In this document: in pieces, positions 1 through 64,000 of the stretch
How positions within the stretch are numbered: position 1 is the stretch's first letter
How the letters are laid out: each line of letters opens with the position of its first letter
Assembly: GCF_028890305.1 (NCBI RefSeq)
Contig: NZ_JARBXM010000001.1
Span: 64,501-128,500 of the forward strand
Length of the DNA: 64,000 bases
Direction: 5' to 3'
DNA from: Candidatus Methanosphaera massiliense
GTDB taxonomy: Archaea > Methanobacteriota > Methanobacteria > Methanobacteriales > Methanobacteriaceae
Program-made: the position numbers and the translations under genes
The notes under the pieces: generated by a model
Database searches by the model: none
The model's input: only the letters and a program-made list of their open reading frames with translations
What the model was told of the DNA's origin: nothing

Positions 1-262
1 TCAGCATATAAGTCTTCAAAGCAGATTTATCTTCAACAATTTTAACTTCAACGTCAAGGTCATTATATGTGACCATCTTAGTATCCTGGTCAACAAATAT
101 AAAATTCTTCTTTTGAAGTGAATTTAATAAATCAACAACTTTGGTTTCAGATAAATCTAAAACATCCCTAATAGTATCATATGAAAGGCTTTCAGGATAT
201 TTATCAAGATTATTTTTAATAAACATCAATATACGATTCTCTTGTTTAGTAATAATTTGCAA
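1..262 (-). CDS. Partial winged-helix-like DNA-binding protein
   Basis: The 5' part of a leftward gene runs off the window edge; 87 codons are visible. The start is TTG at 262-260, preceded by AGGTG at 273-269, a good Shine-Dalgarno match; no ATG lies near this site. The protein begins MQIITKQENRIL and continues through a helix-turn-helix-like stretch (roughly residues 17-50, including YDTIRDVLDLSETKVVDLL) and a short beta-like segment. This is the pattern of a small winged-helix transcription factor domain, but I see no diagnostic family motif. It is divergent from the nurA operon and shares a 254-bp intergenic region with it, so it may or may not regulate those genes. The function is not recognised beyond the likely DNA-binding fold. 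Confidence 0.6.
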   Translation of the reverse strand, partial: MQIITKQENRILMFIKNNLDKYPESLSYDTIRDVLDLSETKVVDLLNSLQKKNFIFVDQDTKMVTYNDLDVEVKIVEDKSALKTYML

Positions 263-437
263 TTAATACACCTAACTATATTATAAATAGTAATTACTTA
301 TTAGTTATCTAATTTATAATTAATAATTTTATTCAAAAAAGAAAAAAAATAATCTTCAATAAAATAAACTAGTCTCCCTCTTTACTATAATAAAAAATAT
401 AAATCAATAAAATAAACAAAATACGAAATAAAATAAT

Positions 438-507
438 TAAATATATATCTTAAAAAAATGAGAAATAGAATCATGATAAATTATAAATATAAAAAGGAAT
501 AGGGGGT
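438..507 (+). promoter_or_regulatory. Promoter and RBS of the nurA-herA-mre11-rad50 operon
   Basis: A TATA-box-like run (TTAAATATATAT, 438-449) and a second TATA-like element at 481-490 lie upstream of the first gene. The strong purine-rich site AGGGGGT at 501-507 sits nine bases before the ATG at 517. No other long gap occurs until the end of rad50, which fits one promoter for the four genes. The transcription start is not determined. Confidence 0.45.
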
Positions 508-516
508 AATAGAAAC

Positions 517-1680
517 ATGTTAGAGCCATTATATGAGAAAACAATACAAAAAAAGAAATCAATCAAGAAATACTTTGATAATATTCAAGATAATATTGAC
601 ATAGAAAAAGTAAAAAAATCATACCACGAACAGGAATTTACCAAAGAAAATCAGGATAAAATATTTGCCGCTATAGACGGAAGTTTTAATAAAACAAAAT
701 TCATGGCATGCTTCATATATGCTATAGAAAGTCAAACCATAATCTCAATACCTGATGAAGGAATAAAGAAAGAATCGCCATCAGGAGATATCGACATGGT
801 TTCCACAATCAGAAGCAGAACAATAGATAGCATCCTATCCCAGCACATGAACATTCTCGAGCTAAAAAGTACAATAGACACCCTACAGAAATATCCTGAA
901 ATAGATTATATGTTAATGGATGGATCTATACGTGGAACACTAATGAATTACTCCACTAACTTTGAGTTACCCTCTCTTGTAACAAGATATCTCAACTCAA
1001 AAATTAAAGAAATCGTGCCAATATTAGAAAAAGGTAGTTTTCCAATAGAAGTAACGACAAATACATTAACAGAGGAAATATTATATGAAGTACGGCTATC
1101 ATTAGAAAAGAATAATCCTGAAATAGATATAAATGAAATACGCTCTGAAGTACTACGATACTTTGAAGGACTAGAACAATTAACATGTATAAACTATCTT
1201 TTAGAACATTACAAAGAAAAAATAATATGTATCTCTAAAACAAGCAGTACAAAGGACTTTTTTAATGAAAACATACCTGATGCAGCAGTACTTGAATACA
1301 CATGTGAAAATCCGGGATACACTTATTTAGATCATAAAGAAGACAACAGACTAGTACGATATGATTCAGAAAATGAAATTATACGAAGAACAAACTATCC
1401 AATATATCCTGAACTAAGTGACAATACATTTACAATATTCTTCACACGTTTAGATAAACGAGCAAATGTTTTAAAAATAGAAATACCTAATAAAATAGAT
1501 AAGAATGATACAGAGAAAATAGAAGAAATATTGAATGATTTACACAGTACATGTATAAATGGATATCCCTACATTCTTAAAAAGGCACATGATGAAGTAA
1601 TAATTAAAAATACTGACATGAACAATATCATAAATAAACTAGAAGTATTTGAAAAAACAGGACGAGACATGCTAAAATAA
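517..1680 (+). CDS. nurA: NurA-family 5'-3' nuclease
   Basis: NurA is a nuclease that works with the HerA helicase/translocase in resecting DNA ends, together with Mre11-Rad50. The 387-residue length is usual for the family. Visible motifs are the N-terminal acidic DGS (D54, in AAIDGSFN), the second acidic block MDGS (Asp near residue 135) and the C-terminal YPYILKKAHDEV region with the conserved His and Asp. These match the manganese-binding residues known in NurA. It is the first gene of a four-gene operon; herA begins 26 bp after its stop. Placing nurA first differs from the herA-mre11-rad50-nurA order common in thermophiles, but the set is complete. The call rests on motifs plus the very strong context. 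Confidence 0.88.
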   Translation: MLEPLYEKTIQKKKSIKKYFDNIQDNIDIEKVKKSYHEQEFTKENQDKIFAAIDGSFNKTKFMACFIYAIESQTIISIPDEGIKKESPSGDIDMVSTIRSRTIDSILSQHMNILELKSTIDTLQKYPEIDYMLMDGSIRGTLMNYSTNFELPSLVTRYLNSKIKEIVPILEKGSFPIEVTTNTLTEEILYEVRLSLEKNNPEIDINEIRSEVLRYFEGLEQLTCINYLLEHYKEKIICISKTSSTKDFFNENIPDAAVLEYTCENPGYTYLDHKEDNRLVRYDSENEIIRRTNYPIYPELSDNTFTIFFTRLDKRANVLKIEIPNKIDKNDTEKIEEILNDLHSTCINGYPYILKKAHDEVIIKNTDMNNIINKLEVFEKTGRDMLK

Positions 1681-1705
1681 TATATTAATATAAAAAAGTG
1701 ATAAT

Positions 1706-3220
1706 ATGGTAGAAACAATAGGAAGATGCTTAGGCGAAACAAGTCCAATGAAGGTAGACTTTGTATCTAAGAAAACACCAACAGTAGGCGAATATGTATA
1801 CCTAAAATATAACAATCAAATAGTACTGGGAATGATTGACTCATTATTTAGGGGAAGTACAACTCTGAGTAATGATATATTAAATCCTGAGACAATAGAA
1901 AAAATATTAAAAATAGAAGGAAACATTGACCACTACGTTAGAGGTTCAGTAACAATACTTGGTGACAAAGATAAATTACAGATTCCTAAAACACCGGCAC
2001 CACCAGGTACAGAAGTAATAAAAGCAGATGTTGAACTACTAAAAGAGGTATTTGGAAGATCAAATGGTATAAGAATAGGTTCCATATTAACAGAACCAGA
2101 AGTCCCTGTAATGTTAGATGTTAATAAAATGGTATCACGTCATCTTGCAATACTTGCTATGACTGGTTCAGGAAAATCAAATACAACATCCATAATCATA
2201 GACCAATTACTAGCAATAGGTGGTACAATGGTTGTATTTGATATGCACTCTGAATATGGAAATGCAAAATTCCCTAATGGAGAAATAAAAGAAATAGCAC
2301 CACAATTAAATCCAAGAGACCTTGACTTCAATGAATTCAAAGAACTAGCAGTTATAAACGATAATGCAGTAAATCAAGAACGTTATCTAAGAGATGCATA
2401 TGAATATGCTGATGATTTAACAACTGAGGGAGAATCAACTAATTTCATTGAAACTATGGAAAGTAAGTTAAATAGTATAGAATTAGAACTTGAAAATGAA
2501 GGTACTCAAAGTGAAAAAAACACTGTTAAACAAGTACTGTACAAATTAAATGACCTTAAACGAAAATACAAAAAAATACTAAATTCAACAGATGTAGCAG
2601 ATATTGTAAGCATATTAGAACCCGGAAAAGCTAACATCATAAGATTAGGTTCCATTGATGAAAGAGCTACAGACATAATAGTAAAACACGTGCTAAGCAA
2701 AATACTATACAGAAGAAAAAATGCAATAAATAATCCTAACGCAGAAACACTAGATTTCCCCGTATTCTGTATAATAGAAGAAGCACACATGCTAGCATCA
2801 TCAAGGAGAGGCACCAGATCCAAATCAGTTATTGGAAAAATAGCAAGAGAAGGACGTAAATTCGGAGTAGGATTGTGTTTAGTAAGCCAAAGTCCTAAAT
2901 CACTAGACAGTGAAATATTATCACAAGTCAACAATATGATAATCCTAAGACTCATAGAACCAGGTGACCAAAGACACGTACAAGAAAGCAGTGAAAGCCT
3001 AAGCGAAGACCTCCTAAACCAACTGCCAGCACTAAATATTGGAGAAGCAGTAGTACTAGGACAAATGACCAAACTACCAACCATGGTTAAAGTAGATGAA
3101 TTCAAAGGTAAAACTGTCGGTAACGACCTAAATATTACAGATCTTTGGATGAAAAGTAAAAGAGAAAGAGAAGAAAGTATTAAAAAAGGAATAAATGACA
3201 TAGACGAATTAGGAATATAA
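1706..3220 (+). CDS. herA: HerA bipolar DNA translocase/helicase
   Basis: A hexameric FtsK/VirB4-like ATPase that pumps DNA and partners NurA in end resection. The protein has 504 residues. An N-terminal HAS-barrel-like beta region (about 1-110) precedes the ATPase core. Walker A is MTGSGKS at 152-158, and Walker B is VFCIIEEAHML with Glu358-Glu359 as the acidic pair. A helical insertion (about 215-295) lies between them, and the arginine-rich GKIAREGRKFGVGLCLVSQSP segment follows Walker B, as in HerA. The spacing to mre11 is 2 bp, so the two are translationally close. The start ATG follows AAGTGAT. Nothing looks damaged. Confidence 0.93.
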   Translation: MVETIGRCLGETSPMKVDFVSKKTPTVGEYVYLKYNNQIVLGMIDSLFRGSTTLSNDILNPETIEKILKIEGNIDHYVRGSVTILGDKDKLQIPKTPAPPGTEVIKADVELLKEVFGRSNGIRIGSILTEPEVPVMLDVNKMVSRHLAILAMTGSGKSNTTSIIIDQLLAIGGTMVVFDMHSEYGNAKFPNGEIKEIAPQLNPRDLDFNEFKELAVINDNAVNQERYLRDAYEYADDLTTEGESTNFIETMESKLNSIELELENEGTQSEKNTVKQVLYKLNDLKRKYKKILNSTDVADIVSILEPGKANIIRLGSIDERATDIIVKHVLSKILYRRKNAINNPNAETLDFPVFCIIEEAHMLASSRRGTRSKSVIGKIAREGRKFGVGLCLVSQSPKSLDSEILSQVNNMIILRLIEPGDQRHVQESSESLSEDLLNQLPALNIGEAVVLGQMTKLPTMVKVDEFKGKTVGNDLNITDLWMKSKREREESIKKGINDIDELGI

Positions 3221-3222
3221 AC

Positions 3223-4395
3223 ATGACAACAAAAATTGCACATTTAGCAGATACACATCTAGGCTACAGACAATATGGCCTACTAGAAAGAGAGGAAGAT
3301 TTCTATGATGCATTCAATAAAATAATAGATGATATTATAGAAAAAGATGTAGACTACGTAATTCATGCAGGTGACCTATTCGAAACACCAAAACCACCTA
3401 TAAAAGCATTACTTGTAGCACAGGAAGGATTTGAAAAATTAAGAGCACATAACATACAAGTATATGTAATAGCAGGAAACCATGACATCATGCAAAGACG
3501 TAAAACATCCCTCCCCCAAGAATTATATAAAAATGAAAATTTTCATATATTAACAAGCAAAGCAAATAACTACATACTAGACAATAACATCTTTCTTGGA
3601 GGATTACCATATATTTCTAAAAATAATGAAAACGCTGTGAAAGAACTACTAAAAGAAATAACCGAGAAATCAAGAAATTATCCCTGGAAGATACTTATGC
3701 TACATGGATCAGTACGTAAATACTTCGATTTTGAACCAGAATTCGAATTAGATACTATACCCGAAGGATATGATTACTACGCTATGGGTCATCTACACAA
3801 GAGAATAGATGATAAATTCAAAGAAGGAACACTAGTATATCCGGGGTCAACAGAAATACGAACCAAAGATGAACTAGATAATTATCATAAAAAAGGTAAG
3901 GGTTATACATTAATAACAATTGATGACACAATGAAACATGAATTTATCAACATGGAACTGGAACGAAAATTTATCGTGAGAAATATTCAATATCCTAAGC
4001 TAGATGAAGAGCTAGAAAGTATACAAAAAGAAATAACAACCATATTAGAAAAAACAACAAAAAAACCTGTGGTAGACCTTAAAATCTATCATGGAAACTT
4101 TGATAGGTCAGACGTAGTGGATAAAATATACGCTGCATTAGAGGATATAACATTAACAATAAGAATTAGCTATGAATCCCTGGAAAATAGTGTTAAATTA
4201 AATGAAAATATTGAAGATAATTTATTAACACCAGAAAATGCTATAAAAGATAGATTAACAGAAGAATTTAACAATGAAGCAATATCAACATTAGGACTTG
4301 AACTATATAAAAACTTATCAACACAAAATATTGAAAAAGCACAGGATATTGCAGAAGAATACTATGAAAAAAACTATCATGAAAATAACAATTAG
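3223..4395 (+). CDS. mre11: Mre11 double-strand-break nuclease
   Basis: Mn-dependent 3'-5' exonuclease and endonuclease subunit of the Mre11-Rad50 complex. All calcineurin-like phosphoesterase motifs are visible in order: DTHLG (residues 10-14), HAGDLFE, AGNHD, LHGS and GHLHK. The C-terminal half (after about residue 240) carries the capping domain and a helical tail expected to bind the Rad50 coiled-coil base. At 390 residues it is of archaeal Mre11 length. It sits 2 bp after herA and 9 bp before rad50, so it is in the same transcript. Its Shine-Dalgarno sequence (AGGAAT) lies inside the end of herA. Confidence 0.95.
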   Translation: MTTKIAHLADTHLGYRQYGLLEREEDFYDAFNKIIDDIIEKDVDYVIHAGDLFETPKPPIKALLVAQEGFEKLRAHNIQVYVIAGNHDIMQRRKTSLPQELYKNENFHILTSKANNYILDNNIFLGGLPYISKNNENAVKELLKEITEKSRNYPWKILMLHGSVRKYFDFEPEFELDTIPEGYDYYAMGHLHKRIDDKFKEGTLVYPGSTEIRTKDELDNYHKKGKGYTLITIDDTMKHEFINMELERKFIVRNIQYPKLDEELESIQKEITTILEKTTKKPVVDLKIYHGNFDRSDVVDKIYAALEDITLTIRISYESLENSVKLNENIEDNLLTPENAIKDRLTEEFNNEAISTLGLELYKNLSTQNIEKAQDIAEEYYEKNYHENNN

Positions 4396-4404
4396 GAGAA
4401 TATT

Positions 4405-7116
4405 ATGATAATAAACAATATACGATTAGAAAACTTCAGATCCCACAAAAATACTGAAATAGATTTTAATCAAGGAATTTCATTAATACTCGGAGAAAAT
4501 GGTGCAGGAAAATCAAGTATTCTCGAAGCTATTAGCTACACATTATTCAAAGATACAAATAGTAAAATAGATGATTTAATACGTAAACCTCAAGATGATA
4601 ATGACGTAATAGACAAAATGCTAGTTACTATAGAATTTAGACACAATGGTATAAACTACCAAATTAAACGAGGAAAAAGAAAAAGCTCATCTATTGCTGA
4701 ACTCAGATACGAAGAAAATAATAAATTCGTATTGAAATGTAAGGGAGATCGTAACGTAACAAAAGACATAGAAAACATTCTAGAAATGGATTCTAAATCA
4801 TTCTTAAATGCAATATACATAAGACAAGGTGAAATAACAGATTTAATAGAAAAAACAGCATCTGAAAGAAAAGAATTTATCACCAAACTATTAAACATTG
4901 ATGCACTAGAAAAAGCATGGGATGAAATAAAAAAAATAATAAGCATATATGAGGAACAAAAAAACATTAACGAAGGGAAATTATCAAGATATGATGAAAT
5001 AACAAAATATAGGGAAGAATTAGCACTAAATATCAAAGAAAACCAAGCACAAATTGCAAAAAATAAAAATCAAAAAGAAATACTAGGAAAAAAATTAGAG
5101 GAACTTGAAATTCAAGTTAAAGAAATAGAAGATACTAAAAATAAATACGAAAAATTAAACAACAATCTAACTGAAAAAACTAATTCAATCACTCAATTAA
5201 ATCGAATTAAAGATAATTATGAACAAGATTTAGAAAATATAATAGAATCCGAAAAAGAAATACAAAAATTGGAAAAAGAAATAAAACCATTACCTCAATT
5301 AAAAGAGTTAAAAGATCTAAAACAAGACATAGTTTCCTATGAAAAAGATTTAGAACAAATCAGACAAAATATAACAAAAATAAAAGAAAATCAACAGACA
5401 ATCCAGAACACCCAAGAAGATTACAACAAATACCACCAATTAGAAGAAGAAAAAGAAACAATCACTAACCAATTAGAAGAATTAAGAAACAAAGATAATG
5501 AAAACACTACTATAACAAGTAAAATAGAAAGTAAAGAGGAAGAGAAAGCAAGATTAACGAATGAAATAGGCAATACATCAAATTATGCATATTCCTTATT
5601 TAATGAACGTTCAACTGATCCTGAGGAAATACAAGAAAAAACTAGAAATGAAAAAACAAAAACAGATAATTCAATAGATATCATCGACAGAAGCATTACT
5701 AAAAATAAGGAACAATTAAGTTCATTCCAAACATCCCTTAGAAATACGAGAAAATCACTTGAAGAACTAGAAAAAACAGAGGATAAATGTCCTATCTGTC
5801 AGTCAGATATACCTCATGAAAAACACATGGAACTATCACAAAAATATAATGATGACATAGTATCATATGAACTAAGAATTGAAGAACTGGAAGAAGCAAA
5901 TAAAAATCAGGAAGAGAAATTATTAGAATTAAAAGAATATGAAAAACAATTAGATAAAATCAACATTCCCTTATTAAAAGACCAATACGAAAACTTCAAA
6001 AAGATAGATAAAGAGATAAAAGAATTAAAAACACAGATACCATTCATTGAAAAAATAAAAAATGAATTAACAATAAAAAATAGGGAATTGGAAGAAACTA
6101 AATCACAAATTAACTCTTTAAAAGAAGATTATGAAAAACATCAATTTGCACTTAATCTAGTTAACAAATTACCATCTTTAGATGAAGAAACAAGAAAACA
6201 AGAAGAAATTGAGAGTCAACATAAAAATTTAATAAATAAATCACGCCAAATCATGACAATGGTACATGCAGGTGATGATTTAAATAGAAGAATCCAATAT
6301 TTAGAAAAACAAGAAAACATGTGTAATCAATTAAGGGGTAAAGTTCAGGACAAAGACAATAAGATTAAACAAAAAGAAGAAATCACCAAGCAAATTAATA
6401 ATGAAAACTATAACCTTAATAATATTAAACAGGAATTATCAGATTTATCATTCAGTCAAGAAAAATATGATTTAATAAATAACAAATATAGATCATGTGA
6501 TGAAAATATCAAAGAATATACTCAAATAATAATACAGGAATCAACATCATTAACAAAAGACCAAGAACAAGAAAAAAAATACTCTGAAGAACTAGAAGAA
6601 TTAGATAAAATAAAAAAAGAACAAGAATATCTTACAGATTATATAAAACTATTAAATGAAATACGGGACACATACAGTAAAGATGGAGTTCAAAGAGATT
6701 TAAGAAGTGCTGTAAGACCTCAAATTGAAAAGAATACCATGGACATCTTCGCAGAATTTGGATTTAACTACTCTGAAATAAACTTGGATGAAGATTATAA
6801 TATGACCGTGAAAACTAAAAATGAAATATTAGACTTAAATATGCTTAGTGGTGGAGAAAAAATCGTAATGGCATTAGCCTTAAGATTAGGTATTGCAAAG
6901 GTCATATCACAAAATAAAACAGAACTATTAATACTTGACGAACCTACAATACATCTTGATGCTGAAAGAAGAAGCGATTTAATTGAAATTATCCGTAGTA
7001 TTAACATTGTACCCCAAATGCTAGTTGTTACTCATGATGATGAAATGGAAGCATTATCTAATAACATTATCAAAATTAGCAAAATAGATGGAATATCTAA
7101 TTGTGAAATAAATTAA
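4405..7116 (+). CDS. rad50: Rad50 SMC-like ATPase
   Basis: DNA-tethering ATPase partner of Mre11. The 903-residue protein has Walker A GENGAGKSS at 30-38, a long Lys/Glu-rich coiled coil (about 170-760) and a central zinc hook CPIC at 462-465, close to the exact middle as expected for the antiparallel coil. It ends with the ABC signature LSGGE (814-818) and Walker B LLILDEP (841-847), followed by the TIHLD D-loop and THDDE switch. The start follows TTAGGAGAATATT, a good RBS. It is the last gene of the operon and a T-rich tract follows its stop. Confidence 0.97.
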   Translation: MIINNIRLENFRSHKNTEIDFNQGISLILGENGAGKSSILEAISYTLFKDTNSKIDDLIRKPQDDNDVIDKMLVTIEFRHNGINYQIKRGKRKSSSIAELRYEENNKFVLKCKGDRNVTKDIENILEMDSKSFLNAIYIRQGEITDLIEKTASERKEFITKLLNIDALEKAWDEIKKIISIYEEQKNINEGKLSRYDEITKYREELALNIKENQAQIAKNKNQKEILGKKLEELEIQVKEIEDTKNKYEKLNNNLTEKTNSITQLNRIKDNYEQDLENIIESEKEIQKLEKEIKPLPQLKELKDLKQDIVSYEKDLEQIRQNITKIKENQQTIQNTQEDYNKYHQLEEEKETITNQLEELRNKDNENTTITSKIESKEEEKARLTNEIGNTSNYAYSLFNERSTDPEEIQEKTRNEKTKTDNSIDIIDRSITKNKEQLSSFQTSLRNTRKSLEELEKTEDKCPICQSDIPHEKHMELSQKYNDDIVSYELRIEELEEANKNQEEKLLELKEYEKQLDKINIPLLKDQYENFKKIDKEIKELKTQIPFIEKIKNELTIKNRELEETKSQINSLKEDYEKHQFALNLVNKLPSLDEETRKQEEIESQHKNLINKSRQIMTMVHAGDDLNRRIQYLEKQENMCNQLRGKVQDKDNKIKQKEEITKQINNENYNLNNIKQELSDLSFSQEKYDLINNKYRSCDENIKEYTQIIIQESTSLTKDQEQEKKYSEELEELDKIKKEQEYLTDYIKLLNEIRDTYSKDGVQRDLRSAVRPQIEKNTMDIFAEFGFNYSEINLDEDYNMTVKTKNEILDLNMLSGGEKIVMALALRLGIAKVISQNKTELLILDEPTIHLDAERRSDLIEIIRSINIVPQMLVVTHDDEMEALSNNIIKISKIDGISNCEIN

Positions 7117-7152
7117 AAATATATTATTTACTATTTTTTTATCTTTTTTTTG
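7117..7152 (+). terminator. T-tract terminator after rad50
   Basis: Directly after the rad50 stop the + strand has two runs of seven to eight T separated by a few bases, the usual form of an intrinsic archaeal terminator. Further on, 7272-7294 holds an imperfect inverted repeat (CCAATGAAT / ATTCAATGG, one mismatch) between the convergent rad50 and phosphatase genes, which may be a second end signal. Confidence 0.5.
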
Positions 7153-7363
7153 ATTATTTAAAGTGGTTTTATAAAATTAGTTGATTTTTAAAATAAACCT
7201 TAAAAAAAATTTTTATTTAGGGTTATTATGTTATTCATAAAAAAAATTAATTAATTAGTATAATATTACACCAATGAATCCCTTATTCAATGGTAACCCC
7301 TTTACATATTACACTAATATCTTATACTTTAATCTACTAAAAAAGGAGATTAAGAGAAACAAT

Positions 7364-8998
7364 TTACATTATATTGTATTTTTGAAGTAATAAGAATTCA
7401 TCAGTGGTTAATTTTTTACCGTCTTTGAATTTTTGGAATATTTCTTCTGCTTCTTCTTTTTCTCTTAGATTGTTCTCTGATTTATCCTCAGATTTTCTTC
7501 CTCTGGATTTGGATTTTGCTTGATCCATGTATTTGTTTACTTTTCTGATTTCATTGAGTTTTGCTTTTACTTCTTCGTGTTTAGCTGTTGCTGCATTTCT
7601 TGAGTTTATGAAGTCTTGGTGTTTACCATCAGCTTTCTCTCTAATTCCATCAATTTTGTTAAAGTATTCAATCATTTCTTCGTGAACTGCTTGTGCTTTA
7701 TCAGATAATTCTACTACTTGTTGGTGGTAATGTTCTGATTTTTCTTTTAAGTCAGCTGCAGTTTTCTCGTCTTCTTCATCACTTTGGATTTGTTTGAGTT
7801 CTTTTGTTAGGTCAGATACTCTTTTTACGAGTTCGTTTTCTTTTCTGATATCTAATACTTTTGTTTGTATTGTTTTATCAATTTTGTTTATTTCTGCTTG
7901 GATGTTTGCTTTTTCTTTTTTGCTTGAATTCCATCCTATTTTTTTGAGCTCTTCATTGCATTGGTTTCTTAGAACTTTGTTTTCATGTACTTGTTTGTTT
8001 ATTTCGTCTCTGGTATTTCTTTTATCTAATGCTATTTTTAGAGTGTCTTTGAGTTCTTGGTTTAGTTCATCTCTTTCTTTTCTGTATTCTTTTGTTTGTT
8101 CATTCATGTGATCTCTTGTGTTTTTGAGTTCAGTGAGTTCTGATTCTAGTGTTCTTTTACATTGTAATAATTGTTGGAAGTTTAGTTTTGAGTAGTCGAT
8201 TGTTTCTTTTTCTTCAGCTGCCTCTTCTGTTTCATCAGATTCTGTTTCATTAACTTCGTCTGATTCTTCTACTTCTTCCTTGTTTTCTTCTGTTGTTTTG
8301 TTTTCTTCAGTAGTAAGCTCTTCTGGTTGTTCTGTTGTTTCCTCTACTACTTCTTCTTTAGTAATTTTTTCTTCATCTGCCATTATATCCAGTACCTTCC
8401 TTAGGTCTTTTTCGTTAATTAAATAATCAGCGTTTTCTTTTAAGATTGGTTTTGCATTGAAGGCTATTCCCACCTTCACATTTTTTATCATTTCAAGATC
8501 GTTTGCACCATCACCTATGGCTACACATTCATCTAGTGTGATGTTTAAATCGTCTACTAGTTGTCTTAAAACATCAATTTTATTTTGTGTTATTAGTGGT
8601 CCTGAAACTTCTCCATTAAGTTTTCCATCCTCGACTCCGAGTGTATTATAAAATGCATAATCAGCATTGATTTTTTCTTTTATTTTTAGAGCTATTACAT
8701 CAAAGCTTCCTGTGATAATTGCTATTTTATATCCCTGTTTTTTTAGTTCTGTTGCAGTTTCTACAGCACCTTTGTTTAGGGGTACTTTTTCCATTACCTC
8801 ATCAATCTCATCAATGCTTATACCTTTTAGTTTTTTTACTCTTTCCCTTATGGATGTTTCAAAAGGAATTTTTCCTTGCATTGCTTGTAGTGTTATGTCA
8901 CTTATTTCGTCTTCAATACCTTTTAGTTTTGCTATTTCATCTATTGTCTCTGTATCTATTAAGACATTATCTAGATCAAATACTACCAATTTAATCAA
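7364..8998 (-). CDS. SerB-like HAD phosphatase fused to an acidic linker and coiled coil
   Basis: Residues 1-210 form a haloacid dehalogenase phosphatase of the phosphoserine phosphatase type: motif I DLDNVL (nucleophile Asp8, acid/base Asp10), motif II TGSF, a conserved Lys and motif III GDGANDLEM. Residues 211-262 are an extremely Glu/Thr-rich linker, and residues 265-540 are a long charged coiled coil resembling the archaeal COG1340 family. Stand-alone SerB is about 210-230 residues, so this 544-residue fusion is unusual. The start is TTG at 8998 after GGTGATT. The phosphatase half could dephosphorylate phosphoserine in serine synthesis, but the coiled coil suggests another partner or a scaffold role. 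It stands alone and is convergent with rad50. Confidence 0.8.
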   Translation of the reverse strand: MIKLVVFDLDNVLIDTETIDEIAKLKGIEDEISDITLQAMQGKIPFETSIRERVKKLKGISIDEIDEVMEKVPLNKGAVETATELKKQGYKIAIITGSFDVIALKIKEKINADYAFYNTLGVEDGKLNGEVSGPLITQNKIDVLRQLVDDLNITLDECVAIGDGANDLEMIKNVKVGIAFNAKPILKENADYLINEKDLRKVLDIMADEEKITKEEVVEETTEQPEELTTEENKTTEENKEEVEESDEVNETESDETEEAAEEKETIDYSKLNFQQLLQCKRTLESELTELKNTRDHMNEQTKEYRKERDELNQELKDTLKIALDKRNTRDEINKQVHENKVLRNQCNEELKKIGWNSSKKEKANIQAEINKIDKTIQTKVLDIRKENELVKRVSDLTKELKQIQSDEEDEKTAADLKEKSEHYHQQVVELSDKAQAVHEEMIEYFNKIDGIREKADGKHQDFINSRNAATAKHEEVKAKLNEIRKVNKYMDQAKSKSRGRKSEDKSENNLREKEEAEEIFQKFKDGKKLTTDEFLLLQKYNIM

Positions 8999-9253
8999 AA
9001 AATCACCGATTTTTAATATAAATTAAATAAGAATGATTACATTAAAGGGCATAAAATTATTAATATCCTTATTTTTCTTAGAATTTAATTTAAAATTATA
9101 TTCATAGTTATTTATATTTATTCTAATAATTTTATTTTTCCCTTTTTTTATCAGCCTCATTTTCTTCTGTTATTTATTATGGAGTTTATTTTGGTGGTTA
9201 TTTATTTTAGAAGATAAGTAAATTATCTTTTAAATTTAGATTTTTCTCAGAAT

Positions 9254-9805
9254 CTATTCTTCTATTAGGTATAATTCTGTTAAACGTTCTTTGGTTTTTT
9301 GTACACCTAATAATGCTTGGTCTGCTGTTTTTGCACCAGTGCATACAACTTTTCCAGAACCAAATAATAATAATACTACTTTAGGATCAGAAAGACGATA
9401 TACTAAACCAGGGAATTGTTCTGGTTCATATTCAGTATTTTCTAAATCTAAAGCTACTGCTTCTAGGTTTAATACTTTTCCTAGGTTTGCTGATGCTACA
9501 ATATTCTGGATTTTTATTTCAAAATCTTCAGGTATTTCTGTATCTAATTCTCTTATTTTATCTACAGTTATGTGGATTGCTTTTTTTGAGTCTTCTATAC
9601 ATTTTGCACCAGTGCAAACTAGTTTACCAGATCCAAAGATTAAAGCAGCAGTTTTAGGATTCTTAAGTTTGAATACCAATCCAGGGAATTGTTCTAAATT
9701 GTATTCAACATTCTCTAAAGCTGGTGCAATTCTAGGTAATTCTAATGATTTCCCTAATGTTGCTGATGCTACAATGTTTTCTACTTTAATTTCTACATCT
9801 GCCAT
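9254..9805 (-). CDS. tbp: TATA-box-binding protein (TBP)
   Basis: General transcription factor that recognises archaeal TATA boxes and recruits TFB and RNA polymerase. The 183-residue protein is two direct repeats of about 90 residues. Each begins with IxNIVASAxLGK and contains an EQFPGLV(F/Y)xL block and the FGSGKxVCTGAK block, the saddle-forming hallmarks of TBP. The internal symmetry is obvious by eye. The start ATG follows GGAGGAG. The gene is monocistronic with its own upstream region. Nothing is missing. Confidence 0.98.
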   Translation of the reverse strand: MADVEIKVENIVASATLGKSLELPRIAPALENVEYNLEQFPGLVFKLKNPKTAALIFGSGKLVCTGAKCIEDSKKAIHITVDKIRELDTEIPEDFEIKIQNIVASANLGKVLNLEAVALDLENTEYEPEQFPGLVYRLSDPKVVLLLFGSGKVVCTGAKTADQALLGVQKTKERLTELYLIEE

Positions 9806-10116
9806 TATTTCTCCTCCATTTTTAGTATATATTTTAGTATTATTCTATATTAAAGAAGGATTACTCTTTTATAAATAGTTAAAATTAAAAGTTATATAAT
9901 ATTTATAAAAATTATTTCTTAGAAATTATTAATTCTATTAATAAGGGGTTTAAGAAACTATATAATCACTCTTTTTTTCTATTTTATCATGTTTAAAAAA
10001 AATAATACTAAAATCACATATTATGTATTTATATATGTACTTTTTTACTTTATAAATATAACTATTAAAAAGTATAATAAATAATTTTATAGAATAAATA
10101 TATTATTAGTGATAAG
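9806..10116. promoter_or_regulatory. Divergent promoter region between tbp and the CYTH gene
   Basis: This 311-bp gap holds no gene that I can see. On the minus side the tbp RBS GGAGGAG is at 9817-9811 and a TATA-like element (TTTATAAAA read leftward) lies near 9868-9876, which would give a leader of about 40 bases. On the plus side TTTATAAATA at 10049-10058 is a good archaeal TATA box for the gene starting at 10117. The middle is plain AT-rich sequence. Confidence 0.5.
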
Positions 10117-10659
10117 ATGATAGAAGTTGAGATGAAAGCTAAAATTAATGATAAAGTAAAAACTCTAGAAAAAATTAAAGAAATAGGCGGAACTTATTCT
10201 CATACCGAAAAACAGCATGATATCTATTTTAATGCTCCAGACAAGAATTTTAAAGAAACTGATGAAGCCCTACGTATTAGAGAAATTCCAGAAGATGATG
10301 ATTTTAAACGTATATTAACATATAAAGGTCCTAAAATTGATCCTAAAAGTAAAACAAGAAAAGAGATAGAAGTTGAAATAGCTGATACAGATAATATGGT
10401 GGATATTCTTGTTAATTTAGGATATAAGCCTGCAGCAATTGTTAATAAAGTACGTAGAATATTTATTTATAATGAGTATACTGTTACATTAGATAAACTA
10501 GATAAATTAGGATATTATATGGAGATTGAATATGTAGCTAAAGAGGGTAGTGATATAGAAGAGATTAGAAATAATATATATAACGTCTTTGAAAAGTTAG
10601 GAATAACGTCAGGCTTTGAAAGAACTTCCTATCTTGGCTTACTCGAACAATTAGAATAA
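10117..10659 (+). CDS. CYTH-domain protein (CyaB/thiamine-triphosphatase type)
   Basis: The protein of 180 residues has the CYTH signature ExExK at its start (E3, E5, K7 in IEVEMKAK). It is followed by alternating charged beta strands (DEALRIRE, ILTYKGPK, KTRKEIEVEI, VNKVRRIF, VTLDKLDKLGYYMEIEY) that form the triphosphate tunnel. The family covers class IV adenylyl cyclases, thiamine triphosphatases and inorganic triphosphatases, and the sequence alone does not settle which activity applies. Archaeal members are often labelled CyaB, but a cAMP role here is unproven. The gene has its own TATA box and no operon partner. Confidence 0.85.
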   Translation: MIEVEMKAKINDKVKTLEKIKEIGGTYSHTEKQHDIYFNAPDKNFKETDEALRIREIPEDDDFKRILTYKGPKIDPKSKTRKEIEVEIADTDNMVDILVNLGYKPAAIVNKVRRIFIYNEYTVTLDKLDKLGYYMEIEYVAKEGSDIEEIRNNIYNVFEKLGITSGFERTSYLGLLEQLE

Positions 10660-10809
10660 ATACTATTAATAGAAAAAACAAATATAAAACATATAACTTG
10701 GTTAAATAAAATATTAATTAATTTTTTTTGATAGGAATATAACAATTATTATTTTTTTTACAATCACTCCAAAAAAAATCTAAATTGCATAAGAGGAGGC
10801 AATTATTAC

Positions 10810-11979
10810 ATGGATAGATTTGTAAGTATATATAATGATAAAGTGGAGTACGATTTACCCGACAATATAAATATATATGATACAACACTTAGAGATGGAG
10901 AACAAACACCAGGCGTTTTCTTCTCAATTGATGAAAAAATAGAAATAGCACATAAACTAGATGAATTGGGAATACCTCAAATTGAAGCTGGTTTTCCAAG
11001 AGTATCTGAAAATGAAAAAGAAGCAGTTAAGAGAATAGCAAACGAGGGACTTGATGCAAGCATTATTTGTCTAACAAGAACAAAAAAGGAAGATATAAAT
11101 GCTGCATTAGATGCGGATGTAGATGGAATAATAACATTCATGGGATTATCTGATTTACATTTAAAAGTTAAGATGAAAAAATCCCGGGAAGAAGTTAATC
11201 AGATATGTATGAATGCTGTAGATTATGCAAAAGATCATGGATTATATGTAGCTTTCTCTGCTGAAGATGCAACAAGAACAGAATTACCTAAATTAATAGA
11301 CATATATAAACAAGCAGAAGAACACCATGCAGATAGAATACATATTGCAGACACGACAGGTTCTATAAATCCATTTGCAATGCGATATCTAGTAAAAAAT
11401 ATTAGAGAAGCAATCGATATTGAGATAGCATTACACTGTCATAATGACTTTGGAATGGCCGTAGCAAACTCCATTGCCGGATTAATGGAAGGTGCAACAT
11501 CAATATCCACCACAGTAAATGGTATAGGTGAAAGAGCAGGTAATGCATCTCTTGAAGAACTAATAATGAACTTAAAACTTTTATACAACAAGGATTTAGG
11601 ATTTAATACAGAAGTAATTCATGAACTATCACAGCTTGTATCTAAATATAGTGAAATACCTATACCTGACAGTAAGGCTATTGTAGGAAATAATGTATTT
11701 AGACATGAATCTGGAATACATGTTGATGCAATCCTACAGGATCCACTTAGCTATGAACCATACCTTCCAGAAATGATAGGAACTAAAAGACAAATTGTTT
11801 TAGGAAAACACTCTGGTAAAGCAGCAGTAGCTGAGAAACTTAATACTTTGAATATTGAAGTAGATAACGGAAAATTATTAGAAATAGTAAACCTTGTAAA
11901 ACAGGAACGAGAAAAAGGTGAAGATATAACTAATGATAAATTTGATGAAATATTATTAAAAGCAAATATTCAAAGATGA
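10810..11979 (+). CDS. aksA: Homocitrate synthase AksA (isopropylmalate synthase family)
   Basis: DRE-TIM metallolyase that condenses acetyl-CoA with 2-oxoglutarate and longer 2-oxo acids, leading to the 7-carbon chain of coenzyme B. Visible motifs are YDTTLRDGEQTPG near residue 23, the HCHNDFGMAVANS metal site and the GIGERAGNASLEE block. At 389 residues it ends soon after the HSGKAAV region and lacks the roughly 120-residue regulatory domain of LeuA, which favours AksA. The RBS is GAGGAGG. The next gene, a homoaconitase-type large subunit, begins 8 bp after its stop, supporting chain elongation as the shared job. CimA-like citramalate synthase is an alternative. Confidence 0.85.
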   Translation: MDRFVSIYNDKVEYDLPDNINIYDTTLRDGEQTPGVFFSIDEKIEIAHKLDELGIPQIEAGFPRVSENEKEAVKRIANEGLDASIICLTRTKKEDINAALDADVDGIITFMGLSDLHLKVKMKKSREEVNQICMNAVDYAKDHGLYVAFSAEDATRTELPKLIDIYKQAEEHHADRIHIADTTGSINPFAMRYLVKNIREAIDIEIALHCHNDFGMAVANSIAGLMEGATSISTTVNGIGERAGNASLEELIMNLKLLYNKDLGFNTEVIHELSQLVSKYSEIPIPDSKAIVGNNVFRHESGIHVDAILQDPLSYEPYLPEMIGTKRQIVLGKHSGKAAVAEKLNTLNIEVDNGKLLEIVNLVKQEREKGEDITNDKFDEILLKANIQR

Positions 11980-11987
11980 GGATTAAT

Positions 11988-13235
11988 ATGAACATAACCG
12001 AAAAGATATTAGCACAACATTCAGGAAACGATGAAGTTACTCCTGGAGATACAATAAATTGTAACATTGATGTAGCAATGAGTCATGATGGTACTAGTCC
12101 ACCAACAATCAAGGTATTTGAAAAAATAGCTGATAAAGTATGGGATCCTGAGAAGATAGTACTTGTATTTGACCATAATGTACCAGCAAACACCATAGGA
12201 TCTGCTGAATTCCAGGAAGTAGTACGAGAATTTGGTAAAAAACAGGGCATACCTAACATGTATATACAAGGTGAAGGTATATGTCACCAGGTACTTCCAG
12301 AAATGGGACATGTAAAACCTTCTACAGTAATGGTGGGTGCTGACTCACACACATGTACATATGGTGCCTTTGGAGCTTTTTCCACAGGACTTGGAGCAAC
12401 AGACCTAGCAATGGTATATGCAACAGGAAAAACCTGGTTTAAAGTACCAGAATCCTATAAAATAAATGTAAATGGTACATTACAAGAAAACGTGTACTCA
12501 AAGGATTTAATACTAAGAATAATAAAAGAAATTGGTTCTTATGGTGCTACATATAAAAGTCTAGAATTCCATGGAGATACCATAGATAATATGTCAGTTG
12601 ATGGAAGATTAACAATGACAAACATGGTAATAGAATGTGGTGCTAAAAATGGAATCATGATACCTAACAAGCAAACAAAGGAATACCTTGCTCAAAGGGG
12701 TATAACCGATTATAAAATCACAACCCCCGATAAAGACGCACAATATGAAAAAGAGTATGACTTTGAAGTGGATGATTTACAACCACAAATTGCATGTCCG
12801 CATAATGTTGATAATGTAGAAGATATAGACAAAGTAGAAGGTACTCATATTGATCAAGCAGTACTAGGTTCATGTACCAATGGCCGATATGAAGACCTTG
12901 CACAGGCAGCTGACGTTCTTAAAGGACATAAAGTTCACGGAGACGTACAACTACTAGTATTCCCAGCATCACGTAAAATATATCAACAAGCCATTGAAAC
13001 AGGTATTATTCAAACACTTCTAGAATCAAATGCAATAATATGTAACCCTGGATGTGGACCATGTCTTGGTGCTCACATGGGTGTAATGTATGATGACATG
13101 ACCTGTATATCTACCACTAACAGGAACTTCCTTGGTAGAATGGGTAGTGCTAAATCATATGTATATCTATCAAATCCAGCAGTAGTTGCAGCTTCATCAA
13201 TTACTGGTGAAATCACAGACCCTAAAAACTTATAA
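11988..13235 (+). CDS. aksD: Homoaconitase/isopropylmalate dehydratase large subunit
   Basis: Iron-sulfur dehydratase large subunit of about 415 residues. Visible features are the DHNVPAN block, GADSHTCTYGA, and the 4Fe-4S ligands Cys296 (LGSCTNGR), Cys356 and Cys359 (in CNPGCGPCLG). I choose the ATG at 11988, since GAGG at 11978-11981 lies six bases before it; an in-frame ATG at 11976 would overlap the aksA stop and has no RBS. Coupling to aksA suggests the homoaconitase of coenzyme B synthesis (HACN), although LeuC of leucine synthesis is very similar. Specificity lies mostly in the small subunit, which is not in this window. Confidence 0.85.
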   Translation: MNITEKILAQHSGNDEVTPGDTINCNIDVAMSHDGTSPPTIKVFEKIADKVWDPEKIVLVFDHNVPANTIGSAEFQEVVREFGKKQGIPNMYIQGEGICHQVLPEMGHVKPSTVMVGADSHTCTYGAFGAFSTGLGATDLAMVYATGKTWFKVPESYKINVNGTLQENVYSKDLILRIIKEIGSYGATYKSLEFHGDTIDNMSVDGRLTMTNMVIECGAKNGIMIPNKQTKEYLAQRGITDYKITTPDKDAQYEKEYDFEVDDLQPQIACPHNVDNVEDIDKVEGTHIDQAVLGSCTNGRYEDLAQAADVLKGHKVHGDVQLLVFPASRKIYQQAIETGIIQTLLESNAIICNPGCGPCLGAHMGVMYDDMTCISTTNRNFLGRMGSAKSYVYLSNPAVVAASSITGEITDPKNL

Positions 13236-13362
13236 ATAGTTTTTTTATTACTTTTTTTAAAATTTTTTTTATTGAAAATTAGTTCTTAATATTATATTAA
13301 ATCATTAGTAAACTCCTTAAAAAAGAGAAAATGAATGGAAGTTTATTGATGTATTTTTAATC

Positions 13363-14217
13363 TTATTGATATTCCTTGATTTTTTGTTTCATATGATTAA
13401 TGATATCTTCACGTACATCATCATGAGTTAATGCCATGTCAATGGAACTTTTTAGCCATTCAATAGTGTTACCAATATCATATATTGTTCCCTCGAATGT
13501 TGTAGCGTATACATTCTCCTGATTATTAATTGCATCAGTTAACTGTATTTCTCCACCAACACCAGCATCAATTTCATCTAATTGATCAAATATATCTGGA
13601 GTTAATATGTATCTACCAGTTATACCAAGATTTGAAGGTGCATCTTCAAGTTTTGGTTTTTCCACCAGATTATCTACCTTATAAATATTATTCTCTATAC
13701 AACTTCCATCTACAATACCGTATCTTTCAATTTTATGTTCAGGTAGTTCTTCAATTGCTATTGTAGATCCACCATATTTATTATATACGTTTAACAATTG
13801 TTTAATACAAGGTGTTTGTGAGTATGTAATTGTATCTCCAAGAAGTACTGCGAATGGTTCATCACCTATATGTTTTTTTGCACATGAAACAGCGTCCCCT
13901 AAACCTTTTTGTCTTTTTTGTCTTACATAATATATATCTGCCATGTCTGTAATTGATTGTACTTCTTCTAGGTATTGATATTTTCCTTTTTCATTTAAAT
14001 GATATTCTAATTCAAAAGACCTGTCAAAGTGGTCTTCTATTGAACGTTTACCTTTACCTGTAATTATTAGTATATCATCTATACCTGAATTTACTGCTTC
14101 TTCTACCACGTACTGTATTGTTGGTTTATTAAATACAGGTAACATTTCTTTTGGTTGTGCTTTTGTAGCTGGTAAAAATCTTGTACCTAAACCTGCTGCT
14201 GGTATTACTGCTTTCAT
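13363..14217 (-). CDS. galU: UTP-glucose-1-phosphate uridylyltransferase
   Basis: Makes UDP-glucose from UTP and glucose-1-phosphate for surface polymers. The protein of about 284 residues opens with MKAVIPAAGLGTRFLPATKA, the nucleotidyltransferase signature, then PKEMLPV, a VEEAVNSG block and the GalU-type VEKP segment. The preferred start is the ATG at 14217-14215, because GAGGAAAG at 14230-14223 sits just before it; the upstream in-frame ATG at 14232 overlaps that site. The gene follows rfbA, whose stop codon overlaps the upstream ATG, so the two are one transcript and probably translationally coupled. Confidence 0.92.
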   Translation of the reverse strand: MKAVIPAAGLGTRFLPATKAQPKEMLPVFNKPTIQYVVEEAVNSGIDDILIITGKGKRSIEDHFDRSFELEYHLNEKGKYQYLEEVQSITDMADIYYVRQKRQKGLGDAVSCAKKHIGDEPFAVLLGDTITYSQTPCIKQLLNVYNKYGGSTIAIEELPEHKIERYGIVDGSCIENNIYKVDNLVEKPKLEDAPSNLGITGRYILTPDIFDQLDEIDAGVGGEIQLTDAINNQENVYATTFEGTIYDIGNTIEWLKSSIDMALTHDDVREDIINHMKQKIKEYQ

Positions 14218-14228
14218 ATTTTCTTTCC

Positions 14229-15296
14229 TCATAAATTAATTATTGAATTTTCACCTATTACAAAACTACGTCCTTTTGGATAGGTTGTTTTATCTGAAAT
14301 TATTTTTGAATTTTGTCCTAGAAGACTTTCAGTTATTCTCTTATCTGATTGTATTATTGAGTTTCCAATAATGATTGATGAATCTATCTCTGATTCTATT
14401 AGTTTTGTATTATCACCTATAGATGTATATGGGCCAACATAACCTTTTATTTCACAGTTTTTTCCTATGATTGCAGGTCCTTTTATTACAGAACCAGATT
14501 TTATTATTGTATCTTCACCAATGATTACTCTTCCTTTGATTTTTACATCATCTTCTATTGTTCCTTTGATATCTGTTTGTATTGATTCTAGAATTAACTG
14601 GTTAGCATCAAGTACATCTTCTGGTTTTCCTGTGTCTTTCCACCATCCTTCAACTACGAAGGAATCAACATCATAGCCTTCATCGATTAGTTTCTGGATA
14701 GCGTCAGTAATTTCTAACTCATTTCTCCAAGAAGGTTTAATTTTATCTATAGCATCAAATATCTCGTTTTTGAATAAGTATATTCCGACTAATGCTAAGT
14801 TACTCTTCGGATGCTCTGGTTTTTCAACTAAATTAATTATTTCACCATTATCATTTAGTTCTGCTACACCAAATTGTCTTGGATCAGGAACTTCCTGTAA
14901 TAATAATCTTGATGCAAATTTTGATTCATCAAATCCTTTTACAAATTCCTCAATTCCTGATTTTAGTATATTATCACCTAGATACATGACAAAAGAATCC
15001 CCATCAACAAAGTCTTTAGCTGTTGCTGCTGCATGAGCTAGTCCTTTTGGTTCTCCCTGCATGATATATGTGATTTTTACTCCAAATTTAGACCCATCAC
15101 CTAAGGCATCTTTTATTTTATTAGGCATGTTGGTTCCTAGGATTATTCCAATATCAGTTATTCCAGCATCTCTTAAATCTTCTATTGCATAATAAATTAC
15201 TGGCTTATTTGCTATTGGAATTAATTGTTTTGGACCTGTATGTGTTAATGGTCTTAGTCTAGTTCCATGTCCACCAGATAAAATAACTCCCTTCAT
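14229..15296 (-). CDS. rfbA: Glucose-1-phosphate thymidylyltransferase (long form)
   Basis: First enzyme of dTDP-sugar synthesis. The protein has 355 residues: an N-terminal nucleotidyltransferase domain (GGHGTRLRPLTHTGPKQLIPIANKP at the start, YLGDN near residue 100, VEKPEHPKS and WRNELEITDAIQ later), then a C-terminal left-handed beta-helix (about 240-355) of short hexapeptide-like turns (VIIGEDTIIKSGSVIKG, SIIIGNS). This long form differs from the 290-residue RmlA and resembles archaeal and StrD-type enzymes. It is the first gene of the rfbA-galU pair; rfbB and rfbD lie 23 kb away beyond the surface-protein island. Confidence 0.9.
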   Translation of the reverse strand: MKGVILSGGHGTRLRPLTHTGPKQLIPIANKPVIYYAIEDLRDAGITDIGIILGTNMPNKIKDALGDGSKFGVKITYIMQGEPKGLAHAAATAKDFVDGDSFVMYLGDNILKSGIEEFVKGFDESKFASRLLLQEVPDPRQFGVAELNDNGEIINLVEKPEHPKSNLALVGIYLFKNEIFDAIDKIKPSWRNELEITDAIQKLIDEGYDVDSFVVEGWWKDTGKPEDVLDANQLILESIQTDIKGTIEDDVKIKGRVIIGEDTIIKSGSVIKGPAIIGKNCEIKGYVGPYTSIGDNTKLIESEIDSSIIIGNSIIQSDKRITESLLGQNSKIISDKTTYPKGRSFVIGENSIINL

Positions 15297-15516
15297 TTCT
15301 AATATCTCCTAATATTCTTAAAAAAATTCTTTTGAGAATTTATTTAGTTATATAAGATATATTTTAATTCAATATTATTATATCTTTTAAAATCTCCATT
15401 TTAAGAGAATAATTTTTAATTTCTATATAAATAAGTTAACTATTTAAATATTTTTATATAAAATAAAATAAACTATAATAATTCTTATATTATAAATTAT
15501 ATTATCAATAAAACAA

Positions 15517-15533
15517 AAGGAGGTAAAAATATC
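15517..15533 (+). promoter_or_regulatory. Strong RBS followed by an ATC start codon
   Basis: AAGGAGGT (15517-15524) is followed by six bases and then ATC at 15531-15533, in frame with the adhesin below. No ATG, GTG or TTG lies in frame between the RBS and TTG 15549, which is 24 bases from the RBS, too far. Reading from ATC gives a basic N-region (KTRKT) ahead of the hydrophobic core. I read ATC as the real start. Confidence 0.65.
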
Positions 15534-18071
15534 AAAACAAGAAAAACATTGTTATTCTTAATTCTATTAACAACTGTTTTATTATCCATAACATCAATAT
15601 CTGCAGAGAATACTAATGATACTAATACACTACAAGATAATAATCATCATATACAACCAGTCACACAGCAAAGTAATACTACACAAATTCAAAACACGAA
15701 ATATGTCCAAAATAATACTAAAAACCTGAAAAAAGAAGAAAGTAACGATATTTATATTGATTCATCATCCACTAATCAAGTTGAAGATGGTACAATTGAT
15801 AATCCATATAAAACAATAACAGAAACAATAATAACAAATAACAGTAAATTACATGTTAACACGGGCACATATTATTTAAAATCAATGAATATCACAAAAA
15901 ACACAACAATAATTGGTCAAAATAGAAATAGTACTATATTCATAGCAAATGATACTAGTAGTATATTCACCATATCAGATAATAATCAATTAACCCTTAT
16001 TAATATAACACTGAAAGATTATGAATCCAGCACTCAGGCAGCAATCACTAATAATGGAAATTTAACTGTTAGAGATTCATGTTTCCTAAATAATACTGGT
16101 TTAGAAAGAACATCTAAAGGCGGAAGCATATATAATACTGGCATATTATATGTAGAAAACACGGACTTTTCAAGTAATACCGCTTCATGGGGAGCTTCAA
16201 TATACAATAATCGTGGAAGAACTACAATTAGAAACTCAAATTTCACGAAAGATAATACGTATAATGTTGGAGGATCTGTGTATAGCATACGTGGAAATCT
16301 CTTAATACTAAATTCAAATTTCAAAAACAATTCAGCTGTAAGTGGTGGAGCAGTTTATAATGCATTTGGAAATGTGACAATTAACAACACGTTATTCTTA
16401 AAAAACCAGGCTGCATCCTTTTATGGTGGTGCCTTATATAGTACAGGTATTGTAAGAATAACAAACAGCCAATTCCTATATAATCATGGTACATATAATG
16501 GTGGAGCAATCACGAACACTAATAATTTCACTGCAATAAATTGTACATTTGAATCAAATAGTGCTGGAGAAAGTGGTGGAGCTATAGAAAATATTGCATG
16601 GACTGCTACTGAAAATGGAAATTTAACCTTGATTAACTGTAATTTTACAGAAAATAGTGCAACTGTTAATGGTGGAGCAATAGCTAATCTTAACACAACA
16701 CCTGTTGAAGGAAATTATGGTACTATCACTGCTAGAAACTCAGTGTTTAGATTAAATACTGCTGGAGAAAAAGGTGGAGCTATATGGAATGAACAATATA
16801 TTAATTTAGAATACAATGCATTTATAGGTAATGAAGCTGAAACTAATAACACAATATATAGTAATAGTTCATTAATTAAATCAATAGAAAATAATTGGTG
16901 GGGTAACAATAATCCAAAATGGGATAAAATAGGAGTAATCCCTGATCATTGGGTTGTTATGACATTTACTAATACCACACCACTAATTGAAAAATTAGAT
17001 ACAACATTATTAGTAACAATTAATTCATTAAATAACGGTGATAAATTAAGTTCAAACATTCCTATAAGAGAAGTTGTATATATTGCTAATAACACAGTTT
17101 TTACAGAGAATTTTCAGAATATTAATAATCAAACAATAAATACATGTAAACCAGAATATGAGAATATTAGTGTATTAATTGATGATCAATTATTAACATT
17201 GACGCCATTGGAAGCTAATATAACATATATTCTATTAGATAATAATCAGACAATACAGTTTAATATAAATCTACCTAACAATATTAATGGTAAAGCTTCT
17301 ATTAAAATTAATGGTAAAACCATAATTAATAAAGTAAAAGTAGTTAATGGTAAAGCATCAGTAAAATATGCTATACCTACATCATGGGGCAATAAAAATT
17401 ATACTGCAACAATTGTATTAAATACAATTAATGATAAGAAATTATCCAAGAATATTACAATAACTATTCCTAAACGTAGTGTAACAGCTAAAATTACCAT
17501 AAAAAATACCACTGCTATTAGAACAGGAGACACAATTCAAATGATAGCTGATGTAACCTGTGGAAATAAAAAGGTAACTAACGGAAAAGTTTCCTTTAAA
17601 ATTAATGGTAAAACTATTGCATCTAATGTTAGAATAGTTAATGGTAAAGCTATAATAAATTATACTATTCCTCAAAATTTCAATCCTAAACAATATAATG
17701 TCAGCATTGTTTATGGTGGAGATAATAACAAATATTCATGTAATAACAAGACTATTATGACAATTTCAAAACAAAATGCACATGTAACTCCTAACAGTAC
17801 ATTGTATTTAATGAGTGATAGTGGTGTCAGCATCACTATGGGTGTTCTTGATTCACATAATAACTATGTTTCACAGGGAAAAATATGTTATAAGATTAAT
17901 GGTAAAACTATAAAAACTAATATTACTTTAACTGATGGTGTATTTACATTTGAATATGTAACACCTGCTGTAAAAAGTGGTCAGACATTAAAACAAACAT
18001 TAACAATTAGAATGGGAGCAAATAAAAAATATAATGCGATGACTATTCGTATTCCTATTGTAATTAGTTAG
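15531..18071 (+). CDS. Adhesin-like surface protein: beta-helix then Ig-like domains
   Basis: A secreted Asn/Thr-rich protein of about 846 residues. The signal peptide is read as KTRKTLLFLILLTTVLLSI with cleavage after ITSISA. Residues about 80-455 are a right-handed parallel beta-helix built of repeated GGAIYN- and NCxFxxNSA-type turns, closing with the cap-like NNWWGNNNPKW. After a linker come three Ig-like (Big_3-type) repeats from about residue 590, each with a KINGKTI strand and a VNGKA strand. There is no transmembrane anchor or sorting signal at the C terminus, so attachment is unknown. A role in adhesion is inferred from the family only. It faces the next adhesin tail to tail. Confidence 0.85.
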   Translation: MKTRKTLLFLILLTTVLLSITSISAENTNDTNTLQDNNHHIQPVTQQSNTTQIQNTKYVQNNTKNLKKEESNDIYIDSSSTNQVEDGTIDNPYKTITETIITNNSKLHVNTGTYYLKSMNITKNTTIIGQNRNSTIFIANDTSSIFTISDNNQLTLINITLKDYESSTQAAITNNGNLTVRDSCFLNNTGLERTSKGGSIYNTGILYVENTDFSSNTASWGASIYNNRGRTTIRNSNFTKDNTYNVGGSVYSIRGNLLILNSNFKNNSAVSGGAVYNAFGNVTINNTLFLKNQAASFYGGALYSTGIVRITNSQFLYNHGTYNGGAITNTNNFTAINCTFESNSAGESGGAIENIAWTATENGNLTLINCNFTENSATVNGGAIANLNTTPVEGNYGTITARNSVFRLNTAGEKGGAIWNEQYINLEYNAFIGNEAETNNTIYSNSSLIKSIENNWWGNNNPKWDKIGVIPDHWVVMTFTNTTPLIEKLDTTLLVTINSLNNGDKLSSNIPIREVVYIANNTVFTENFQNINNQTINTCKPEYENISVLIDDQLLTLTPLEANITYILLDNNQTIQFNINLPNNINGKASIKINGKTIINKVKVVNGKASVKYAIPTSWGNKNYTATIVLNTINDKKLSKNITITIPKRSVTAKITIKNTTAIRTGDTIQMIADVTCGNKKVTNGKVSFKINGKTIASNVRIVNGKAIINYTIPQNFNPKQYNVSIVYGGDNNKYSCNNKTIMTISKQNAHVTPNSTLYLMSDSGVSITMGVLDSHNNYVSQGKICYKINGKTIKTNITLTDGVFTFEYVTPAVKSGQTLKQTLTIRMGANKKYNAMTIRIPIVIS

Positions 18072-18238
18072 GTATTGTTAAAGTAGTTAATAAAAAACCT
18101 TTCTTTTTTTATTCTTTTTTAAAAAAAATATTTCTATTTTTAATTAAAATAAGTTATCTCTTTTTGTGAAAAATAAGTATTTTAGGATATATGTCTTAAT
18201 AAAAAAAAGTATTAGAATATAATATTATTTTTTATATT

Positions 18239-21200
18239 CTAATGTGAAAATTTGGTAGTCGCAAATTTAGATGGTTTGGTAACTCCTCTTAATTCTTTAC
18301 TCCATGTAGGTTTCTTTGATCCCCAGTAATTATTTTGAATACTGTTTCTAGAACCTGATATAGCTGTAATACTATTACCTACACCAGTAGCATTATTTGA
18401 TATGAAGTTTGTTCTTGAAATGGTTATTTTATTCATGTTTGCTATTGCTCCACCACCAATATATTTACCTGTTACTTTATTTGATGTGAAGTCACAGTTT
18501 GTTATAGTGGCATTAGAGCTTGTGTATATTGCTCCACCAATAGATGTATTTTTTGAAGTCACTGTGTTTTTATTGAATTTACATTTAAGTACTGTTAAGT
18601 TACCAGTTTCAAAGTATATAGCTCCACCGAAGGATGTTTTTTGTGTTGCGGTAAGTGTATTTGAATTAAATATACAATTTACAAATTTTGAATATGCATA
18701 GTATTCTTCTATAGCACCACCTATAACTGATTTAGATTTTGCTAGGTTAGATGTGAAGTTTGTATTATATATATCAGATGCTGCATATTGTATGTACATT
18801 GCACCTGCACCTGCAACTGTGTTTCCATATGCCTTGTTTGATTGGAACTTAGTTTTGTTGATATATAAACCAGCACCTAAACTATTTATTGCTCCACCTA
18901 TTCCAATATTAGTACCACTCACATAATTATTTAGGAATGTAGATGATGTAATTACAATATCACCATAGGCAGCTTTTATTGCTCCACCTAATACCATTTT
19001 ACCAGTGGCTCTATTGTTGTTAAAGGATGCTGAATTAATTACTAAATCTCCATCCTGCATATATATAGCTCCACCACCAGTTGAATTAGTACCTTTAGCT
19101 GTATTGCCTGTGAACCATGCTCTATTAATATTTGTTGTGTTGTTTATTAAACGTAAAGCTCCACCTTCACCATTACTATTTGATACTGCATTATTTGTAA
19201 ATGTTACACCAGTCAGGTTTAGAATACCTAATGAATATATTGCTCCACCAGAATATGCTCCAGTAGCTGTGTTATTTATAAACTTTACACCTGTAATATT
19301 TAATTTACCATATGAGACTATTGCACCAGCACTTCTATTTGCTGATGATTTACCATTCTTAATAGTTAAACTTTTTATTGTAATATGTGTATTGTTTGTA
19401 GTTACTGTAAATATAGGACCCTTGCCATTACCTGTTATAAATGTCTTAGTTCCACTTCCAATAATCTTAATAGTTTTATTTAAGTATATATTGGAAGCTG
19501 AATAGGTACCATTAGTTAAGATAACAGAACCATATGTGCTTACATGTCCTACTGCATAGGATACTGTTCTGAATGGATGATATTTATCACCTATGTTAGA
19601 GTCACTGCCCTTAGGACTGACAAATACCGTGCTTAAACTTGAAACAGTAAGGTTATTTATTGTGTAAGCTGATGAGTAGTATTGGTTAGCCTGAAGTTTT
19701 GCTAGATATTTTAATGTTAAACCGTTGTACTTATTTGGTGGCCTGTAGGATATACTGGCTACACCCTTTTTAACTGTTGCTTTACCAATAGTAGTACCGT
19801 TTAATGTAAATGTTACAGTACCATTCTCTGCATGATGATTTGTTTCATCAAGTATTGTTACTGTAATTTTAGCAGTTTTACCTATAGTTACATATACTGC
19901 ATCGGAGACCATTCTAGCATTTAATCTTGTTACATTCATATAATTCAAATTATAACTGGAATAATATGCATTACTTCCAAGGTATGTTGCATTAAGTCTG
20001 TATGCTCCTTGTTTCATGATTCCAACATAGTATGTTAAGTTTGCTGCACCATTTTTAACAGCTACTTTTCCAACATCTTTTCCATTTAATGTAAATCGTA
20101 CATATCCACCATTTACATTTAATTGATTTTTATCTTTTACACTAGCAGAAAGAACTACCTTTTTACCAATTTTTGCATCAACGTATCTTGCAGTTGTTAC
20201 TGTACCAATCTTATTGATGGTTAATTTACCATTATTCTGAGAGTCAGCATATTTCCAGTATCCCTGATAAATACAGGTTATATTATATATTTTTGCACTG
20301 TTTACTTTAGGTACATATGTATATAATGCATGTCCTATAGACACATTTTTTCTAACTGTGGTAACTCCATTGATTTTGAATAATACAACTCCTTTTAATA
20401 CATTATTACCATTTTCATCAATGACTGTTGCTGTTATTGTTACTGTATCATTTATTTTAGCGGATATCTTTGGAACTTCTACTCTTGTAGATAATTGTGT
20501 TAATTTTAATGTAGCATTAGTTCTTGTTGAATTAACAGTACTTGTTTCTCGAAGTACTGCCTGAACACTATATTCTTGATCATCAAATTGATATGGTATT
20601 ACATAATGATATACGGCATATCCTGTTTCGTTAGTTGTGATATTACCAATCGTGTTTTGATTAATTTTATATACAACTAATGCATTACTTACTGGTCTTC
20701 CTAGTTCATCAATTACCCTTGAAGTGAATGTTGTATTAGAACCTGCTTTAGAAGTTATATTTTCTGTAGTTAAATTAGCATTTAACTTGAGAATGGTTAA
20801 TCTTGATCTTACTGTACTATTTGAATACTTATAGTTACCAGCATATATCACTTGTAACCTATACACTCCTGGCAGTCTTGTAGCATTGGCGTTAAAATTA
20901 TATATTGCTGTTCCATTTACTATTTCTACAGTGGCAAGTTTTGTTTTATTTAATCTAAATTCAACTACACCTTTAACATCTGGTGCCATGTGTGCTACTA
21001 TTTGTGTTTGTGATAAGTATTTTACTGTTATATTATCTACAGTTATCTGTGGGTCTACATTAGTTTCTTCACTTGTTAATGCAATGAGTGTACTTACATT
21101 TACTGGTTTATATTTAGAATCACCAGAATAAGATAATGTTAAATTATATGTTGGATCATTATAATATTCAGGTACCTCGTAAGTGTAAGTTAGTAATGTT

Positions 21201-21682
21201 GAGTTAATTGTTATATTATTAGATATTATTTCATTATTTATCTTAAATACAACTGTTCCTGTAGCATCTGATGGAACTATAGCTACAAATGTAGTGTTAG
21301 TACCAGGTTCCATAGGATTATCACTTAAACGAATGTCTGGGTCAATTCTTGTTTCATTTGATGAATCATTTGTTTTAATAGATTTACTCTCTAAATTACT
21401 TGCATTTCTAGAATCATATATACTTGATTTACTTTTAAGAATGTCTTTACTAGTATTCTGCTTGTTTGATACATGTGCTATCTTGTTATCATTTGAAGTG
21501 ATGTTATAATTATTATTAACTTCACTAATTCCAATATTTGAATTTATATTATTATCATTTGAAGATTCGATATTTGTAGTATTAGTACTACTTGAATCAG
21601 CTGCAGATATTGCAGTTATAGATATTAATATGAATAATATTGTTAGGGAAGTTAAAATAATATGACTTCTCTTAATAGAAAT
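18239..21682 (-). CDS. Adhesin-like surface protein: Ig-like domains then beta-helix
   Basis: About 1147 residues when read from ATT at 21682. The first ATG (21313) lies 123 codons further in and would remove the signal peptide. From ATT the N terminus reads SIKRSHIILTSLTILF with an ISAA cleavage region, then a Ser/Asn-rich stretch. Six to seven Ig-like (Big_3-type) repeats follow (motifs FKIN, FTLNG, GVASISY). A beta-helix then begins at VSPKGSDSNIGDKYHPFRT, with many GGAIY turns, and ends with the NYWGSKKPTW cap. The module order is the reverse of the neighbouring adhesin. No C-terminal anchor is visible. I checked the 123 upstream codons and found no stop. Confidence 0.85.
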   Translation of the reverse strand: MSIKRSHIILTSLTILFILISITAISAADSSSTNTTNIESSNDNNINSNIGISEVNNNYNITSNDNKIAHVSNKQNTSKDILKSKSSIYDSRNASNLESKSIKTNDSSNETRIDPDIRLSDNPMEPGTNTTFVAIVPSDATGTVVFKINNEIISNNITINSTLLTYTYEVPEYYNDPTYNLTLSYSGDSKYKPVNVSTLIALTSEETNVDPQITVDNITVKYLSQTQIVAHMAPDVKGVVEFRLNKTKLATVEIVNGTAIYNFNANATRLPGVYRLQVIYAGNYKYSNSTVRSRLTILKLNANLTTENITSKAGSNTTFTSRVIDELGRPVSNALVVYKINQNTIGNITTNETGYAVYHYVIPYQFDDQEYSVQAVLRETSTVNSTRTNATLKLTQLSTRVEVPKISAKINDTVTITATVIDENGNNVLKGVVLFKINGVTTVRKNVSIGHALYTYVPKVNSAKIYNITCIYQGYWKYADSQNNGKLTINKIGTVTTARYVDAKIGKKVVLSASVKDKNQLNVNGGYVRFTLNGKDVGKVAVKNGAANLTYYVGIMKQGAYRLNATYLGSNAYYSSYNLNYMNVTRLNARMVSDAVYVTIGKTAKITVTILDETNHHAENGTVTFTLNGTTIGKATVKKGVASISYRPPNKYNGLTLKYLAKLQANQYYSSAYTINNLTVSSLSTVFVSPKGSDSNIGDKYHPFRTVSYAVGHVSTYGSVILTNGTYSASNIYLNKTIKIIGSGTKTFITGNGKGPIFTVTTNNTHITIKSLTIKNGKSSANRSAGAIVSYGKLNITGVKFINNTATGAYSGGAIYSLGILNLTGVTFTNNAVSNSNGEGGALRLINNTTNINRAWFTGNTAKGTNSTGGGAIYMQDGDLVINSASFNNNRATGKMVLGGAIKAAYGDIVITSSTFLNNYVSGTNIGIGGAINSLGAGLYINKTKFQSNKAYGNTVAGAGAMYIQYAASDIYNTNFTSNLAKSKSVIGGAIEEYYAYSKFVNCIFNSNTLTATQKTSFGGAIYFETGNLTVLKCKFNKNTVTSKNTSIGGAIYTSSNATITNCDFTSNKVTGKYIGGGAIANMNKITISRTNFISNNATGVGNSITAISGSRNSIQNNYWGSKKPTWSKELRGVTKPSKFATTKFSH

Positions 21683-21695
21683 ACTTTAACCTCCT
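21680..21695 (-). promoter_or_regulatory. Strong RBS followed by an ATT start codon
   Basis: Read leftward, AGGAGGT (21695-21689) is followed by six bases and then ATT at 21682-21680. The frame is open from here into the adhesin with no stop, and no ATG, GTG or TTG occurs until position 21313. The resulting N terminus (SIKRSHIIL...) is a normal signal peptide. The spacing is identical to that before the ATC start at 15531. Confidence 0.7.
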
Positions 21696-22093
21696 TTTTA
21701 GTTATATAGAAGAATATTAAAACATTTAATGAAACTCAAGTAAGTTCTGATAATTATTCTTCATATTACATAATATAATTTAAGAATTATATATTTATAT
21801 TCATTTTATATTGATTAATTTAAAAATATAAAAATTAAAAGCAGAACTAAGAAAATAGTAAATTAATATCCCGTATTTTTAAAATTAAAATATATTTGAA
21901 TCGATTATTCAATAATACACGAATAAATAAAATTTATATTAATTTCATTAAAATAATAAGAATAATATTAATATTAAAAAACAAATAAATATAACTTTAT
22001 GAAAATTAAAAAAAATACTATCATAAAATGAATATATTCTATGATATATTTTACATCTTTTTTTATTAACAATGAAAAAGGAGGGAAATATAA
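21683..22093. other. AT-rich divergent intergenic region
   Basis: These 411 bp hold no gene that I can see. They separate the leftward adhesin from the rightward DUF2162 gene. On the plus side a TATA-like ATGATATATTTT occurs near 22040-22051, and GGAGGG at 22080-22085 precedes the ATG at 22094. The central part is almost pure A/T without a clear repeat. Confidence 0.5.
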
Positions 22094-22795
22094 ATGCTAG
22101 AACAATTCTGGCAATATGGAATATTAGCAGCAGTTCTAATATTTGGTTTGAAAATAGGATTAGCTCTAGGATTTTCAGGTATTAAAAAAAGAAATGTATA
22201 CTTAATATTAGTTGGGTACTTCGTAGGACTTGTAGTACTATCATACATAGTACAACCATACACCAAAGAACTATATAATTTTGTATATAATTATACCAGT
22301 TACATCTTCGCAGTAATTGCAGCAGTAATTCTTATAACTGGATTTAAAACTGTATATGACTGGAAAGTAACAGGTAAAGACGTTGGAAGCAGTACATGTA
22401 TGGCAGTAGTTGCGCCATGTCCATGTTGTTTTGGTGCAATATTAACTTCAATATTACTAGTATCTCCAATGGCTGGTGTATCATCAGTATCTCTAGGATT
22501 ATTGTCCTCAGTTGCATTAGTAGCTGTGATGGGAATAACCTATGCATTGTCAACTAAAATTGTGAAAAAAATTAATAAACCATATCCTATTGTATTAGGA
22601 AATTTCATGATTTTTATTGGTTTATACTTCTGTCTATGCTTATTAATACTACCTAATATTTCATCATTAACATCAGGATCAGCAGTACAAATTCAATCAT
22701 TAACTGATATAGGTTATATGCTAATTGCAGTGATTGGATTAGTAATACTCGGCATTATATATACTAAAAGAAAAAGCGATTTAATAGAATTCTAA
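22094..22795 (+). CDS. DUF2162 multi-pass membrane protein, HmuT-like putative transporter
   Basis: The protein of 233 residues has about six membrane segments (near 8-26, 33-52, 68-85, 102-150 as two, 163-186 and 208-226) and a short basic C-terminal tail. A cysteine-rich APCPCCFG segment near residue 109 sits at a membrane boundary and may bind metal or haem. I recognise it as the DUF2162 predicted-transporter family. It heads a tight three-gene cassette: an ExbB-like gene starts 28 bp after its stop and a DUF2149 gene follows. In Bacteroidetes hmu operons the same families occur as HmuT, HmuU and HmuV beside a CobN-like HmuS. The substrate here is not known; involvement in tetrapyrrole or metal uptake is inferred. 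Confidence 0.72.
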   Translation: MLEQFWQYGILAAVLIFGLKIGLALGFSGIKKRNVYLILVGYFVGLVVLSYIVQPYTKELYNFVYNYTSYIFAVIAAVILITGFKTVYDWKVTGKDVGSSTCMAVVAPCPCCFGAILTSILLVSPMAGVSSVSLGLLSSVALVAVMGITYALSTKIVKKINKPYPIVLGNFMIFIGLYFCLCLLILPNISSLTSGSAVQIQSLTDIGYMLIAVIGLVILGIIYTKRKSDLIEF

Positions 22796-22823
22796 TAATA
22801 ACTAAGAAAATAGGAGGAATTAC

Positions 22824-23468
22824 ATGGCCAGTACTATACCTGGAGGAGATATTCTAACAGGAATATTGAATGTTGTCGCACAAAGTCTGTTACTTCCAGT
22901 ATTAGTCTTACTTATAATATTTATAATATTTGCAATAATAGAATTAGGAGCTATAATTGCAGAATATACTGGACGTAAGAAAATAACTGCAGAAGAAAGA
23001 AGTAATATAATTAAAGACATAGCAAAGTGTAATACACAAGAAGAGATATGCGACACTATTAATAAAACAAGACTAATCAAAAAAGATAAAAAAATGTTAT
23101 GTGAAATAGCATCTCTTGATAAAGAACAATATAATAAAGAAACCCGAGAAGTGTTAGCAAGAAATCTTATTGAAGACCAAGAATTCAAAATAATGAAAAC
23201 ATTAGAAAAAGATGAAATAGTTGCTAAAGTAGGTTCAGGTTGTGGATTACTAGGTACTATTATACCTATGGGTCCAGGACTAGCAGCTCTAGGTGCTGGA
23301 GATATGATGACATTAACAACTAACTTAACAACAGCATTTAACACAACTACTGCAGGATTAGCTGCAGGTACATTATGTTTCGTTATTGCAAGAATTCGTA
23401 GAAGATGGTACGAAGAGGATTTAACAGCATTATATGATATCGGAGAAGCTATTCTTGAGGTGATGTAA
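22824..23468 (+). CDS. MotA/TolQ/ExbB-type proton channel protein
   Basis: The protein of 214 residues has one N-terminal membrane helix (about 22-42), a long charged cytoplasmic loop (45-130) and two closely spaced helices at 135-160 and 170-190. The signature segments are GSGCGLLGTIIPMGPGLAAL and LTTAFNTTTAGLAAGTL. They match ExbB/TolQ, where Thr residues line the proton path. ExbB forms a pentamer around an ExbD dimer and turns proton-motive force into motion. The stop codon overlaps the next gene's ATG (TAATG), so the ExbD-like DUF2149 protein is probably made in coupling with it. The RBS is AGGAGGAAT. Role: energy source for the putative surface uptake system. Confidence 0.85.
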   Translation: MASTIPGGDILTGILNVVAQSLLLPVLVLLIIFIIFAIIELGAIIAEYTGRKKITAEERSNIIKDIAKCNTQEEICDTINKTRLIKKDKKMLCEIASLDKEQYNKETREVLARNLIEDQEFKIMKTLEKDEIVAKVGSGCGLLGTIIPMGPGLAALGAGDMMTLTTNLTTAFNTTTAGLAAGTLCFVIARIRRRWYEEDLTALYDIGEAILEVM

Positions 23469-23818
23469 TGTCATTAAGAAGAGGAAAACTACGCTCTGGT
23501 GAAGATTTAGATCCTATGTCATCAGCAGTAAACATGACTGATATCATGTTAGTATTAGCAGTGGGTTTTCTAATATTTGCTGTGATGTCTACAGGAGCTC
23601 AAAATATGAACCAAGCAATGTCTCAACAACAGTCCATGCAACAGCAACAACAATCAATGCAACAACAGCAGGCTCAAACTACAGAATTAGATAATAATCA
23701 AACACAACAATTAAATGAAACACCTGAAAATGTAACTAAATCTGGTTCAGGATACCAGGAAATGGGAAAAGTTTATCAAGATCCTAGTACTGGTAAAATG
23801 GTTATGGTGAGTTCATAA
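23468..23818 (+). CDS. DUF2149, ExbD-like membrane protein
   Basis: The protein of 116 residues has a basic cytoplasmic N terminus (MSLRRGKLRSGEDLD), a single membrane helix (about 23-44) and an external tail with a glutamine/methionine-rich stretch (about 50-70). At the helix start it reads NMTDIMLVLAVGF. Asp25 is in the same place as the essential Asp25 of E. coli ExbD, whose motif is VDVMLVLL-like. This suggests DUF2149 is the ExbD-type partner of the preceding ExbB-like protein. No large periplasmic ExbD domain is present, so force transmission must differ. The RBS lies inside the end of the previous gene (GAGGTGATG). Confidence 0.78.
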   Translation: MSLRRGKLRSGEDLDPMSSAVNMTDIMLVLAVGFLIFAVMSTGAQNMNQAMSQQQSMQQQQQSMQQQQAQTTELDNNQTQQLNETPENVTKSGSGYQEMGKVYQDPSTGKMVMVSS

Positions 23819-23922
23819 AAAGTAGGATAAATCCTATCACCACCTTTTTTTATTTTATGAGAACTAATTTTTATACTTTAGAATCATATACTATTTTTTT
23901 TAAATTGCCTATCCTACTTTTT
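23817..23922 (+). terminator. Inverted repeats and T-runs after the membrane cassette
   Basis: A short hairpin TAGGAT-AA-ATCCTA starts just after the DUF2149 stop and is followed by a run of seven T. In addition the 13-base AAAAAGTAGGATA (23817-23829) is perfectly complementary to TATCCTACTTTTT (23910-23922). The arrangement looks like a terminator, so the cassette and the next adhesin are probably separate transcripts. Confidence 0.6.
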
Positions 23923-24091
23923 AATCATAATTATTTATTTTAATTAATTTTGACTATTATATTATATTAAATTTAATTTTAATATTTATATAGAAAAATT
24001 AATTAATTCGTTTAAAAGAAATATAATATTATCATAAATAATCATTAATTTTATATTTATGACAATTATGAATAAAAAAAACGGTGAAAAA

Positions 24092-27000
24092 ATGAAAACT
24101 ATGAGTAAATTCTTGTTAGTTACACTGATTTTATTTATGGTTAGCTTAGGCTGTGTATCGGCGGCAGATGTTTCAGACAATGGAACAAGTCATACAATTC
24201 AAAAAGATACAAGTCAAAGCACAGATATACAAAGTATTAGTAATATTAATAACACTATTAGTAATACTCATAATATTAAAACAACCGTAAATAAAAAAGA
24301 GAATATAAAAACAAGTAATAATAAAACAACGAAAAAATCAACTAATAAAACGTTGAAAAAATCATCTTATACAATAACTAGCGATAATTACAACTTATAC
24401 TTCAAATACAACAAAACACAAAACAAAACAAAAAGTACAAACTTAGTGCAGGCCGGTGACACAATAGACTTACAAGGTACATTCACAAACATGAATTTCA
24501 GTATAGATAAATCAAACATTACACTTACCAGTACAAACAAAAATGCTAAATTATACAACTGTACCGTAAACGTTGAAGGTTTAAACTCAACAGGTGCAGT
24601 AATCAAGAATTTAACAATTACTAACAACAACTACTATGGTAGTGGAATCTATGTTAACAAAACAAAGAACATTACAATCACAAATAACCATATACACGTA
24701 TGGGGTCCATTTGCATTTGCATTAGCGGCAGATCAAATGAATAATAGTCGTGTTTATGACAATTACTTCCAGACATCATGTCGTGAAGATATGAATCGTA
24801 CCCATACAGCAGCAGCATTTGGATTATGTTACTACAATAACATTGACAATAACACAGTTGTAAGTGACCAAGCAAACGGTATATATTTCAGTGTATATGG
24901 ATCAGGACTATTCCAAGGAGGTTACTGTGATTATAATAACGTAACTGGAAACTATGTTACAGGTGGAGACACCTCTTGGAGTTATACTATTCAGATAATG
25001 GGTACTGAGAACACAATACGTAACAACTATGTGAAAGAAGGATATAGGGGAATATCTACTCAAGATTTCACAAATAATTACATTATAGGAAATGAAGTAA
25101 ATGCTACAGCAGAAGGTATCTATGCATGTGAAGGAGCTATAGTTTCTAATAACATAGTTCATGTAAACACAACAACAGTAGGTATCACTATTGGTGGTGA
25201 AGGAGTAATCCTTAATAATAATACCATAACTTCAAATAGTGGATCATGTATTAGAATTATGGCAGGTAAAGCTATAATAACAAATAATAATCTATGGTCT
25301 ACATCAGGAAACGGAATATACGCTAAAGGTGCATACAAAAATATCACAATTAGTAATAATAATATTACTAGTGGAAAAATAGGCATAGTATTCAAAAAAC
25401 AATCAAGTAGTAAAAAAATAAATTATGTAAATGTTACAAACAACAGAATTCAATCATATGATGAATATGCTATAGACTTCTCAGAAGCAGGTGCAAGAAA
25501 TGAAGAAGATGCACATGTATATGTAGCAGAGTCAAATGTATTAAATTGTACATCTGGACAAGGATTAGACTTAGCATACCTACCTCCATCATCAGGTACA
25601 TCTGAAAACTTACCAGATTCAAATAAAACATATATAATTACAGAAGACAACTATTACACATACTTTACCGATGAATATACTGTTAATACCAACAAAGTAT
25701 TAAAGAATGATACACTCATCCTACAAGGTACATTCACAAACAAAAACTTTACATTCCCAATAAAAGTACATGTAATAGGACAAAATTGTACAATATATAA
25801 TGGTACAGTAACATTCACAGGCGATGCTCACGCATCCTCAATAACTAACGTAACAATTATTAACAACAGATATAATTCACCAATTATCAATGTACATGCT
25901 ATTGAAGTAGTAGAAGTAAATAACTGTAATATCACAAACATTAACATCAATAACTATGATAAATGGGAAAGCTTTGGAATATTTTTATATTCATCAAGTG
26001 GTAACACTGTAACAAATAACACAATATTCACATCTGGTGATTACGTAAACTACGCAATATTTGTATATGCATCAGATCTTAACAATATAACAAATAATAT
26101 AGTAAGACTAAACCAAAGTAATATACCTATAGAATATGATTCTGAAATCATGTTTGATGATAGAATCGGCGCTGTTCAAGAGGTATTACATAATTATGGA
26201 ATTATTTTATTATATTCCTCATACAACACAATTAACAAAAACGATGTAAATGTAACATCACAATTTGATAAGTACCAATTCCCGGTGGACACTTGTAAAA
26301 ACAGTGTTGTAGGTATAGATGTTTATTATGATAGTAATTATAACTTTATAACAAACAATAAAATAACAGTAAATAGTTATGGACCATATGAATATGGTAT
26401 GGGAGTCTTAGGAGCACCATGGGGAAGTTCAATTAGTTCATTAAATGCAACTAATAACACATTTAGAAATAATAATGTAGCAGTTAATGGTGGATACTTT
26501 GCTACTGGATTTATAGCAGGATTAAATAGTGTTAACACAATAGTAGAAAACAATACATTCAACGTAAATGCATTACATAACTCCACAGTCCGAGGAGATT
26601 ATGCTTATGGATTAACATTAGAACATTGTCTTAACACAACATTCATAAATAACAAAATGAATGCAAGTGCAGCATCATTATACACTATTGAATTATTTGA
26701 TACTGACAATAACAAAATAATCAATAATACATTCTATGGAGAAGCAACAAATCCATACGGAGTTGCTGGATATGAATCATCATTTAATAGAATTATCGGT
26801 AATAATATTACTATGAGAGGTGCTGATTATGGAAATACATCCAGTGCATTACACAGTGATGCGATTCCTTTCGGTAAAAATGGAATAATGTTTATGACAA
26901 GAAGTTTCAGTAACACAGTAATTAATAACACAATAGATAATAATGCAAGTCCATATGCAGTGAACTTAACCTCAGATACTGTTAATAACACAATAACTGA

Positions 27001-29662
27001 AAATTCAATAAGGTCATCACAATATATTGGAGATAATGCAGTATTAAATGATCATAAATCAAACAAAATATCTCATAATTTCCTATACTTCACAAATATC
27101 ACAGTAACACATGTAAAAGGCACAGTAGGCCATCCAGTTACTTTCACAGCAAACGTTAATTCAACAACTGATGATTTAAAAAATTTAACAGTTGTATTTA
27201 GAATAGGTACTACTATAATAGGTTCATCAAATGTAACAAATGGTGTAGCAACTATTAGATTTAATGATACAAATCTATTAAAACCTACAATATACACAAT
27301 AATTGCATCAGTATCAGGAACAAATTTCCAAAATGCAACTAATACAAATTCATTAAATTTAAACAAGACTAAAACAAGCAGTATAGTTAATGTAAATAAT
27401 GTAACAGGATTACCTGGATCAACAGTTACAATCAATGCAGAAATAAAAGATAATTATGACGCTCAATTAACTGGAAATGCTACATTTATATTAGATGGAA
27501 AAACATTAGGAACTACTAATGTAACTTTAGGAAAAGCATCATACACATATAGAATACCAGCAAATGCAGAAAGTAAGGCATATAATATAACCGTTGTATA
27601 CAGCGGAAATGATGATTACTTTGCATCTAATGGTACTGCTAAATTATATGTTCAAACTAAAACTGTAGCAACTGTAAGCAGTGTAACTGGAATAATTGGT
27701 AATCAGGTAACAATTACATCTAGATTTACTGCAAATGGAAAAGCAATAACTTCTGGAACTGTTACAATATATGTTAACAATTCACTAGTCGGAACTGCAA
27801 AAGTATCCAATGGAATAGCAACATATAAATACACAATACCATCAACATTAGTTGCAGGAAAATATCCGTTAAATGTAACATTTGATGGAACTAATCTCTT
27901 AACAAAATCCACAGCACATAATAACATCACAGTAAACAAGGCAGCAAGTACAATAAGTTATACAGCAACCCATGTCAGAGTTGGCGAACCAACAACATTA
28001 AACATAATAATATCCGATAAAGCAAAAACATTCAATGGAAATAGCGGTAGAGTAACTTTAATGATAAATGGTAAAGACCTAAAATATACAAATGGAACAG
28101 TAATCAGTGCAACTGTAAACAAAAATGGAACAGCAAGATTCAAATTTACAGCTCCAAGCACATTACTAGGAAAAAACAATATAACAATAAAATATTATGG
28201 TAATAACCAGCTAAATAGCAGTACCTCCACATACAAAAATGGTCTTGTAATCTATACCGGACAAGTATATTATGTAGCAACTAATGGTACAAGCAAAAAT
28301 GATGGAAGAACACCAGAAACACCATGGAACTACACATACGCATTTGACACGATAAAAAATAGCAAATACAACAATTCAACACTTTACATCTTAAACGGAG
28401 TATACAAAATTAATAAAACTGTTACATTTAACACCAATGTAAATCTTAAAATAATAGGCTACGACAATGTAGTATTTGATGGAAACAATAAGAAAATTAG
28501 CAGCTTTAACATACAAAATGGATTAATATCCCTAGAAGATATAACATTCACAGGATTTAAAAACACACCTATCATAAACAGAGCACCAAACACAACAATA
28601 AATGGAAACACATTCATAAACAATAAAGGAAGTAATGGTGGAGCAATAAGCAACTATAATGCAAACAATGCTTTAATAACAGACAATGTATTCCAAAACA
28701 ACACAGCTTCATATGGAGGAGCAATATACAACAGAGGAAACAACACAATAATAACAAATAACCAATTCACTAAAAACAATGCAACTATTTCCTCAGGAGC
28801 AATATACAACCTAGGAGTAAACACCAAAGTAACAAACAACCAATTCACAAATAACACAGCTAAAACTCTTGGTGGAGCAATAAATAACTGGGATACTAAA
28901 AACACAGTAATAACAGGTAATAAATTCAACGGTAACAAAGCTAACTATGGTGGATCAATATACTACAGAGGATCAACATTAAAACTCAATAAAAACAACA
29001 TGACAAATAACACTGCACTAGTAAGTGGTGGAGCAGTATTTGTAATAGGTCAAAATAATAATATAACAAACAACAATTTCACACAAAACAAAGCAAAAAC
29101 TGGAGCAGTAATAAATAATTTAGGAACAAACATAAACATAAAATCAAACATTATGCAATATAACACTGCAACTTCATTAGGTGGAGCAATCAGTAACTGG
29201 AATGCAAAATATATAATAATAACAGGTAACAGAATACACCACAACCAAGCACAATATGGTGCAATATATCTTAGAGGAACAAATATAACAGTACAATCCA
29301 ATAACATATACAACAATAAAGCAACATCAAGTGGAGGAGCAATCTACAACATAGGAACCAACAATACTATAACCGAAAACACTATCAAGAATAACGATGC
29401 AAAAAGTTATGGTGGAGCAATAAACAACTATAACGCAGTAAACACGAAAATAACCAATAACAATCTAACAAGTAACAATGCAAGCTATGGTGGTGCAATA
29501 TACACCCGTGCAACAAACACTACAATCACAGGTAACAAAATAACAAGTAATACTGCAAACAGTGGAGGAGCAATCTTCGACATGAAACATGCTACAACAA
29601 CAATAAATCATAACACAATAAAAAATAATCCAACAAAGAATGGACATGAAGAAGTATACTAG
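24092..29662 (+). CDS. Giant adhesin-like surface protein (beta-helix, Ig-like, beta-helix)
   Basis: About 1856 residues from the ATG at 24092, which follows GGTG (24083-24086) at a five-base spacing; in-frame ATGs at 24059 and 24068 lack an RBS. Signal peptide: KTMSKFLLVTLILFMVSLGCVSAADV. The order is: Thr/Lys/Asn-rich spacer (about 25-90); parallel beta-helix with NosD-like NNTI/ITNN turns, interrupted by a second SDNYxxYF-type start (about 95-1000); four Ig-like repeats (about 1010-1400); then a VATNGTSKNDGRTPETPW linker leading into a second beta-helix of GGAIYN turns to the C terminus. It has no anchor. The adhesive role is inferred from the family. Its DNA is full of short degenerate repeats, so recombination between copies is possible. 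Confidence 0.85.
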   Translation: MKTMSKFLLVTLILFMVSLGCVSAADVSDNGTSHTIQKDTSQSTDIQSISNINNTISNTHNIKTTVNKKENIKTSNNKTTKKSTNKTLKKSSYTITSDNYNLYFKYNKTQNKTKSTNLVQAGDTIDLQGTFTNMNFSIDKSNITLTSTNKNAKLYNCTVNVEGLNSTGAVIKNLTITNNNYYGSGIYVNKTKNITITNNHIHVWGPFAFALAADQMNNSRVYDNYFQTSCREDMNRTHTAAAFGLCYYNNIDNNTVVSDQANGIYFSVYGSGLFQGGYCDYNNVTGNYVTGGDTSWSYTIQIMGTENTIRNNYVKEGYRGISTQDFTNNYIIGNEVNATAEGIYACEGAIVSNNIVHVNTTTVGITIGGEGVILNNNTITSNSGSCIRIMAGKAIITNNNLWSTSGNGIYAKGAYKNITISNNNITSGKIGIVFKKQSSSKKINYVNVTNNRIQSYDEYAIDFSEAGARNEEDAHVYVAESNVLNCTSGQGLDLAYLPPSSGTSENLPDSNKTYIITEDNYYTYFTDEYTVNTNKVLKNDTLILQGTFTNKNFTFPIKVHVIGQNCTIYNGTVTFTGDAHASSITNVTIINNRYNSPIINVHAIEVVEVNNCNITNININNYDKWESFGIFLYSSSGNTVTNNTIFTSGDYVNYAIFVYASDLNNITNNIVRLNQSNIPIEYDSEIMFDDRIGAVQEVLHNYGIILLYSSYNTINKNDVNVTSQFDKYQFPVDTCKNSVVGIDVYYDSNYNFITNNKITVNSYGPYEYGMGVLGAPWGSSISSLNATNNTFRNNNVAVNGGYFATGFIAGLNSVNTIVENNTFNVNALHNSTVRGDYAYGLTLEHCLNTTFINNKMNASAASLYTIELFDTDNNKIINNTFYGEATNPYGVAGYESSFNRIIGNNITMRGADYGNTSSALHSDAIPFGKNGIMFMTRSFSNTVINNTIDNNASPYAVNLTSDTVNNTITENSIRSSQYIGDNAVLNDHKSNKISHNFLYFTNITVTHVKGTVGHPVTFTANVNSTTDDLKNLTVVFRIGTTIIGSSNVTNGVATIRFNDTNLLKPTIYTIIASVSGTNFQNATNTNSLNLNKTKTSSIVNVNNVTGLPGSTVTINAEIKDNYDAQLTGNATFILDGKTLGTTNVTLGKASYTYRIPANAESKAYNITVVYSGNDDYFASNGTAKLYVQTKTVATVSSVTGIIGNQVTITSRFTANGKAITSGTVTIYVNNSLVGTAKVSNGIATYKYTIPSTLVAGKYPLNVTFDGTNLLTKSTAHNNITVNKAASTISYTATHVRVGEPTTLNIIISDKAKTFNGNSGRVTLMINGKDLKYTNGTVISATVNKNGTARFKFTAPSTLLGKNNITIKYYGNNQLNSSTSTYKNGLVIYTGQVYYVATNGTSKNDGRTPETPWNYTYAFDTIKNSKYNNSTLYILNGVYKINKTVTFNTNVNLKIIGYDNVVFDGNNKKISSFNIQNGLISLEDITFTGFKNTPIINRAPNTTINGNTFINNKGSNGGAISNYNANNALITDNVFQNNTASYGGAIYNRGNNTIITNNQFTKNNATISSGAIYNLGVNTKVTNNQFTNNTAKTLGGAINNWDTKNTVITGNKFNGNKANYGGSIYYRGSTLKLNKNNMTNNTALVSGGAVFVIGQNNNITNNNFTQNKAKTGAVINNLGTNINIKSNIMQYNTATSLGGAISNWNAKYIIITGNRIHHNQAQYGAIYLRGTNITVQSNNIYNNKATSSGGAIYNIGTNNTITENTIKNNDAKSYGGAINNYNAVNTKITNNNLTSNNASYGGAIYTRATNTTITGNKITSNTANSGGAIFDMKHATTTINHNTIKNNPTKNGHEEVY

Positions 29663-29676
29663 GAAAAAATAAAAGA

Positions 29677-29731
29677 GTGGAAGTGTTAACTATAAAAAAA
29701 TTAAATATACACTTTCACCCTAATTTTTTTT
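29677..29731 (+). terminator. Hairpin terminator after the giant adhesin
   Basis: GTGGAAGTGT (29677-29686) pairs with ACACTTTCAC (29709-29718) with one G-T pair, and an uninterrupted T-run follows at 29723-29731. The rest of the 309-bp gap up to the next adhesin is AT-rich with no gene seen; the AGGGGTGA RBS of the next gene is at 29961-29968. Confidence 0.6.
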
Positions 29732-29971
29732 ATGAAATTACCAGTCCTTTTTTTCCTAATTTTCAAAAAATACTAATTTTTCACATTATTACTCCCAAAA
29801 AATCTATTAAAGTTTATTATTAGCTCTAATTCTAATTTTATAATGAAAAATTATATTATTCATAAAGTTTATATAATCAACCATATAATCAATTAATATT
29901 AAACTTAATTAAAATTATATTGTTTAATTTTTAAAGTATGATTATATAATTAAAAATAGAAGGGGTGAATA

Positions 29972-32524
29972 ATGAATAATAAGAAAGTGTTTTTACTAAT
30001 AGCAACATTAATCCTATTATTTATAGGAATAAGTGCAGTATCAGCAGCTAACAGTACAGACCAATCCGTAACAACAACTGCCCAAGATACTAATACTATT
30101 ACTACCAGCACGCAGGACATACAAACAATTGAAAATAATAACGTTGATTATGCAGTAAAATCCCAACCAACTACCTCTAAGAAAATAAATACAACTTCTG
30201 CTATAAAACATGATTCAAAAAAATCATTGAAAACAGCAGAAAATATCACAGTAACCGACGGAAATTATAACCGTTATTTCAGTGGAGACTCAGGTACAAA
30301 AAATACAATAACAGCAAATAGTACTATTATACTAACAGGTTCATTTTACAACAAAACATTCTATCTTGATAAACAAGGATTAGTTCTTACAGGTTCTGAT
30401 GCAACAATTAACAATGGTCAAGTATTCCTTACTGAGGATGCAATAAATTCAACAGTAACTAATTTAAAAATTGTTACAACAGGTTATCAGGATGCTATTC
30501 ATAATGAAGCAATTGGCGCTAAAATTACCCATAACACCATAAACATAACTAACAATGATGACAACGGCGATTCAGACGTTGATTATGTGACACAAGGAAT
30601 ATATAATAACGTTGACAATGTAACTATTTCAAACAATAATGTGACTGTAAGAGGTCATGCAATGGATATTGATTGGGTAAATGGTGATCGTGCAGGCTTA
30701 GCTAATACATTCGGTATCTTTAATTGGGGAGGTAATAATGTTCTAATAGAGAATAATATTGCTGACGTTGGAAAAGCTGACGAATGTGATGGAACATATT
30801 ACGGTACTATAGATGGTATTGAAATCAAAAACGGTGATAATATAACCATCAATAATAACACAGTAACCATAAGTGGAGCAAGATTTGTATATGCAATAAA
30901 TGCATTAGATACTATAAGTAACATCAACATCACCAATAACAAACTACACATGACTGGTGACAGATACGTTGATGGAGTACAAATTGGTAATTATGCTACA
31001 AATTGTACAATCACAGGAAACAATGTTACAGGACATTGTTATAATACAACCATTTACACAGCAGATAATGAAGCTTTAGCATTTGGTATAATCACATCTA
31101 CCATGGGTGGTGTAGGTCCAACAATAAATATGAACGTAAGCGATAATAATATTAAATTAAATGCTCCAATCGTATACAGTATGGAAATATATCAAACACA
31201 AAACTCTACTATAAGTAATAATAATATTACTGGTGTCGGTAATTATACGATGGGTATTGAACTTGCACACTCTACCAATGCTACAATCACAGGCAACTAC
31301 GTGAACACTACAGGAAACAGTAATATACCAATTAATGAAATTGTTGAAGAAGTAAGACCTGGAAATACTGGAATTCAAATTCAACAAAACTCAGATAATG
31401 CAAAAATCATTAATAACACAGTCTACACAATAGATGTGGGTAATAATTCCAAAGCAGTGTCAATTAATGGAACTAATAATGTAGCTATACTAAATAATAC
31501 ATTATTATCCAATGATGTTACTGGTGATGAAGCTGTAACGATTACAGGAAATTTAACCAATATTACTATATCAGACAATATTAAACCAGTACTCAAAAAC
31601 GATGCTATAATAAATGTAGTCGTTCCTACAAATCCACAAACAAATACTAATATAACACTTGTAGCAACAGCAACTGATGCTAAAACATCAGTCCCACTGA
31701 ATGGTACAGTAGTCTTTAAGTTTAATGGTGTAACTTTAAAAGATAATAATAGTAATCCTATAAAAATTAAAATGACTAATGGTGTAGCTACTTTAAATTA
31801 CACATTAAGTGGTTTTGGTGGTAAAACATATAGGGTAACAGCAGTATATGGTAACGATTCATATAATAGAATAGAATATACTACTAATATGACTATACAA
31901 AAAGTTAATGTTTCTTTCATACAAAAAGAAATAACAGCATATGCTGGTCAAAATATATTACTTAATGAAACTATTCTTGACCAAAACGGTAACCAGTTAA
32001 AAGGTACTACAAAAGCAGCTGTGAAAGTAAATGGAAAAACTATTGCTCATATGAATATTGTTAATGGTCTTCTACTTACAAATATTACTTTACCATCAGG
32101 ATTACGTGCAGGTGATAATAATTTCACTATAGTACTAGGAGATAATAATAGATATTATAGTATGACTACTACATCTAAATTAGTTATTCTTAAAGAGGAC
32201 CCAGTTATTTCTATTGAAAAGTTAACTGCTAAATCTGGAGAATTCATAACTCTTGTAGCACATATCACTACAAGTGTAACAAAATTGCCAGTTGCTAATG
32301 GAAAATATGTATTTAAAGTTAATGGTGGAACTATAAGTAATGTTGATCCAGAAACAATGACAGAAACTACTGTTCAGTCAATTACTAATGGAACTGCTAT
32401 GCTAAGTACATATGTAAATATCTTCTGGGATGATGGTCTATATAATGTAACAGTTGTATACTCTGGTAATAATCACGTTAATTCCGGTAAATATACTGCA
32501 CCAGTCTTAACAATAAAAACCTAA
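29972..32524 (+). CDS. Adhesin-like surface protein (beta-helix then Ig-like)
   Basis: 850 residues. ATG after AGGGGTGAATA. Signal peptide NNKKVFLLIATLILLFIGISAVSAAN. A Thr/Gln-rich spacer (about 25-90) is followed by a parallel beta-helix (about 95-540) with repeated ITNN/NNNV turns, a region rich in Asp-Gly and Asn-Gly turns, and three Ig-like repeats (from about 545), each with a KVNGKT- or FKFNGVT-like strand. The C terminus ends in a short beta strand with no anchor. The start of the helix (NYNRYF...) resembles the same region of the preceding adhesin (DNYNLYF), so the two are probably paralogues by duplication. Confidence 0.85.
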   Translation: MNNKKVFLLIATLILLFIGISAVSAANSTDQSVTTTAQDTNTITTSTQDIQTIENNNVDYAVKSQPTTSKKINTTSAIKHDSKKSLKTAENITVTDGNYNRYFSGDSGTKNTITANSTIILTGSFYNKTFYLDKQGLVLTGSDATINNGQVFLTEDAINSTVTNLKIVTTGYQDAIHNEAIGAKITHNTINITNNDDNGDSDVDYVTQGIYNNVDNVTISNNNVTVRGHAMDIDWVNGDRAGLANTFGIFNWGGNNVLIENNIADVGKADECDGTYYGTIDGIEIKNGDNITINNNTVTISGARFVYAINALDTISNINITNNKLHMTGDRYVDGVQIGNYATNCTITGNNVTGHCYNTTIYTADNEALAFGIITSTMGGVGPTINMNVSDNNIKLNAPIVYSMEIYQTQNSTISNNNITGVGNYTMGIELAHSTNATITGNYVNTTGNSNIPINEIVEEVRPGNTGIQIQQNSDNAKIINNTVYTIDVGNNSKAVSINGTNNVAILNNTLLSNDVTGDEAVTITGNLTNITISDNIKPVLKNDAIINVVVPTNPQTNTNITLVATATDAKTSVPLNGTVVFKFNGVTLKDNNSNPIKIKMTNGVATLNYTLSGFGGKTYRVTAVYGNDSYNRIEYTTNMTIQKVNVSFIQKEITAYAGQNILLNETILDQNGNQLKGTTKAAVKVNGKTIAHMNIVNGLLLTNITLPSGLRAGDNNFTIVLGDNNRYYSMTTTSKLVILKEDPVISIEKLTAKSGEFITLVAHITTSVTKLPVANGKYVFKVNGGTISNVDPETMTETTVQSITNGTAMLSTYVNIFWDDGLYNVTVVYSGNNHVNSGKYTAPVLTIKT

Positions 32525-32758
32525 AACGTTTTTTAACTTTTTTATTTTTTTTTTCTTTAAATTACTCATTTTATAATTAAATTCAAAATATTTAAACTTT
32601 AATAGAAAAATTAAGACTAATTTACTTGAATTTTTATTAATAATACATAAATATATTAAATAAACTGAACTAAAATAGTATTAGTGTATTCTTATTCATT
32701 TATACTTGAATAGTTAAGATAAATAAAAATTGTTGAATACACTAAAAAGGAGTTATAT

Positions 32759-35700
32759 GTGATGAAAAATAAGATCTTTTCATTATGTATGATACTTTTT
32801 GTACTCTTAATTTGTACTACAGTAACTGCAAGTAATCCAGAAGATGTTAATAGTACAACAGCAACACCAACAATGAATGAGATAACTACAATTAATACAG
32901 AATCAACAATATCTGAACTAACAAGTGAAACACATGTTAATGAAGTATCATTAACAACAACAAAAACCAATAAGAAAATAGATACTACTACAACATCGAA
33001 GAAAAAATCAACAGATACAACAAGTAAAACAACGAAAAAAGATACAGCAACTATAACATCAAAAGAGGAACATGCAATATCAGAAATAAAAACTGTAGCC
33101 TCTGAGAAATCATCGTTTAAAACAGGCCCAAAATATATCAAACAAGCAAAAACTTATAGTTTGAATGGAAAAGTTACCTGTGTATATAATAAAACCTCAA
33201 TGACTTACGTCGGAGAGGAAAAAGACGCTATTGGAGTAGGAGGAGCAGTTATTACTGTATACAATGAAAATACAAGTAAAATAGTTACAAAAACGAAATC
33301 CGATTCATCTGGTAATTATGTAATAACAGGATTAACTCCAAATTACTACATAGTCAAATTCGAATATGGAACATATAAAACAGGTGAAGAAGAAGTTCAC
33401 ATCATAAATACTACTGAAAGTTTAAATTATACTTTCATACCCGATATAGCAATTATATCATACTCAGGAAGCTCGAGCGATGGACAATATAATAAATTCG
33501 AAGCCTTGAGAAAACTATCAGATAGAGTATATTTCCTTGAAGGTTATAATTTAAATAGTTCATATGATGTATCTGCTGAATGGATGTTAAGCCATACTAA
33601 CTTTATACTAGTAGATATGTATGCTTTAGGAGAAGGATTCGGAGTAAATACGAACCTCATCAAAGAATCACCAGCATCACAAAATAATAAGGTTGCATAT
33701 ACCTTTGGTATATATGGTTCATTAGTTAACCAGTTAGGCTGGGGATTCCTAGGTAACAGTCCATACTCCATTGAAAACACATATATTGGTTCATACTGGC
33801 AAGCAGAACCTATTAAAGATGAAACTGTCATTAAAACCAATATGAAAAACATGTTAAACTATATATTCTACCTACTAGGAGAAAGTAAAGTAAATCCAAC
33901 CCTAAATGGAAATACCCCCATATTAGCTGGACCACAATGGGGTATTTATTATCCTGGATACAAAATGTCTATACCAATTCCAACCAGTAAACAAATAAAT
34001 CAATGGATACAAATGGACCATGGATATAATGATGATGGATCCGGAAGTTTAAACTGGATGACAAACTACTACAATCCATGGATTCTAGAACATCAAAATC
34101 CAGTAGACATATTACACAACTTTGAACAATGGTACAATAAACACGTTAAATACAAAGGACCTTTCATTGCAATTATAAGCTACTACCAAACAACACCAGA
34201 AGTAGAAGCTCTAATAAAAGAATATGAAAGAAATGGTAGAGCAGCATTTTGTCTATATCAATATGCAACAACAAGTCCAACCATGACAGAATTACTAGAC
34301 ATTGCAGTAACCAATAAAAGCGGTTTATCCCGTGGAATTAGTGCTGCTAGTTCCTTATATTCATGGTCCACATCATATTCACAAATGTCAACAAACATAA
34401 CTGTAGAAACTTATAAACACACAAACATAACCATTCTAAATGCTTTAAGTGGTATTAGTAAATATAGTTATGAAAGTGAATATGGACCACAATCTGAATG
34501 GACATATAAAGTAACAGTTCCTCAGTTTGAAGGAGTTATTGGTGCACTGCCAATTTCTTACGTTGAAGATAATGGAACAACTGTAATTATCAAGGAAGGT
34601 GTGAAAAAGCACGTTCAACTAGTACTTAAATGGGCACAACTTAAAGAGAAAAAGAATTATGATAAAAAAATAGCTATAATTCTATATGACTACCCACCAG
34701 GTAGAGCAAACATAGGTGCATCATATCTTGATGTATATACCAGTGTACATGATTTACTAGTTAAAATGGCTGATGAAGGTTATAATATTGGAATGAAAAA
34801 AAGTGAAATTCCAACTACTGAAGAATTAACTACACTACTCATTGACATAGGTAACAAAGGAAACTGGGCAAAAGGTCTCCTTAATACATATGTTAAAGAC
34901 CATTATGCAAACCTAACTAAAAATCATCAGTTGATAAGTAAAAGTGATTTCCAAAAAATGTATGATGAATTACCAGAAAATCTTCAAAAACAATTAGTTG
35001 CATGTTGGGGAACAGGATTAGGTAATGGTTCAATGATATACAACAACAGTTACCTAGTTATACCTGGTATTTACTTTGGTAATATCTTTATAAGCATACA
35101 ACCAGCAAGAGGATGGGATTCCGTAACCGATTATCATAGTGATGCATTAGCACCACCACAACAATATGTTGCATTCTATAAATATTTATATAAATATTAT
35201 AAAGGAAAAACAGGTAATAGTGTAGATGCAATGATAAGTATGGGTACACACGGAACCCTTGAATGGTTACCAGGGCGTACATTAGGATTACAAGCATCAG
35301 ACTGGCCATTCCAGTTAATTGAGGCTCCAATCATATATCCTTATATTGTATCAAACCCTGGAGAAGGTATGACTGCAAAAGAAAGAAGTTTTGCACAAGT
35401 AATTACACATATGACACCAGTAACAACAGCTTCAAAACTATATGATGAATATGCAGACTTAAGTGATGCTATATCAAATTATGATAGTAACAAAAAAACT
35501 GGTGATTTAAGTAACGTTGAATATTATAAAGAATTAATATTAAACCTTACATCCACTGGTGGTTTTAAATCACCTGACTTCTTAAGAATGAGTGAAAACA
35601 TCACACTATACAATGAAGTAAAGGAAATTGGTGACCAAGAAATAATGAGTATATGTAAAAGTGCAATACTTAACCTATCCCAAAGTCTTAATAAATCAAT

Positions 35701-38269
35701 GAACGGTTACTATAATTATACCTTAAAAGGTAACATGACCTTTGATGAATACTTAGAAAAAATGTATAATTACACAACTAGTGATGAAGCTTTCGAAGAC
35801 TGGCTATCCACAATACATCAAACTATAGAGAGTTTAAGTGGAGATACTATAAACTATGGTGTACATACATTGGGATATGTCTGGAACGATACTGAAATGG
35901 TTCAAGGAATAACTAGCATTGCATCATCACGAACAAGTATACTGCAAGATATTATGAATATTTACTATAATATCGATGGAAATTATTATGATAAAATAAA
36001 ATCCGTTGATTTTACAGAACAACAGGCAGCTATTACTTCAACACTTGAAAGTATTGTAATGAGATTAGTTGATAATGCAACTGTTGAAAATGCTAAATTA
36101 ATGGCTAGAGAACAAAACCAAAACGAAAACAGTAGTTTCTATAATGATCTCTTACAAATAGTAACTTTCATAAATGAAGTTCGTGATAACAAAGAATGGG
36201 CATCTATTATGAACGCTCTTAGTGGTGGATATGTAGAACCAGGATTATCTGGAGACCCAGCATTATCTGATGTATTACCTACAGGTAGATCAATGTATTC
36301 TAGTGATACTACAAAAATGCCTAGTAGAGCTGCATGGTCTACTGCTGTTAAATCAGTAGATCAAATACTAACACAATACATGCAGGACCTCGGAGAAGAT
36401 ACATACCCAGAATTAGTTGGGGAAGTAATATGGGGTACTGAAGTACTTCGTACAGAAGGAATTAGTCTAGCTCAATATCTATATTTACTAGGAGTTAAAC
36501 CAACATGGGATCAAAGCGGAAAAGTAAATGGTACTGAGGTAATACCACTTCAAAACCTTACTATAACAATTGATGGTAAAATATATCAACGTCCAAGAAT
36601 TGATATCTTTGCTACTATTGTATCCAATAACCCATACTGGTTAAGCTTATTATACAATGCAGTAAACCAAGTGAATAATCTAAATGAAAGTATTGAAGAC
36701 AATTATGTTAAAAAACATTATGCCCAATTTAATTCCACATATAGATTATTTGGTCTTAATGGAGCTAAATTAGAAGGTACTGGTGTATCAGATTTACTTA
36801 ACAACATTGCATCATGGCAAAATTCAACTGAAGGTGTAGCTTACGAACAAGCAAGTGTATACGAATCAAGATTATGTAATGCATGGACAGTGAATTCTGA
36901 GGGAAAAATAGTAGTAATTCCAGGACAAAGAGACCTCTTTGCATATCTATTATCCAAAGTTAACCTGATAATGCAAGATATGGACAGTACATGGAGATAC
37001 ATAGATTCAGACGATTACACAGACTGGTTTGGAGGACTCCTGAATGCAGCTAATGTACATGGAGCAATTCCAAACACTATGTTGATAGATATACGTAACA
37101 GAAACAATATAATTTCAAGCACAATTTCCAAAGAAGTCAGTAAAGAAGTAATGACAACAATCACAAATCCACAATGGTTACAAGCAATGACTTCCTCCGT
37201 TGGTGGATGGAACCAACTATCACAAAACTTTGAAAACTTAATAAAAACAATATTCACAACACAAGGATATGAGGAAGATAAAAACGGAAAAGCAATCCAT
37301 AGAACAACAAGTGGAAACTCAACAGGTGCAATTAGCCAAGAATTATTCACAAAAAGCATGAAAGTTATAGTTTACAGTGAATACTTAATAGGTGATGCTA
37401 ACTATAAATCATATCCCCTTCAATCAATGCTAGGTTGGGGTATGACATTAGCTATGAACAACTATTGGAAAACAACTGATAACAAATTACTAAAAGATCT
37501 TATCCAAAAATACGTTGATAATGTAAATAAATGGGGAGTAGCATGTTGTCACCACACATGTGGTAATGTAAATCTCCATGAATGGATACTGAAACGAGGA
37601 TCTGCATTAGGTGTTAAAGGTTTAGAAAGATATTCACAACAATACTACTCAGCAACAAATACTGGAACTGTACTAGGTACCGGTGATTCTGGAACTGGTG
37701 CAGGATCAGGTAGTGGAACCGGTAGTGATACTGGCGGTGAAAACGGTGGAACCAATGTTGGAGGAGACAGCTTCAAAGGATATGGTGACGCTGGAGTATC
37801 TTCAGGATCAGGAGCTTACGCCGGAGCTGCAAGTTATGCTGGTTCAAGCAATGGTAATGCAGCAAGTCAAATGAGTGGATCTAGTACTGGATCAGATTCA
37901 GGAAATAGTGGAAACAATAATGGACAAAATTCTGGAAATGGAACTGATAATGGTTCAGGAAATAGTCAAGGTTCATCTAATTCCGGTTCAAGCTCTGGAA
38001 GTGGAAATAGTACTGAATCAGGTAGTTCTGATGTAGGTCAAGGAGCTAACGGAGGATCCGTATCCTCAGCTAGTTCAGCATCAAGTAGTTCAGCATCAAG
38101 TAGTGGAGCTACAAGTGCTACTGCTGCAGTTTATGCTGTATCCTCAAAAAGTGGAGGACAAGCAGCATCTTCACAAGCTGAAATATCTCTAGGATACATT
38201 TTAGCAATTGTTTTAATTGCAGTATTCTTCTTTACCGGATTTACAAGAAAATCAGCGCGTCAAGAGTAA
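32759..38269 (+). CDS. Exported, membrane-anchored CobN/Mg-chelatase-like protein (HmuS-like)
   Basis: 1836 residues. Order: signal peptide (MKNKIFSLCMILFVLLICTTV..), Thr/Ser/Lys-rich spacer (25-125), a CnaB or carboxypeptidase-regulatory-like beta domain (about 132-225), a CobN/Mg-chelatase H-subunit-like body (about 230-1620), a Gly/Ser/Asn-rich linker (about 1640-1800) and a C-terminal membrane helix (about 1809-1829) with a basic tail. A CCHHTCGN cluster (Cys1596-Asn1603) near the end of the body could bind metal or haem. Classical CobN is cytoplasmic and inserts cobalt; export and anchoring argue against that role and for extracellular tetrapyrrole handling, as in HmuS. GTG 32759 or ATG 32762 may be the start; GGAG lies six bases before GTG. 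Same strand as the DUF2162-ExbB-DUF2149 cassette, with two adhesins between. Confidence 0.85.
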   Translation: MMKNKIFSLCMILFVLLICTTVTASNPEDVNSTTATPTMNEITTINTESTISELTSETHVNEVSLTTTKTNKKIDTTTTSKKKSTDTTSKTTKKDTATITSKEEHAISEIKTVASEKSSFKTGPKYIKQAKTYSLNGKVTCVYNKTSMTYVGEEKDAIGVGGAVITVYNENTSKIVTKTKSDSSGNYVITGLTPNYYIVKFEYGTYKTGEEEVHIINTTESLNYTFIPDIAIISYSGSSSDGQYNKFEALRKLSDRVYFLEGYNLNSSYDVSAEWMLSHTNFILVDMYALGEGFGVNTNLIKESPASQNNKVAYTFGIYGSLVNQLGWGFLGNSPYSIENTYIGSYWQAEPIKDETVIKTNMKNMLNYIFYLLGESKVNPTLNGNTPILAGPQWGIYYPGYKMSIPIPTSKQINQWIQMDHGYNDDGSGSLNWMTNYYNPWILEHQNPVDILHNFEQWYNKHVKYKGPFIAIISYYQTTPEVEALIKEYERNGRAAFCLYQYATTSPTMTELLDIAVTNKSGLSRGISAASSLYSWSTSYSQMSTNITVETYKHTNITILNALSGISKYSYESEYGPQSEWTYKVTVPQFEGVIGALPISYVEDNGTTVIIKEGVKKHVQLVLKWAQLKEKKNYDKKIAIILYDYPPGRANIGASYLDVYTSVHDLLVKMADEGYNIGMKKSEIPTTEELTTLLIDIGNKGNWAKGLLNTYVKDHYANLTKNHQLISKSDFQKMYDELPENLQKQLVACWGTGLGNGSMIYNNSYLVIPGIYFGNIFISIQPARGWDSVTDYHSDALAPPQQYVAFYKYLYKYYKGKTGNSVDAMISMGTHGTLEWLPGRTLGLQASDWPFQLIEAPIIYPYIVSNPGEGMTAKERSFAQVITHMTPVTTASKLYDEYADLSDAISNYDSNKKTGDLSNVEYYKELILNLTSTGGFKSPDFLRMSENITLYNEVKEIGDQEIMSICKSAILNLSQSLNKSMNGYYNYTLKGNMTFDEYLEKMYNYTTSDEAFEDWLSTIHQTIESLSGDTINYGVHTLGYVWNDTEMVQGITSIASSRTSILQDIMNIYYNIDGNYYDKIKSVDFTEQQAAITSTLESIVMRLVDNATVENAKLMAREQNQNENSSFYNDLLQIVTFINEVRDNKEWASIMNALSGGYVEPGLSGDPALSDVLPTGRSMYSSDTTKMPSRAAWSTAVKSVDQILTQYMQDLGEDTYPELVGEVIWGTEVLRTEGISLAQYLYLLGVKPTWDQSGKVNGTEVIPLQNLTITIDGKIYQRPRIDIFATIVSNNPYWLSLLYNAVNQVNNLNESIEDNYVKKHYAQFNSTYRLFGLNGAKLEGTGVSDLLNNIASWQNSTEGVAYEQASVYESRLCNAWTVNSEGKIVVIPGQRDLFAYLLSKVNLIMQDMDSTWRYIDSDDYTDWFGGLLNAANVHGAIPNTMLIDIRNRNNIISSTISKEVSKEVMTTITNPQWLQAMTSSVGGWNQLSQNFENLIKTIFTTQGYEEDKNGKAIHRTTSGNSTGAISQELFTKSMKVIVYSEYLIGDANYKSYPLQSMLGWGMTLAMNNYWKTTDNKLLKDLIQKYVDNVNKWGVACCHHTCGNVNLHEWILKRGSALGVKGLERYSQQYYSATNTGTVLGTGDSGTGAGSGSGTGSDTGGENGGTNVGGDSFKGYGDAGVSSGSGAYAGAASYAGSSNGNAASQMSGSSTGSDSGNSGNNNGQNSGNGTDNGSGNSQGSSNSGSSSGSGNSTESGSSDVGQGANGGSVSSASSASSSSASSSGATSATAAVYAVSSKSGGQAASSQAEISLGYILAIVLIAVFFFTGFTRKSARQE

Positions 38270-38434
38270 TGTATCATATATAATAAAATTATATAATAAC
38301 AAAAAAACCCCCTTTCTTTCTTTTATTTTTTTATAAAAAATAGATTCTAATTTTAGTAGAAAAAGAAATTTCATTTTATTAATTTAAGAAAAATAGCTTT
38401 TTTAACAATTTAAAAAAAAAAATTAAATTATAGA

Positions 38435-39385
38435 TTATAATGTTTGTACATGTTTATATAATCTATCAGAATTGTTTTTATACCAATTAACTGTTTTTTC
38501 CATTGCATCTTCAAATGTCCATTTAGGTTCCCATCCTAATTTTTTAGTTTTTGATGCATCTAAGGAGTATCTTCTATCATGACCTAAACGGTCATCTACA
38601 TGTTTTATTAGGCTTTCAGGTTTTCCTAGTTTTTCTAGTATCATTTTTGTGATTTCTAGATTATTTCTTTCATTTCCTCCACCTATATTATATACTTCTC
38701 CAATTTTTCCTTTATGTAGCACTGTATCTATACCTGCACAGTTATCCTCTACATATATCCAATCACGAACATTTTTTCCATCCCCATATACGGGTAGCTG
38801 TTCATTATGAATTGCTTTTAATATGAATAATGGTATTAATTTTTCAGGGAATTGACGTGGTCCAAAGTTATTACTACTTCTTGTTATCATTACCGGTATT
38901 CCATACGTTTTATAGTATGCATTTACTAGTAAATCTCCTCCAGCTTTACTTGCTGAGTATGGGCTTGATGGGTCTATGTTGTCTGTTTCTTTGAATGAAC
39001 CTTCTAATATACTACCATATACTTCATCGGTTGATATTTGTATATATTTCTCTACATCATATTTTCTTACTAGTTCTAGTAGGTTCTGTGTACCTAATAC
39101 ATCTGATTTTACAAAGGATGCTGGGTCCGTGATTGATTTGTCTACATGAGTTTCTGCTGCAAAATTTACAACATAATTTGCATCTTTCATTGCCTTTGAT
39201 GCATCTGTTTGGCTGGCTATATCTCCTTTAATGAAGTTTACATCTAATCCTTTTAGATTCTCCATATCTCCAGCATATGTTAACTTGTCTAACACTGTTA
39301 TTTCATAGTCTTCATATTTATCTGCTATGTAGTGAACAAAATTTGAACCTATAAATCCTGCTCCACCTGTTATCATTATTTTCAA
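38435..39385 (-). CDS. rfbB: dTDP-glucose 4,6-dehydratase
   Basis: Converts dTDP-glucose to dTDP-4-keto-6-deoxyglucose. An extended SDR of about 316 residues: NAD-binding GGAGFIGSNFV at the N terminus, STDEVYG, and the catalytic YSASKAGGD (YxxxK), followed by RSSNNFGPRQFPEKLIPLF, typical of RmlB. I prefer TTG at 39385, which starts MKIMITGGAG and has GGGTG five bases upstream; the GTG at 39394 overlaps that site. It is divergent from rfbD. Together with rfbA (15 kb) these make all but RmlC of the dTDP-rhamnose route; no rfbC is seen in the window. Confidence 0.93.
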   Translation of the reverse strand: MKIMITGGAGFIGSNFVHYIADKYEDYEITVLDKLTYAGDMENLKGLDVNFIKGDIASQTDASKAMKDANYVVNFAAETHVDKSITDPASFVKSDVLGTQNLLELVRKYDVEKYIQISTDEVYGSILEGSFKETDNIDPSSPYSASKAGGDLLVNAYYKTYGIPVMITRSSNNFGPRQFPEKLIPLFILKAIHNEQLPVYGDGKNVRDWIYVEDNCAGIDTVLHKGKIGEVYNIGGGNERNNLEITKMILEKLGKPESLIKHVDDRLGHDRRYSLDASKTKKLGWEPKWTFEDAMEKTVNWYKNNSDRLYKHVQTL

Positions 39386-39546
39386 AGTAGTCACCCTTAC
39401 CTGTTTAAGAAATTACTTTTTTTTGTAATTCTTTATTATTATTTAAATCTTTATAAATTAGTCTATTAATAATTTTGGAAGTGGGATTTTTTCCTTGATT
39501 GATTTAATCCTAAATATTTTATAGTTTGATTTAGTAATAGTTTATT

Positions 39547-40407
39547 ATGAAATTCTTTATAACCGGCGGCAGTGGTTTATTGGGTGAAAGACTATCTGCT
39601 ATAGCAAATGATAATTATGATATAACGTTATCACATAATTCTAATCCTACAGGTAATACTATTAAATGTGATATAACAAATGAACAAGAAGTTGAGAAAG
39701 TAATATTAAATAATAGCCCAGATGTTATTATTCATTGTGCGGCCATGACTAATGTTGATTTATGTGAAGATGAGATAGATAAAGCATATGATATTAATGG
39801 AAATGGAACTGGAAATATTGCCCGTGCAGGTGAAAAAGTTGGAGCAAAGGTAATATATGTGTCCACAGACTTTGTATTTGATGGAAAAAAAGGAAATTAT
39901 AGTGAAGATGACGAGGTTAATCCTCTTGGATATTATGCTAAATCAAAGTATGACGGAGAAGTACAGCTTAAGAAATATTCTACAAATTGGGCTATTGCAA
40001 GAGTAAGTGTCTTATATGGATGGCATAAACGACAAAACTTCACAACATGGGTTATTAACCAACTAAGACAGGACAATGATATAAATATTGTAACTGATCA
40101 AATTAATTCTCCTACATTTGCAGATAATGCTGCCGAGGCAATATATGAAATAGCTTTACAAGATAAAAATGGAATATATCATACAGCAGGAAATGATGAG
40201 ATTAGTAGATATGATTTTACAATGAAGATTGCAGAGGAATTTGACTTAAATAAGGAATTAATTCATCCAACTAATAGTACTGAATTTGTACAAAAAGCAC
40301 CTAGACCTATGAATTCATCATTAAATGTACATAAGGTTGAAAAAGAATTAGGTATGAGAATGGAAACTTGTTCCGAATCATTACATAGAATGGCAGAAAA
40401 TGAGTAA
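39547..40407 (+). CDS. rfbD: dTDP-4-dehydrorhamnose reductase
   Basis: Last enzyme of dTDP-rhamnose synthesis. The 286-residue SDR has ITGGSGLLGERL at the N terminus, CAAMTNVDLCE, STDFVFDG and the YxxxK motif (YYAKSKYDGE), then the RmlD-type NSPTFADNAAEAI and APRPMNSSLN segments. The ATG has no Shine-Dalgarno; a TATA-like ATTTTATAG lies about 25-30 bases upstream (near 39515), so a leaderless or near-leaderless transcript is likely. Divergent from rfbB. Confidence 0.92.
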   Translation: MKFFITGGSGLLGERLSAIANDNYDITLSHNSNPTGNTIKCDITNEQEVEKVILNNSPDVIIHCAAMTNVDLCEDEIDKAYDINGNGTGNIARAGEKVGAKVIYVSTDFVFDGKKGNYSEDDEVNPLGYYAKSKYDGEVQLKKYSTNWAIARVSVLYGWHKRQNFTTWVINQLRQDNDINIVTDQINSPTFADNAAEAIYEIALQDKNGIYHTAGNDEISRYDFTMKIAEEFDLNKELIHPTNSTEFVQKAPRPMNSSLNVHKVEKELGMRMETCSESLHRMAENE

Positions 40408-40562
40408 TTAACTGCTATTCATTATTTATTTTTTATTTAATTTTCCCTTTGAAAAACAAAAAATTTATATATTAAGATTTAAATAAATAGTAGTAGCTTT
40501 TATAAGGTTGAATATATTTTAAAAACCATCCGAAATTAAAGTGAAAAAAACTTTTTTTATAT

Positions 40563-40646
40563 GCGGGGGTGGTCGAGCGGTCAAAGGCGATAGGTTGAGG
40601 GCCTATTGAGGTAGTCTCTTCGCGGGTTCGATTCCCGTCTCCCGCA
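40563..40646 (+). tRNA. tRNA-Leu (anticodon GAG)
   Basis: An 84-base class II tRNA. The acceptor arm GCGGGGG pairs with CTCCCGC (one G-T). The anticodon stem-loop ATAGG-TTGAGGG-CCTAT gives anticodon GAG. A variable arm follows, and the T-arm is CGGGTTCGATTCCCG. The discriminator base is A and CCA is not encoded. An AT-rich promoter region lies upstream (40408-40562). Confidence 0.96.
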
Positions 40647-40698
40647 CTTAATAATATTAATTCTAATTTTAAATAAAAAAAAATAGTATTTTAGATAT

Positions 40699-41109
40699 TT
40701 AGATTCTAATAGTAACTTTTAAATCAGAACCTTTTTTTAAATCATCAATTAAAGTTCTATTTAAATCAATTGCTGCTTTATCAGCATGAATCATTAAAGT
40801 ACGATTACATGTGAATGAACTTTTTCTACAAACCATATCCGATGGATGACTTAATGTTAAATTAGATGAACCATAACCAGTTATAATATCTGATCCATTA
40901 TCAGTTTCTAGTAACAATTCTATTTTAGAATCATCAGTCATCAATGCATTTCTTATTTCTTCTGGAAAATCTTTCATTGTAATATTTGAATTTATACCAA
41001 TAATACAGTCCCCTCTTGGCGTAAGATAATCATCTGTTGTAATTTCAAAGGTAGATTTATGTAATGATCTAACATTCTCATGTCCCTTAGCAAAAAAAGT
41101 ATATTCCAC
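40699..41109 (-). CDS. DUF371 (COG2090) conserved archaeal protein
   Basis: 136 residues; GTG start at 41109 with GGAGGAAT upstream. Visible conserved blocks are FxAKGHENVRSLHKSTFEIT near the N terminus, LTPRGDCIIGI, the STY-free acidic middle, GYGSSNLTLSHPSDMVCRKS and the C-terminal DLKKGSDLKVTI. These match DUF371, a small archaeal family of unknown function. No membrane segment or signal. It stands between tRNA-Leu and a divergent DUF123 gene. Confidence 0.85.
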   Translation of the reverse strand: MEYTFFAKGHENVRSLHKSTFEITTDDYLTPRGDCIIGINSNITMKDFPEEIRNALMTDDSKIELLLETDNGSDIITGYGSSNLTLSHPSDMVCRKSSFTCNRTLMIHADKAAIDLNRTLIDDLKKGSDLKVTIRI

Positions 41110-41210
41110 TATTATTCCTCCTATAAAAAAAATAATTAAACTATTTCTTATATACTATTATATCAATTCATACAAATTAAATTATATTAAGAATAACACG
41201 ATGATATACT

Positions 41211-41654
41211 ATGACTGAATTGCCAGATAAAGGAAATTATTGTTTAATTATAGAAGTAAAAAAAGATATTAACATAAAAATTGGTGCTAAGGGCTATATT
41301 AATTTTAATAAGGGATATTATGTTTATGTTGGCTCAGCTTTAGGAACTCTTTCAAAGAGAATTGAACGTCATTTATCTGATGATAAGAAAAAACACTGGC
41401 ATGTTGATTATTTATTACTCAACAAAAATACCAAAATAAACCAAGTAATATACACTTATTGTACTACAAAAATAGAATGTGATATATCACATCATATAAA
41501 TAAAGATAGTTCAGATAATATTGAAAGTTTCGGATGTTCTGATTGTAATTGTGAATCACATTTATATTATTTCAACAATTATGACGATGCATTAAAAAGT
41601 AGTATTGAATCATATGAAAAAATAGGGTATAAACCATATAAATGGTTTAATTAA
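41211..41654 (+). CDS. DUF123 GIY-YIG-like (Uri-superfamily) protein
   Basis: 147 residues. The N-terminal [30 protein letters not shown] and [11 protein letters not shown] match the DUF123/COG1833 family, related to GIY-YIG nucleases: a YVGSA motif and a catalytic-type Arg and His are visible. A cysteine-rich [13 protein letters not shown] segment near residue 105 is also typical and may bind zinc. Possible nucleic-acid cleavage is a family-based guess. Its last 8 bp overlap the convergent cfbC gene. RBS weak (GATGAT). Confidence 0.82.
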
Positions 41655-42438
41655 CATAAGAATAGAAGAATTTTTCAAACTCCTCAGGTTCCATAGGTGT
41701 AGGAGTAGCATAATTATCATTATTCATGATTGAATCCATCAAATCATGATAGATTTTAGACATGTCAGAATCTGGAAATGTCTCTACAACAGTACTTGCC
41801 TTAAATTCACTAGTTTGCACTAAATCACTACGTGGAATAATACCAATAACATTACTAGAGATTAAAGATGCAAATTCAGTTACTATTTCCACTTCATTTT
41901 TAACATTACGACAATTACAAATAATACCTCCTAATTTACCATTTAAGCTTTCAATACCCTTAGCTATGTTATTAGCAGCATATAAAGACATGTATTCGCC
42001 ACTAGTTACTATATATACTTCATCAGCATATTCTTCACGTAATGGTACACTAAATCCTCCACATACAACATCACCTAGAACATCATATATTACAAGTTGA
42101 GGATCATCATCAAAAGCCCCTAACTTATCTAGTAGTTTCATTGCAACTATAACGCCTCTACCTGCACATCCAACTCCTGGCTCTGGTCCGCCTGATTCTA
42201 CACATAATGTATTATTATAACCTTCATAGACAACATCTTCCAGTGTTGGCCGAGTATTCCCACGTATTGTATCTAATATTGTTGGTATACGTTTACCAAC
42301 TAATGTTCTAGTAGTATCTGCCTTAGGATCACATCCTATAACAAAAGTAGAATCATCATAGCTAGCAGCAATATTAGCTACTGTAGTTGATTTTCCTATA
42401 CCACCCTTACCATAAATAGCAATTTTCTTTAATGTCAT
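41647..42438 (-). CDS. cfbC: NifH-like reductase, CfbC of coenzyme F430 synthesis
   Basis: 263-residue nitrogenase iron-protein homologue. P-loop GKGGIGKST near residue 10, [15 protein letters not shown] and [11 protein letters not shown]: the two cysteines are the 4Fe-4S ligands shared between monomers. In methanogens without nitrogenase this gene is CfbC, the ATP-dependent electron donor to CfbD in the reductive cyclisation of Ni-sirohydrochlorin a,c-diamide. No nifDK is present here. It begins 2 bp after the U32 gene, with GAGGTAA of its RBS inside that gene, so translation is coupled. NifH itself or a ChlL/BchL-type role is less likely in a methanogen of this group. Confidence 0.85.
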
Positions 42439-42439
42439 C

Positions 42440-43654
42440 TTAATTACCTCTTATTGGTTCTTTTTTATATACATGATCATTTTCACGTACTACTTGTTCT
42501 AATTTTACACCTACTACTTCCCTAGAAACCTTTGTAACATTTTTCCCATCAACTTGCATAGATTTAACTTCTTCAGTAATACTACCTGTCTTATTTCCTT
42601 GTATAATTATTGTATCACCTATTTTTAAATCAGCCCATAATTTTATCTCTGCAACGCCGATCTTTTTGTAGAAATTTGTTACTTGTCCTATGTCTATCTT
42701 CCTATATGTTGCTTTATTATCATAACTGGTTTCCTTTGGAACTCTGTAATAAAATCCTGTGTCAAATCCCCTGTTAAATACTGAGCCTAATTCTTTTTTC
42801 CAACCTTGAACTAGTTGAAGATTTTCATCCCATTTTCCAGATTCATATAATGTTATTGCGTCATGATAACATTTTGTAACCATTGCAACATAATCTGGTG
42901 CTCTTGCTCTTCCTTCTAGTTTAAATGCATCTATTTTCGCATCCATTAAATCTGGAATATGTTCTATCATACATATATCTTTGGGACTTAATAATCGTGA
43001 TTTTTCTATTGAATTATCTTCAGGCTGTGTTAATACTAGTTTTTTTGATTCAGTTGATTGTATTGTCCATTCTTGTCTACATGGTTGTAAGCATTCACCG
43101 CAGTTAGCATTCCTGTTATAGAAATAGGAACTTAGAAAACATCTGCCTGATATTGCTACGCACATAGCACCATGAACAAATGTCTCTATTTCTATCGGAG
43201 ATTTGTTTTTAATTTCCTTAATCTGTTCTAATGATAACTCTCTGGATAATACTGCACGTGTAACTCCTAAATCTCTATATAATTTCAGTGCCTCAGAATT
43301 AGTGATATTAGCTTGAACACTTAAATGCAATGGTATTGATGATTTATTAGCAATATTAATCATACCCATGTCAGAGATTATTAATGCATCAACATCATAC
43401 TGTTCTAATGCATCTAACTGCTTTTTATACTTCATTAACTGTTTATCTGTTACAATAGTGTTAGTACATACATATAACTTTTTATTATTATCATGACACT
43501 GTTTTACAATATCTTTTATATCATCAAGTTCAATATTAGCAACATTTGCTCTCATATTATAATCAGTTATTCCAACATAAACAGCATCCGCACCATTATT
43601 TATAGCTGCACTAACAGAGCGTTTATCCCTTGCAGGTGCTAATAATTCAACCAT
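42440..43654 (-). CDS. Peptidase U32 family protein
   Basis: About 404 residues. Begins [27 protein letters not shown], the classical U32 start, then the LSVQANITN block, [20 protein letters not shown], the cysteine cluster [12 protein letters not shown] and a C-terminal beta-domain. Known relatives modify RNA (for example RlhA and TrhP in bacteria), so the name peptidase is historical; the four cysteines may hold iron-sulfur. I use ATG 43654 because GAGGTG (43669-43664) lies nine bases before it; the GTG at 43666 is part of that site. Upstream of and coupled to cfbC. Confidence 0.85.
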
Positions 43655-43709
43655 AGTAATAAACACCTCAATAAATATAATTAATAAAAAAAAATAGTTT
43701 TTGAAGACA

Positions 43710-45107
43710 TTATTCTTTGTCTTCTAATTCTGGTGGTATAACTGTAGGATAATCACCAGTTATACATCCTAAACATAAATCCTCAGCAGGTGTTCCAATA
43801 GATTCTACAAGACCCTCAATACTAATATATCCAATAGAATCAACACCAATTATGTCACGTATTTCCTCATTAGTTCTATCAACGGCTAATAACTCCTCTT
43901 TTGTAGCCATTGCAATTCCATAATAACATGGGGAAATAATTTCAGGACATCCTACAAGTAAATGTACTTCTTTAGCACCTGCTTCCCTTATCATTTTTAT
44001 AATTGTAGTTGAAGTGGTTCCTCTTACAACACTATCATCTATAACAATTACACGTTTATCTTTAAGAACAGATTCAATAGTATTCATTTTAAGTTTTACT
44101 GCAAGATCCCTATCTTTTTGAGTAGGCATGATAAATGTTCTACCTACATATCTATTTTTAATTAATCCCTCAGCATAAGGAATTCCTGTCGCACGAGAAT
44201 AACCTAATGTTGCAGGTATAGCTGAATCTGGTACAGCAATTACAACATCTGCATCTATAGGGTATTCCTCAGCTAATTTTTTTCCAACATTTAATCTTAC
44301 ATCATAGACCTTTTTATCAAATATAATACTATCTGGTCTTGCAAAGTATAAGTATTCAAACATACAGTTTGCTGTATGCTCTTCACGTGGTAGGTAGTAA
44401 CTGGTCATTTCACCATTATCAATAGCTAATATTTCTCCAGGTTCAATAGAACGAACATAATCTATATCTAATGAATCAAATGCAACAGACTCAGAAGCAA
44501 CTACTATGAAATCATCATTAGTTCCCAGAGCTAATGGTTTCATACCTAATGGGTCACGTACTGCATACAATACACCATTAATTAATATTACTAATGAGTA
44601 TGACCCTATTAATCTACTGCATGCTGATTTTATAGACCGTATTACGTCATGATCTTTATTATATTCATCTATGATAAGATGACAGATTACTTCAGAATCC
44701 GTGGTTGATTTGAATTCATGATTTGATGCTTTTAATTCTTCACGTAGAATTTCTGAGTTTACTATATCTCCATTATGTCCCATTGATATAATAATATCCT
44801 CTTTATGTTCTACAAATGGTGAGCAATTCTCATAAGATGAATCACCAGTAGTTGAATAACGTACATGTCCTATTCCAACATTACCATTCAATATATCTAG
44901 TAAGTCATTATTAAATACATCAGATACTAATCCCATTCCAACATGAGTATTAATTCTTCCATCCTTCAAAACACTTATCCCAGCAGATTCTTGACCTCTG
45001 TGTTGAAGTGTGTATAATCCAGAATAAATCCATGATGCTACATCTAAAGATTCATCATATGAATAAACTCCTACAATACCACATTTATCTTGCAAATCAT
45101 TTTGCAC
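43710..45107 (-). CDS. purF: Amidophosphoribosyltransferase
   Basis: First step of purine synthesis: PRPP plus glutamine to phosphoribosylamine. 465 residues. An eight-residue leader precedes the N-terminal nucleophile Cys9 (CGIVGVYSY), followed by QHRGQESAG, GHVRYSTTG and GHNGDI of the glutaminase domain. The C-terminal phosphoribosyltransferase has the PRPP motif VIVIDDSVVRGTTS. Start is GTG at 45107 with GGGAG upstream. The late CPEIISPCYYG and LCLGCITGDYP cysteines fit an Fe-S-bearing PurF. It is monocistronic and divergent from a DUF89 gene. Confidence 0.96.
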   Translation of the reverse strand: MQNDLQDKCGIVGVYSYDESLDVASWIYSGLYTLQHRGQESAGISVLKDGRINTHVGMGLVSDVFNNDLLDILNGNVGIGHVRYSTTGDSSYENCSPFVEHKEDIIISMGHNGDIVNSEILREELKASNHEFKSTTDSEVICHLIIDEYNKDHDVIRSIKSACSRLIGSYSLVILINGVLYAVRDPLGMKPLALGTNDDFIVVASESVAFDSLDIDYVRSIEPGEILAIDNGEMTSYYLPREEHTANCMFEYLYFARPDSIIFDKKVYDVRLNVGKKLAEEYPIDADVVIAVPDSAIPATLGYSRATGIPYAEGLIKNRYVGRTFIMPTQKDRDLAVKLKMNTIESVLKDKRVIVIDDSVVRGTTSTTIIKMIREAGAKEVHLLVGCPEIISPCYYGIAMATKEELLAVDRTNEEIRDIIGVDSIGYISIEGLVESIGTPAEDLCLGCITGDYPTVIPPELEDKE

Positions 45108-45292
45108 TTTTACGTCTCCCCATTTTTTACATTATAATAAAATCGATTAAATAATAGTTAAGTATACTATTAGTTTTCATTTTTACAATACTTATAATTT
45201 TAGATATAACCATACGTAGTATAAAGATATTACTTAAAGATTAAAGTTCAAATATAGTTATAGAATGAAATTTAGGTAAGAGGAAAAAATAA

Positions 45293-46162
45293 ATGAAAAT
45301 AAATTATGAATGTGCTCCTTGTATGCTAAGACAAACAAAGGAAGCAATAGAACAAGCTGTAGATAATGATGAAGAACGTATGGATGTCACATTAACTGTA
45401 CTATCATACTTAAATAAGAATTTTAAGAAAAATACAAAATCAAATAAATTAGGAACCGATTTACATCATTTAATTATGGATGAAACAGGAAATCATGATC
45501 CTTACAAATTACTAAGAGAACAAGGAAATAAAGTAGCAGAGAAATTAATTCCTACAGTTGAAGCTATGATTAATGAAAATCCTACCTTAGAAAGATACGC
45601 TAAAGCAGCAGTTGTTGGTAATATTATTGACTTTGGTGCACTTGATAAATCAACAGATATGGAAGAATTAATAAAAAAACAATTGAAAAAGAAATTTGAG
45701 ATTAATGATATAGATAAATTAAAAAAAGCATTAGCTAATGCCGATACACTCTTATATCTTGCAGATAATGGTGGAGAAATAGTATTTGACAAATTACTGA
45801 TTAAAAAAATAAAAGAAGATTATGATGTTAATATAATTCTAGCATTAAAAGAAAGTCCTATACTAAATGATGCCCTATTACAAGATGCTAAAAACTTAGA
45901 ATTAGACAAATACACTAAACTAATTACAACAGGTGCTGCCTCTGTTGGAGTAGTTGAAGATTACATATCCGATGAATTAAAAGAATTATTAGATAATGTT
46001 GACTTTGTAATTAGTAAAGGAATGGGAAACTTTGAAGGATTAACAGAAATGAATATTAAAAGTCCAGTATTCTTCTTATTAAATACTAAATGTAATGTTA
46101 TCTCTGATGAAATAGGAGTTCCTCTAGGTAGTAATATTTTAATGAAAAAAGAACTTAATTAA
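45293..46162 (+). CDS. DUF89 (ARMT1-like) metal-dependent phosphatase
   Basis: 289 residues. N-terminal CAPCMLRQ (CxxC at 7-10), a helical domain, then LADNGGEIVFDKLL and SKGMGNFEGL, the conserved Asp/Asn/Glu metal site of the DUF89 damage-control phosphatases. This is the short CxxC-type archaeal subgroup. Family members remove phosphate from damaged sugar-phosphate metabolites; the substrate here is unknown. RBS AGAGGAAA. Its stop overlaps the stop of the convergent trmB gene by 4 bp. Confidence 0.88.
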   Translation: MKINYECAPCMLRQTKEAIEQAVDNDEERMDVTLTVLSYLNKNFKKNTKSNKLGTDLHHLIMDETGNHDPYKLLREQGNKVAEKLIPTVEAMINENPTLERYAKAAVVGNIIDFGALDKSTDMEELIKKQLKKKFEINDIDKLKKALANADTLLYLADNGGEIVFDKLLIKKIKEDYDVNIILALKESPILNDALLQDAKNLELDKYTKLITTGAASVGVVEDYISDELKELLDNVDFVISKGMGNFEGLTEMNIKSPVFFLLNTKCNVISDEIGVPLGSNILMKKELN

Positions 46163-46932
46163 TCAAATTCCTTCTTCCAATGTTTATTAAATGCTAATAT
46201 AAAATTTGAAATAATTATAGGATTAGTATTTAATAAACCGACCATATTCTTATTTGATACTGATTTACCTGAATTTTCAGTGAAGACCATTAACATCTCT
46301 TTATAATCCCTAATAATTAATTGAATTGCAGGTAAATTCATATATTTAACATCTACAGGAAGATTATTTAATATACTTTTAACGTCTATTTCCTGATTAT
46401 CAACTGTGCATTTTGGTACTGCTAATATTTTCACTGTGACATTCTTAGCTACTACTTTTTTTAAAAGTTTTTTAATATTTTCTACCTGTTCAGGTAATAT
46501 AAATCCAATTCGAATATATAATGTATTTGTTGACTTATCTAACAGCATATCTTGTTTTTGAATGATTTTATTTTGATTATCCAATGTGGTTACTGGTGTA
46601 TAATTACTAGGTATTTTACTATCATATAAACTGGTTATTCGTTCCTGTATTTCATCTAAATCCCTTAATAATTTTGTTTTATATTTTGTAAATGCATCTT
46701 CTGGTGGAATTATTCTGTAATGTAATGGTCTGCCACTTATTACTTCTATAAATCCTTTTTCACTTAAACTTTCCAGTACCATGTATATCTTTGAACGTGG
46801 AACCTCTGATTGTTTACTTATTTGGTCTGCCTTTGCATATATCAGTGATACCATTGCAAGATATGCCTTAGATTCATATTCTGTTAATCCCATCTGTTTT
46901 AATATACGTAACGTGTCATCCATTGTCCTCAC
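46159..46932 (-). CDS. TrmB-family transcriptional regulator
   Basis: 257 residues. N-terminal winged helix (about 1-75) of TrmB type: LKQMGLTEYESKAYLAMVSL, QISKQSEVPRSKIYMVLESLSEKGFIEV and SGRPLHYRI. A coiled segment (about 80-115) and a C-terminal effector domain (about 120-257) follow. It is divergent from hcp and shares a 114-bp intergenic region, so it may control hcp, itself or both. GTG 46932 and ATG 46923 are both possible starts. The ligand is unknown; the C-terminal domain lacks a clear sugar-binding motif. Confidence 0.85.
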   Translation of the reverse strand: MRTMDDTLRILKQMGLTEYESKAYLAMVSLIYAKADQISKQSEVPRSKIYMVLESLSEKGFIEVISGRPLHYRIIPPEDAFTKYKTKLLRDLDEIQERITSLYDSKIPSNYTPVTTLDNQNKIIQKQDMLLDKSTNTLYIRIGFILPEQVENIKKLLKKVVAKNVTVKILAVPKCTVDNQEIDVKSILNNLPVDVKYMNLPAIQLIIRDYKEMLMVFTENSGKSVSNKNMVGLLNTNPIIISNFILAFNKHWKKEFD

Positions 46933-47046
46933 TCATTAAATAATGCTTTACACTTAGTTCATAAAATAGTTTTCTATTCACTCACAAAGTTACAAAATAT
47001 TATATAAAGTAGAATATATTAAATATTAACAATTAGGTGATTAATT
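46933..47046. promoter_or_regulatory. Shared trmB/hcp promoter region
   Basis: A TATA box (ATTATATAAA, 46998-47007) about 40 bases before the hcp ATG, with AGGTGA at 47035-47040 as its RBS. The same 114 bp must also carry the trmB promoter on the other strand. I see no perfect operator palindrome. Confidence 0.5.
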
Positions 47047-48345
47047 ATGAATGATAAAATGTTTTGTTATCAATGTTCCCAAACCGCAAAAGGTGAAGGA
47101 TGTACAATAAGAGGAGTATGTGGAAAAACTGAAACACTAGCAAGATTACAAGATAATCTAATATTTATAATGAAAGGAATAGCTGCTTACGCATACCAAA
47201 TGAGAGAATTTGGAGTTACAGATGATGAAATTGATGCTTTCCTAGAAAAAGGATTATACACCACTCTAACAAATGTAAACTTCGATATACAAAGTTGCAT
47301 AGATTTAGCGATTGAGGGTGGACAAATTAACATTAAAGCAATGAGTGGACTAAAAAAAGCACATATCGACAACTATGGCGAACCAGAACCTGCAGTAGTT
47401 GAAAAAGGTGCAAGTAAAGGACATGGAATATTAGTTACAGGACATGACCTTAAAGTACTAGAAGAATTACTAAAACAAACTGAAGGTAAAGGAATAAACG
47501 TTTACACACACAGTGAAATGTTAATAGCACATGGTTACCCAGAACTAAGAAAATATGAACATCTTAAAGGACAATTAGGTGGACCATGGTTTGATCAAAA
47601 AGAAATATTCTCTAAATACAACATACCAGTAATTGTAACAACAAACTGTGGATTAGAACCTGAAGAAGCATATGCAGATAGAATTTACACAACAGGAATA
47701 GCACAATTACCAAATGCACCACACATCGATGATTATGATTTCTCAGATGTAATTAAACAAGCATTAGAATTACCAGAACTTGAAGAAGAAAAGAAAACAA
47801 CTTACACCACCGGATTCGGTAAATCAACAGTTCTTTCCCTTGCAGATAAAATAAAAGAAAATGTATTAAATGGTAATATTAAACAATTCTTCGTAATGGG
47901 AGGTTGTGATGTACCATATAAACCAGAAATGGAATATTACAGAGAATTTGTACAAAAATTACCTAAAGAAACAATTATATTAGGTGTAGGATGCGGAAAA
48001 TACAGATTTAATGATATTGATCTCGGTGATATTGATGGCATACCAAGATTCATTGACCTTGGACAATGTAATGATTCAATAGTTGGAGCTGAAATATTAT
48101 TAGCATTAACTGAAGTATTTGATATGGAATTAAACGACTTACCAGTAACATTCGTATTAAGTTGGATGGAACAAAAAGCAGTTGCAATATTATGGAGTTT
48201 ATTATCATTAGGATTAACAAACATACACATTGGTCCTATACTCCCTGCTTGGATAGACGAAACAATATTAAATGTATTAGTTGATAACTTCGACCTAAAA
48301 TTAATTTCCACACCAGAAGAAGATATTAAAGAAATATTAGGATAA
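47047..48345 (+). CDS. hcp: Hydroxylamine reductase / hybrid-cluster protein (class III)
   Basis: 432 residues. N-terminal cluster motif: Cys7-x2-Cys10-x8-Cys19-x5-Cys25, ligands of the cubane cluster. Downstream [45 protein letters not shown] and the C-terminal [15 protein letters not shown] bear the hybrid-cluster ligands. The length matches class III Hcp, which lacks the helical insert of the roughly 550-residue class I/II proteins. Reduces hydroxylamine and, in bacteria, nitric oxide. Divergent from a TrmB regulator, so induction by nitrosative or oxidative stress is a reasonable guess. Confidence 0.93.
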
Positions 48346-48359
48346 ACGAATTATCCTAA
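48337..48359 (+). terminator. Hairpin overlapping the hcp stop codon
   Basis: TTAGGATAA (48337-48345) and TTATCCTAA (48351-48359) form a perfect nine-base stem around a five-base loop. The left arm contains the hcp stop codon. A C-run and then a T-run follow (ending near 48382), so this is a terminator. Confidence 0.7.
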
Positions 48360-48501
48360 TCTACCCCCTTCACTTTTTTTAAAATAAAATAGCTCATATT
48401 CTTTTATTATTAGTTAATTGATTAAAAATATTATATAATAAATTAGAAAAAAACAGTTTAAAAAAAAAAGAATAAGTAATAATTACTTTTAAAGTAATTA
48501 T

Positions 48502-51500
48502 TTAAATAATGTTAATTTTTGAGGTTGTACTTCTACAATCAGTATAAGCTTCACGGTCACCTGTTACTATTGTTATATTATTTATTTTACTTTTAGTAGT
48601 TATATTAATATTACTTAAATCAATACTACCATTGTTAATATAATAATATATAACATTACCCTCTGAATCTCTTACTGTGTTACCATTAATTTTTACACAA
48701 ATCTTATTTGTTCCAACTACTAGGTTATTATTGTAATCAGTTATGTTTGCTTTAATAGACAGTGTTTTTGTTGAATTATTCATTGTAACATTTGCAAAAT
48801 TTATATTGATTTTAGATTTAAGAACATTATATGTAGTATTAGCATTATTTGATGGATTAAATGCTTTGTTTATATATGTAGCTGTTACATTATATGTTCT
48901 AAGTGTTAAATTTCCATTACCTACAACAGCAGATGTACCTCTTGGTACGTGATATGTGTATGTGGCTGTACCATTATTAACTGGTACAAGTAATGTACTA
49001 TTATCAGTATCATTAATTGTTATACCATTGAGTTTAAATATCACATATCCGTCATTTATTATTGTTGTATTTTTACAATCAGTACTTGTATCTGTTACTT
49101 TTACTGTATAATTAATATCAGTATCCTGATTAACTTGATTAGGATTAACAGTTACAGTTACTGTTGCATTTCGTAATGCTACACTTGCATTAGCTACATT
49201 AGATCTATTTTGAATATACCTATAAGTTCCACTGTATGATGCTGTAACATTAACAGCACCTCTTAAATATAACTCTGCAGGTATTGTATAAACTACACTA
49301 CCATTAACAACTTTAAATTTAAGTGGGCTGGCCTCACTATTAAATTTTCCATCAGTTCTTAATGTTTTACCATTTATCTTAAATACAAGATTTCCACCAG
49401 TTATTGCTCTATTATTATTATCTGTAATATGTGCAATTAAAGTGATTTCTTCACCGACCACACTATTTATTGGTTCTACTGTAATAATAGTACTTCGTAT
49501 AGAATAAACAGTTACATTGCCTATTTGATTTTGATAATGTTTACTTAAAGATGTATATACTAGTTTTAGATGTGTTATATAGTCGAAATCAGTAGTATCA
49601 AGTGTTATGTTGCTTGTACCATTTATAACATCAAAAGTATCAATTAGGGTATCATTGATGTATACTGTGACTGTACCATTTCTTATAGTATCATTGTATA
49701 TTTCTCTAAGATTAAGTGTGACATTGAATTTTAATCATTGTTATGTGCTGTTACATTAACTGGTACTATTAATGTATCATTTAATAAGTTGTCTATGTAG
49801 ATATTATCTGATACATATGTGTTTTCTGTATTGTTACTATATAATAGCATGTCTTTTACATTATCTGTATTATTTACAAATAAGTTATTTGTAATGTTAG
49901 CTGTGTTATAGTTTTCAATAACAAATCTTGTGTCATTTAATACATAATTATCAGTTATTGTATTGTTATTTAGTACAAGTATCTTATTATTCAATATTAA
50001 TCCTGCATTTTCTGAGCTAATATTTGATATGGCATTACCATTTAATAAGGCATTTCCCCTATTATATAATAAACCACTATTAGTTCTTGCTACAGAATTT
50101 TTTATAGTGTTATTATTTAATACTACTACTCCAACATTATATATGACTCCACCATAATTAGCTGTTGTATTTTGTATATTGTTTCCATTTAATGTAACAT
50201 TATGTATACTGTTTGTATATACTAAACCACCTAGTACTGCTGTACTGTTGTATATGTTATTATTTGTTAATGTTACAGTAGCATTGTGTGTATTGAATAT
50301 TGATCCAGCATTGGATGCTGTTTGATTTACAATCGTATTATTATCTATATATACTGTACTGTTTCCAGCTGCACAGACCAATGATCCTAGTGTAGCGTTA
50401 CTATTTAATATAATATTATTTGTTAAATTGATAGTTGCAAGATGATCATTATATACTACGCCACCATAATTAGCAGCAGTATTATTTATAATAGTGTTAT
50501 TTTCTATTAAAGCGGTTATGTTACTATAATAACCATAATTGTATATTAAACCACCCATATTTGTAGCAATGTTATTAAATATTGTATTATTGATTACTTC
50601 CATACGTCCATGGTTAGCTAATACGCCCCCAGTGGGTGCTGTATTATTATTAATTGTATTATATCTTAAAACAACTGTTCCGCCATTATTTAGGAATCCT
50701 GCAATATATTCTGCTCTGTTATTTTGAATTGTATTATTTTCTACTAATGAATAACCATCATTTACAATCACACCACCATCGAAAGATGCAATATTACTAT
50801 CAAATAAATTATTACAAATAATACTATTACCTTTACTTTCAATTACAACTCCAGAAGGTCCATAGTTATTTAGGAATTTATTATTGGTTACATTAGTAAA
50901 TCCTAAAGTATAGATTACTCCCCCATCATATGCATGATTAGACTGGAATATATTCTTAATTAATGTAATATTTCCATTTTTAGTATTATATATACAACCA
51001 CCTTGTGATACTCCACTATTATTTATAAAAATGTTATTTATTAGTGTGGCATTTCCAAAGTTATATAATACTCCTCCAGATATGGCTGTGTTATTTATAA
51101 TTGTTGTATTGATAATTGTTAATATTCCTGTATTATTTATAGCACTTATTCTTCTAATATTACCATTATCAGATAGTGTACTATCAGATATTGTTAAAGT
51201 ACCTTGATTTTTTATAATTACCTTATTAGTAGTAATATCCTTAATTGTTAAATTATTTAGAGTTATGTTACCTGTATGGATATTAAGAAATGTATAATTT
51301 GTTCCTGTGAATGTTCTGTTGTTTCCTTCTATTATTAGATTTTTTGTTGAAGTATTGTTCCAATTTATTGTTTTAGTAATATTATAAATACTATCTCCAG
51401 ATAAGTTGATTGTCATCTCATCATCAGTATAATTACTGTTAGTCATTGTATCATATAATTCGTCATAGTTGTTTACTGTGAGATTTATGCTTTTCTTTAG

Positions 51501-51815
51501 GTTTTTTGAAGTTTTATTTGAATTGATTGTTTTAGTATTGCTTGATGTTAATTGTTTATTATTATTTAAAACTTTTTGATTGTTAGAATTATTCATTTTA
51601 TTTATTTGGTTATCATTTATATCCATATTATGTTCATAATTTGAAGTTGATAACTGATTAATACTATCTCCTTCAACAGAAGACGTTGTAGATTCAATAA
51701 TATTTGAATCATCTAGACTATTTGTAGAGTTATCACTAGCTGCTCCTACAACGCCTAAACTTAATGTTACTATAATAATAAATAATGATAAACAAATACC
51801 CACATATTTATTCAT
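48502..51815 (-). pseudogene. Adhesin-like surface protein split by a frameshift
   Basis: Two reading frames make one gene of about 1104 codons. The first (51815 to 49731, 694 residues) has a signal peptide (NKYVGICLSLFIIIVTLSLGV), an Asn/Ser-rich spacer and a beta-helix of GGVIYN turns, and ends at HNND then TAA. The second begins out of frame by one base at about 49734 with LKFNVTLNLRE and continues without a stop through 78 codons before the GTG at 49461, then through Ig-like repeats to 48502. The shift equals a one-base deletion in GATTAAAATTC; an extra T restores DLKF. It may be decay, phase variation or a sequencing error. A 13-base near-palindrome (51822-51834) sits where the RBS should be. 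Confidence 0.8.
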
Positions 51816-52323
51816 AATTATCTAACTCAGTTAGTAATTTTTTTTCATATATCTAACATATCCTTATATGAAAATTATAAAGTATTAATAATTAGTTTTT
51901 ATAATAATCAATACCAATAATAATATTGATGAGGATTATATTTATAATAACCTATAATTTTTTATTCAATGTAAAAAAATATGAAAAATAAATAATAACA
52001 CCCATTTAATAAAATATTTATAAAAATAACCGTGATATCCTTGAAATTACTTAGTATATTATCAATTGAAATATAAAATATACAATATTTAATAATATTT
52101 AGAAATAATTATATTTTAAAAAAATAAGGAATAAAGTTTTTGACAATATCTTATAAAAAAATATAAGACATTAAATAATTTTATTTTAAAAAATAAGGAA
52201 TAAAGTTTTTGATAATACCTTATAAAAGAATATAAGACATTAAATAATTATAAAAAAAATAATTCGTTGAAATAGAATGAATGAAATTAAAAAAAAAGAG
52301 AGGAGAAATATTTTTTAAACTAA
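51816..52323. other. 508-bp intergenic region with a two-copy repeat
   Basis: No gene is seen. It carries the leftward adhesin promoter (TATA-like AGATATATG near 51845) and a two-copy tandem repeat listed separately at 52112-52250. The rest is AT-rich. Confidence 0.6.
52112..52250. repeat. Two-copy tandem repeat of about 69 bp with an internal hairpin
   Basis: The unit TATTTTAAAA..AATAAGGAATAAAG..GACATTAAATAATT occurs at 52112-52181 and 52182-52250 with only a few differences. Each copy contains a hairpin made of CTTATA and TATAAG around a short A-rich loop. The repeat is upstream of the split adhesin and just past the 3' end of the radical SAM gene. Its role is unknown. Confidence 0.8.
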
Positions 52324-53439
52324 TCATGTCTTTGGATTAGTTGTAGTGTTTAACACATCTTCAAATTCAAGATCAGCTTCCCATTTTGATTTACATTCAC
52401 ATGTGAATTCTTCTAATTCTTTCGGAATTTCTTGTTTTAAATTAGATTCAATGATTAATTCTTTAAGTTTTGAATTACATTTTTTACAATTAAATGGTCC
52501 TCTTCTAGTACCAAATCCTGCAGTATCCATTATCATTGGTATATCCACATTTTTTCGAACTTGTTTTATTATTTCAATTGTACTCCAAATCCACGGTGGA
52601 TTATAAGAACCTCTTTTCCATAGATAATCCATTAATGTACCTGCATGTACTGTAGCCGGACAATATGCTAATCTCTTTACACCTACTTCTTTTGCATATT
52701 TAGCTGAATCTATTGATTCTTGAATAGCTTTTTTTTCAGGAAGTAATATTGGTTTAACCAGTAGATATGCTTTTGCTCTAATATCATATTCCTTAATATT
52801 ATTGATTATGTTAACAGATTTTTCAAATGATTCATTTGTTATACCCTTATTTATTTTATTTAGACGAGTATCCTCATTAAGAGTCTCAACACCTATACCA
52901 ATTTCAAATATTTTATCAGGAATAATAGAACCTAGTCGTTTAAGTGAATCTTCATCAATGTATTCTGGTTTTGATTCTACAATAACCTCTTTAATATTAT
53001 CATACTTGTTGAATTCATTGAAGATATGTTCTTGTACTTTTTCATCTACTTCATTAGTATTAAGAAAACTTCCTGAAACAAATAATTTTACAGCAACATT
53101 CTCATGTGAGGATATATCTGTTTTTTCAAGTTGTTTTTTCCATTCATTGTCAAATATTTCTATTAACTCGTTATCATCTATTTCACATAATGGTGAGTCT
53201 GCAATGTAACTACACATGGTACATCCACCACTTTTAGTAGCCCATTCACATCCGCTTGTAGGTAATACTATGAATATAGTATAACCAACACAATCATATA
53301 ATCTATCTTTATTAGCCCAGCTTGCAGCATAGGCCTGTAATGGTTTTTTATCTTTTTTACGATCTCTTTTATTCTTAATGTTTTCTATAGAATGTTCGCG
53401 TATTTGTTTATTAATTGTTTGTACTTTCATATTATCCAT
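52324..53439 (-). CDS. Radical SAM protein, archaeosine-synthase subunit RaSEA-like
   Basis: 371 residues. The iron-sulfur motif is SGCEWATKSGGCTMCSY, with cysteines spaced CX8CX2C, the pattern of the Elp3/RaSEA group. Downstream are FVSGSFLN, ESKPEYI, IGIGVET and LLVKPILLP of the TIM barrel, and a C-terminal CKKCNSKL...CECKSKW zinc-like pair. This fits RaSEA, which with ArcS makes archaeosine in tRNA. Elp3-like alternatives lack this C-terminal pair. ATG 53439 and 53430 are both possible starts. It begins 13 bp after mer ends, in the same direction, so co-transcription is likely. Confidence 0.8.
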   Translation of the reverse strand: MDNMKVQTINKQIREHSIENIKNKRDRKKDKKPLQAYAASWANKDRLYDCVGYTIFIVLPTSGCEWATKSGGCTMCSYIADSPLCEIDDNELIEIFDNEWKKQLEKTDISSHENVAVKLFVSGSFLNTNEVDEKVQEHIFNEFNKYDNIKEVIVESKPEYIDEDSLKRLGSIIPDKIFEIGIGVETLNEDTRLNKINKGITNESFEKSVNIINNIKEYDIRAKAYLLVKPILLPEKKAIQESIDSAKYAKEVGVKRLAYCPATVHAGTLMDYLWKRGSYNPPWIWSTIEIIKQVRKNVDIPMIMDTAGFGTRRGPFNCKKCNSKLKELIIESNLKQEIPKELEEFTCECKSKWEADLEFEDVLNTTTNPKT

Positions 53440-53452
53440 CTTTTATTATTTT

Positions 53453-54421
53453 CTAGTTGAATGAATTTACAATGTCTTCTAATAATCTTAGAGATTTTAC
53501 TCTATCCTTACCTATAGGTGAACCTACAACAAATTCATTAACACCAATATTTTCTAATATTTCTATTTTCTCAGATATTTGCTTTGGATTTCCACATACC
53601 GCAAAAGCATTAACCATGTCATTATCTATTAATGCAGTTGCTGTTTTAAAATCATATTTTGCAAGGCATTCTCTAATTTTCCCGGCTATATCCTGAGATA
53701 TATTATGACGTTCCAAAACAACTTTTGGAGCTCCGGCTAAAATATAAGCTACCACAATTCTTGCATGATTATATGCTTTATCAATATCTTCATCTATACT
53801 ACAGGCAGTATATGCTGCATAATTGAATTGGTTTGGTTTCACTGATGATTTCTCTAAACCTTTATTTATCAAAGGTATAGCAACCTCAAAATCCTTTGGA
53901 TTAGATGCATTAATAAGTGTTCCATCAGCAACTTCACCAGAGGATTCTAACATTTTAGGTCCCTGAGCAGCCATATATATAGGAATTGAAGTTTGTACCT
54001 TTGAAGTACCACTTAAACAAGCCCCTTGTTCTATTTTATCACCACTTAATAAAGTTCTAATAGTATTAACCGCATTTTTAACTGTATTAACCGGTTTCTT
54101 CCATCTTAAATTAAGAGTTTCCATAGTGGCTTTATCACCAGGTCCTACACCTACAACAGCCCTACCATCAGAAATTTCATCTAATGTTGTTGTAGCTGCT
54201 GCTATTGTAACTGGATTACGTACATATGGATTAGAAACACCTGACCCCATCTTTATAGTACTTGTTTCATGAGCTGCTATTGCTAATACCTCAAATACAT
54301 CCTTGTTATTATAATGATCAGTTATCCATACATTTTCAAAATTAATATCTTCAGCCACTCTTATTAATTCTAAAATATCATTAATTGGCTCATTAGGTAG
54401 CAGTTCTAAACTAAACTTCAC
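53453..54421 (-). CDS. mer: Methylenetetrahydromethanopterin reductase
   Basis: F420-dependent reduction of methylene-H4MPT to methyl-H4MPT, in the cytoplasm. 322-residue luciferase-fold TIM barrel. Visible blocks: FSLELLPNEP at the start, VWITDHYNN, GSGVSNPYVRNPVTIA, DGRAVVGVGPGDKAT, PIYMAAQGPKMLE and the C-terminal GVNEFVVGSPIGKD, all standard for Mer. GTG start at 54421 with a strong GGGAGGA six bases before it. A TATA-like box read leftward lies near 54497-54508. In a methanol-plus-hydrogen methanogen it would serve mainly C1 interconversion and biosynthesis rather than the main flux; that is an inference from genus physiology. Confidence 0.95.
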   Translation of the reverse strand: MKFSLELLPNEPINDILELIRVAEDINFENVWITDHYNNKDVFEVLAIAAHETSTIKMGSGVSNPYVRNPVTIAAATTTLDEISDGRAVVGVGPGDKATMETLNLRWKKPVNTVKNAVNTIRTLLSGDKIEQGACLSGTSKVQTSIPIYMAAQGPKMLESSGEVADGTLINASNPKDFEVAIPLINKGLEKSSVKPNQFNYAAYTACSIDEDIDKAYNHARIVVAYILAGAPKVVLERHNISQDIAGKIRECLAKYDFKTATALIDNDMVNAFAVCGNPKQISEKIEILENIGVNEFVVGSPIGKDRVKSLRLLEDIVNSFN

Positions 54422-54843
54422 AATATTCCTCCCTATAATTGTTTCCCTTAGTTATTATGAAAAAAGAATAAAAGTAAGTCAATCTCTTCATAATATAATA
54501 TAAAAAAATATTTATCTATTATTATTTATTATATTTAAACTAATTTCTATATTTTATCATTTTGTTAAGATTCTATAAAATTAAATATTTCTATGTAAAG
54601 AATATTCTATATTTGATTTTCAATTTAGATACTTATCAACAAAAAAAATTAAGTAAGTTAACCAAGAAAAAGAGTATTATCATATTATCAGTTCGTACTA
54701 AAAAAAATTGTAAAATAAGTAATTAGTCCATATACCATTAATTAAGAATTAGGATTATGAATCATGTACTGTATAACATATAAAAGAATATAATAGAATT
54801 AATGTTAATTAATCCTATCTACTATTACTTTTATACAATTAAT
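54422..54843. other. Intergenic region upstream of mer
   Basis: 422 bp without a gene that I can see. The mer promoter is at its left end. An 8-base inverted repeat (TAGGATTA 54750-54757, TAATCCTA 54810-54817) lies beyond the 3' end of the alcohol dehydrogenase pseudogene and may be a terminator remnant. Confidence 0.45.
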
Positions 54844-56037
54844 CTATTCAAATGATTCTTCATAGATTTTTACAACATCATCTACAGTAAACTTATAATG
54901 GTCTACTCCAAATAACATACCCATACTATCAAATGCTGTATGAGCCATTTTTTCAAATTCATCAGGACTTACATCATAATCAGACATTTTTATCTTATCT
55001 ACTTTAATATCTTTATGGAATTGGTCTAATGCAGTTATAAAATCCATAGGGTCCTCAGAGTCTTCAATACCCATAACTTTTGCTAATTTGATAAATCTGT
55101 CATCACAAACATGTTTCTTGATTAAAAATGTAAAGTAAGCTTTACTTAGTAAAATTAAACCTAAACCATGTGGGAGATATGATGATATGCTGATAATGCA
55201 TGTTCAAGAGAGTGTAAACTACTTGTATTTCCTACACTCATAACTAAACCTGATAAATAGCTTCCAAATGCTACTTTTTCTCTAGCTTCAATATCATTAC
55301 CATTATTTACTGCTTTAGGTAAATATTCATGAATATTACGAATAGCTTCTAAAGCATACATATCAGAATACATGTTAACAATACCATTGATATACTTCAA
55401 GACTATGAGATATAGCATCAAATCCTTGGAATGCAGTGTATTTTTCTGGAACAGATACCATTAATTCAGGGTCTATGATTGAAAGTATTGGGAATAAATC
55501 TTCTCCAAAAATTGCTGTTTTTTCTTTAGTTTCATTGTTACTTATTACTGCACCCATATCTGCTTCAGATCCTGTTCCAGCAGTAGTAGGTATAGCTATT
55601 AAAGGTAATGCTTTATTTTCTGGAGTTTTTTTACCTCCTGTACCAAACTGAACATAATCCCATAATTTTCCAGGGTTGTTAGTAGCTAATGCAATTGCCT
55701 TAGAAGCATCCATTGCACTTCCACCACCAATGGCAATAATGATATCACAATTTTCTTCTTTTGCAATATCTGCACCTTTATCAACTGTTGTATTCAATGG
55801 ATTTGGTTCAATCTCATCAAATAATACATATTCCATGCTTTTTTTATCTAAATTTCCAATTAATTTATCTAAATAACCATTTCTTTTCACTGATTTTCCA
55901 TTGGTTGTAACGATTAATGCCTTTTTAGCATCAGGTAAAAATTCATAAAGATTATTTAATTTTCCACTACCAAATTCAATATGAGTAGATACTGTATCGA
56001 AAAAATTATTACTAGTTTTTAAAAATTTGTTTGACAT
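54844..56037 (-). pseudogene. Iron-containing alcohol dehydrogenase, broken by two frameshifts
   Basis: The full length is 398 codons, right for a group III (iron-type) ADH. Segment one (56037 to about 55395) contains the NAD(P)-binding GGGSAMDASKA and PTTAGTGSE and reaches GFDAISHSLE, an iron-ligand region. A frame change in TATATC follows (a lost AT would restore VYINGI), and a stop occurs at 55375. Segment two (about 55400 to 55165) continues YSDMYALEAI to SLEHALSAYHH. A second change in CATCATAT follows (an extra AT), and segment three resumes LPHGLGLILLS to the end. Segments one and three share the frame, so the shifts cancel, but the in-frame stop between them should inactivate it. ATG at 56037; alcohol oxidation would be the original role. 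Confidence 0.88.
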
Positions 56038-56260
56038 AATTTATTCTCCTAGTTTAATAGAATCTTATCTTTATAAAATAAATATTAAAAAAAATTCAAG
56101 ACTTTATATTATACTAATATATTTAAATATTTAAATATTTCTAATTATAATAAGTATAGTAAGAATAAACATAACAAGTTATTTTAAAAAAAAGAATCTT
56201 GTTTTCTAATTAATTAAATAAAAAAAAAGAATGTTATTATAAAAAAATAAAAAAAATAAA

Positions 56261-59170
56261 TTAAAATGGTAGTTGAATATATTCATGAATTGTTCCACAG
56301 CTATTCCAATTTACAATATGTCCAAAGGTATTACTTGAAGATGTAGCATCACAATATACCCATTTATTATTAACATACGCTTTTACCCATACATGACCTA
56401 CTACAAGTCCACTTCTAAATGTACATGTAGCATGACAGTATATAGCAGGAATATTTGCTGTACGTAACATAGCAATTAATAAATGTGACATGTCAACACA
56501 ATTACCATATCCACGAGTTAAAGTACCAACCGCTCCATATCTAGTATTATAATATCCACTATAGTGAGTATTATCATTAACATAGTCAAATATTGCTACA
56601 GCTTGATTATATGTTCCAGATACTCCTTTAGTAGCTGCTGCAACAGCTTTTTTTATTGCTGAATTATTAACTTCACAATTAGTAGTTTTTTGAAGATATT
56701 TTGAATAACCAGCAGGTACTATATTAGTATTTGAACTTGAGTTATTTGTATTAAGACTATCTACGTCAATTACTGTTCCATAGTTAGAATATTCTCCATA
56801 ATTATATATGTATGCAACTGCTCTTGTATAGAAATAAAAAGCATCATCAAAACTCATACTAGTACCATTAACTGTTATAGAATTAGGAGATCTTCCATTA
56901 ATGATATAACACTTAACAATACTTCTAGCTAATCTACTGTAATCATCTTTTGTTATTTGAGTACCATTAGCACCACTAGATGTCTTAGATACATTATTAA
57001 CTTTGAAATTACCTGCATAGTAAGAACTATTTGTACCATATACATTACATAATAGATATAAGAAATCTGTTGTTGTTACACTAGTTCCATCAATGTTAAC
57101 AAAGTTAGGTAATCTACCATATTTCTCGATGAAATCTTTTGTATCATTAGCCTTTCTTAATATCTGTTCGTAGGTAAATTTCGTTAAATTATCTTGTACT
57201 CTTAACTTAGATGTAGCATTAGAACCATATAATGAAGAGCTACCCTCATAAATAACAGATAGGTCATGTGTTCTAAGACCTAATTTTCCACCATATGCAA
57301 ATGTGGCAACACCATCATTTACAGATACAGTTTTAATAGTTGTACCGTCAATTTTAAATGTAACTTTTCCACTATCTGCAAGGGTACCGTTTGAACTAGT
57401 TACCTTTACATTAATAGTTAAGTTTCTGTATTTAACGAAATATATGTTATCTAAAGTAATTTTTGAACTTGACTTATTAACAGTTGAGTTCTTATCAGAA
57501 TCATTTGAATTGAAATTATTTGTTGATATACTATTTACTTTAATCACGGTTCCATAATTGGAATATTCTCCATAATTATATATGTATGCAACTGCTCTTG
57601 TATAGAAATAAACTGCATCGTCAAAATTCATACTAGTACCATTAACTGTTATAGAATTAGGAGATCTTCCATTAATGATATAACACTTAACAATACTTCT
57701 AGCTAATCTACTATAATCACTTTTTGTTATTTGAGTACCATTAGCACCATTAGATGTCTTAGATAAATTATTATATTTGAAATTACCTGCATAGTAAGAA
57801 TCATTTGTACCATATACATTACATAATAGATATAAGAAATCTGTTGTTGTTACACTAGTTCCATCAATGTTAACAAAGTTAGGTAATCTACCATATTTCT
57901 CGATGAAATCTTTTGTATCATTAGCCTTTCTTAATATCTGTTCGTAGGTAAATTTCGTTAAATTATCTTGTACTCTTAACTTAGATGTTGCATTAGAACT
58001 ATATAATGAAGAACTACCTCCATAAATAACTGATAAATTACGTGTACCAAGAGCTAATCTTCCACCATATGCGAATTTAGCAACACCATTACTTACAGAT
58101 ACAGTTTTAATAGTTTTGCCATCAATTTTAAATGTAACTTTTCCACTATTTGCAAGGGTACCATTTGAACTAGTTACCTTTACATTAATAGTTAAATTTC
58201 GGTATTTAACAAAATATATGTTATCTAAAGTAATTTTTGAACTTGACTTTTTAACAGTTAATTTACTAGTTGCATTACCCGAATTTGTAAAACTTGATCC
58301 TCCAACTATAACTTGTATAGTATATGTTTGTATTTTTGAAGGAGCTATATAACTTATTTTAGCTACTCCTTTAGATACATTTGTAGAACCAATTGTTACA
58401 CCATTTACTTTAAATGTAACTTTATTACCATCAACTGCATGACCATAAACATCTACAGCCTTAGCAGTTATTGTAACTTTATCCTTAGGTACAACAGTAT
58501 AAGAGTCCATTGAAACTTTAATATTACTTTTTTCAATCTTTAAGTTAGAAGTTGCATTACCAGCTAAGCTAGTGTCTGTTTCTCCAACTTTAATCATCAA
58601 GGGATATGTTTTAGCACTGTACTTTGGAATTGTATATTTTAATGAAGCTACCCCATTAGTTATATTAGTATGACCAATAGTTACACTATTTAATTTATAA
58701 ACTGCTGTAACATTATTTAAAGGTTTTCCATTAGTTAATCGTACAGTAGCATTAAGTGTGATTGTTTGATATGGGTGTGCTACATAAGAACCCATTTTAA
58801 TTGTAATTTTTGATTTACTAGTGCTTGATTTAAGGTTTTTTGTTGTTGTCTTATTATTTGAAAGAGTATTGGTTTGTATGTTACTAGAAGTCTTGTTAAT
58901 CACTTGATTATCCTTGGTATTTTCCCTTAGATCTGCTTCATTGCTTATATTATCATTCGTGGTTGATTTAATACTTGATTTTTCAGAAGTAACCTGACTA
59001 GAAGTATCACTTGTAGTGGTTGTTCCTATAGTAGCTTGACTTGATACGTCTTGAACATGAGTTCCTAAATCAGTTGTTGATACTGATGAATTTGATGTAT
59101 CTGCTGCAGATACTGCAGTTAAACTAATAATCACAGCTACTAAAAAAATCAAAATCAAATTCCGCTTAAT
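56261..59170 (-). CDS. Surface protein with Ig-like domains, pseudomurein-binding repeats and a transglutaminase/C71-like domain
   Basis: About 969 residues from ATT 59170; residues here are numbered from TTG 59158. The signal peptide reads KRNLILIFLVAVIISL with cleavage at VSAA. Ser/Thr-rich spacer (to about 95), two Ig-like repeats (about 98-297), then two 258-residue units (about 300-557, 558-815), each an Ig-like domain plus two pseudomurein-binding repeats (ending in EKYGRLPNFVNIDGT and IINGRSPNSITVNGT). The C-terminal domain (about 835-965) has a Cys-His-Asp triad: Cys887 in GYGNCVDMSH, His922 in VGHVWV and Asp937 in YCDATS. This combination resembles pseudomurein endoisopeptidases (C71) of methanogen phages, so a wall-remodelling or autolytic enzyme is likely. 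No anchor is seen beyond the binding repeats. Confidence 0.85.
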   Translation of the reverse strand: MKRNLILIFLVAVIISLTAVSAADTSNSSVSTTDLGTHVQDVSSQATIGTTTTSDTSSQVTSEKSSIKSTTNDNISNEADLRENTKDNQVINKTSSNIQTNTLSNNKTTTKNLKSSTSKSKITIKMGSYVAHPYQTITLNATVRLTNGKPLNNVTAVYKLNSVTIGHTNITNGVASLKYTIPKYSAKTYPLMIKVGETDTSLAGNATSNLKIEKSNIKVSMDSYTVVPKDKVTITAKAVDVYGHAVDGNKVTFKVNGVTIGSTNVSKGVAKISYIAPSKIQTYTIQVIVGGSSFTNSGNATSKLTVKKSSSKITLDNIYFVKYRNLTINVKVTSSNGTLANSGKVTFKIDGKTIKTVSVSNGVAKFAYGGRLALGTRNLSVIYGGSSSLYSSNATSKLRVQDNLTKFTYEQILRKANDTKDFIEKYGRLPNFVNIDGTSVTTTDFLYLLCNVYGTNDSYYAGNFKYNNLSKTSNGANGTQITKSDYSRLARSIVKCYIINGRSPNSITVNGTSMNFDDAVYFYTRAVAYIYNYGEYSNYGTVIKVNSISTNNFNSNDSDKNSTVNKSSSKITLDNIYFVKYRNLTINVKVTSSNGTLADSGKVTFKIDGTTIKTVSVNDGVATFAYGGKLGLRTHDLSVIYEGSSSLYGSNATSKLRVQDNLTKFTYEQILRKANDTKDFIEKYGRLPNFVNIDGTSVTTTDFLYLLCNVYGTNSSYYAGNFKVNNVSKTSSGANGTQITKDDYSRLARSIVKCYIINGRSPNSITVNGTSMSFDDAFYFYTRAVAYIYNYGEYSNYGTVIDVDSLNTNNSSSNTNIVPAGYSKYLQKTTNCEVNNSAIKKAVAAATKGVSGTYNQAVAIFDYVNDNTHYSGYYNTRYGAVGTLTRGYGNCVDMSHLLIAMLRTANIPAIYCHATCTFRSGLVVGHVWVKAYVNNKWVYCDATSSSNTFGHIVNWNSCGTIHEYIQLPF
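56713..58260 (-). repeat. 774-bp in-frame tandem duplication inside the pseudomurein-binding protein
   Basis: Copy boundaries are about 58260-57487 and 57486-56713; the offset measured at a shared anchor is exactly 774 bp (258 codons). About 185 consecutive bases (57030-57214 and 57804-57988) appear identical, while other parts differ by a few substitutions. This is a recent or homogenised duplication. Confidence 0.85.
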
Positions 59171-59183
59171 CTTACCGCCTCCT
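59168..59183 (-). promoter_or_regulatory. Strong RBS followed by an ATT start codon
   Basis: Read leftward, AGGAGGC (59183-59177) is followed by six bases and then ATT at 59170-59168, in frame. Translation gives a basic KRN before the hydrophobic core. The first in-frame NUG (TTG 59158) is 18 bases past the RBS and would drop the basic residues. Same spacing as at 15531 and 21682. Confidence 0.6.
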
Positions 59184-59537
59184 ATAATAAACCAAAATAT
59201 GAATTATTAATTCGGTTAAGTAAGTCATATATTTTATATATAATTTAATAAAATTATATAACTTAATATTCTGATTTTTGTTAGATATTTAATTTTTTTC
59301 ATTTTTGAAAAAAAAAATCATAAGCTCTGAATATAAGAATCTATTATAAATCCTTATCAATACTTTTATTTTAGAAAGTATTTAAAAGTATAGGATAAAC
59401 TATATATACTAAGAAAAATAAAAATAAAAATTTACATTCCTTATATGAGTACTATACACTAATAGGAATACATAAAACCAAAAAGTATATAAATAACTTC
59501 AAATAGATATTTGTATGTACTTGAAGTACAGCACGTT
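59184..59537. other. Intergenic region with the tRNA-Gln promoter
   Basis: 354 bp with no gene seen. A TATA-like AGTATATAAATAA at 59485-59497 lies about 45 bases before the tRNA and is its likely promoter. The remainder is AT-rich upstream sequence of the leftward surface-protein gene. Confidence 0.5.
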
Positions 59538-59609
59538 AGTCCCGTAGGGTAGTGGCAATCCTCCTGGTCTTTGGAACCGGGGACAGCGGTTCGACTCCGC
59601 TCGGGACTA
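59538..59609 (+). tRNA. tRNA-Gln (anticodon TTG)
   Basis: 72 bases. Acceptor AGTCCCG pairs with CGGGACT; D-arm, anticodon stem-loop CTGGT-CTTTGGA-ACCGG (anticodon TTG), and T-arm GCGGTTCGACTCCGC. Discriminator A; CCA not encoded. Confidence 0.95.
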
Positions 59610-59722
59610 CTATTTATTAAAAAACTATTTTTATAATAATTATTTTAAATTCTAATTTTAATAAAATAGAGAATATTTTAATATAACAATAATCAATATA
59701 AAAAATAGGAGTGTATTGTTAT

Positions 59723-59878
59723 ATGCCTTATGAAAACACATTAAAAGAATACTTAGATGAAGATCCAGAAAGAAAAGTAAAATTATTCAAAATGTATACA
59801 CATGTCTTGATAATATCTACATTTCTTATAGCATTCGGAGTATTTATGTTTATACTCATTGAATTCGGAATAATCTAA
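59723..59878 (+). CDS. 51-residue single-span membrane protein
   Basis: ATG at 59723 with AGGAGTG (59707-59713) upstream. The charged N-terminal half (MPYENTLKEYLDEDPERKVK) is followed by one hydrophobic helix (about 29-50, HVLIISTFLIAFGVFMF...) that reaches the C terminus. No family is recognised. A good RBS and clean coding reading make it likely real; it lies between tRNA-Gln and the convergent ATP-grasp gene. Function unknown. Confidence 0.65.
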   Translation: MPYENTLKEYLDEDPERKVKLFKMYTHVLIISTFLIAFGVFMFILIEFGII

Positions 59879-59921
59879 CTACCCTTTTCTTAATAACTTT
59901 TTTATAACAAAAGAGTATTAT

Positions 59922-61007
59922 CTATTTTTTTGAATTATACACTAATTTTTGAACCTGCTCTGATCTACTCATAGCATTTTCTAAAATTCTATCTGAAGTA
60001 ATAATAGTAGCAAGAGGCTCACCCTTCTTAAACATGTAATCCTGCTTTGAAATATCATGTACAAAAGGAATATTAGATAAATCATAATAACCCTTATTTA
60101 AACAATAAGGTATCAACTTAACAGAAAACTGTTGAACACTAGGTATATCTACATGAACATCATTACAGGAATTAATATGAGCTTCTGCCAGATTCATCTT
60201 AAAACTACGCTCTACTAATTCAAATGTACCCTGAATTCTAGGATTAACCTCAATAACATATACATTATTATTATTCAAAATAAAATCCACTCCATTAGAC
60301 CCAACTAATTTACACATCATAGAAATCTTAGCAGAAATATTAACAATTTTATCAGAAGGTTTAATATATGGAGTTACATTACCGCAATACTTAAAATCAG
60401 CACCACCTAACCTCTTAGAACCAATAATCTGATCAGAAGTAGTAATCATCTCAATATCATGGTTAGGATAAGATAAAAAGGAACTGCTCACTGAATCGCC
60501 GTTTATAAATTCCTGAAGTATAAAATCACCATCAATAGATAAATTCTCATTATACCATGTTATACCCATACCGCCAGAACCATAAACCGGTTTTACAATA
60601 AATTGTTTATCAGGGAAATTAGCTACAATCTCCCCAGCTTCCTCAATATCTGTTAACTTATATGTATCAGGTAAAAGAAAATTCTTATGTAATAATTTGA
60701 ATAATTTATATTTATTATTAATAAAATCAGTGTCAACATTACCTATTATCTTATTTCTAGGAAAACGAGATACATCAACATCACTATTACATATAATATA
60801 ATCAACTTCATTAACATACTCTAATGCTAAATCTTCTAGAATCTTCAAATCATAAATAAAAGTTCCCTCTGGAACAAGTAATTTATCAACATATTCATAT
60901 TGATCAATAACATCAAAGAAACTAGTAGCATATACTGTATAACCTAATGCTTTTAATGATTTTGATAATGAACGGGTATTAGACCCTACAACTAATATTT
61001 TACTAAT
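59922..61007 (-). CDS. ATP-grasp family protein, ATT start
   Basis: About 361 residues when read from ATT 61007. The NUG-only frame starts at TTG 60848 and loses 53 residues. The recovered N terminus (SKILVVGSNTRSLSKSLKALG) is the expected Rossmann-like preATP-grasp start. The body has the ATP-grasp features: FIVKPVYGSGGMGI, FILQEFINGDSVS, and NGVDFILNNNNVYVIEVNPRIQG with the metal-binding Glu and Asn. It resembles the archaeal COG2232 ATP-grasp group; the substrate is unknown, though such enzymes often ligate an acid to an amine. A TAA closes the frame 33 bases upstream of the ATT, and no ATG, GTG or TTG lies between. Confidence 0.82.
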   Translation of the reverse strand: MSKILVVGSNTRSLSKSLKALGYTVYATSFFDVIDQYEYVDKLLVPEGTFIYDLKILEDLALEYVNEVDYIICNSDVDVSRFPRNKIIGNVDTDFINNKYKLFKLLHKNFLLPDTYKLTDIEEAGEIVANFPDKQFIVKPVYGSGGMGITWYNENLSIDGDFILQEFINGDSVSSSFLSYPNHDIEMITTSDQIIGSKRLGGADFKYCGNVTPYIKPSDKIVNISAKISMMCKLVGSNGVDFILNNNNVYVIEVNPRIQGTFELVERSFKMNLAEAHINSCNDVHVDIPSVQQFSVKLIPYCLNKGYYDLSNIPFVHDISKQDYMFKKGEPLATIITSDRILENAMSRSEQVQKLVYNSKK

Positions 61008-61020
61008 AAAAATACAACCT
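61005..61020 (-). promoter_or_regulatory. RBS and ATT start of the ATP-grasp gene
   Basis: AGGT (61020-61017) and nine further bases precede ATT 61007-61005. This RBS is weaker than those before the surface-protein genes, but the downstream sequence (SKILVVG) is what the family begins with. An ATT two codons further upstream is another candidate. Confidence 0.5.
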
Positions 61021-61129
61021 ATAAAATTTAGAATTTAATATTAAAATAATTTATGTTAATAATAAAATAAGTACTTAATCAATGTAAAAATAGAATAAAA
61101 TTTTTTTATAAATGATGATTAAAATGAAA

Positions 61130-61169
61130 AGGATGTGAAAAAAAGATAAATCATGGATAAAATCCATGA
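61130..61169 (-). terminator. Terminator after atpD
   Basis: TCATGGAT (61151-61158) and ATCCATGA (61162-61169) form a perfect 8-base stem with a three-base loop. Read leftward this is five bases past the atpD stop and is followed by a T-run. Confidence 0.75.
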
Positions 61170-61174
61170 CCAAC

Positions 61175-61819
61175 TTATTCCTCTGTATCCATATTTTTCT
61201 TAATAACTTTAAGTTGAGCGAAGCTTTCCCTTTCCATTTCCTCTAATCTCATTTCAATAAATTTGATTGTGTTATTAATACGAGGAATAATTACATGCTC
61301 TAAAGCATTTACTCTTCTTTTAGTTGCTTCTACTTCTTGTGCTAACATAAAGATTGTTTTTTCAATCTCACCAAGTTCAATGATAATCTTAATGGATTCT
61401 TCAAATTCCTTAGCTGCGATATCTAAGTTAGCTGAGGTTCCAGCAAAACCATAACCTCTGCTAATTAAATCATTATGTGTTGCATGACTTTTTACAACAG
61501 GGACAGAAACACCCATAATACTTCTAGAACTTATATCGAGTTCTATAGATTCTCTTACAGATAAAGCTGCTCGTTTAACTGCCATATCTCCCATGTCTAT
61601 TTGAGCTTTGTTTAGTTCTGAGTAAGCTATTGCTAATTTTTTTTCAACTTCATCTCTAGAACCTTGAACACGATCTAGAATTTCGAAAAACTCCTTAATA
61701 AGAGCATCTCTTTTTTCTTTAAGAAGACTATGACCTTTTGAAGACAGTTTAGCTCTGTCTTTTAGATTAAGAAGTTCACTACGTGTTGGATTAATTCCAT
61801 CCAATTTTTCATCTGCCAT
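61175..61819 (-). CDS. atpD: A-type ATP synthase subunit D
   Basis: Central-stalk subunit D of the A1 motor, coupling rotation to ATP synthesis at the membrane. 214 residues, nearly all helical: N-terminal [14 protein letters not shown], the long [15 protein letters not shown] coil, and the C-terminal [25 protein letters not shown], the classic AtpD motif. RBS GGAGG precedes the ATG at 61819. It is the last gene of the visible operon (A-B-D), 54 bp after atpB. Confidence 0.95.
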
Positions 61820-61873
61820 TATTTAGCCTCCTTCACTAATATATCTACCAGGAAATGATAAGAATAAATGAAA

Positions 61874-63283
61874 TTATTCTTCATCAGTTTCTTCTTGTTC
61901 AGGTAAATATTTTTCAACGTGTTCATCTTTAACACGTTTAAGCTCAGATTTAGGTAAGATGGATAATAATTTCCAACCTAAGTCAAGGGTTTCTTCAATT
62001 CCTCTGTCTTCGTCTTTACTTTGTCTAATAAATTTATCTTCAAATTCATCAGCAAATTTTAGGAATTTTCTGTCACGGTCTGTGAGAGCTTCTTCCCCTA
62101 CTACTGCGGTTAAGTCACGTAAGTCACGACCTTCTGCGTAAGCAGCATATAACTGGTCTGAAACTCCACTGTGATCTTCACGTGTACGGCCGTCACCGAT
62201 ACCTCCACTCATTAATCTTGATAATGAAGGTAATACATCTACAGGTGGGTAAATACCTGTTCTGTCTAAGTCACGACTTAGTACAACCTGTCCCTCTGTA
62301 ATATATCCTGTTAAGTCAGGAATAGGGTGAGTAATATCATCCTGTGGCATTACAAGAATAGGCATCTGTGTAATTGAACCGTCTTTACCTTTTATACGTC
62401 CTGCACGTTCGTACATACCTGCTAAGTCAGTGTACATGTAACCTGGGTAACCTCTACGTCCAGGTACTTCGTTACGTGCTGATGAAATTTCCCTTAATGC
62501 TTCACAATAGTTGGTAATATCAGTTAAAATTACTAATACGTGCATACCTTTTTCAAATGCAAGGTATTCAGCTGTTGTTAAAGCCATTTTAGGTGTCATG
62601 ATTCTTTCGATAGCAGGGTCATCTGCTAAGTTCATGAATACTGTTACTCTTTCTAGAGCTCCAGTTTGTTCGAATTCGTTCATGAAGAAGTTTGCTTCTT
62701 CGTGAGTAATACCCATAGCACCAAATATTACAGCGAATTCACTGTCTTCTGCAATTACTTTTGCTTGTCTTGCAATTTGTGCTGCGAGTTCGTTGTGTGG
62801 TAATCCAGAACCTGAGAAGATAGGTAATTTCTGACCACGTACAAGTGTGTTCATTCCGTCAATTGTGGATATACCTGTTTGAATGAATTCTGCAGGGAAT
62901 TCTCTAGCGGATGGGTTCATTGGAGAACCGTTTACATCTAATTCTACATCAGGTATGATGTCTGGTCCACCGTCAATTGGTGTACCTATTCCGTTAAAGA
63001 TTCTTCCTAACATATCAGTTGATAAACCGATTTTTGCAGTTTCACCTGTGAATCTAACTTTTGTTGATTCTGTGTTTAGGTTACTGGTACCTTCAAATAC
63101 TTGAACAACTGCAATATCATTTTCTACTTCAAGAACTTGTCCAGTTCTTTTTTCTCCAGCAGGTGTTTCGATTTCAACGATTTCGTTGTATGCTGCACCT
63201 TCAACACCTTGAACAACCATTAAAGGTCCTGAAACTTCTGATACTGTAGTATATTCTCTTGTTTTAATATCTACATCATTCAT
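61874..63283 (-). CDS. atpB: A-type ATP synthase subunit B
   Basis: Regulatory, non-catalytic nucleotide-binding subunit of A1. 469 residues. Recognisable blocks are [73 protein letters not shown] (the degenerate, non-catalytic P-loop), [15 protein letters not shown] and [20 protein letters not shown]. The ATG overlaps the atpA stop (ATGA), so it is translationally coupled to atpA. Confidence 0.96.
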
Positions 63284-64000
63284 TGTCCAGCCTCATTACA
63301 TTCTTTAGTTATACGACTTCTAATATCTTCTGCTTTAGCATCAAATTCGTCTTCAGGTACATATTTCATTCTGTCTAAATCTACTCTTACTTCTAAGTTT
63401 GTGAGTTTATTTACATCTGCACCGTCTGCTAATGCTGCTTGAGCACTTGTGTTGTATAGTAAAATGGTTTTTAGCATACCATATTGTTTTGTTGGTGAAC
63501 AGTATGTATCTGTATCATCAAATGCGTTTTGTTGAAGGAAGTCTTCTCTTAACATACGTGCTGATTCTAATGTTATTTGGTCTTTTTGAGGTAATGCATC
63601 AGGACCTACTAATTGTACAATTTCGTTAAGTTCTGATTCTTTCTGTAATATACCCATTGCAGTGTTTCTTAATTCTCTCCAATCTGAACCAATTTCATTA
63701 TTCCACCAGCTAGTTACACTGTCCACATATAATGAGTAACTGTTTAACCAGTTGATAGATGGGAAGTGACGTCTGTCTGCTAATGATGCATCTAATGCCC
63801 AAAATACTTTTGCTATACGTAATGTGTTCTGGGTTACAGGTTCGGATAAGTCTCCACCAGGAGGTGATACTGCTCCAACTACTGTTACAGATGCTTCTGC
63901 TTTGTGTGAACCGATTGTGGTTACTCTTCCTGCACGTTCATAGAACTGTGCTAATCTGGATGCTAGGTATGCTGGGTATCCTTCTTCACCAGGCATCTCT
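63280..64000 (-). CDS. atpA: A-type ATP synthase subunit A (C-terminal part)
   Basis: Catalytic subunit of A1; the gene enters from the right edge, so about 240 C-terminal residues of an expected near-585 are visible. It reads [26 protein letters not shown], then [19 protein letters not shown] and [26 protein letters not shown], all diagnostic of V/A-type subunit A. The P-loop lies outside the window. The true start is not visible. Its TGA overlaps the atpB ATG. Confidence 0.95.

Follow-up and report, generated by a model that had tools for sequence, protein, structure and literature searches.

The window, the whole stretch of 64,000 nucleotides of Candidatus Methanosphaera massiliense DNA that was analysed, carries three short genes encoding DUF2162, ExbB-like and DUF2149 proteins, followed at some distance by a very large gene for a CobN-like protein. 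Pfam matches and gene coordinates confirmed the original prediction that the small genes lie in T-U-V order with the CobN-like gene after them on the same strand. The features of the locus are as follows.

22094..22795, + strand: DUF2162 protein in the T position, 233 aa (PF09930, E 3.4e-64)
22824..23468, + strand: U, MotA/TolQ/ExbB-like channel subunit and HmuU homologue (MotA_ExbB PF01618, 1.5e-8)
23468..23818, + strand: V, DUF2149, ExbD-like HmuV homologue with membrane Asp25 (PF09919, 6.6e-19)
24059..29662, + strand: secreted beta-helix/Ig-like giant, 1867 aa (PF13229, PF16640, PF05048)
29972..32524, + strand: secreted surface protein preceding CobN, 850 aa (no Pfam family)
32683..32743, + strand: leader inverted repeat, a predicted hairpin directly 5' of the CobN ribosome-binding site
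32759..38269, + strand: surface-anchored CobN/HmuS/ChlH-like protein of the A type with an SDDY motif, 1836 aa (CobN-Mg_chel PF02514, 1e-181)

The CobN gene may start at GTG 32759 or at ATG 32762. An Rfam scan of the window returned two tRNAs only and no riboswitch.

Linkage of the trio to CobN

The trio (22094-23818) and the CobN gene are 8.9 kb apart, with two intact adhesin-like genes between them, and the source genome contains one CobN and one DUF2162 gene. The gap, and the fast evolution of the two surface genes that fill it, are what would be expected if the genes had no common function and simply happened to lie near each other in an adhesin island; yet all 14 CobN copies in the genus that share a contig with DUF2162 lie within 28 kb of it, and the genes are adjacent in other genera, which makes chance very improbable. 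CobN, DUF2162, ExbB and DUF2149 genes stand head to tail in thermophile-like relatives and in other genera of the order, and DUF2162 is present in 49 of 51 genomes with CobN versus 11 of 28 without it (Fisher p 3e-8, uncorrected for kinship). Because the linkage is conserved across the genus and in other genera, we conclude that the pairing is not due to chance. Counting against a single system, the A-type CobN found in the window adjoined the trio in 1 of the 20 stretches fetched from outside the genus (G001). CobN proteins were typed by motif group and not by tree, and those of the thermophile-like runs (L197-L202, L206) fall outside all four groups; the branching order from a tree of 84 CobN-family proteins was discarded, as its Bacteroidota members, with the root used, did not group together in a single clade.

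Companion genes and the CobN leader

For the beta-helix giant, 16 genomes were counted that belong neither to the genus of the window nor to another genus, g10; in 15 of these the best match to the giant lies on the same strand as CobN and within 10 kb of it. The giant is thus a conserved companion of A-type CobN and belongs to the set. The 850-aa protein is nearly genus-specific: of 79 genomes, 16 have a match at E 1e-20, and 14 of those 16 belong to the genus; relatives of it directly precede CobN in L207, L208, L209 and L211.

The leader repeat, AGTGTATTC-N43-GAATACACT, was first spotted by eye and then tested: it occurred in none of 100 shuffles of the window, and the leader is its sole site in the source genome. 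The predicted hairpin has an energy of -15.4 kcal/mol (z -2.8). The exact pattern is found once per genome, before CobN, in 5 of the 20 genus genomes, two of these being the same species, and has no match in the other 15. Nine leaders from those 15 were inspected; seven have changed arms (G002, G036, G041, G046, G050, G059 and G065, weakest in G050 and G065) and two have none (G053 and G062). Across 11 sequences, in which pairs were read sequence by sequence because a MAFFT alignment misplaced the 3' arm, the stem is largely retained, with changes and a variable loop. A shared operator before the T, beta-helix and CobN genes was also considered and rejected, as a search for short-spaced palindromes gave a single example, confined to one sequence.

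Homology of archaeal U and V to HmuU and HmuV

Profiles of archaeal U matched 23 of 25 Bacteroidota hmu loci (HmuU; hhalign probability 99.9, E 3e-37) and those of archaeal V matched 22 of 25 (HmuV; hhalign probability 97.1, E 7e-11), and the single HmuV scanned is itself a PF09919 protein at 4e-34. Archaeal U carries Thr145 and Thr175 in 84/84 aligned sequences and a GT(I/L)IPMGP motif common to HmuU. The membrane residue Asp25 of V, which we take to be the equivalent of ExbD Asp25, is invariant (82/82), and V has a weak TolR match of 2.1e-4, under that model's cut-off. For DUF2162, no profile match to HmuT was found in the 25 Bacteroidota loci at E up to 10, hhalign gave a probability of 4.2 and E 0.0099 across 31 columns only, and the single HmuT scanned had no Pfam match at 0.05. 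DUF2162 also had no significant fold match, and searches with U, T and the FmdE-domain protein described below returned no PDB sequence matches at the cut-offs applied. The proposed likeness to HmuS-T-U-V therefore stands for U and V, with HmuV included in DUF2149, and falls for T, as HmuT has no detectable sequence match to DUF2162.

A Pfam scan of 28 window proteins revealed neither HmuY nor the TonB-dependent receptor HmuR. It was rightly argued that in an archaeon the force must serve some step different from TonB import, since the pairing persists in cells that have no outer membrane; in such cells the likely target of the motor is the chelatase or the membrane partner of the chelatase.

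Topology and ligand residues of the CobN-like protein

PF02514 covers model positions 9-1029 of 1090 in the CobN-like protein, and its PDB matches are CobN (7c6o), HmuS (9d26) and ChlH (4zhj). Hydrophobic stretches were found at residues 1-27 and approximately 1805-1830, the second followed by a short charged tail, in agreement with the signal peptide and membrane anchor originally predicted. Both are present in 28 of the 29 A-type relatives typed, the exception being L216, which lacks the N-terminal one. The predicted topology places the protein on the outer side of the membrane, as had been expected.

The residues known from HmuS were then read from aligned columns. His538, shown to be essential in HmuS (PMC12583661), lies in an HFG(T/A)HG motif that reads GTHG in the window, with His in 60 of 62 archaeal and 22 of 22 HmuS sequences. 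At the columns of His1209 and Glu1212 (LSLDHxxEFMGG) the window reads SDDYTDWFGG, placing Asp at both; His and Glu occur together in 9 of 62 archaeal sequences. At the head-neck haem site, the His254 column holds Ser in the window (His in 21 of 22 HmuS and 1 of 62 archaeal sequences) and the Met79 column holds Tyr, with a Met one column off. The richest 120 residues of the domain IV interval contain 6 Met in the window versus 21 in one HmuS protein (L152); by the same measure over whole proteins, the counts run from 7 to 22 in 22 HmuS sequences and from 3 to 11 in 61 archaeal ones. Equating the CobN-like protein with HmuS, ligands included, is thus not upheld at the His1209/Glu1212 and His254 columns.

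These comparisons bear on whether the protein might be a true HmuS-like haem de-chelatase that strips iron from haem in gut contents, the iron then entering by a ferrous transporter. Such an enzyme would fit the homology that links S, U and V with their HmuS, HmuU and HmuV counterparts, and the presence of the essential histidine, but the two Asp replacements, the Ser at position 254, the lack of a clear Met-rich insertion, the lack of HmuY or a TonB receptor among the scanned window proteins, and the occurrence of the system in thermophile-like relatives make it, judged from sequence, quite unlikely.

DUF2162 cysteines and metal-gene neighbours

DUF2162 carries an APCPCCFG motif at residues 107-114, where a predicted membrane helix (110-127 in the model) begins. 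Within the motif, P110, C111 and C112 are invariant in 26/26 aligned relatives and C109 is present in at least 90%. In loci L032-L091, selected by the analyst and with two weak FmdE-type sequences left out, 19 of the 38 trios carrying CPCC had a CobN in stretches of approximately 10 kb on either side, versus 0 of the 22 trios lacking CPCC. The cysteine motif is kept where CobN is a partner.

In thermophile-like relatives the run consists of nicotianamine synthase (NAS), an FmdE-domain surface protein, CobN, DUF2162, ExbB and DUF2149, and the NAS of one of them (L198) matches the thermonicotianamine synthase of known structure very closely, at 505 bits over 265 residues. The original prediction held that metal or tetrapyrrole is taken from the gut host; this origin is unlikely because the same run occurs in these relatives, one of which has that near-thermonicotianamine synthase. 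At least 11 of the 83 genomes with NAS carry it 17 kb or less from DUF2162. As a universal partner it was rejected, being unlinked in most genomes that have it and absent from the source genome, which has no FmdE match either; the link to a metallophore therefore comes from relatives with other CobN types. Of 10 sister trios with an FmdE-type surface protein, 8 have a CbiM-cluster gene beside them (Pfam was run on L083 only). Counting against a metal reading, other trios have non-metal neighbours, and none of the residues compared points to a particular metal or ligand.

Could the trio instead be a general mechanical module serving many surface proteins, in the tension, release or display of adhesin-like giants, with CobN as one client? 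Some trios that lack a CobN adjoin FmdE-domain, beta-helix and glycerophosphotransferase-like genes, and in the genus the trio's closest neighbours are adhesin-like giants. We consider this unlikely, as the partners include several metal genes (CbiM, NAS) and the cysteine motif of DUF2162 tracks partnership with CobN.

Salvage of cobamide or F430, both of which methanogens need, would have the surface protein bind the whole corrinoid or F430 and the trio help to import the intact cofactor. The conserved GTHG histidine of the CobN-like body and the proximity of some sister trios to Peripla_BP_2 and ABC genes agree with this, but no BtuCDF-type gene turned up in the Pfam scan of 28 window proteins and a membrane protein of 233 aa would be small for a corrinoid importer, leaving salvage rather unlikely.

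A tentative model for metal acquisition

Nickel or cobalt acquisition fits these observations better than haem from a gut host. The genes, their homology, the conservation of their linkage and of the membrane residues, and the extracellular topology that is predicted lead us to infer, as a plausible though tentative reading, that the trio works together with the CobN-like protein as a single system for acquiring metal at the cell surface. In this reading the CobN-like body, tethered on the outer side of the membrane through its C-terminal anchor, would capture a metal chelate, either a metallated tetrapyrrole or another metal complex, most likely of nickel or cobalt, and release the metal. U and V would form an ExbB-ExbD-like stator through which the ion gradient moves the CobN-like body or the DUF2162 protein, while DUF2162 would take the metal, or pass electrons, across the membrane and the beta-helix giant could act as a structural or docking partner. 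Since ATP-driven motors of the ChlI or CobS type could not operate outside the cell, the ion-driven pair would replace them.

It is possible, though doubtful, that U and V are a chelatase motor and not a receptor motor, such that the ion gradient would drive metal removal or insertion by the extracytoplasmic CobN-like protein in place of ATP-driven ChlI-ChlD or CobS-CobT. If this were true, the role of HmuU and HmuV in powering HmuR in Bacteroidota would need re-examination.

Methanogens depend on nickel and cobalt, and such an uptake route would thus bear on methane formation in guts. The archaeal system is a conserved relative of the one with which bacteria harvest haem iron, and more likely helps to obtain metals such as nickel or cobalt. 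As the runs show, archaeal U and V do accompany CobN, with no detectable HmuT homologue, and the set is connected to metal genes. An archaeal role thereby becomes testable in a methanogen, which helps to sort the chelatase parts of Hmu from its outer-membrane import parts.

Comparison with known systems

In the available parts of the literature, archaeal use of HmuS/CobN/ChlH homologues is called unclear, partly for want of complete hmu operons (PMC12583661), and CobN genes are noted, for the set chosen in a paper on P. gingivalis HmuS, in operons without Hmu homologues (PMC13227078). The archaeal CobN, DUF2162, ExbB and DUF2149 run was not described in the literature searched, whose coverage takes in few subscription journals, including the available parts of PMC12583661, PMC10434189, PMC13227078, PMC3087415, PMC10248798, PMC8287257 and PMC2812497.

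Like ExbB-ExbD and TolQ-TolR stators, the archaeal pair has a MotA_ExbB domain in U and, in V, an invariant membrane Asp with a weak TolR match; unlike them, no outer-membrane receptor or TonB was seen with it among the scanned window proteins, and its U forms a subfamily of its own with the GT(I/L)IPMGP motif. With the class I chelatases CobN and ChlH the window protein shares the PF02514 body, the GTHG histidine and an SDDY motif as in M. tuberculosis CobN, but it is predicted to be secreted and anchored, on a long Ser/Gly-rich stalk, and its genome has no ChlI match, the three PF01078 matches there being LonB, MCM and a PRS2-type AAA protein. The thermonicotianamine synthase locus of Methanothermobacter-like relatives (PDB 3fpe, 3o31) likewise has CobN, DUF2162, ExbB and DUF2149 in a run, whereas the window genome lacks NAS and the FmdE protein and its CobN is of another type. 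HmuS takes iron out of haem at the membrane (PMC12583661). Compared with the HmuS-HmuT-HmuU-HmuV operon of B. thetaiotaomicron and P. gingivalis, the archaeal T comes from a different sequence family, HmuY and HmuR were not seen among the 28 window proteins and the cell has no outer membrane, His1209, Glu1212 and His254 of HmuS are not kept in the window protein, and NAS, FmdE and CbiM are the partner genes in archaeal relatives. Both nevertheless combine a membrane-anchored CobN-family protein, extracytoplasmic by prediction in the archaeon, with a small multi-helix membrane protein followed by homologous ExbB-like and DUF2149 proteins.

Organization of the CobN-trio locus

The original prediction had placed genes for a DUF2162 protein, an ExbB-like protein, a DUF2149 protein and a CobN-like protein in this order on one strand, and all four families were found to be present in that order and orientation. 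Two intact surface genes that it had not mentioned separate the first three genes, hereafter the trio, from CobN.

Genes of the locus
22094-22795, + strand: DUF2162 gene (T)
22824-23468, + strand: ExbB-like gene (U)
23468-23818, + strand: DUF2149 gene (V)
Between trio and CobN: beta-helix and Ig-like surface protein, 1867 residues
Between trio and CobN: surface protein without a Pfam family, 850 residues
32759-38269, + strand: CobN-like gene

As predicted, the CobN-like protein has a signal-like N-terminal stretch and, following a Ser/Gly-rich region, a single hydrophobic C-terminal stretch. The genome holds one copy each of CobN and DUF2162. A divergent Ig-like (Big_3_5) adhesin lies upstream of the trio (18239-21313, - strand), its place being kept in six related stretches (L033, L036-L039, L041) by a gene of 1,124 to 1,166 residues on that strand. 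Elsewhere in the window, a 432-aa Prismane/CO dehydrogenase-family protein (47047-48345), whose best stretch covers profile positions 160-513 of 513, is perhaps a short form.

CobN and the trio are linked across relatives

DUF2162 was found in 60 and CobN in 51 of 79 genomes of the family, with DUF2162 present in 49 of the 51 CobN genomes versus 11 of the 28 without CobN (Fisher p 3e-8, uncorrected for kinship); in a wider set of 114 genomes the counts were 104 and 97, respectively. Among 17 genomes of the genus searched for both genes, the 14 CobN copies (12 genomes) on the same contig as DUF2162 all lay 3.9 to 27.3 kb from it, CobN being on the opposite strand in G046 and G050 and preceding the trio in G053. 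Another three copies sit on other contigs than DUF2162, while G071 has CobN and no DUF2162, and G068 has neither. U and V were both present in 76 of 77 DUF2162 rows of the fetched genome stretches, which represent 71 distinct trios, six of them fetched twice.

The four genes occur in the direct order CobN, DUF2162, ExbB, DUF2149 in other families and genera (e.g. L197-L200, L202, L206; also L052, L055, L056, L090 and L091). A second CobN of roughly 2,500 residues directly follows the trio in G002 and G059, and in G125 a CobN copy ahead of the trio is interrupted by stops. The direct order is likely ancestral.

The CobN-like body and its surface companions

We aligned 84 CobN-family proteins, comprising 22 HmuS proteins, the CobN relatives of the Bacteroidota haem system (Hmu), and 62 archaeal proteins including that of the window. 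The superfamily histidine (HmuS His538), whose replacement by alanine abolished turnover (PMC12583661), is kept in 60 of the 62 archaeal rows, the window's among them. HmuS His1209 and Glu1212 are both replaced by Asp in the window protein and His254 by Ser, while the Met79 column holds Tyr with a Met one column off; no Met-rich insertion is evident, and Met counts overlap between the HmuS and archaeal groups. In a separate alignment, from the PDB comparison, the window CobN has its SDDY...GG motif, which we term the A type, in common with M. tuberculosis CobN. CobN types adjoining the trio elsewhere carry NDDFFDYWGG, NDDVYQYLGG or an unclassed motif. A 1,200-residue archaeal type with an HmuS-like DLDHYYEF accounts for nine rows (L092, L140-L145, L147, L148). 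A search of the window's own genome found no ChlI, the PF01078 matches being LonB, MCM and a PRS2-type AAA protein.

The adhesin-like 1867-residue protein is part of the CobN-trio set. Searched against the 79 genomes with an E-value cut-off of 1e-40, it had matches in 44, 14 in the genus and 30 outside. Fourteen of these 30 belong to genus g10, where the best match was within 10 kb of CobN in 0 of 14; in the other 16 it lay less than 10 kb from CobN on the same strand in 15 (G005, G006, G007, G014, G016, G020, G021, G026, G030, G043, G051, G057, G060, G075, G078), the exception being G001, where the two are on different contigs. CobN is of the A type in all 13 typed genomes of these 15 (G075 and G078 were outside the typing). 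Some A-type genomes have no match to the 1867-residue protein at E 1e-40, and in five of them (G004, G048, G054, G063, G072) a gene of its loose cluster directly follows CobN. The 850-residue protein has matches in 16 of 79 genomes, 14 in the genus. M. ruminantium presents a similar picture, with a BchH-like protein that has N- and C-terminal membrane helices, mru2047, numbered beside the adhesin-like mru2048 and mru2049 (PMC2812497).

A predicted hairpin in the CobN leader

32683-32743: long-spaced inverted repeat AGTGTATTC-43 bases-GAATACACT, 15 bases before the CobN GTG at 32759

This repeat was seen in 0 of 100 window shuffles and is the sole such site in the genome. The exact pattern occurs in 5 of 20 genus genomes (two from one species), once in each and always just before CobN, and the start of the stem is kept in 12 of 13 folded leaders, being absent in G062. 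Among 11 distinct leader sequences the stem changes in pairs (e.g. TTC/GAA to TC/GA or TTTA/TAAA) and loop length is very variable, which speaks for an element acting as RNA rather than a protein operator. Single-sequence folding gave z values of -1.3 to -3.5 against simple shuffles (window leader: -15.4 kcal/mol, z -2.8). The CobN leaders of G053 and of 20 stretches from other genera show no GTGTAT arm. The hairpin is a candidate control element of the CobN gene, possibly a regulatory RNA.

Cysteine motif and neighbouring metal genes

DUF2162 proteins of the CobN-linked group carry APCPCCFG at the beginning of a predicted membrane helix, with P110, C111 and C112 invariant (26/26); DUF2162 proteins found alongside an FmdE-domain surface protein lack the motif. 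Of 38 motif-bearing trios, 19 had a CobN nearby, versus 0 of 22 lacking the motif (L032-L091, hand-chosen loci with about 10 kb either side), after exclusion of L081 and L087, where the FmdE-type protein had drawn a weak CobN label. With later stretches added, some chosen to reach known CobN, the count was 34 of 49 distinct motif-bearing trios. We infer a metal or electron role for these cysteines. CbiM is an uptake component for cobalt and nickel. A second class of trio combines a 1,000-residue FmdE-type surface protein with DUF2162 without the motif (L035, L040, L043, L048, L081, L083, L085-L088), and a CbiM-cluster gene lies near 8 of these 10 (L035, L040, L043, L048, L081, L083, L086, L088; Pfam for L083 only).

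In five thermophile-like stretches (L197, L198, L200, L201, L206) nicotianamine synthase (NAS), an FmdE-domain surface protein, CobN, DUF2162, ExbB and DUF2149 form one run, assigned by Pfam for L198 (PF03059, 4.5e-25; PF02663, 5.2e-25) and by clustering and an NAS search for the other four. Of 114 genomes, 83 have NAS (79 above the family cut-off), which lies less than 17 kb from DUF2162 in at least 11 (G013, G017, G046, G078, G118-G123, G125); searches of the window's own genome found neither NAS nor an FmdE match. The CobN of this run is presumably MTH673, judging by gene numbering. MTH673 and MTH556 are proposed as possible nickel chelatases in a Methanothermobacter review (PMC3087415).

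The L198 NAS (G122) matched PDB 3fpe, which we take to be the M. thermautotrophicus thermonicotianamine synthase, at E 5.6e-151 (505 bits over 265 residues); PDB 3o31 carries the name thermonicotianamine synthase, an enzyme known from that species (PMC10248798). Because of this very close match to a solved structure, the genomes with the head-to-tail run are probably heat-loving, free-living Methanothermobacter, and the system therefore probably predates the gut habit.

Proposed mechanism and relation to the Hmu system

In the most likely mechanism, an extracellular CobN-like chelatase would capture metal, the ion-driven ExbB-ExbD-like pair (U and V) would power or empty it, and the cysteine-bearing DUF2162 protein would provide passage through the membrane. 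The energised extracellular CobN-like protein of the original prediction is plausible and testable. The proposed use of haem or of the gut host is unsupported, given the replaced HmuS ligands and the run in thermophile-like relatives.

U and V are the partners common to Hmu even though archaea of this order lack an outer membrane, and their work here therefore needs no such membrane; neither HmuY nor a TonB receptor was found among the 28 window proteins scanned. The Bacteroidota pair (HmuU, HmuV) is assigned to powering the TonB-dependent receptor HmuR (PMC12583661). The archaeal case points to U and V doing at least some of their work on the chelatase side. Taken together, the locus encodes an archaeal system that is conserved and related to Hmu; it differs from Hmu in T and in ligand chemistry, and its metal is probably another one.
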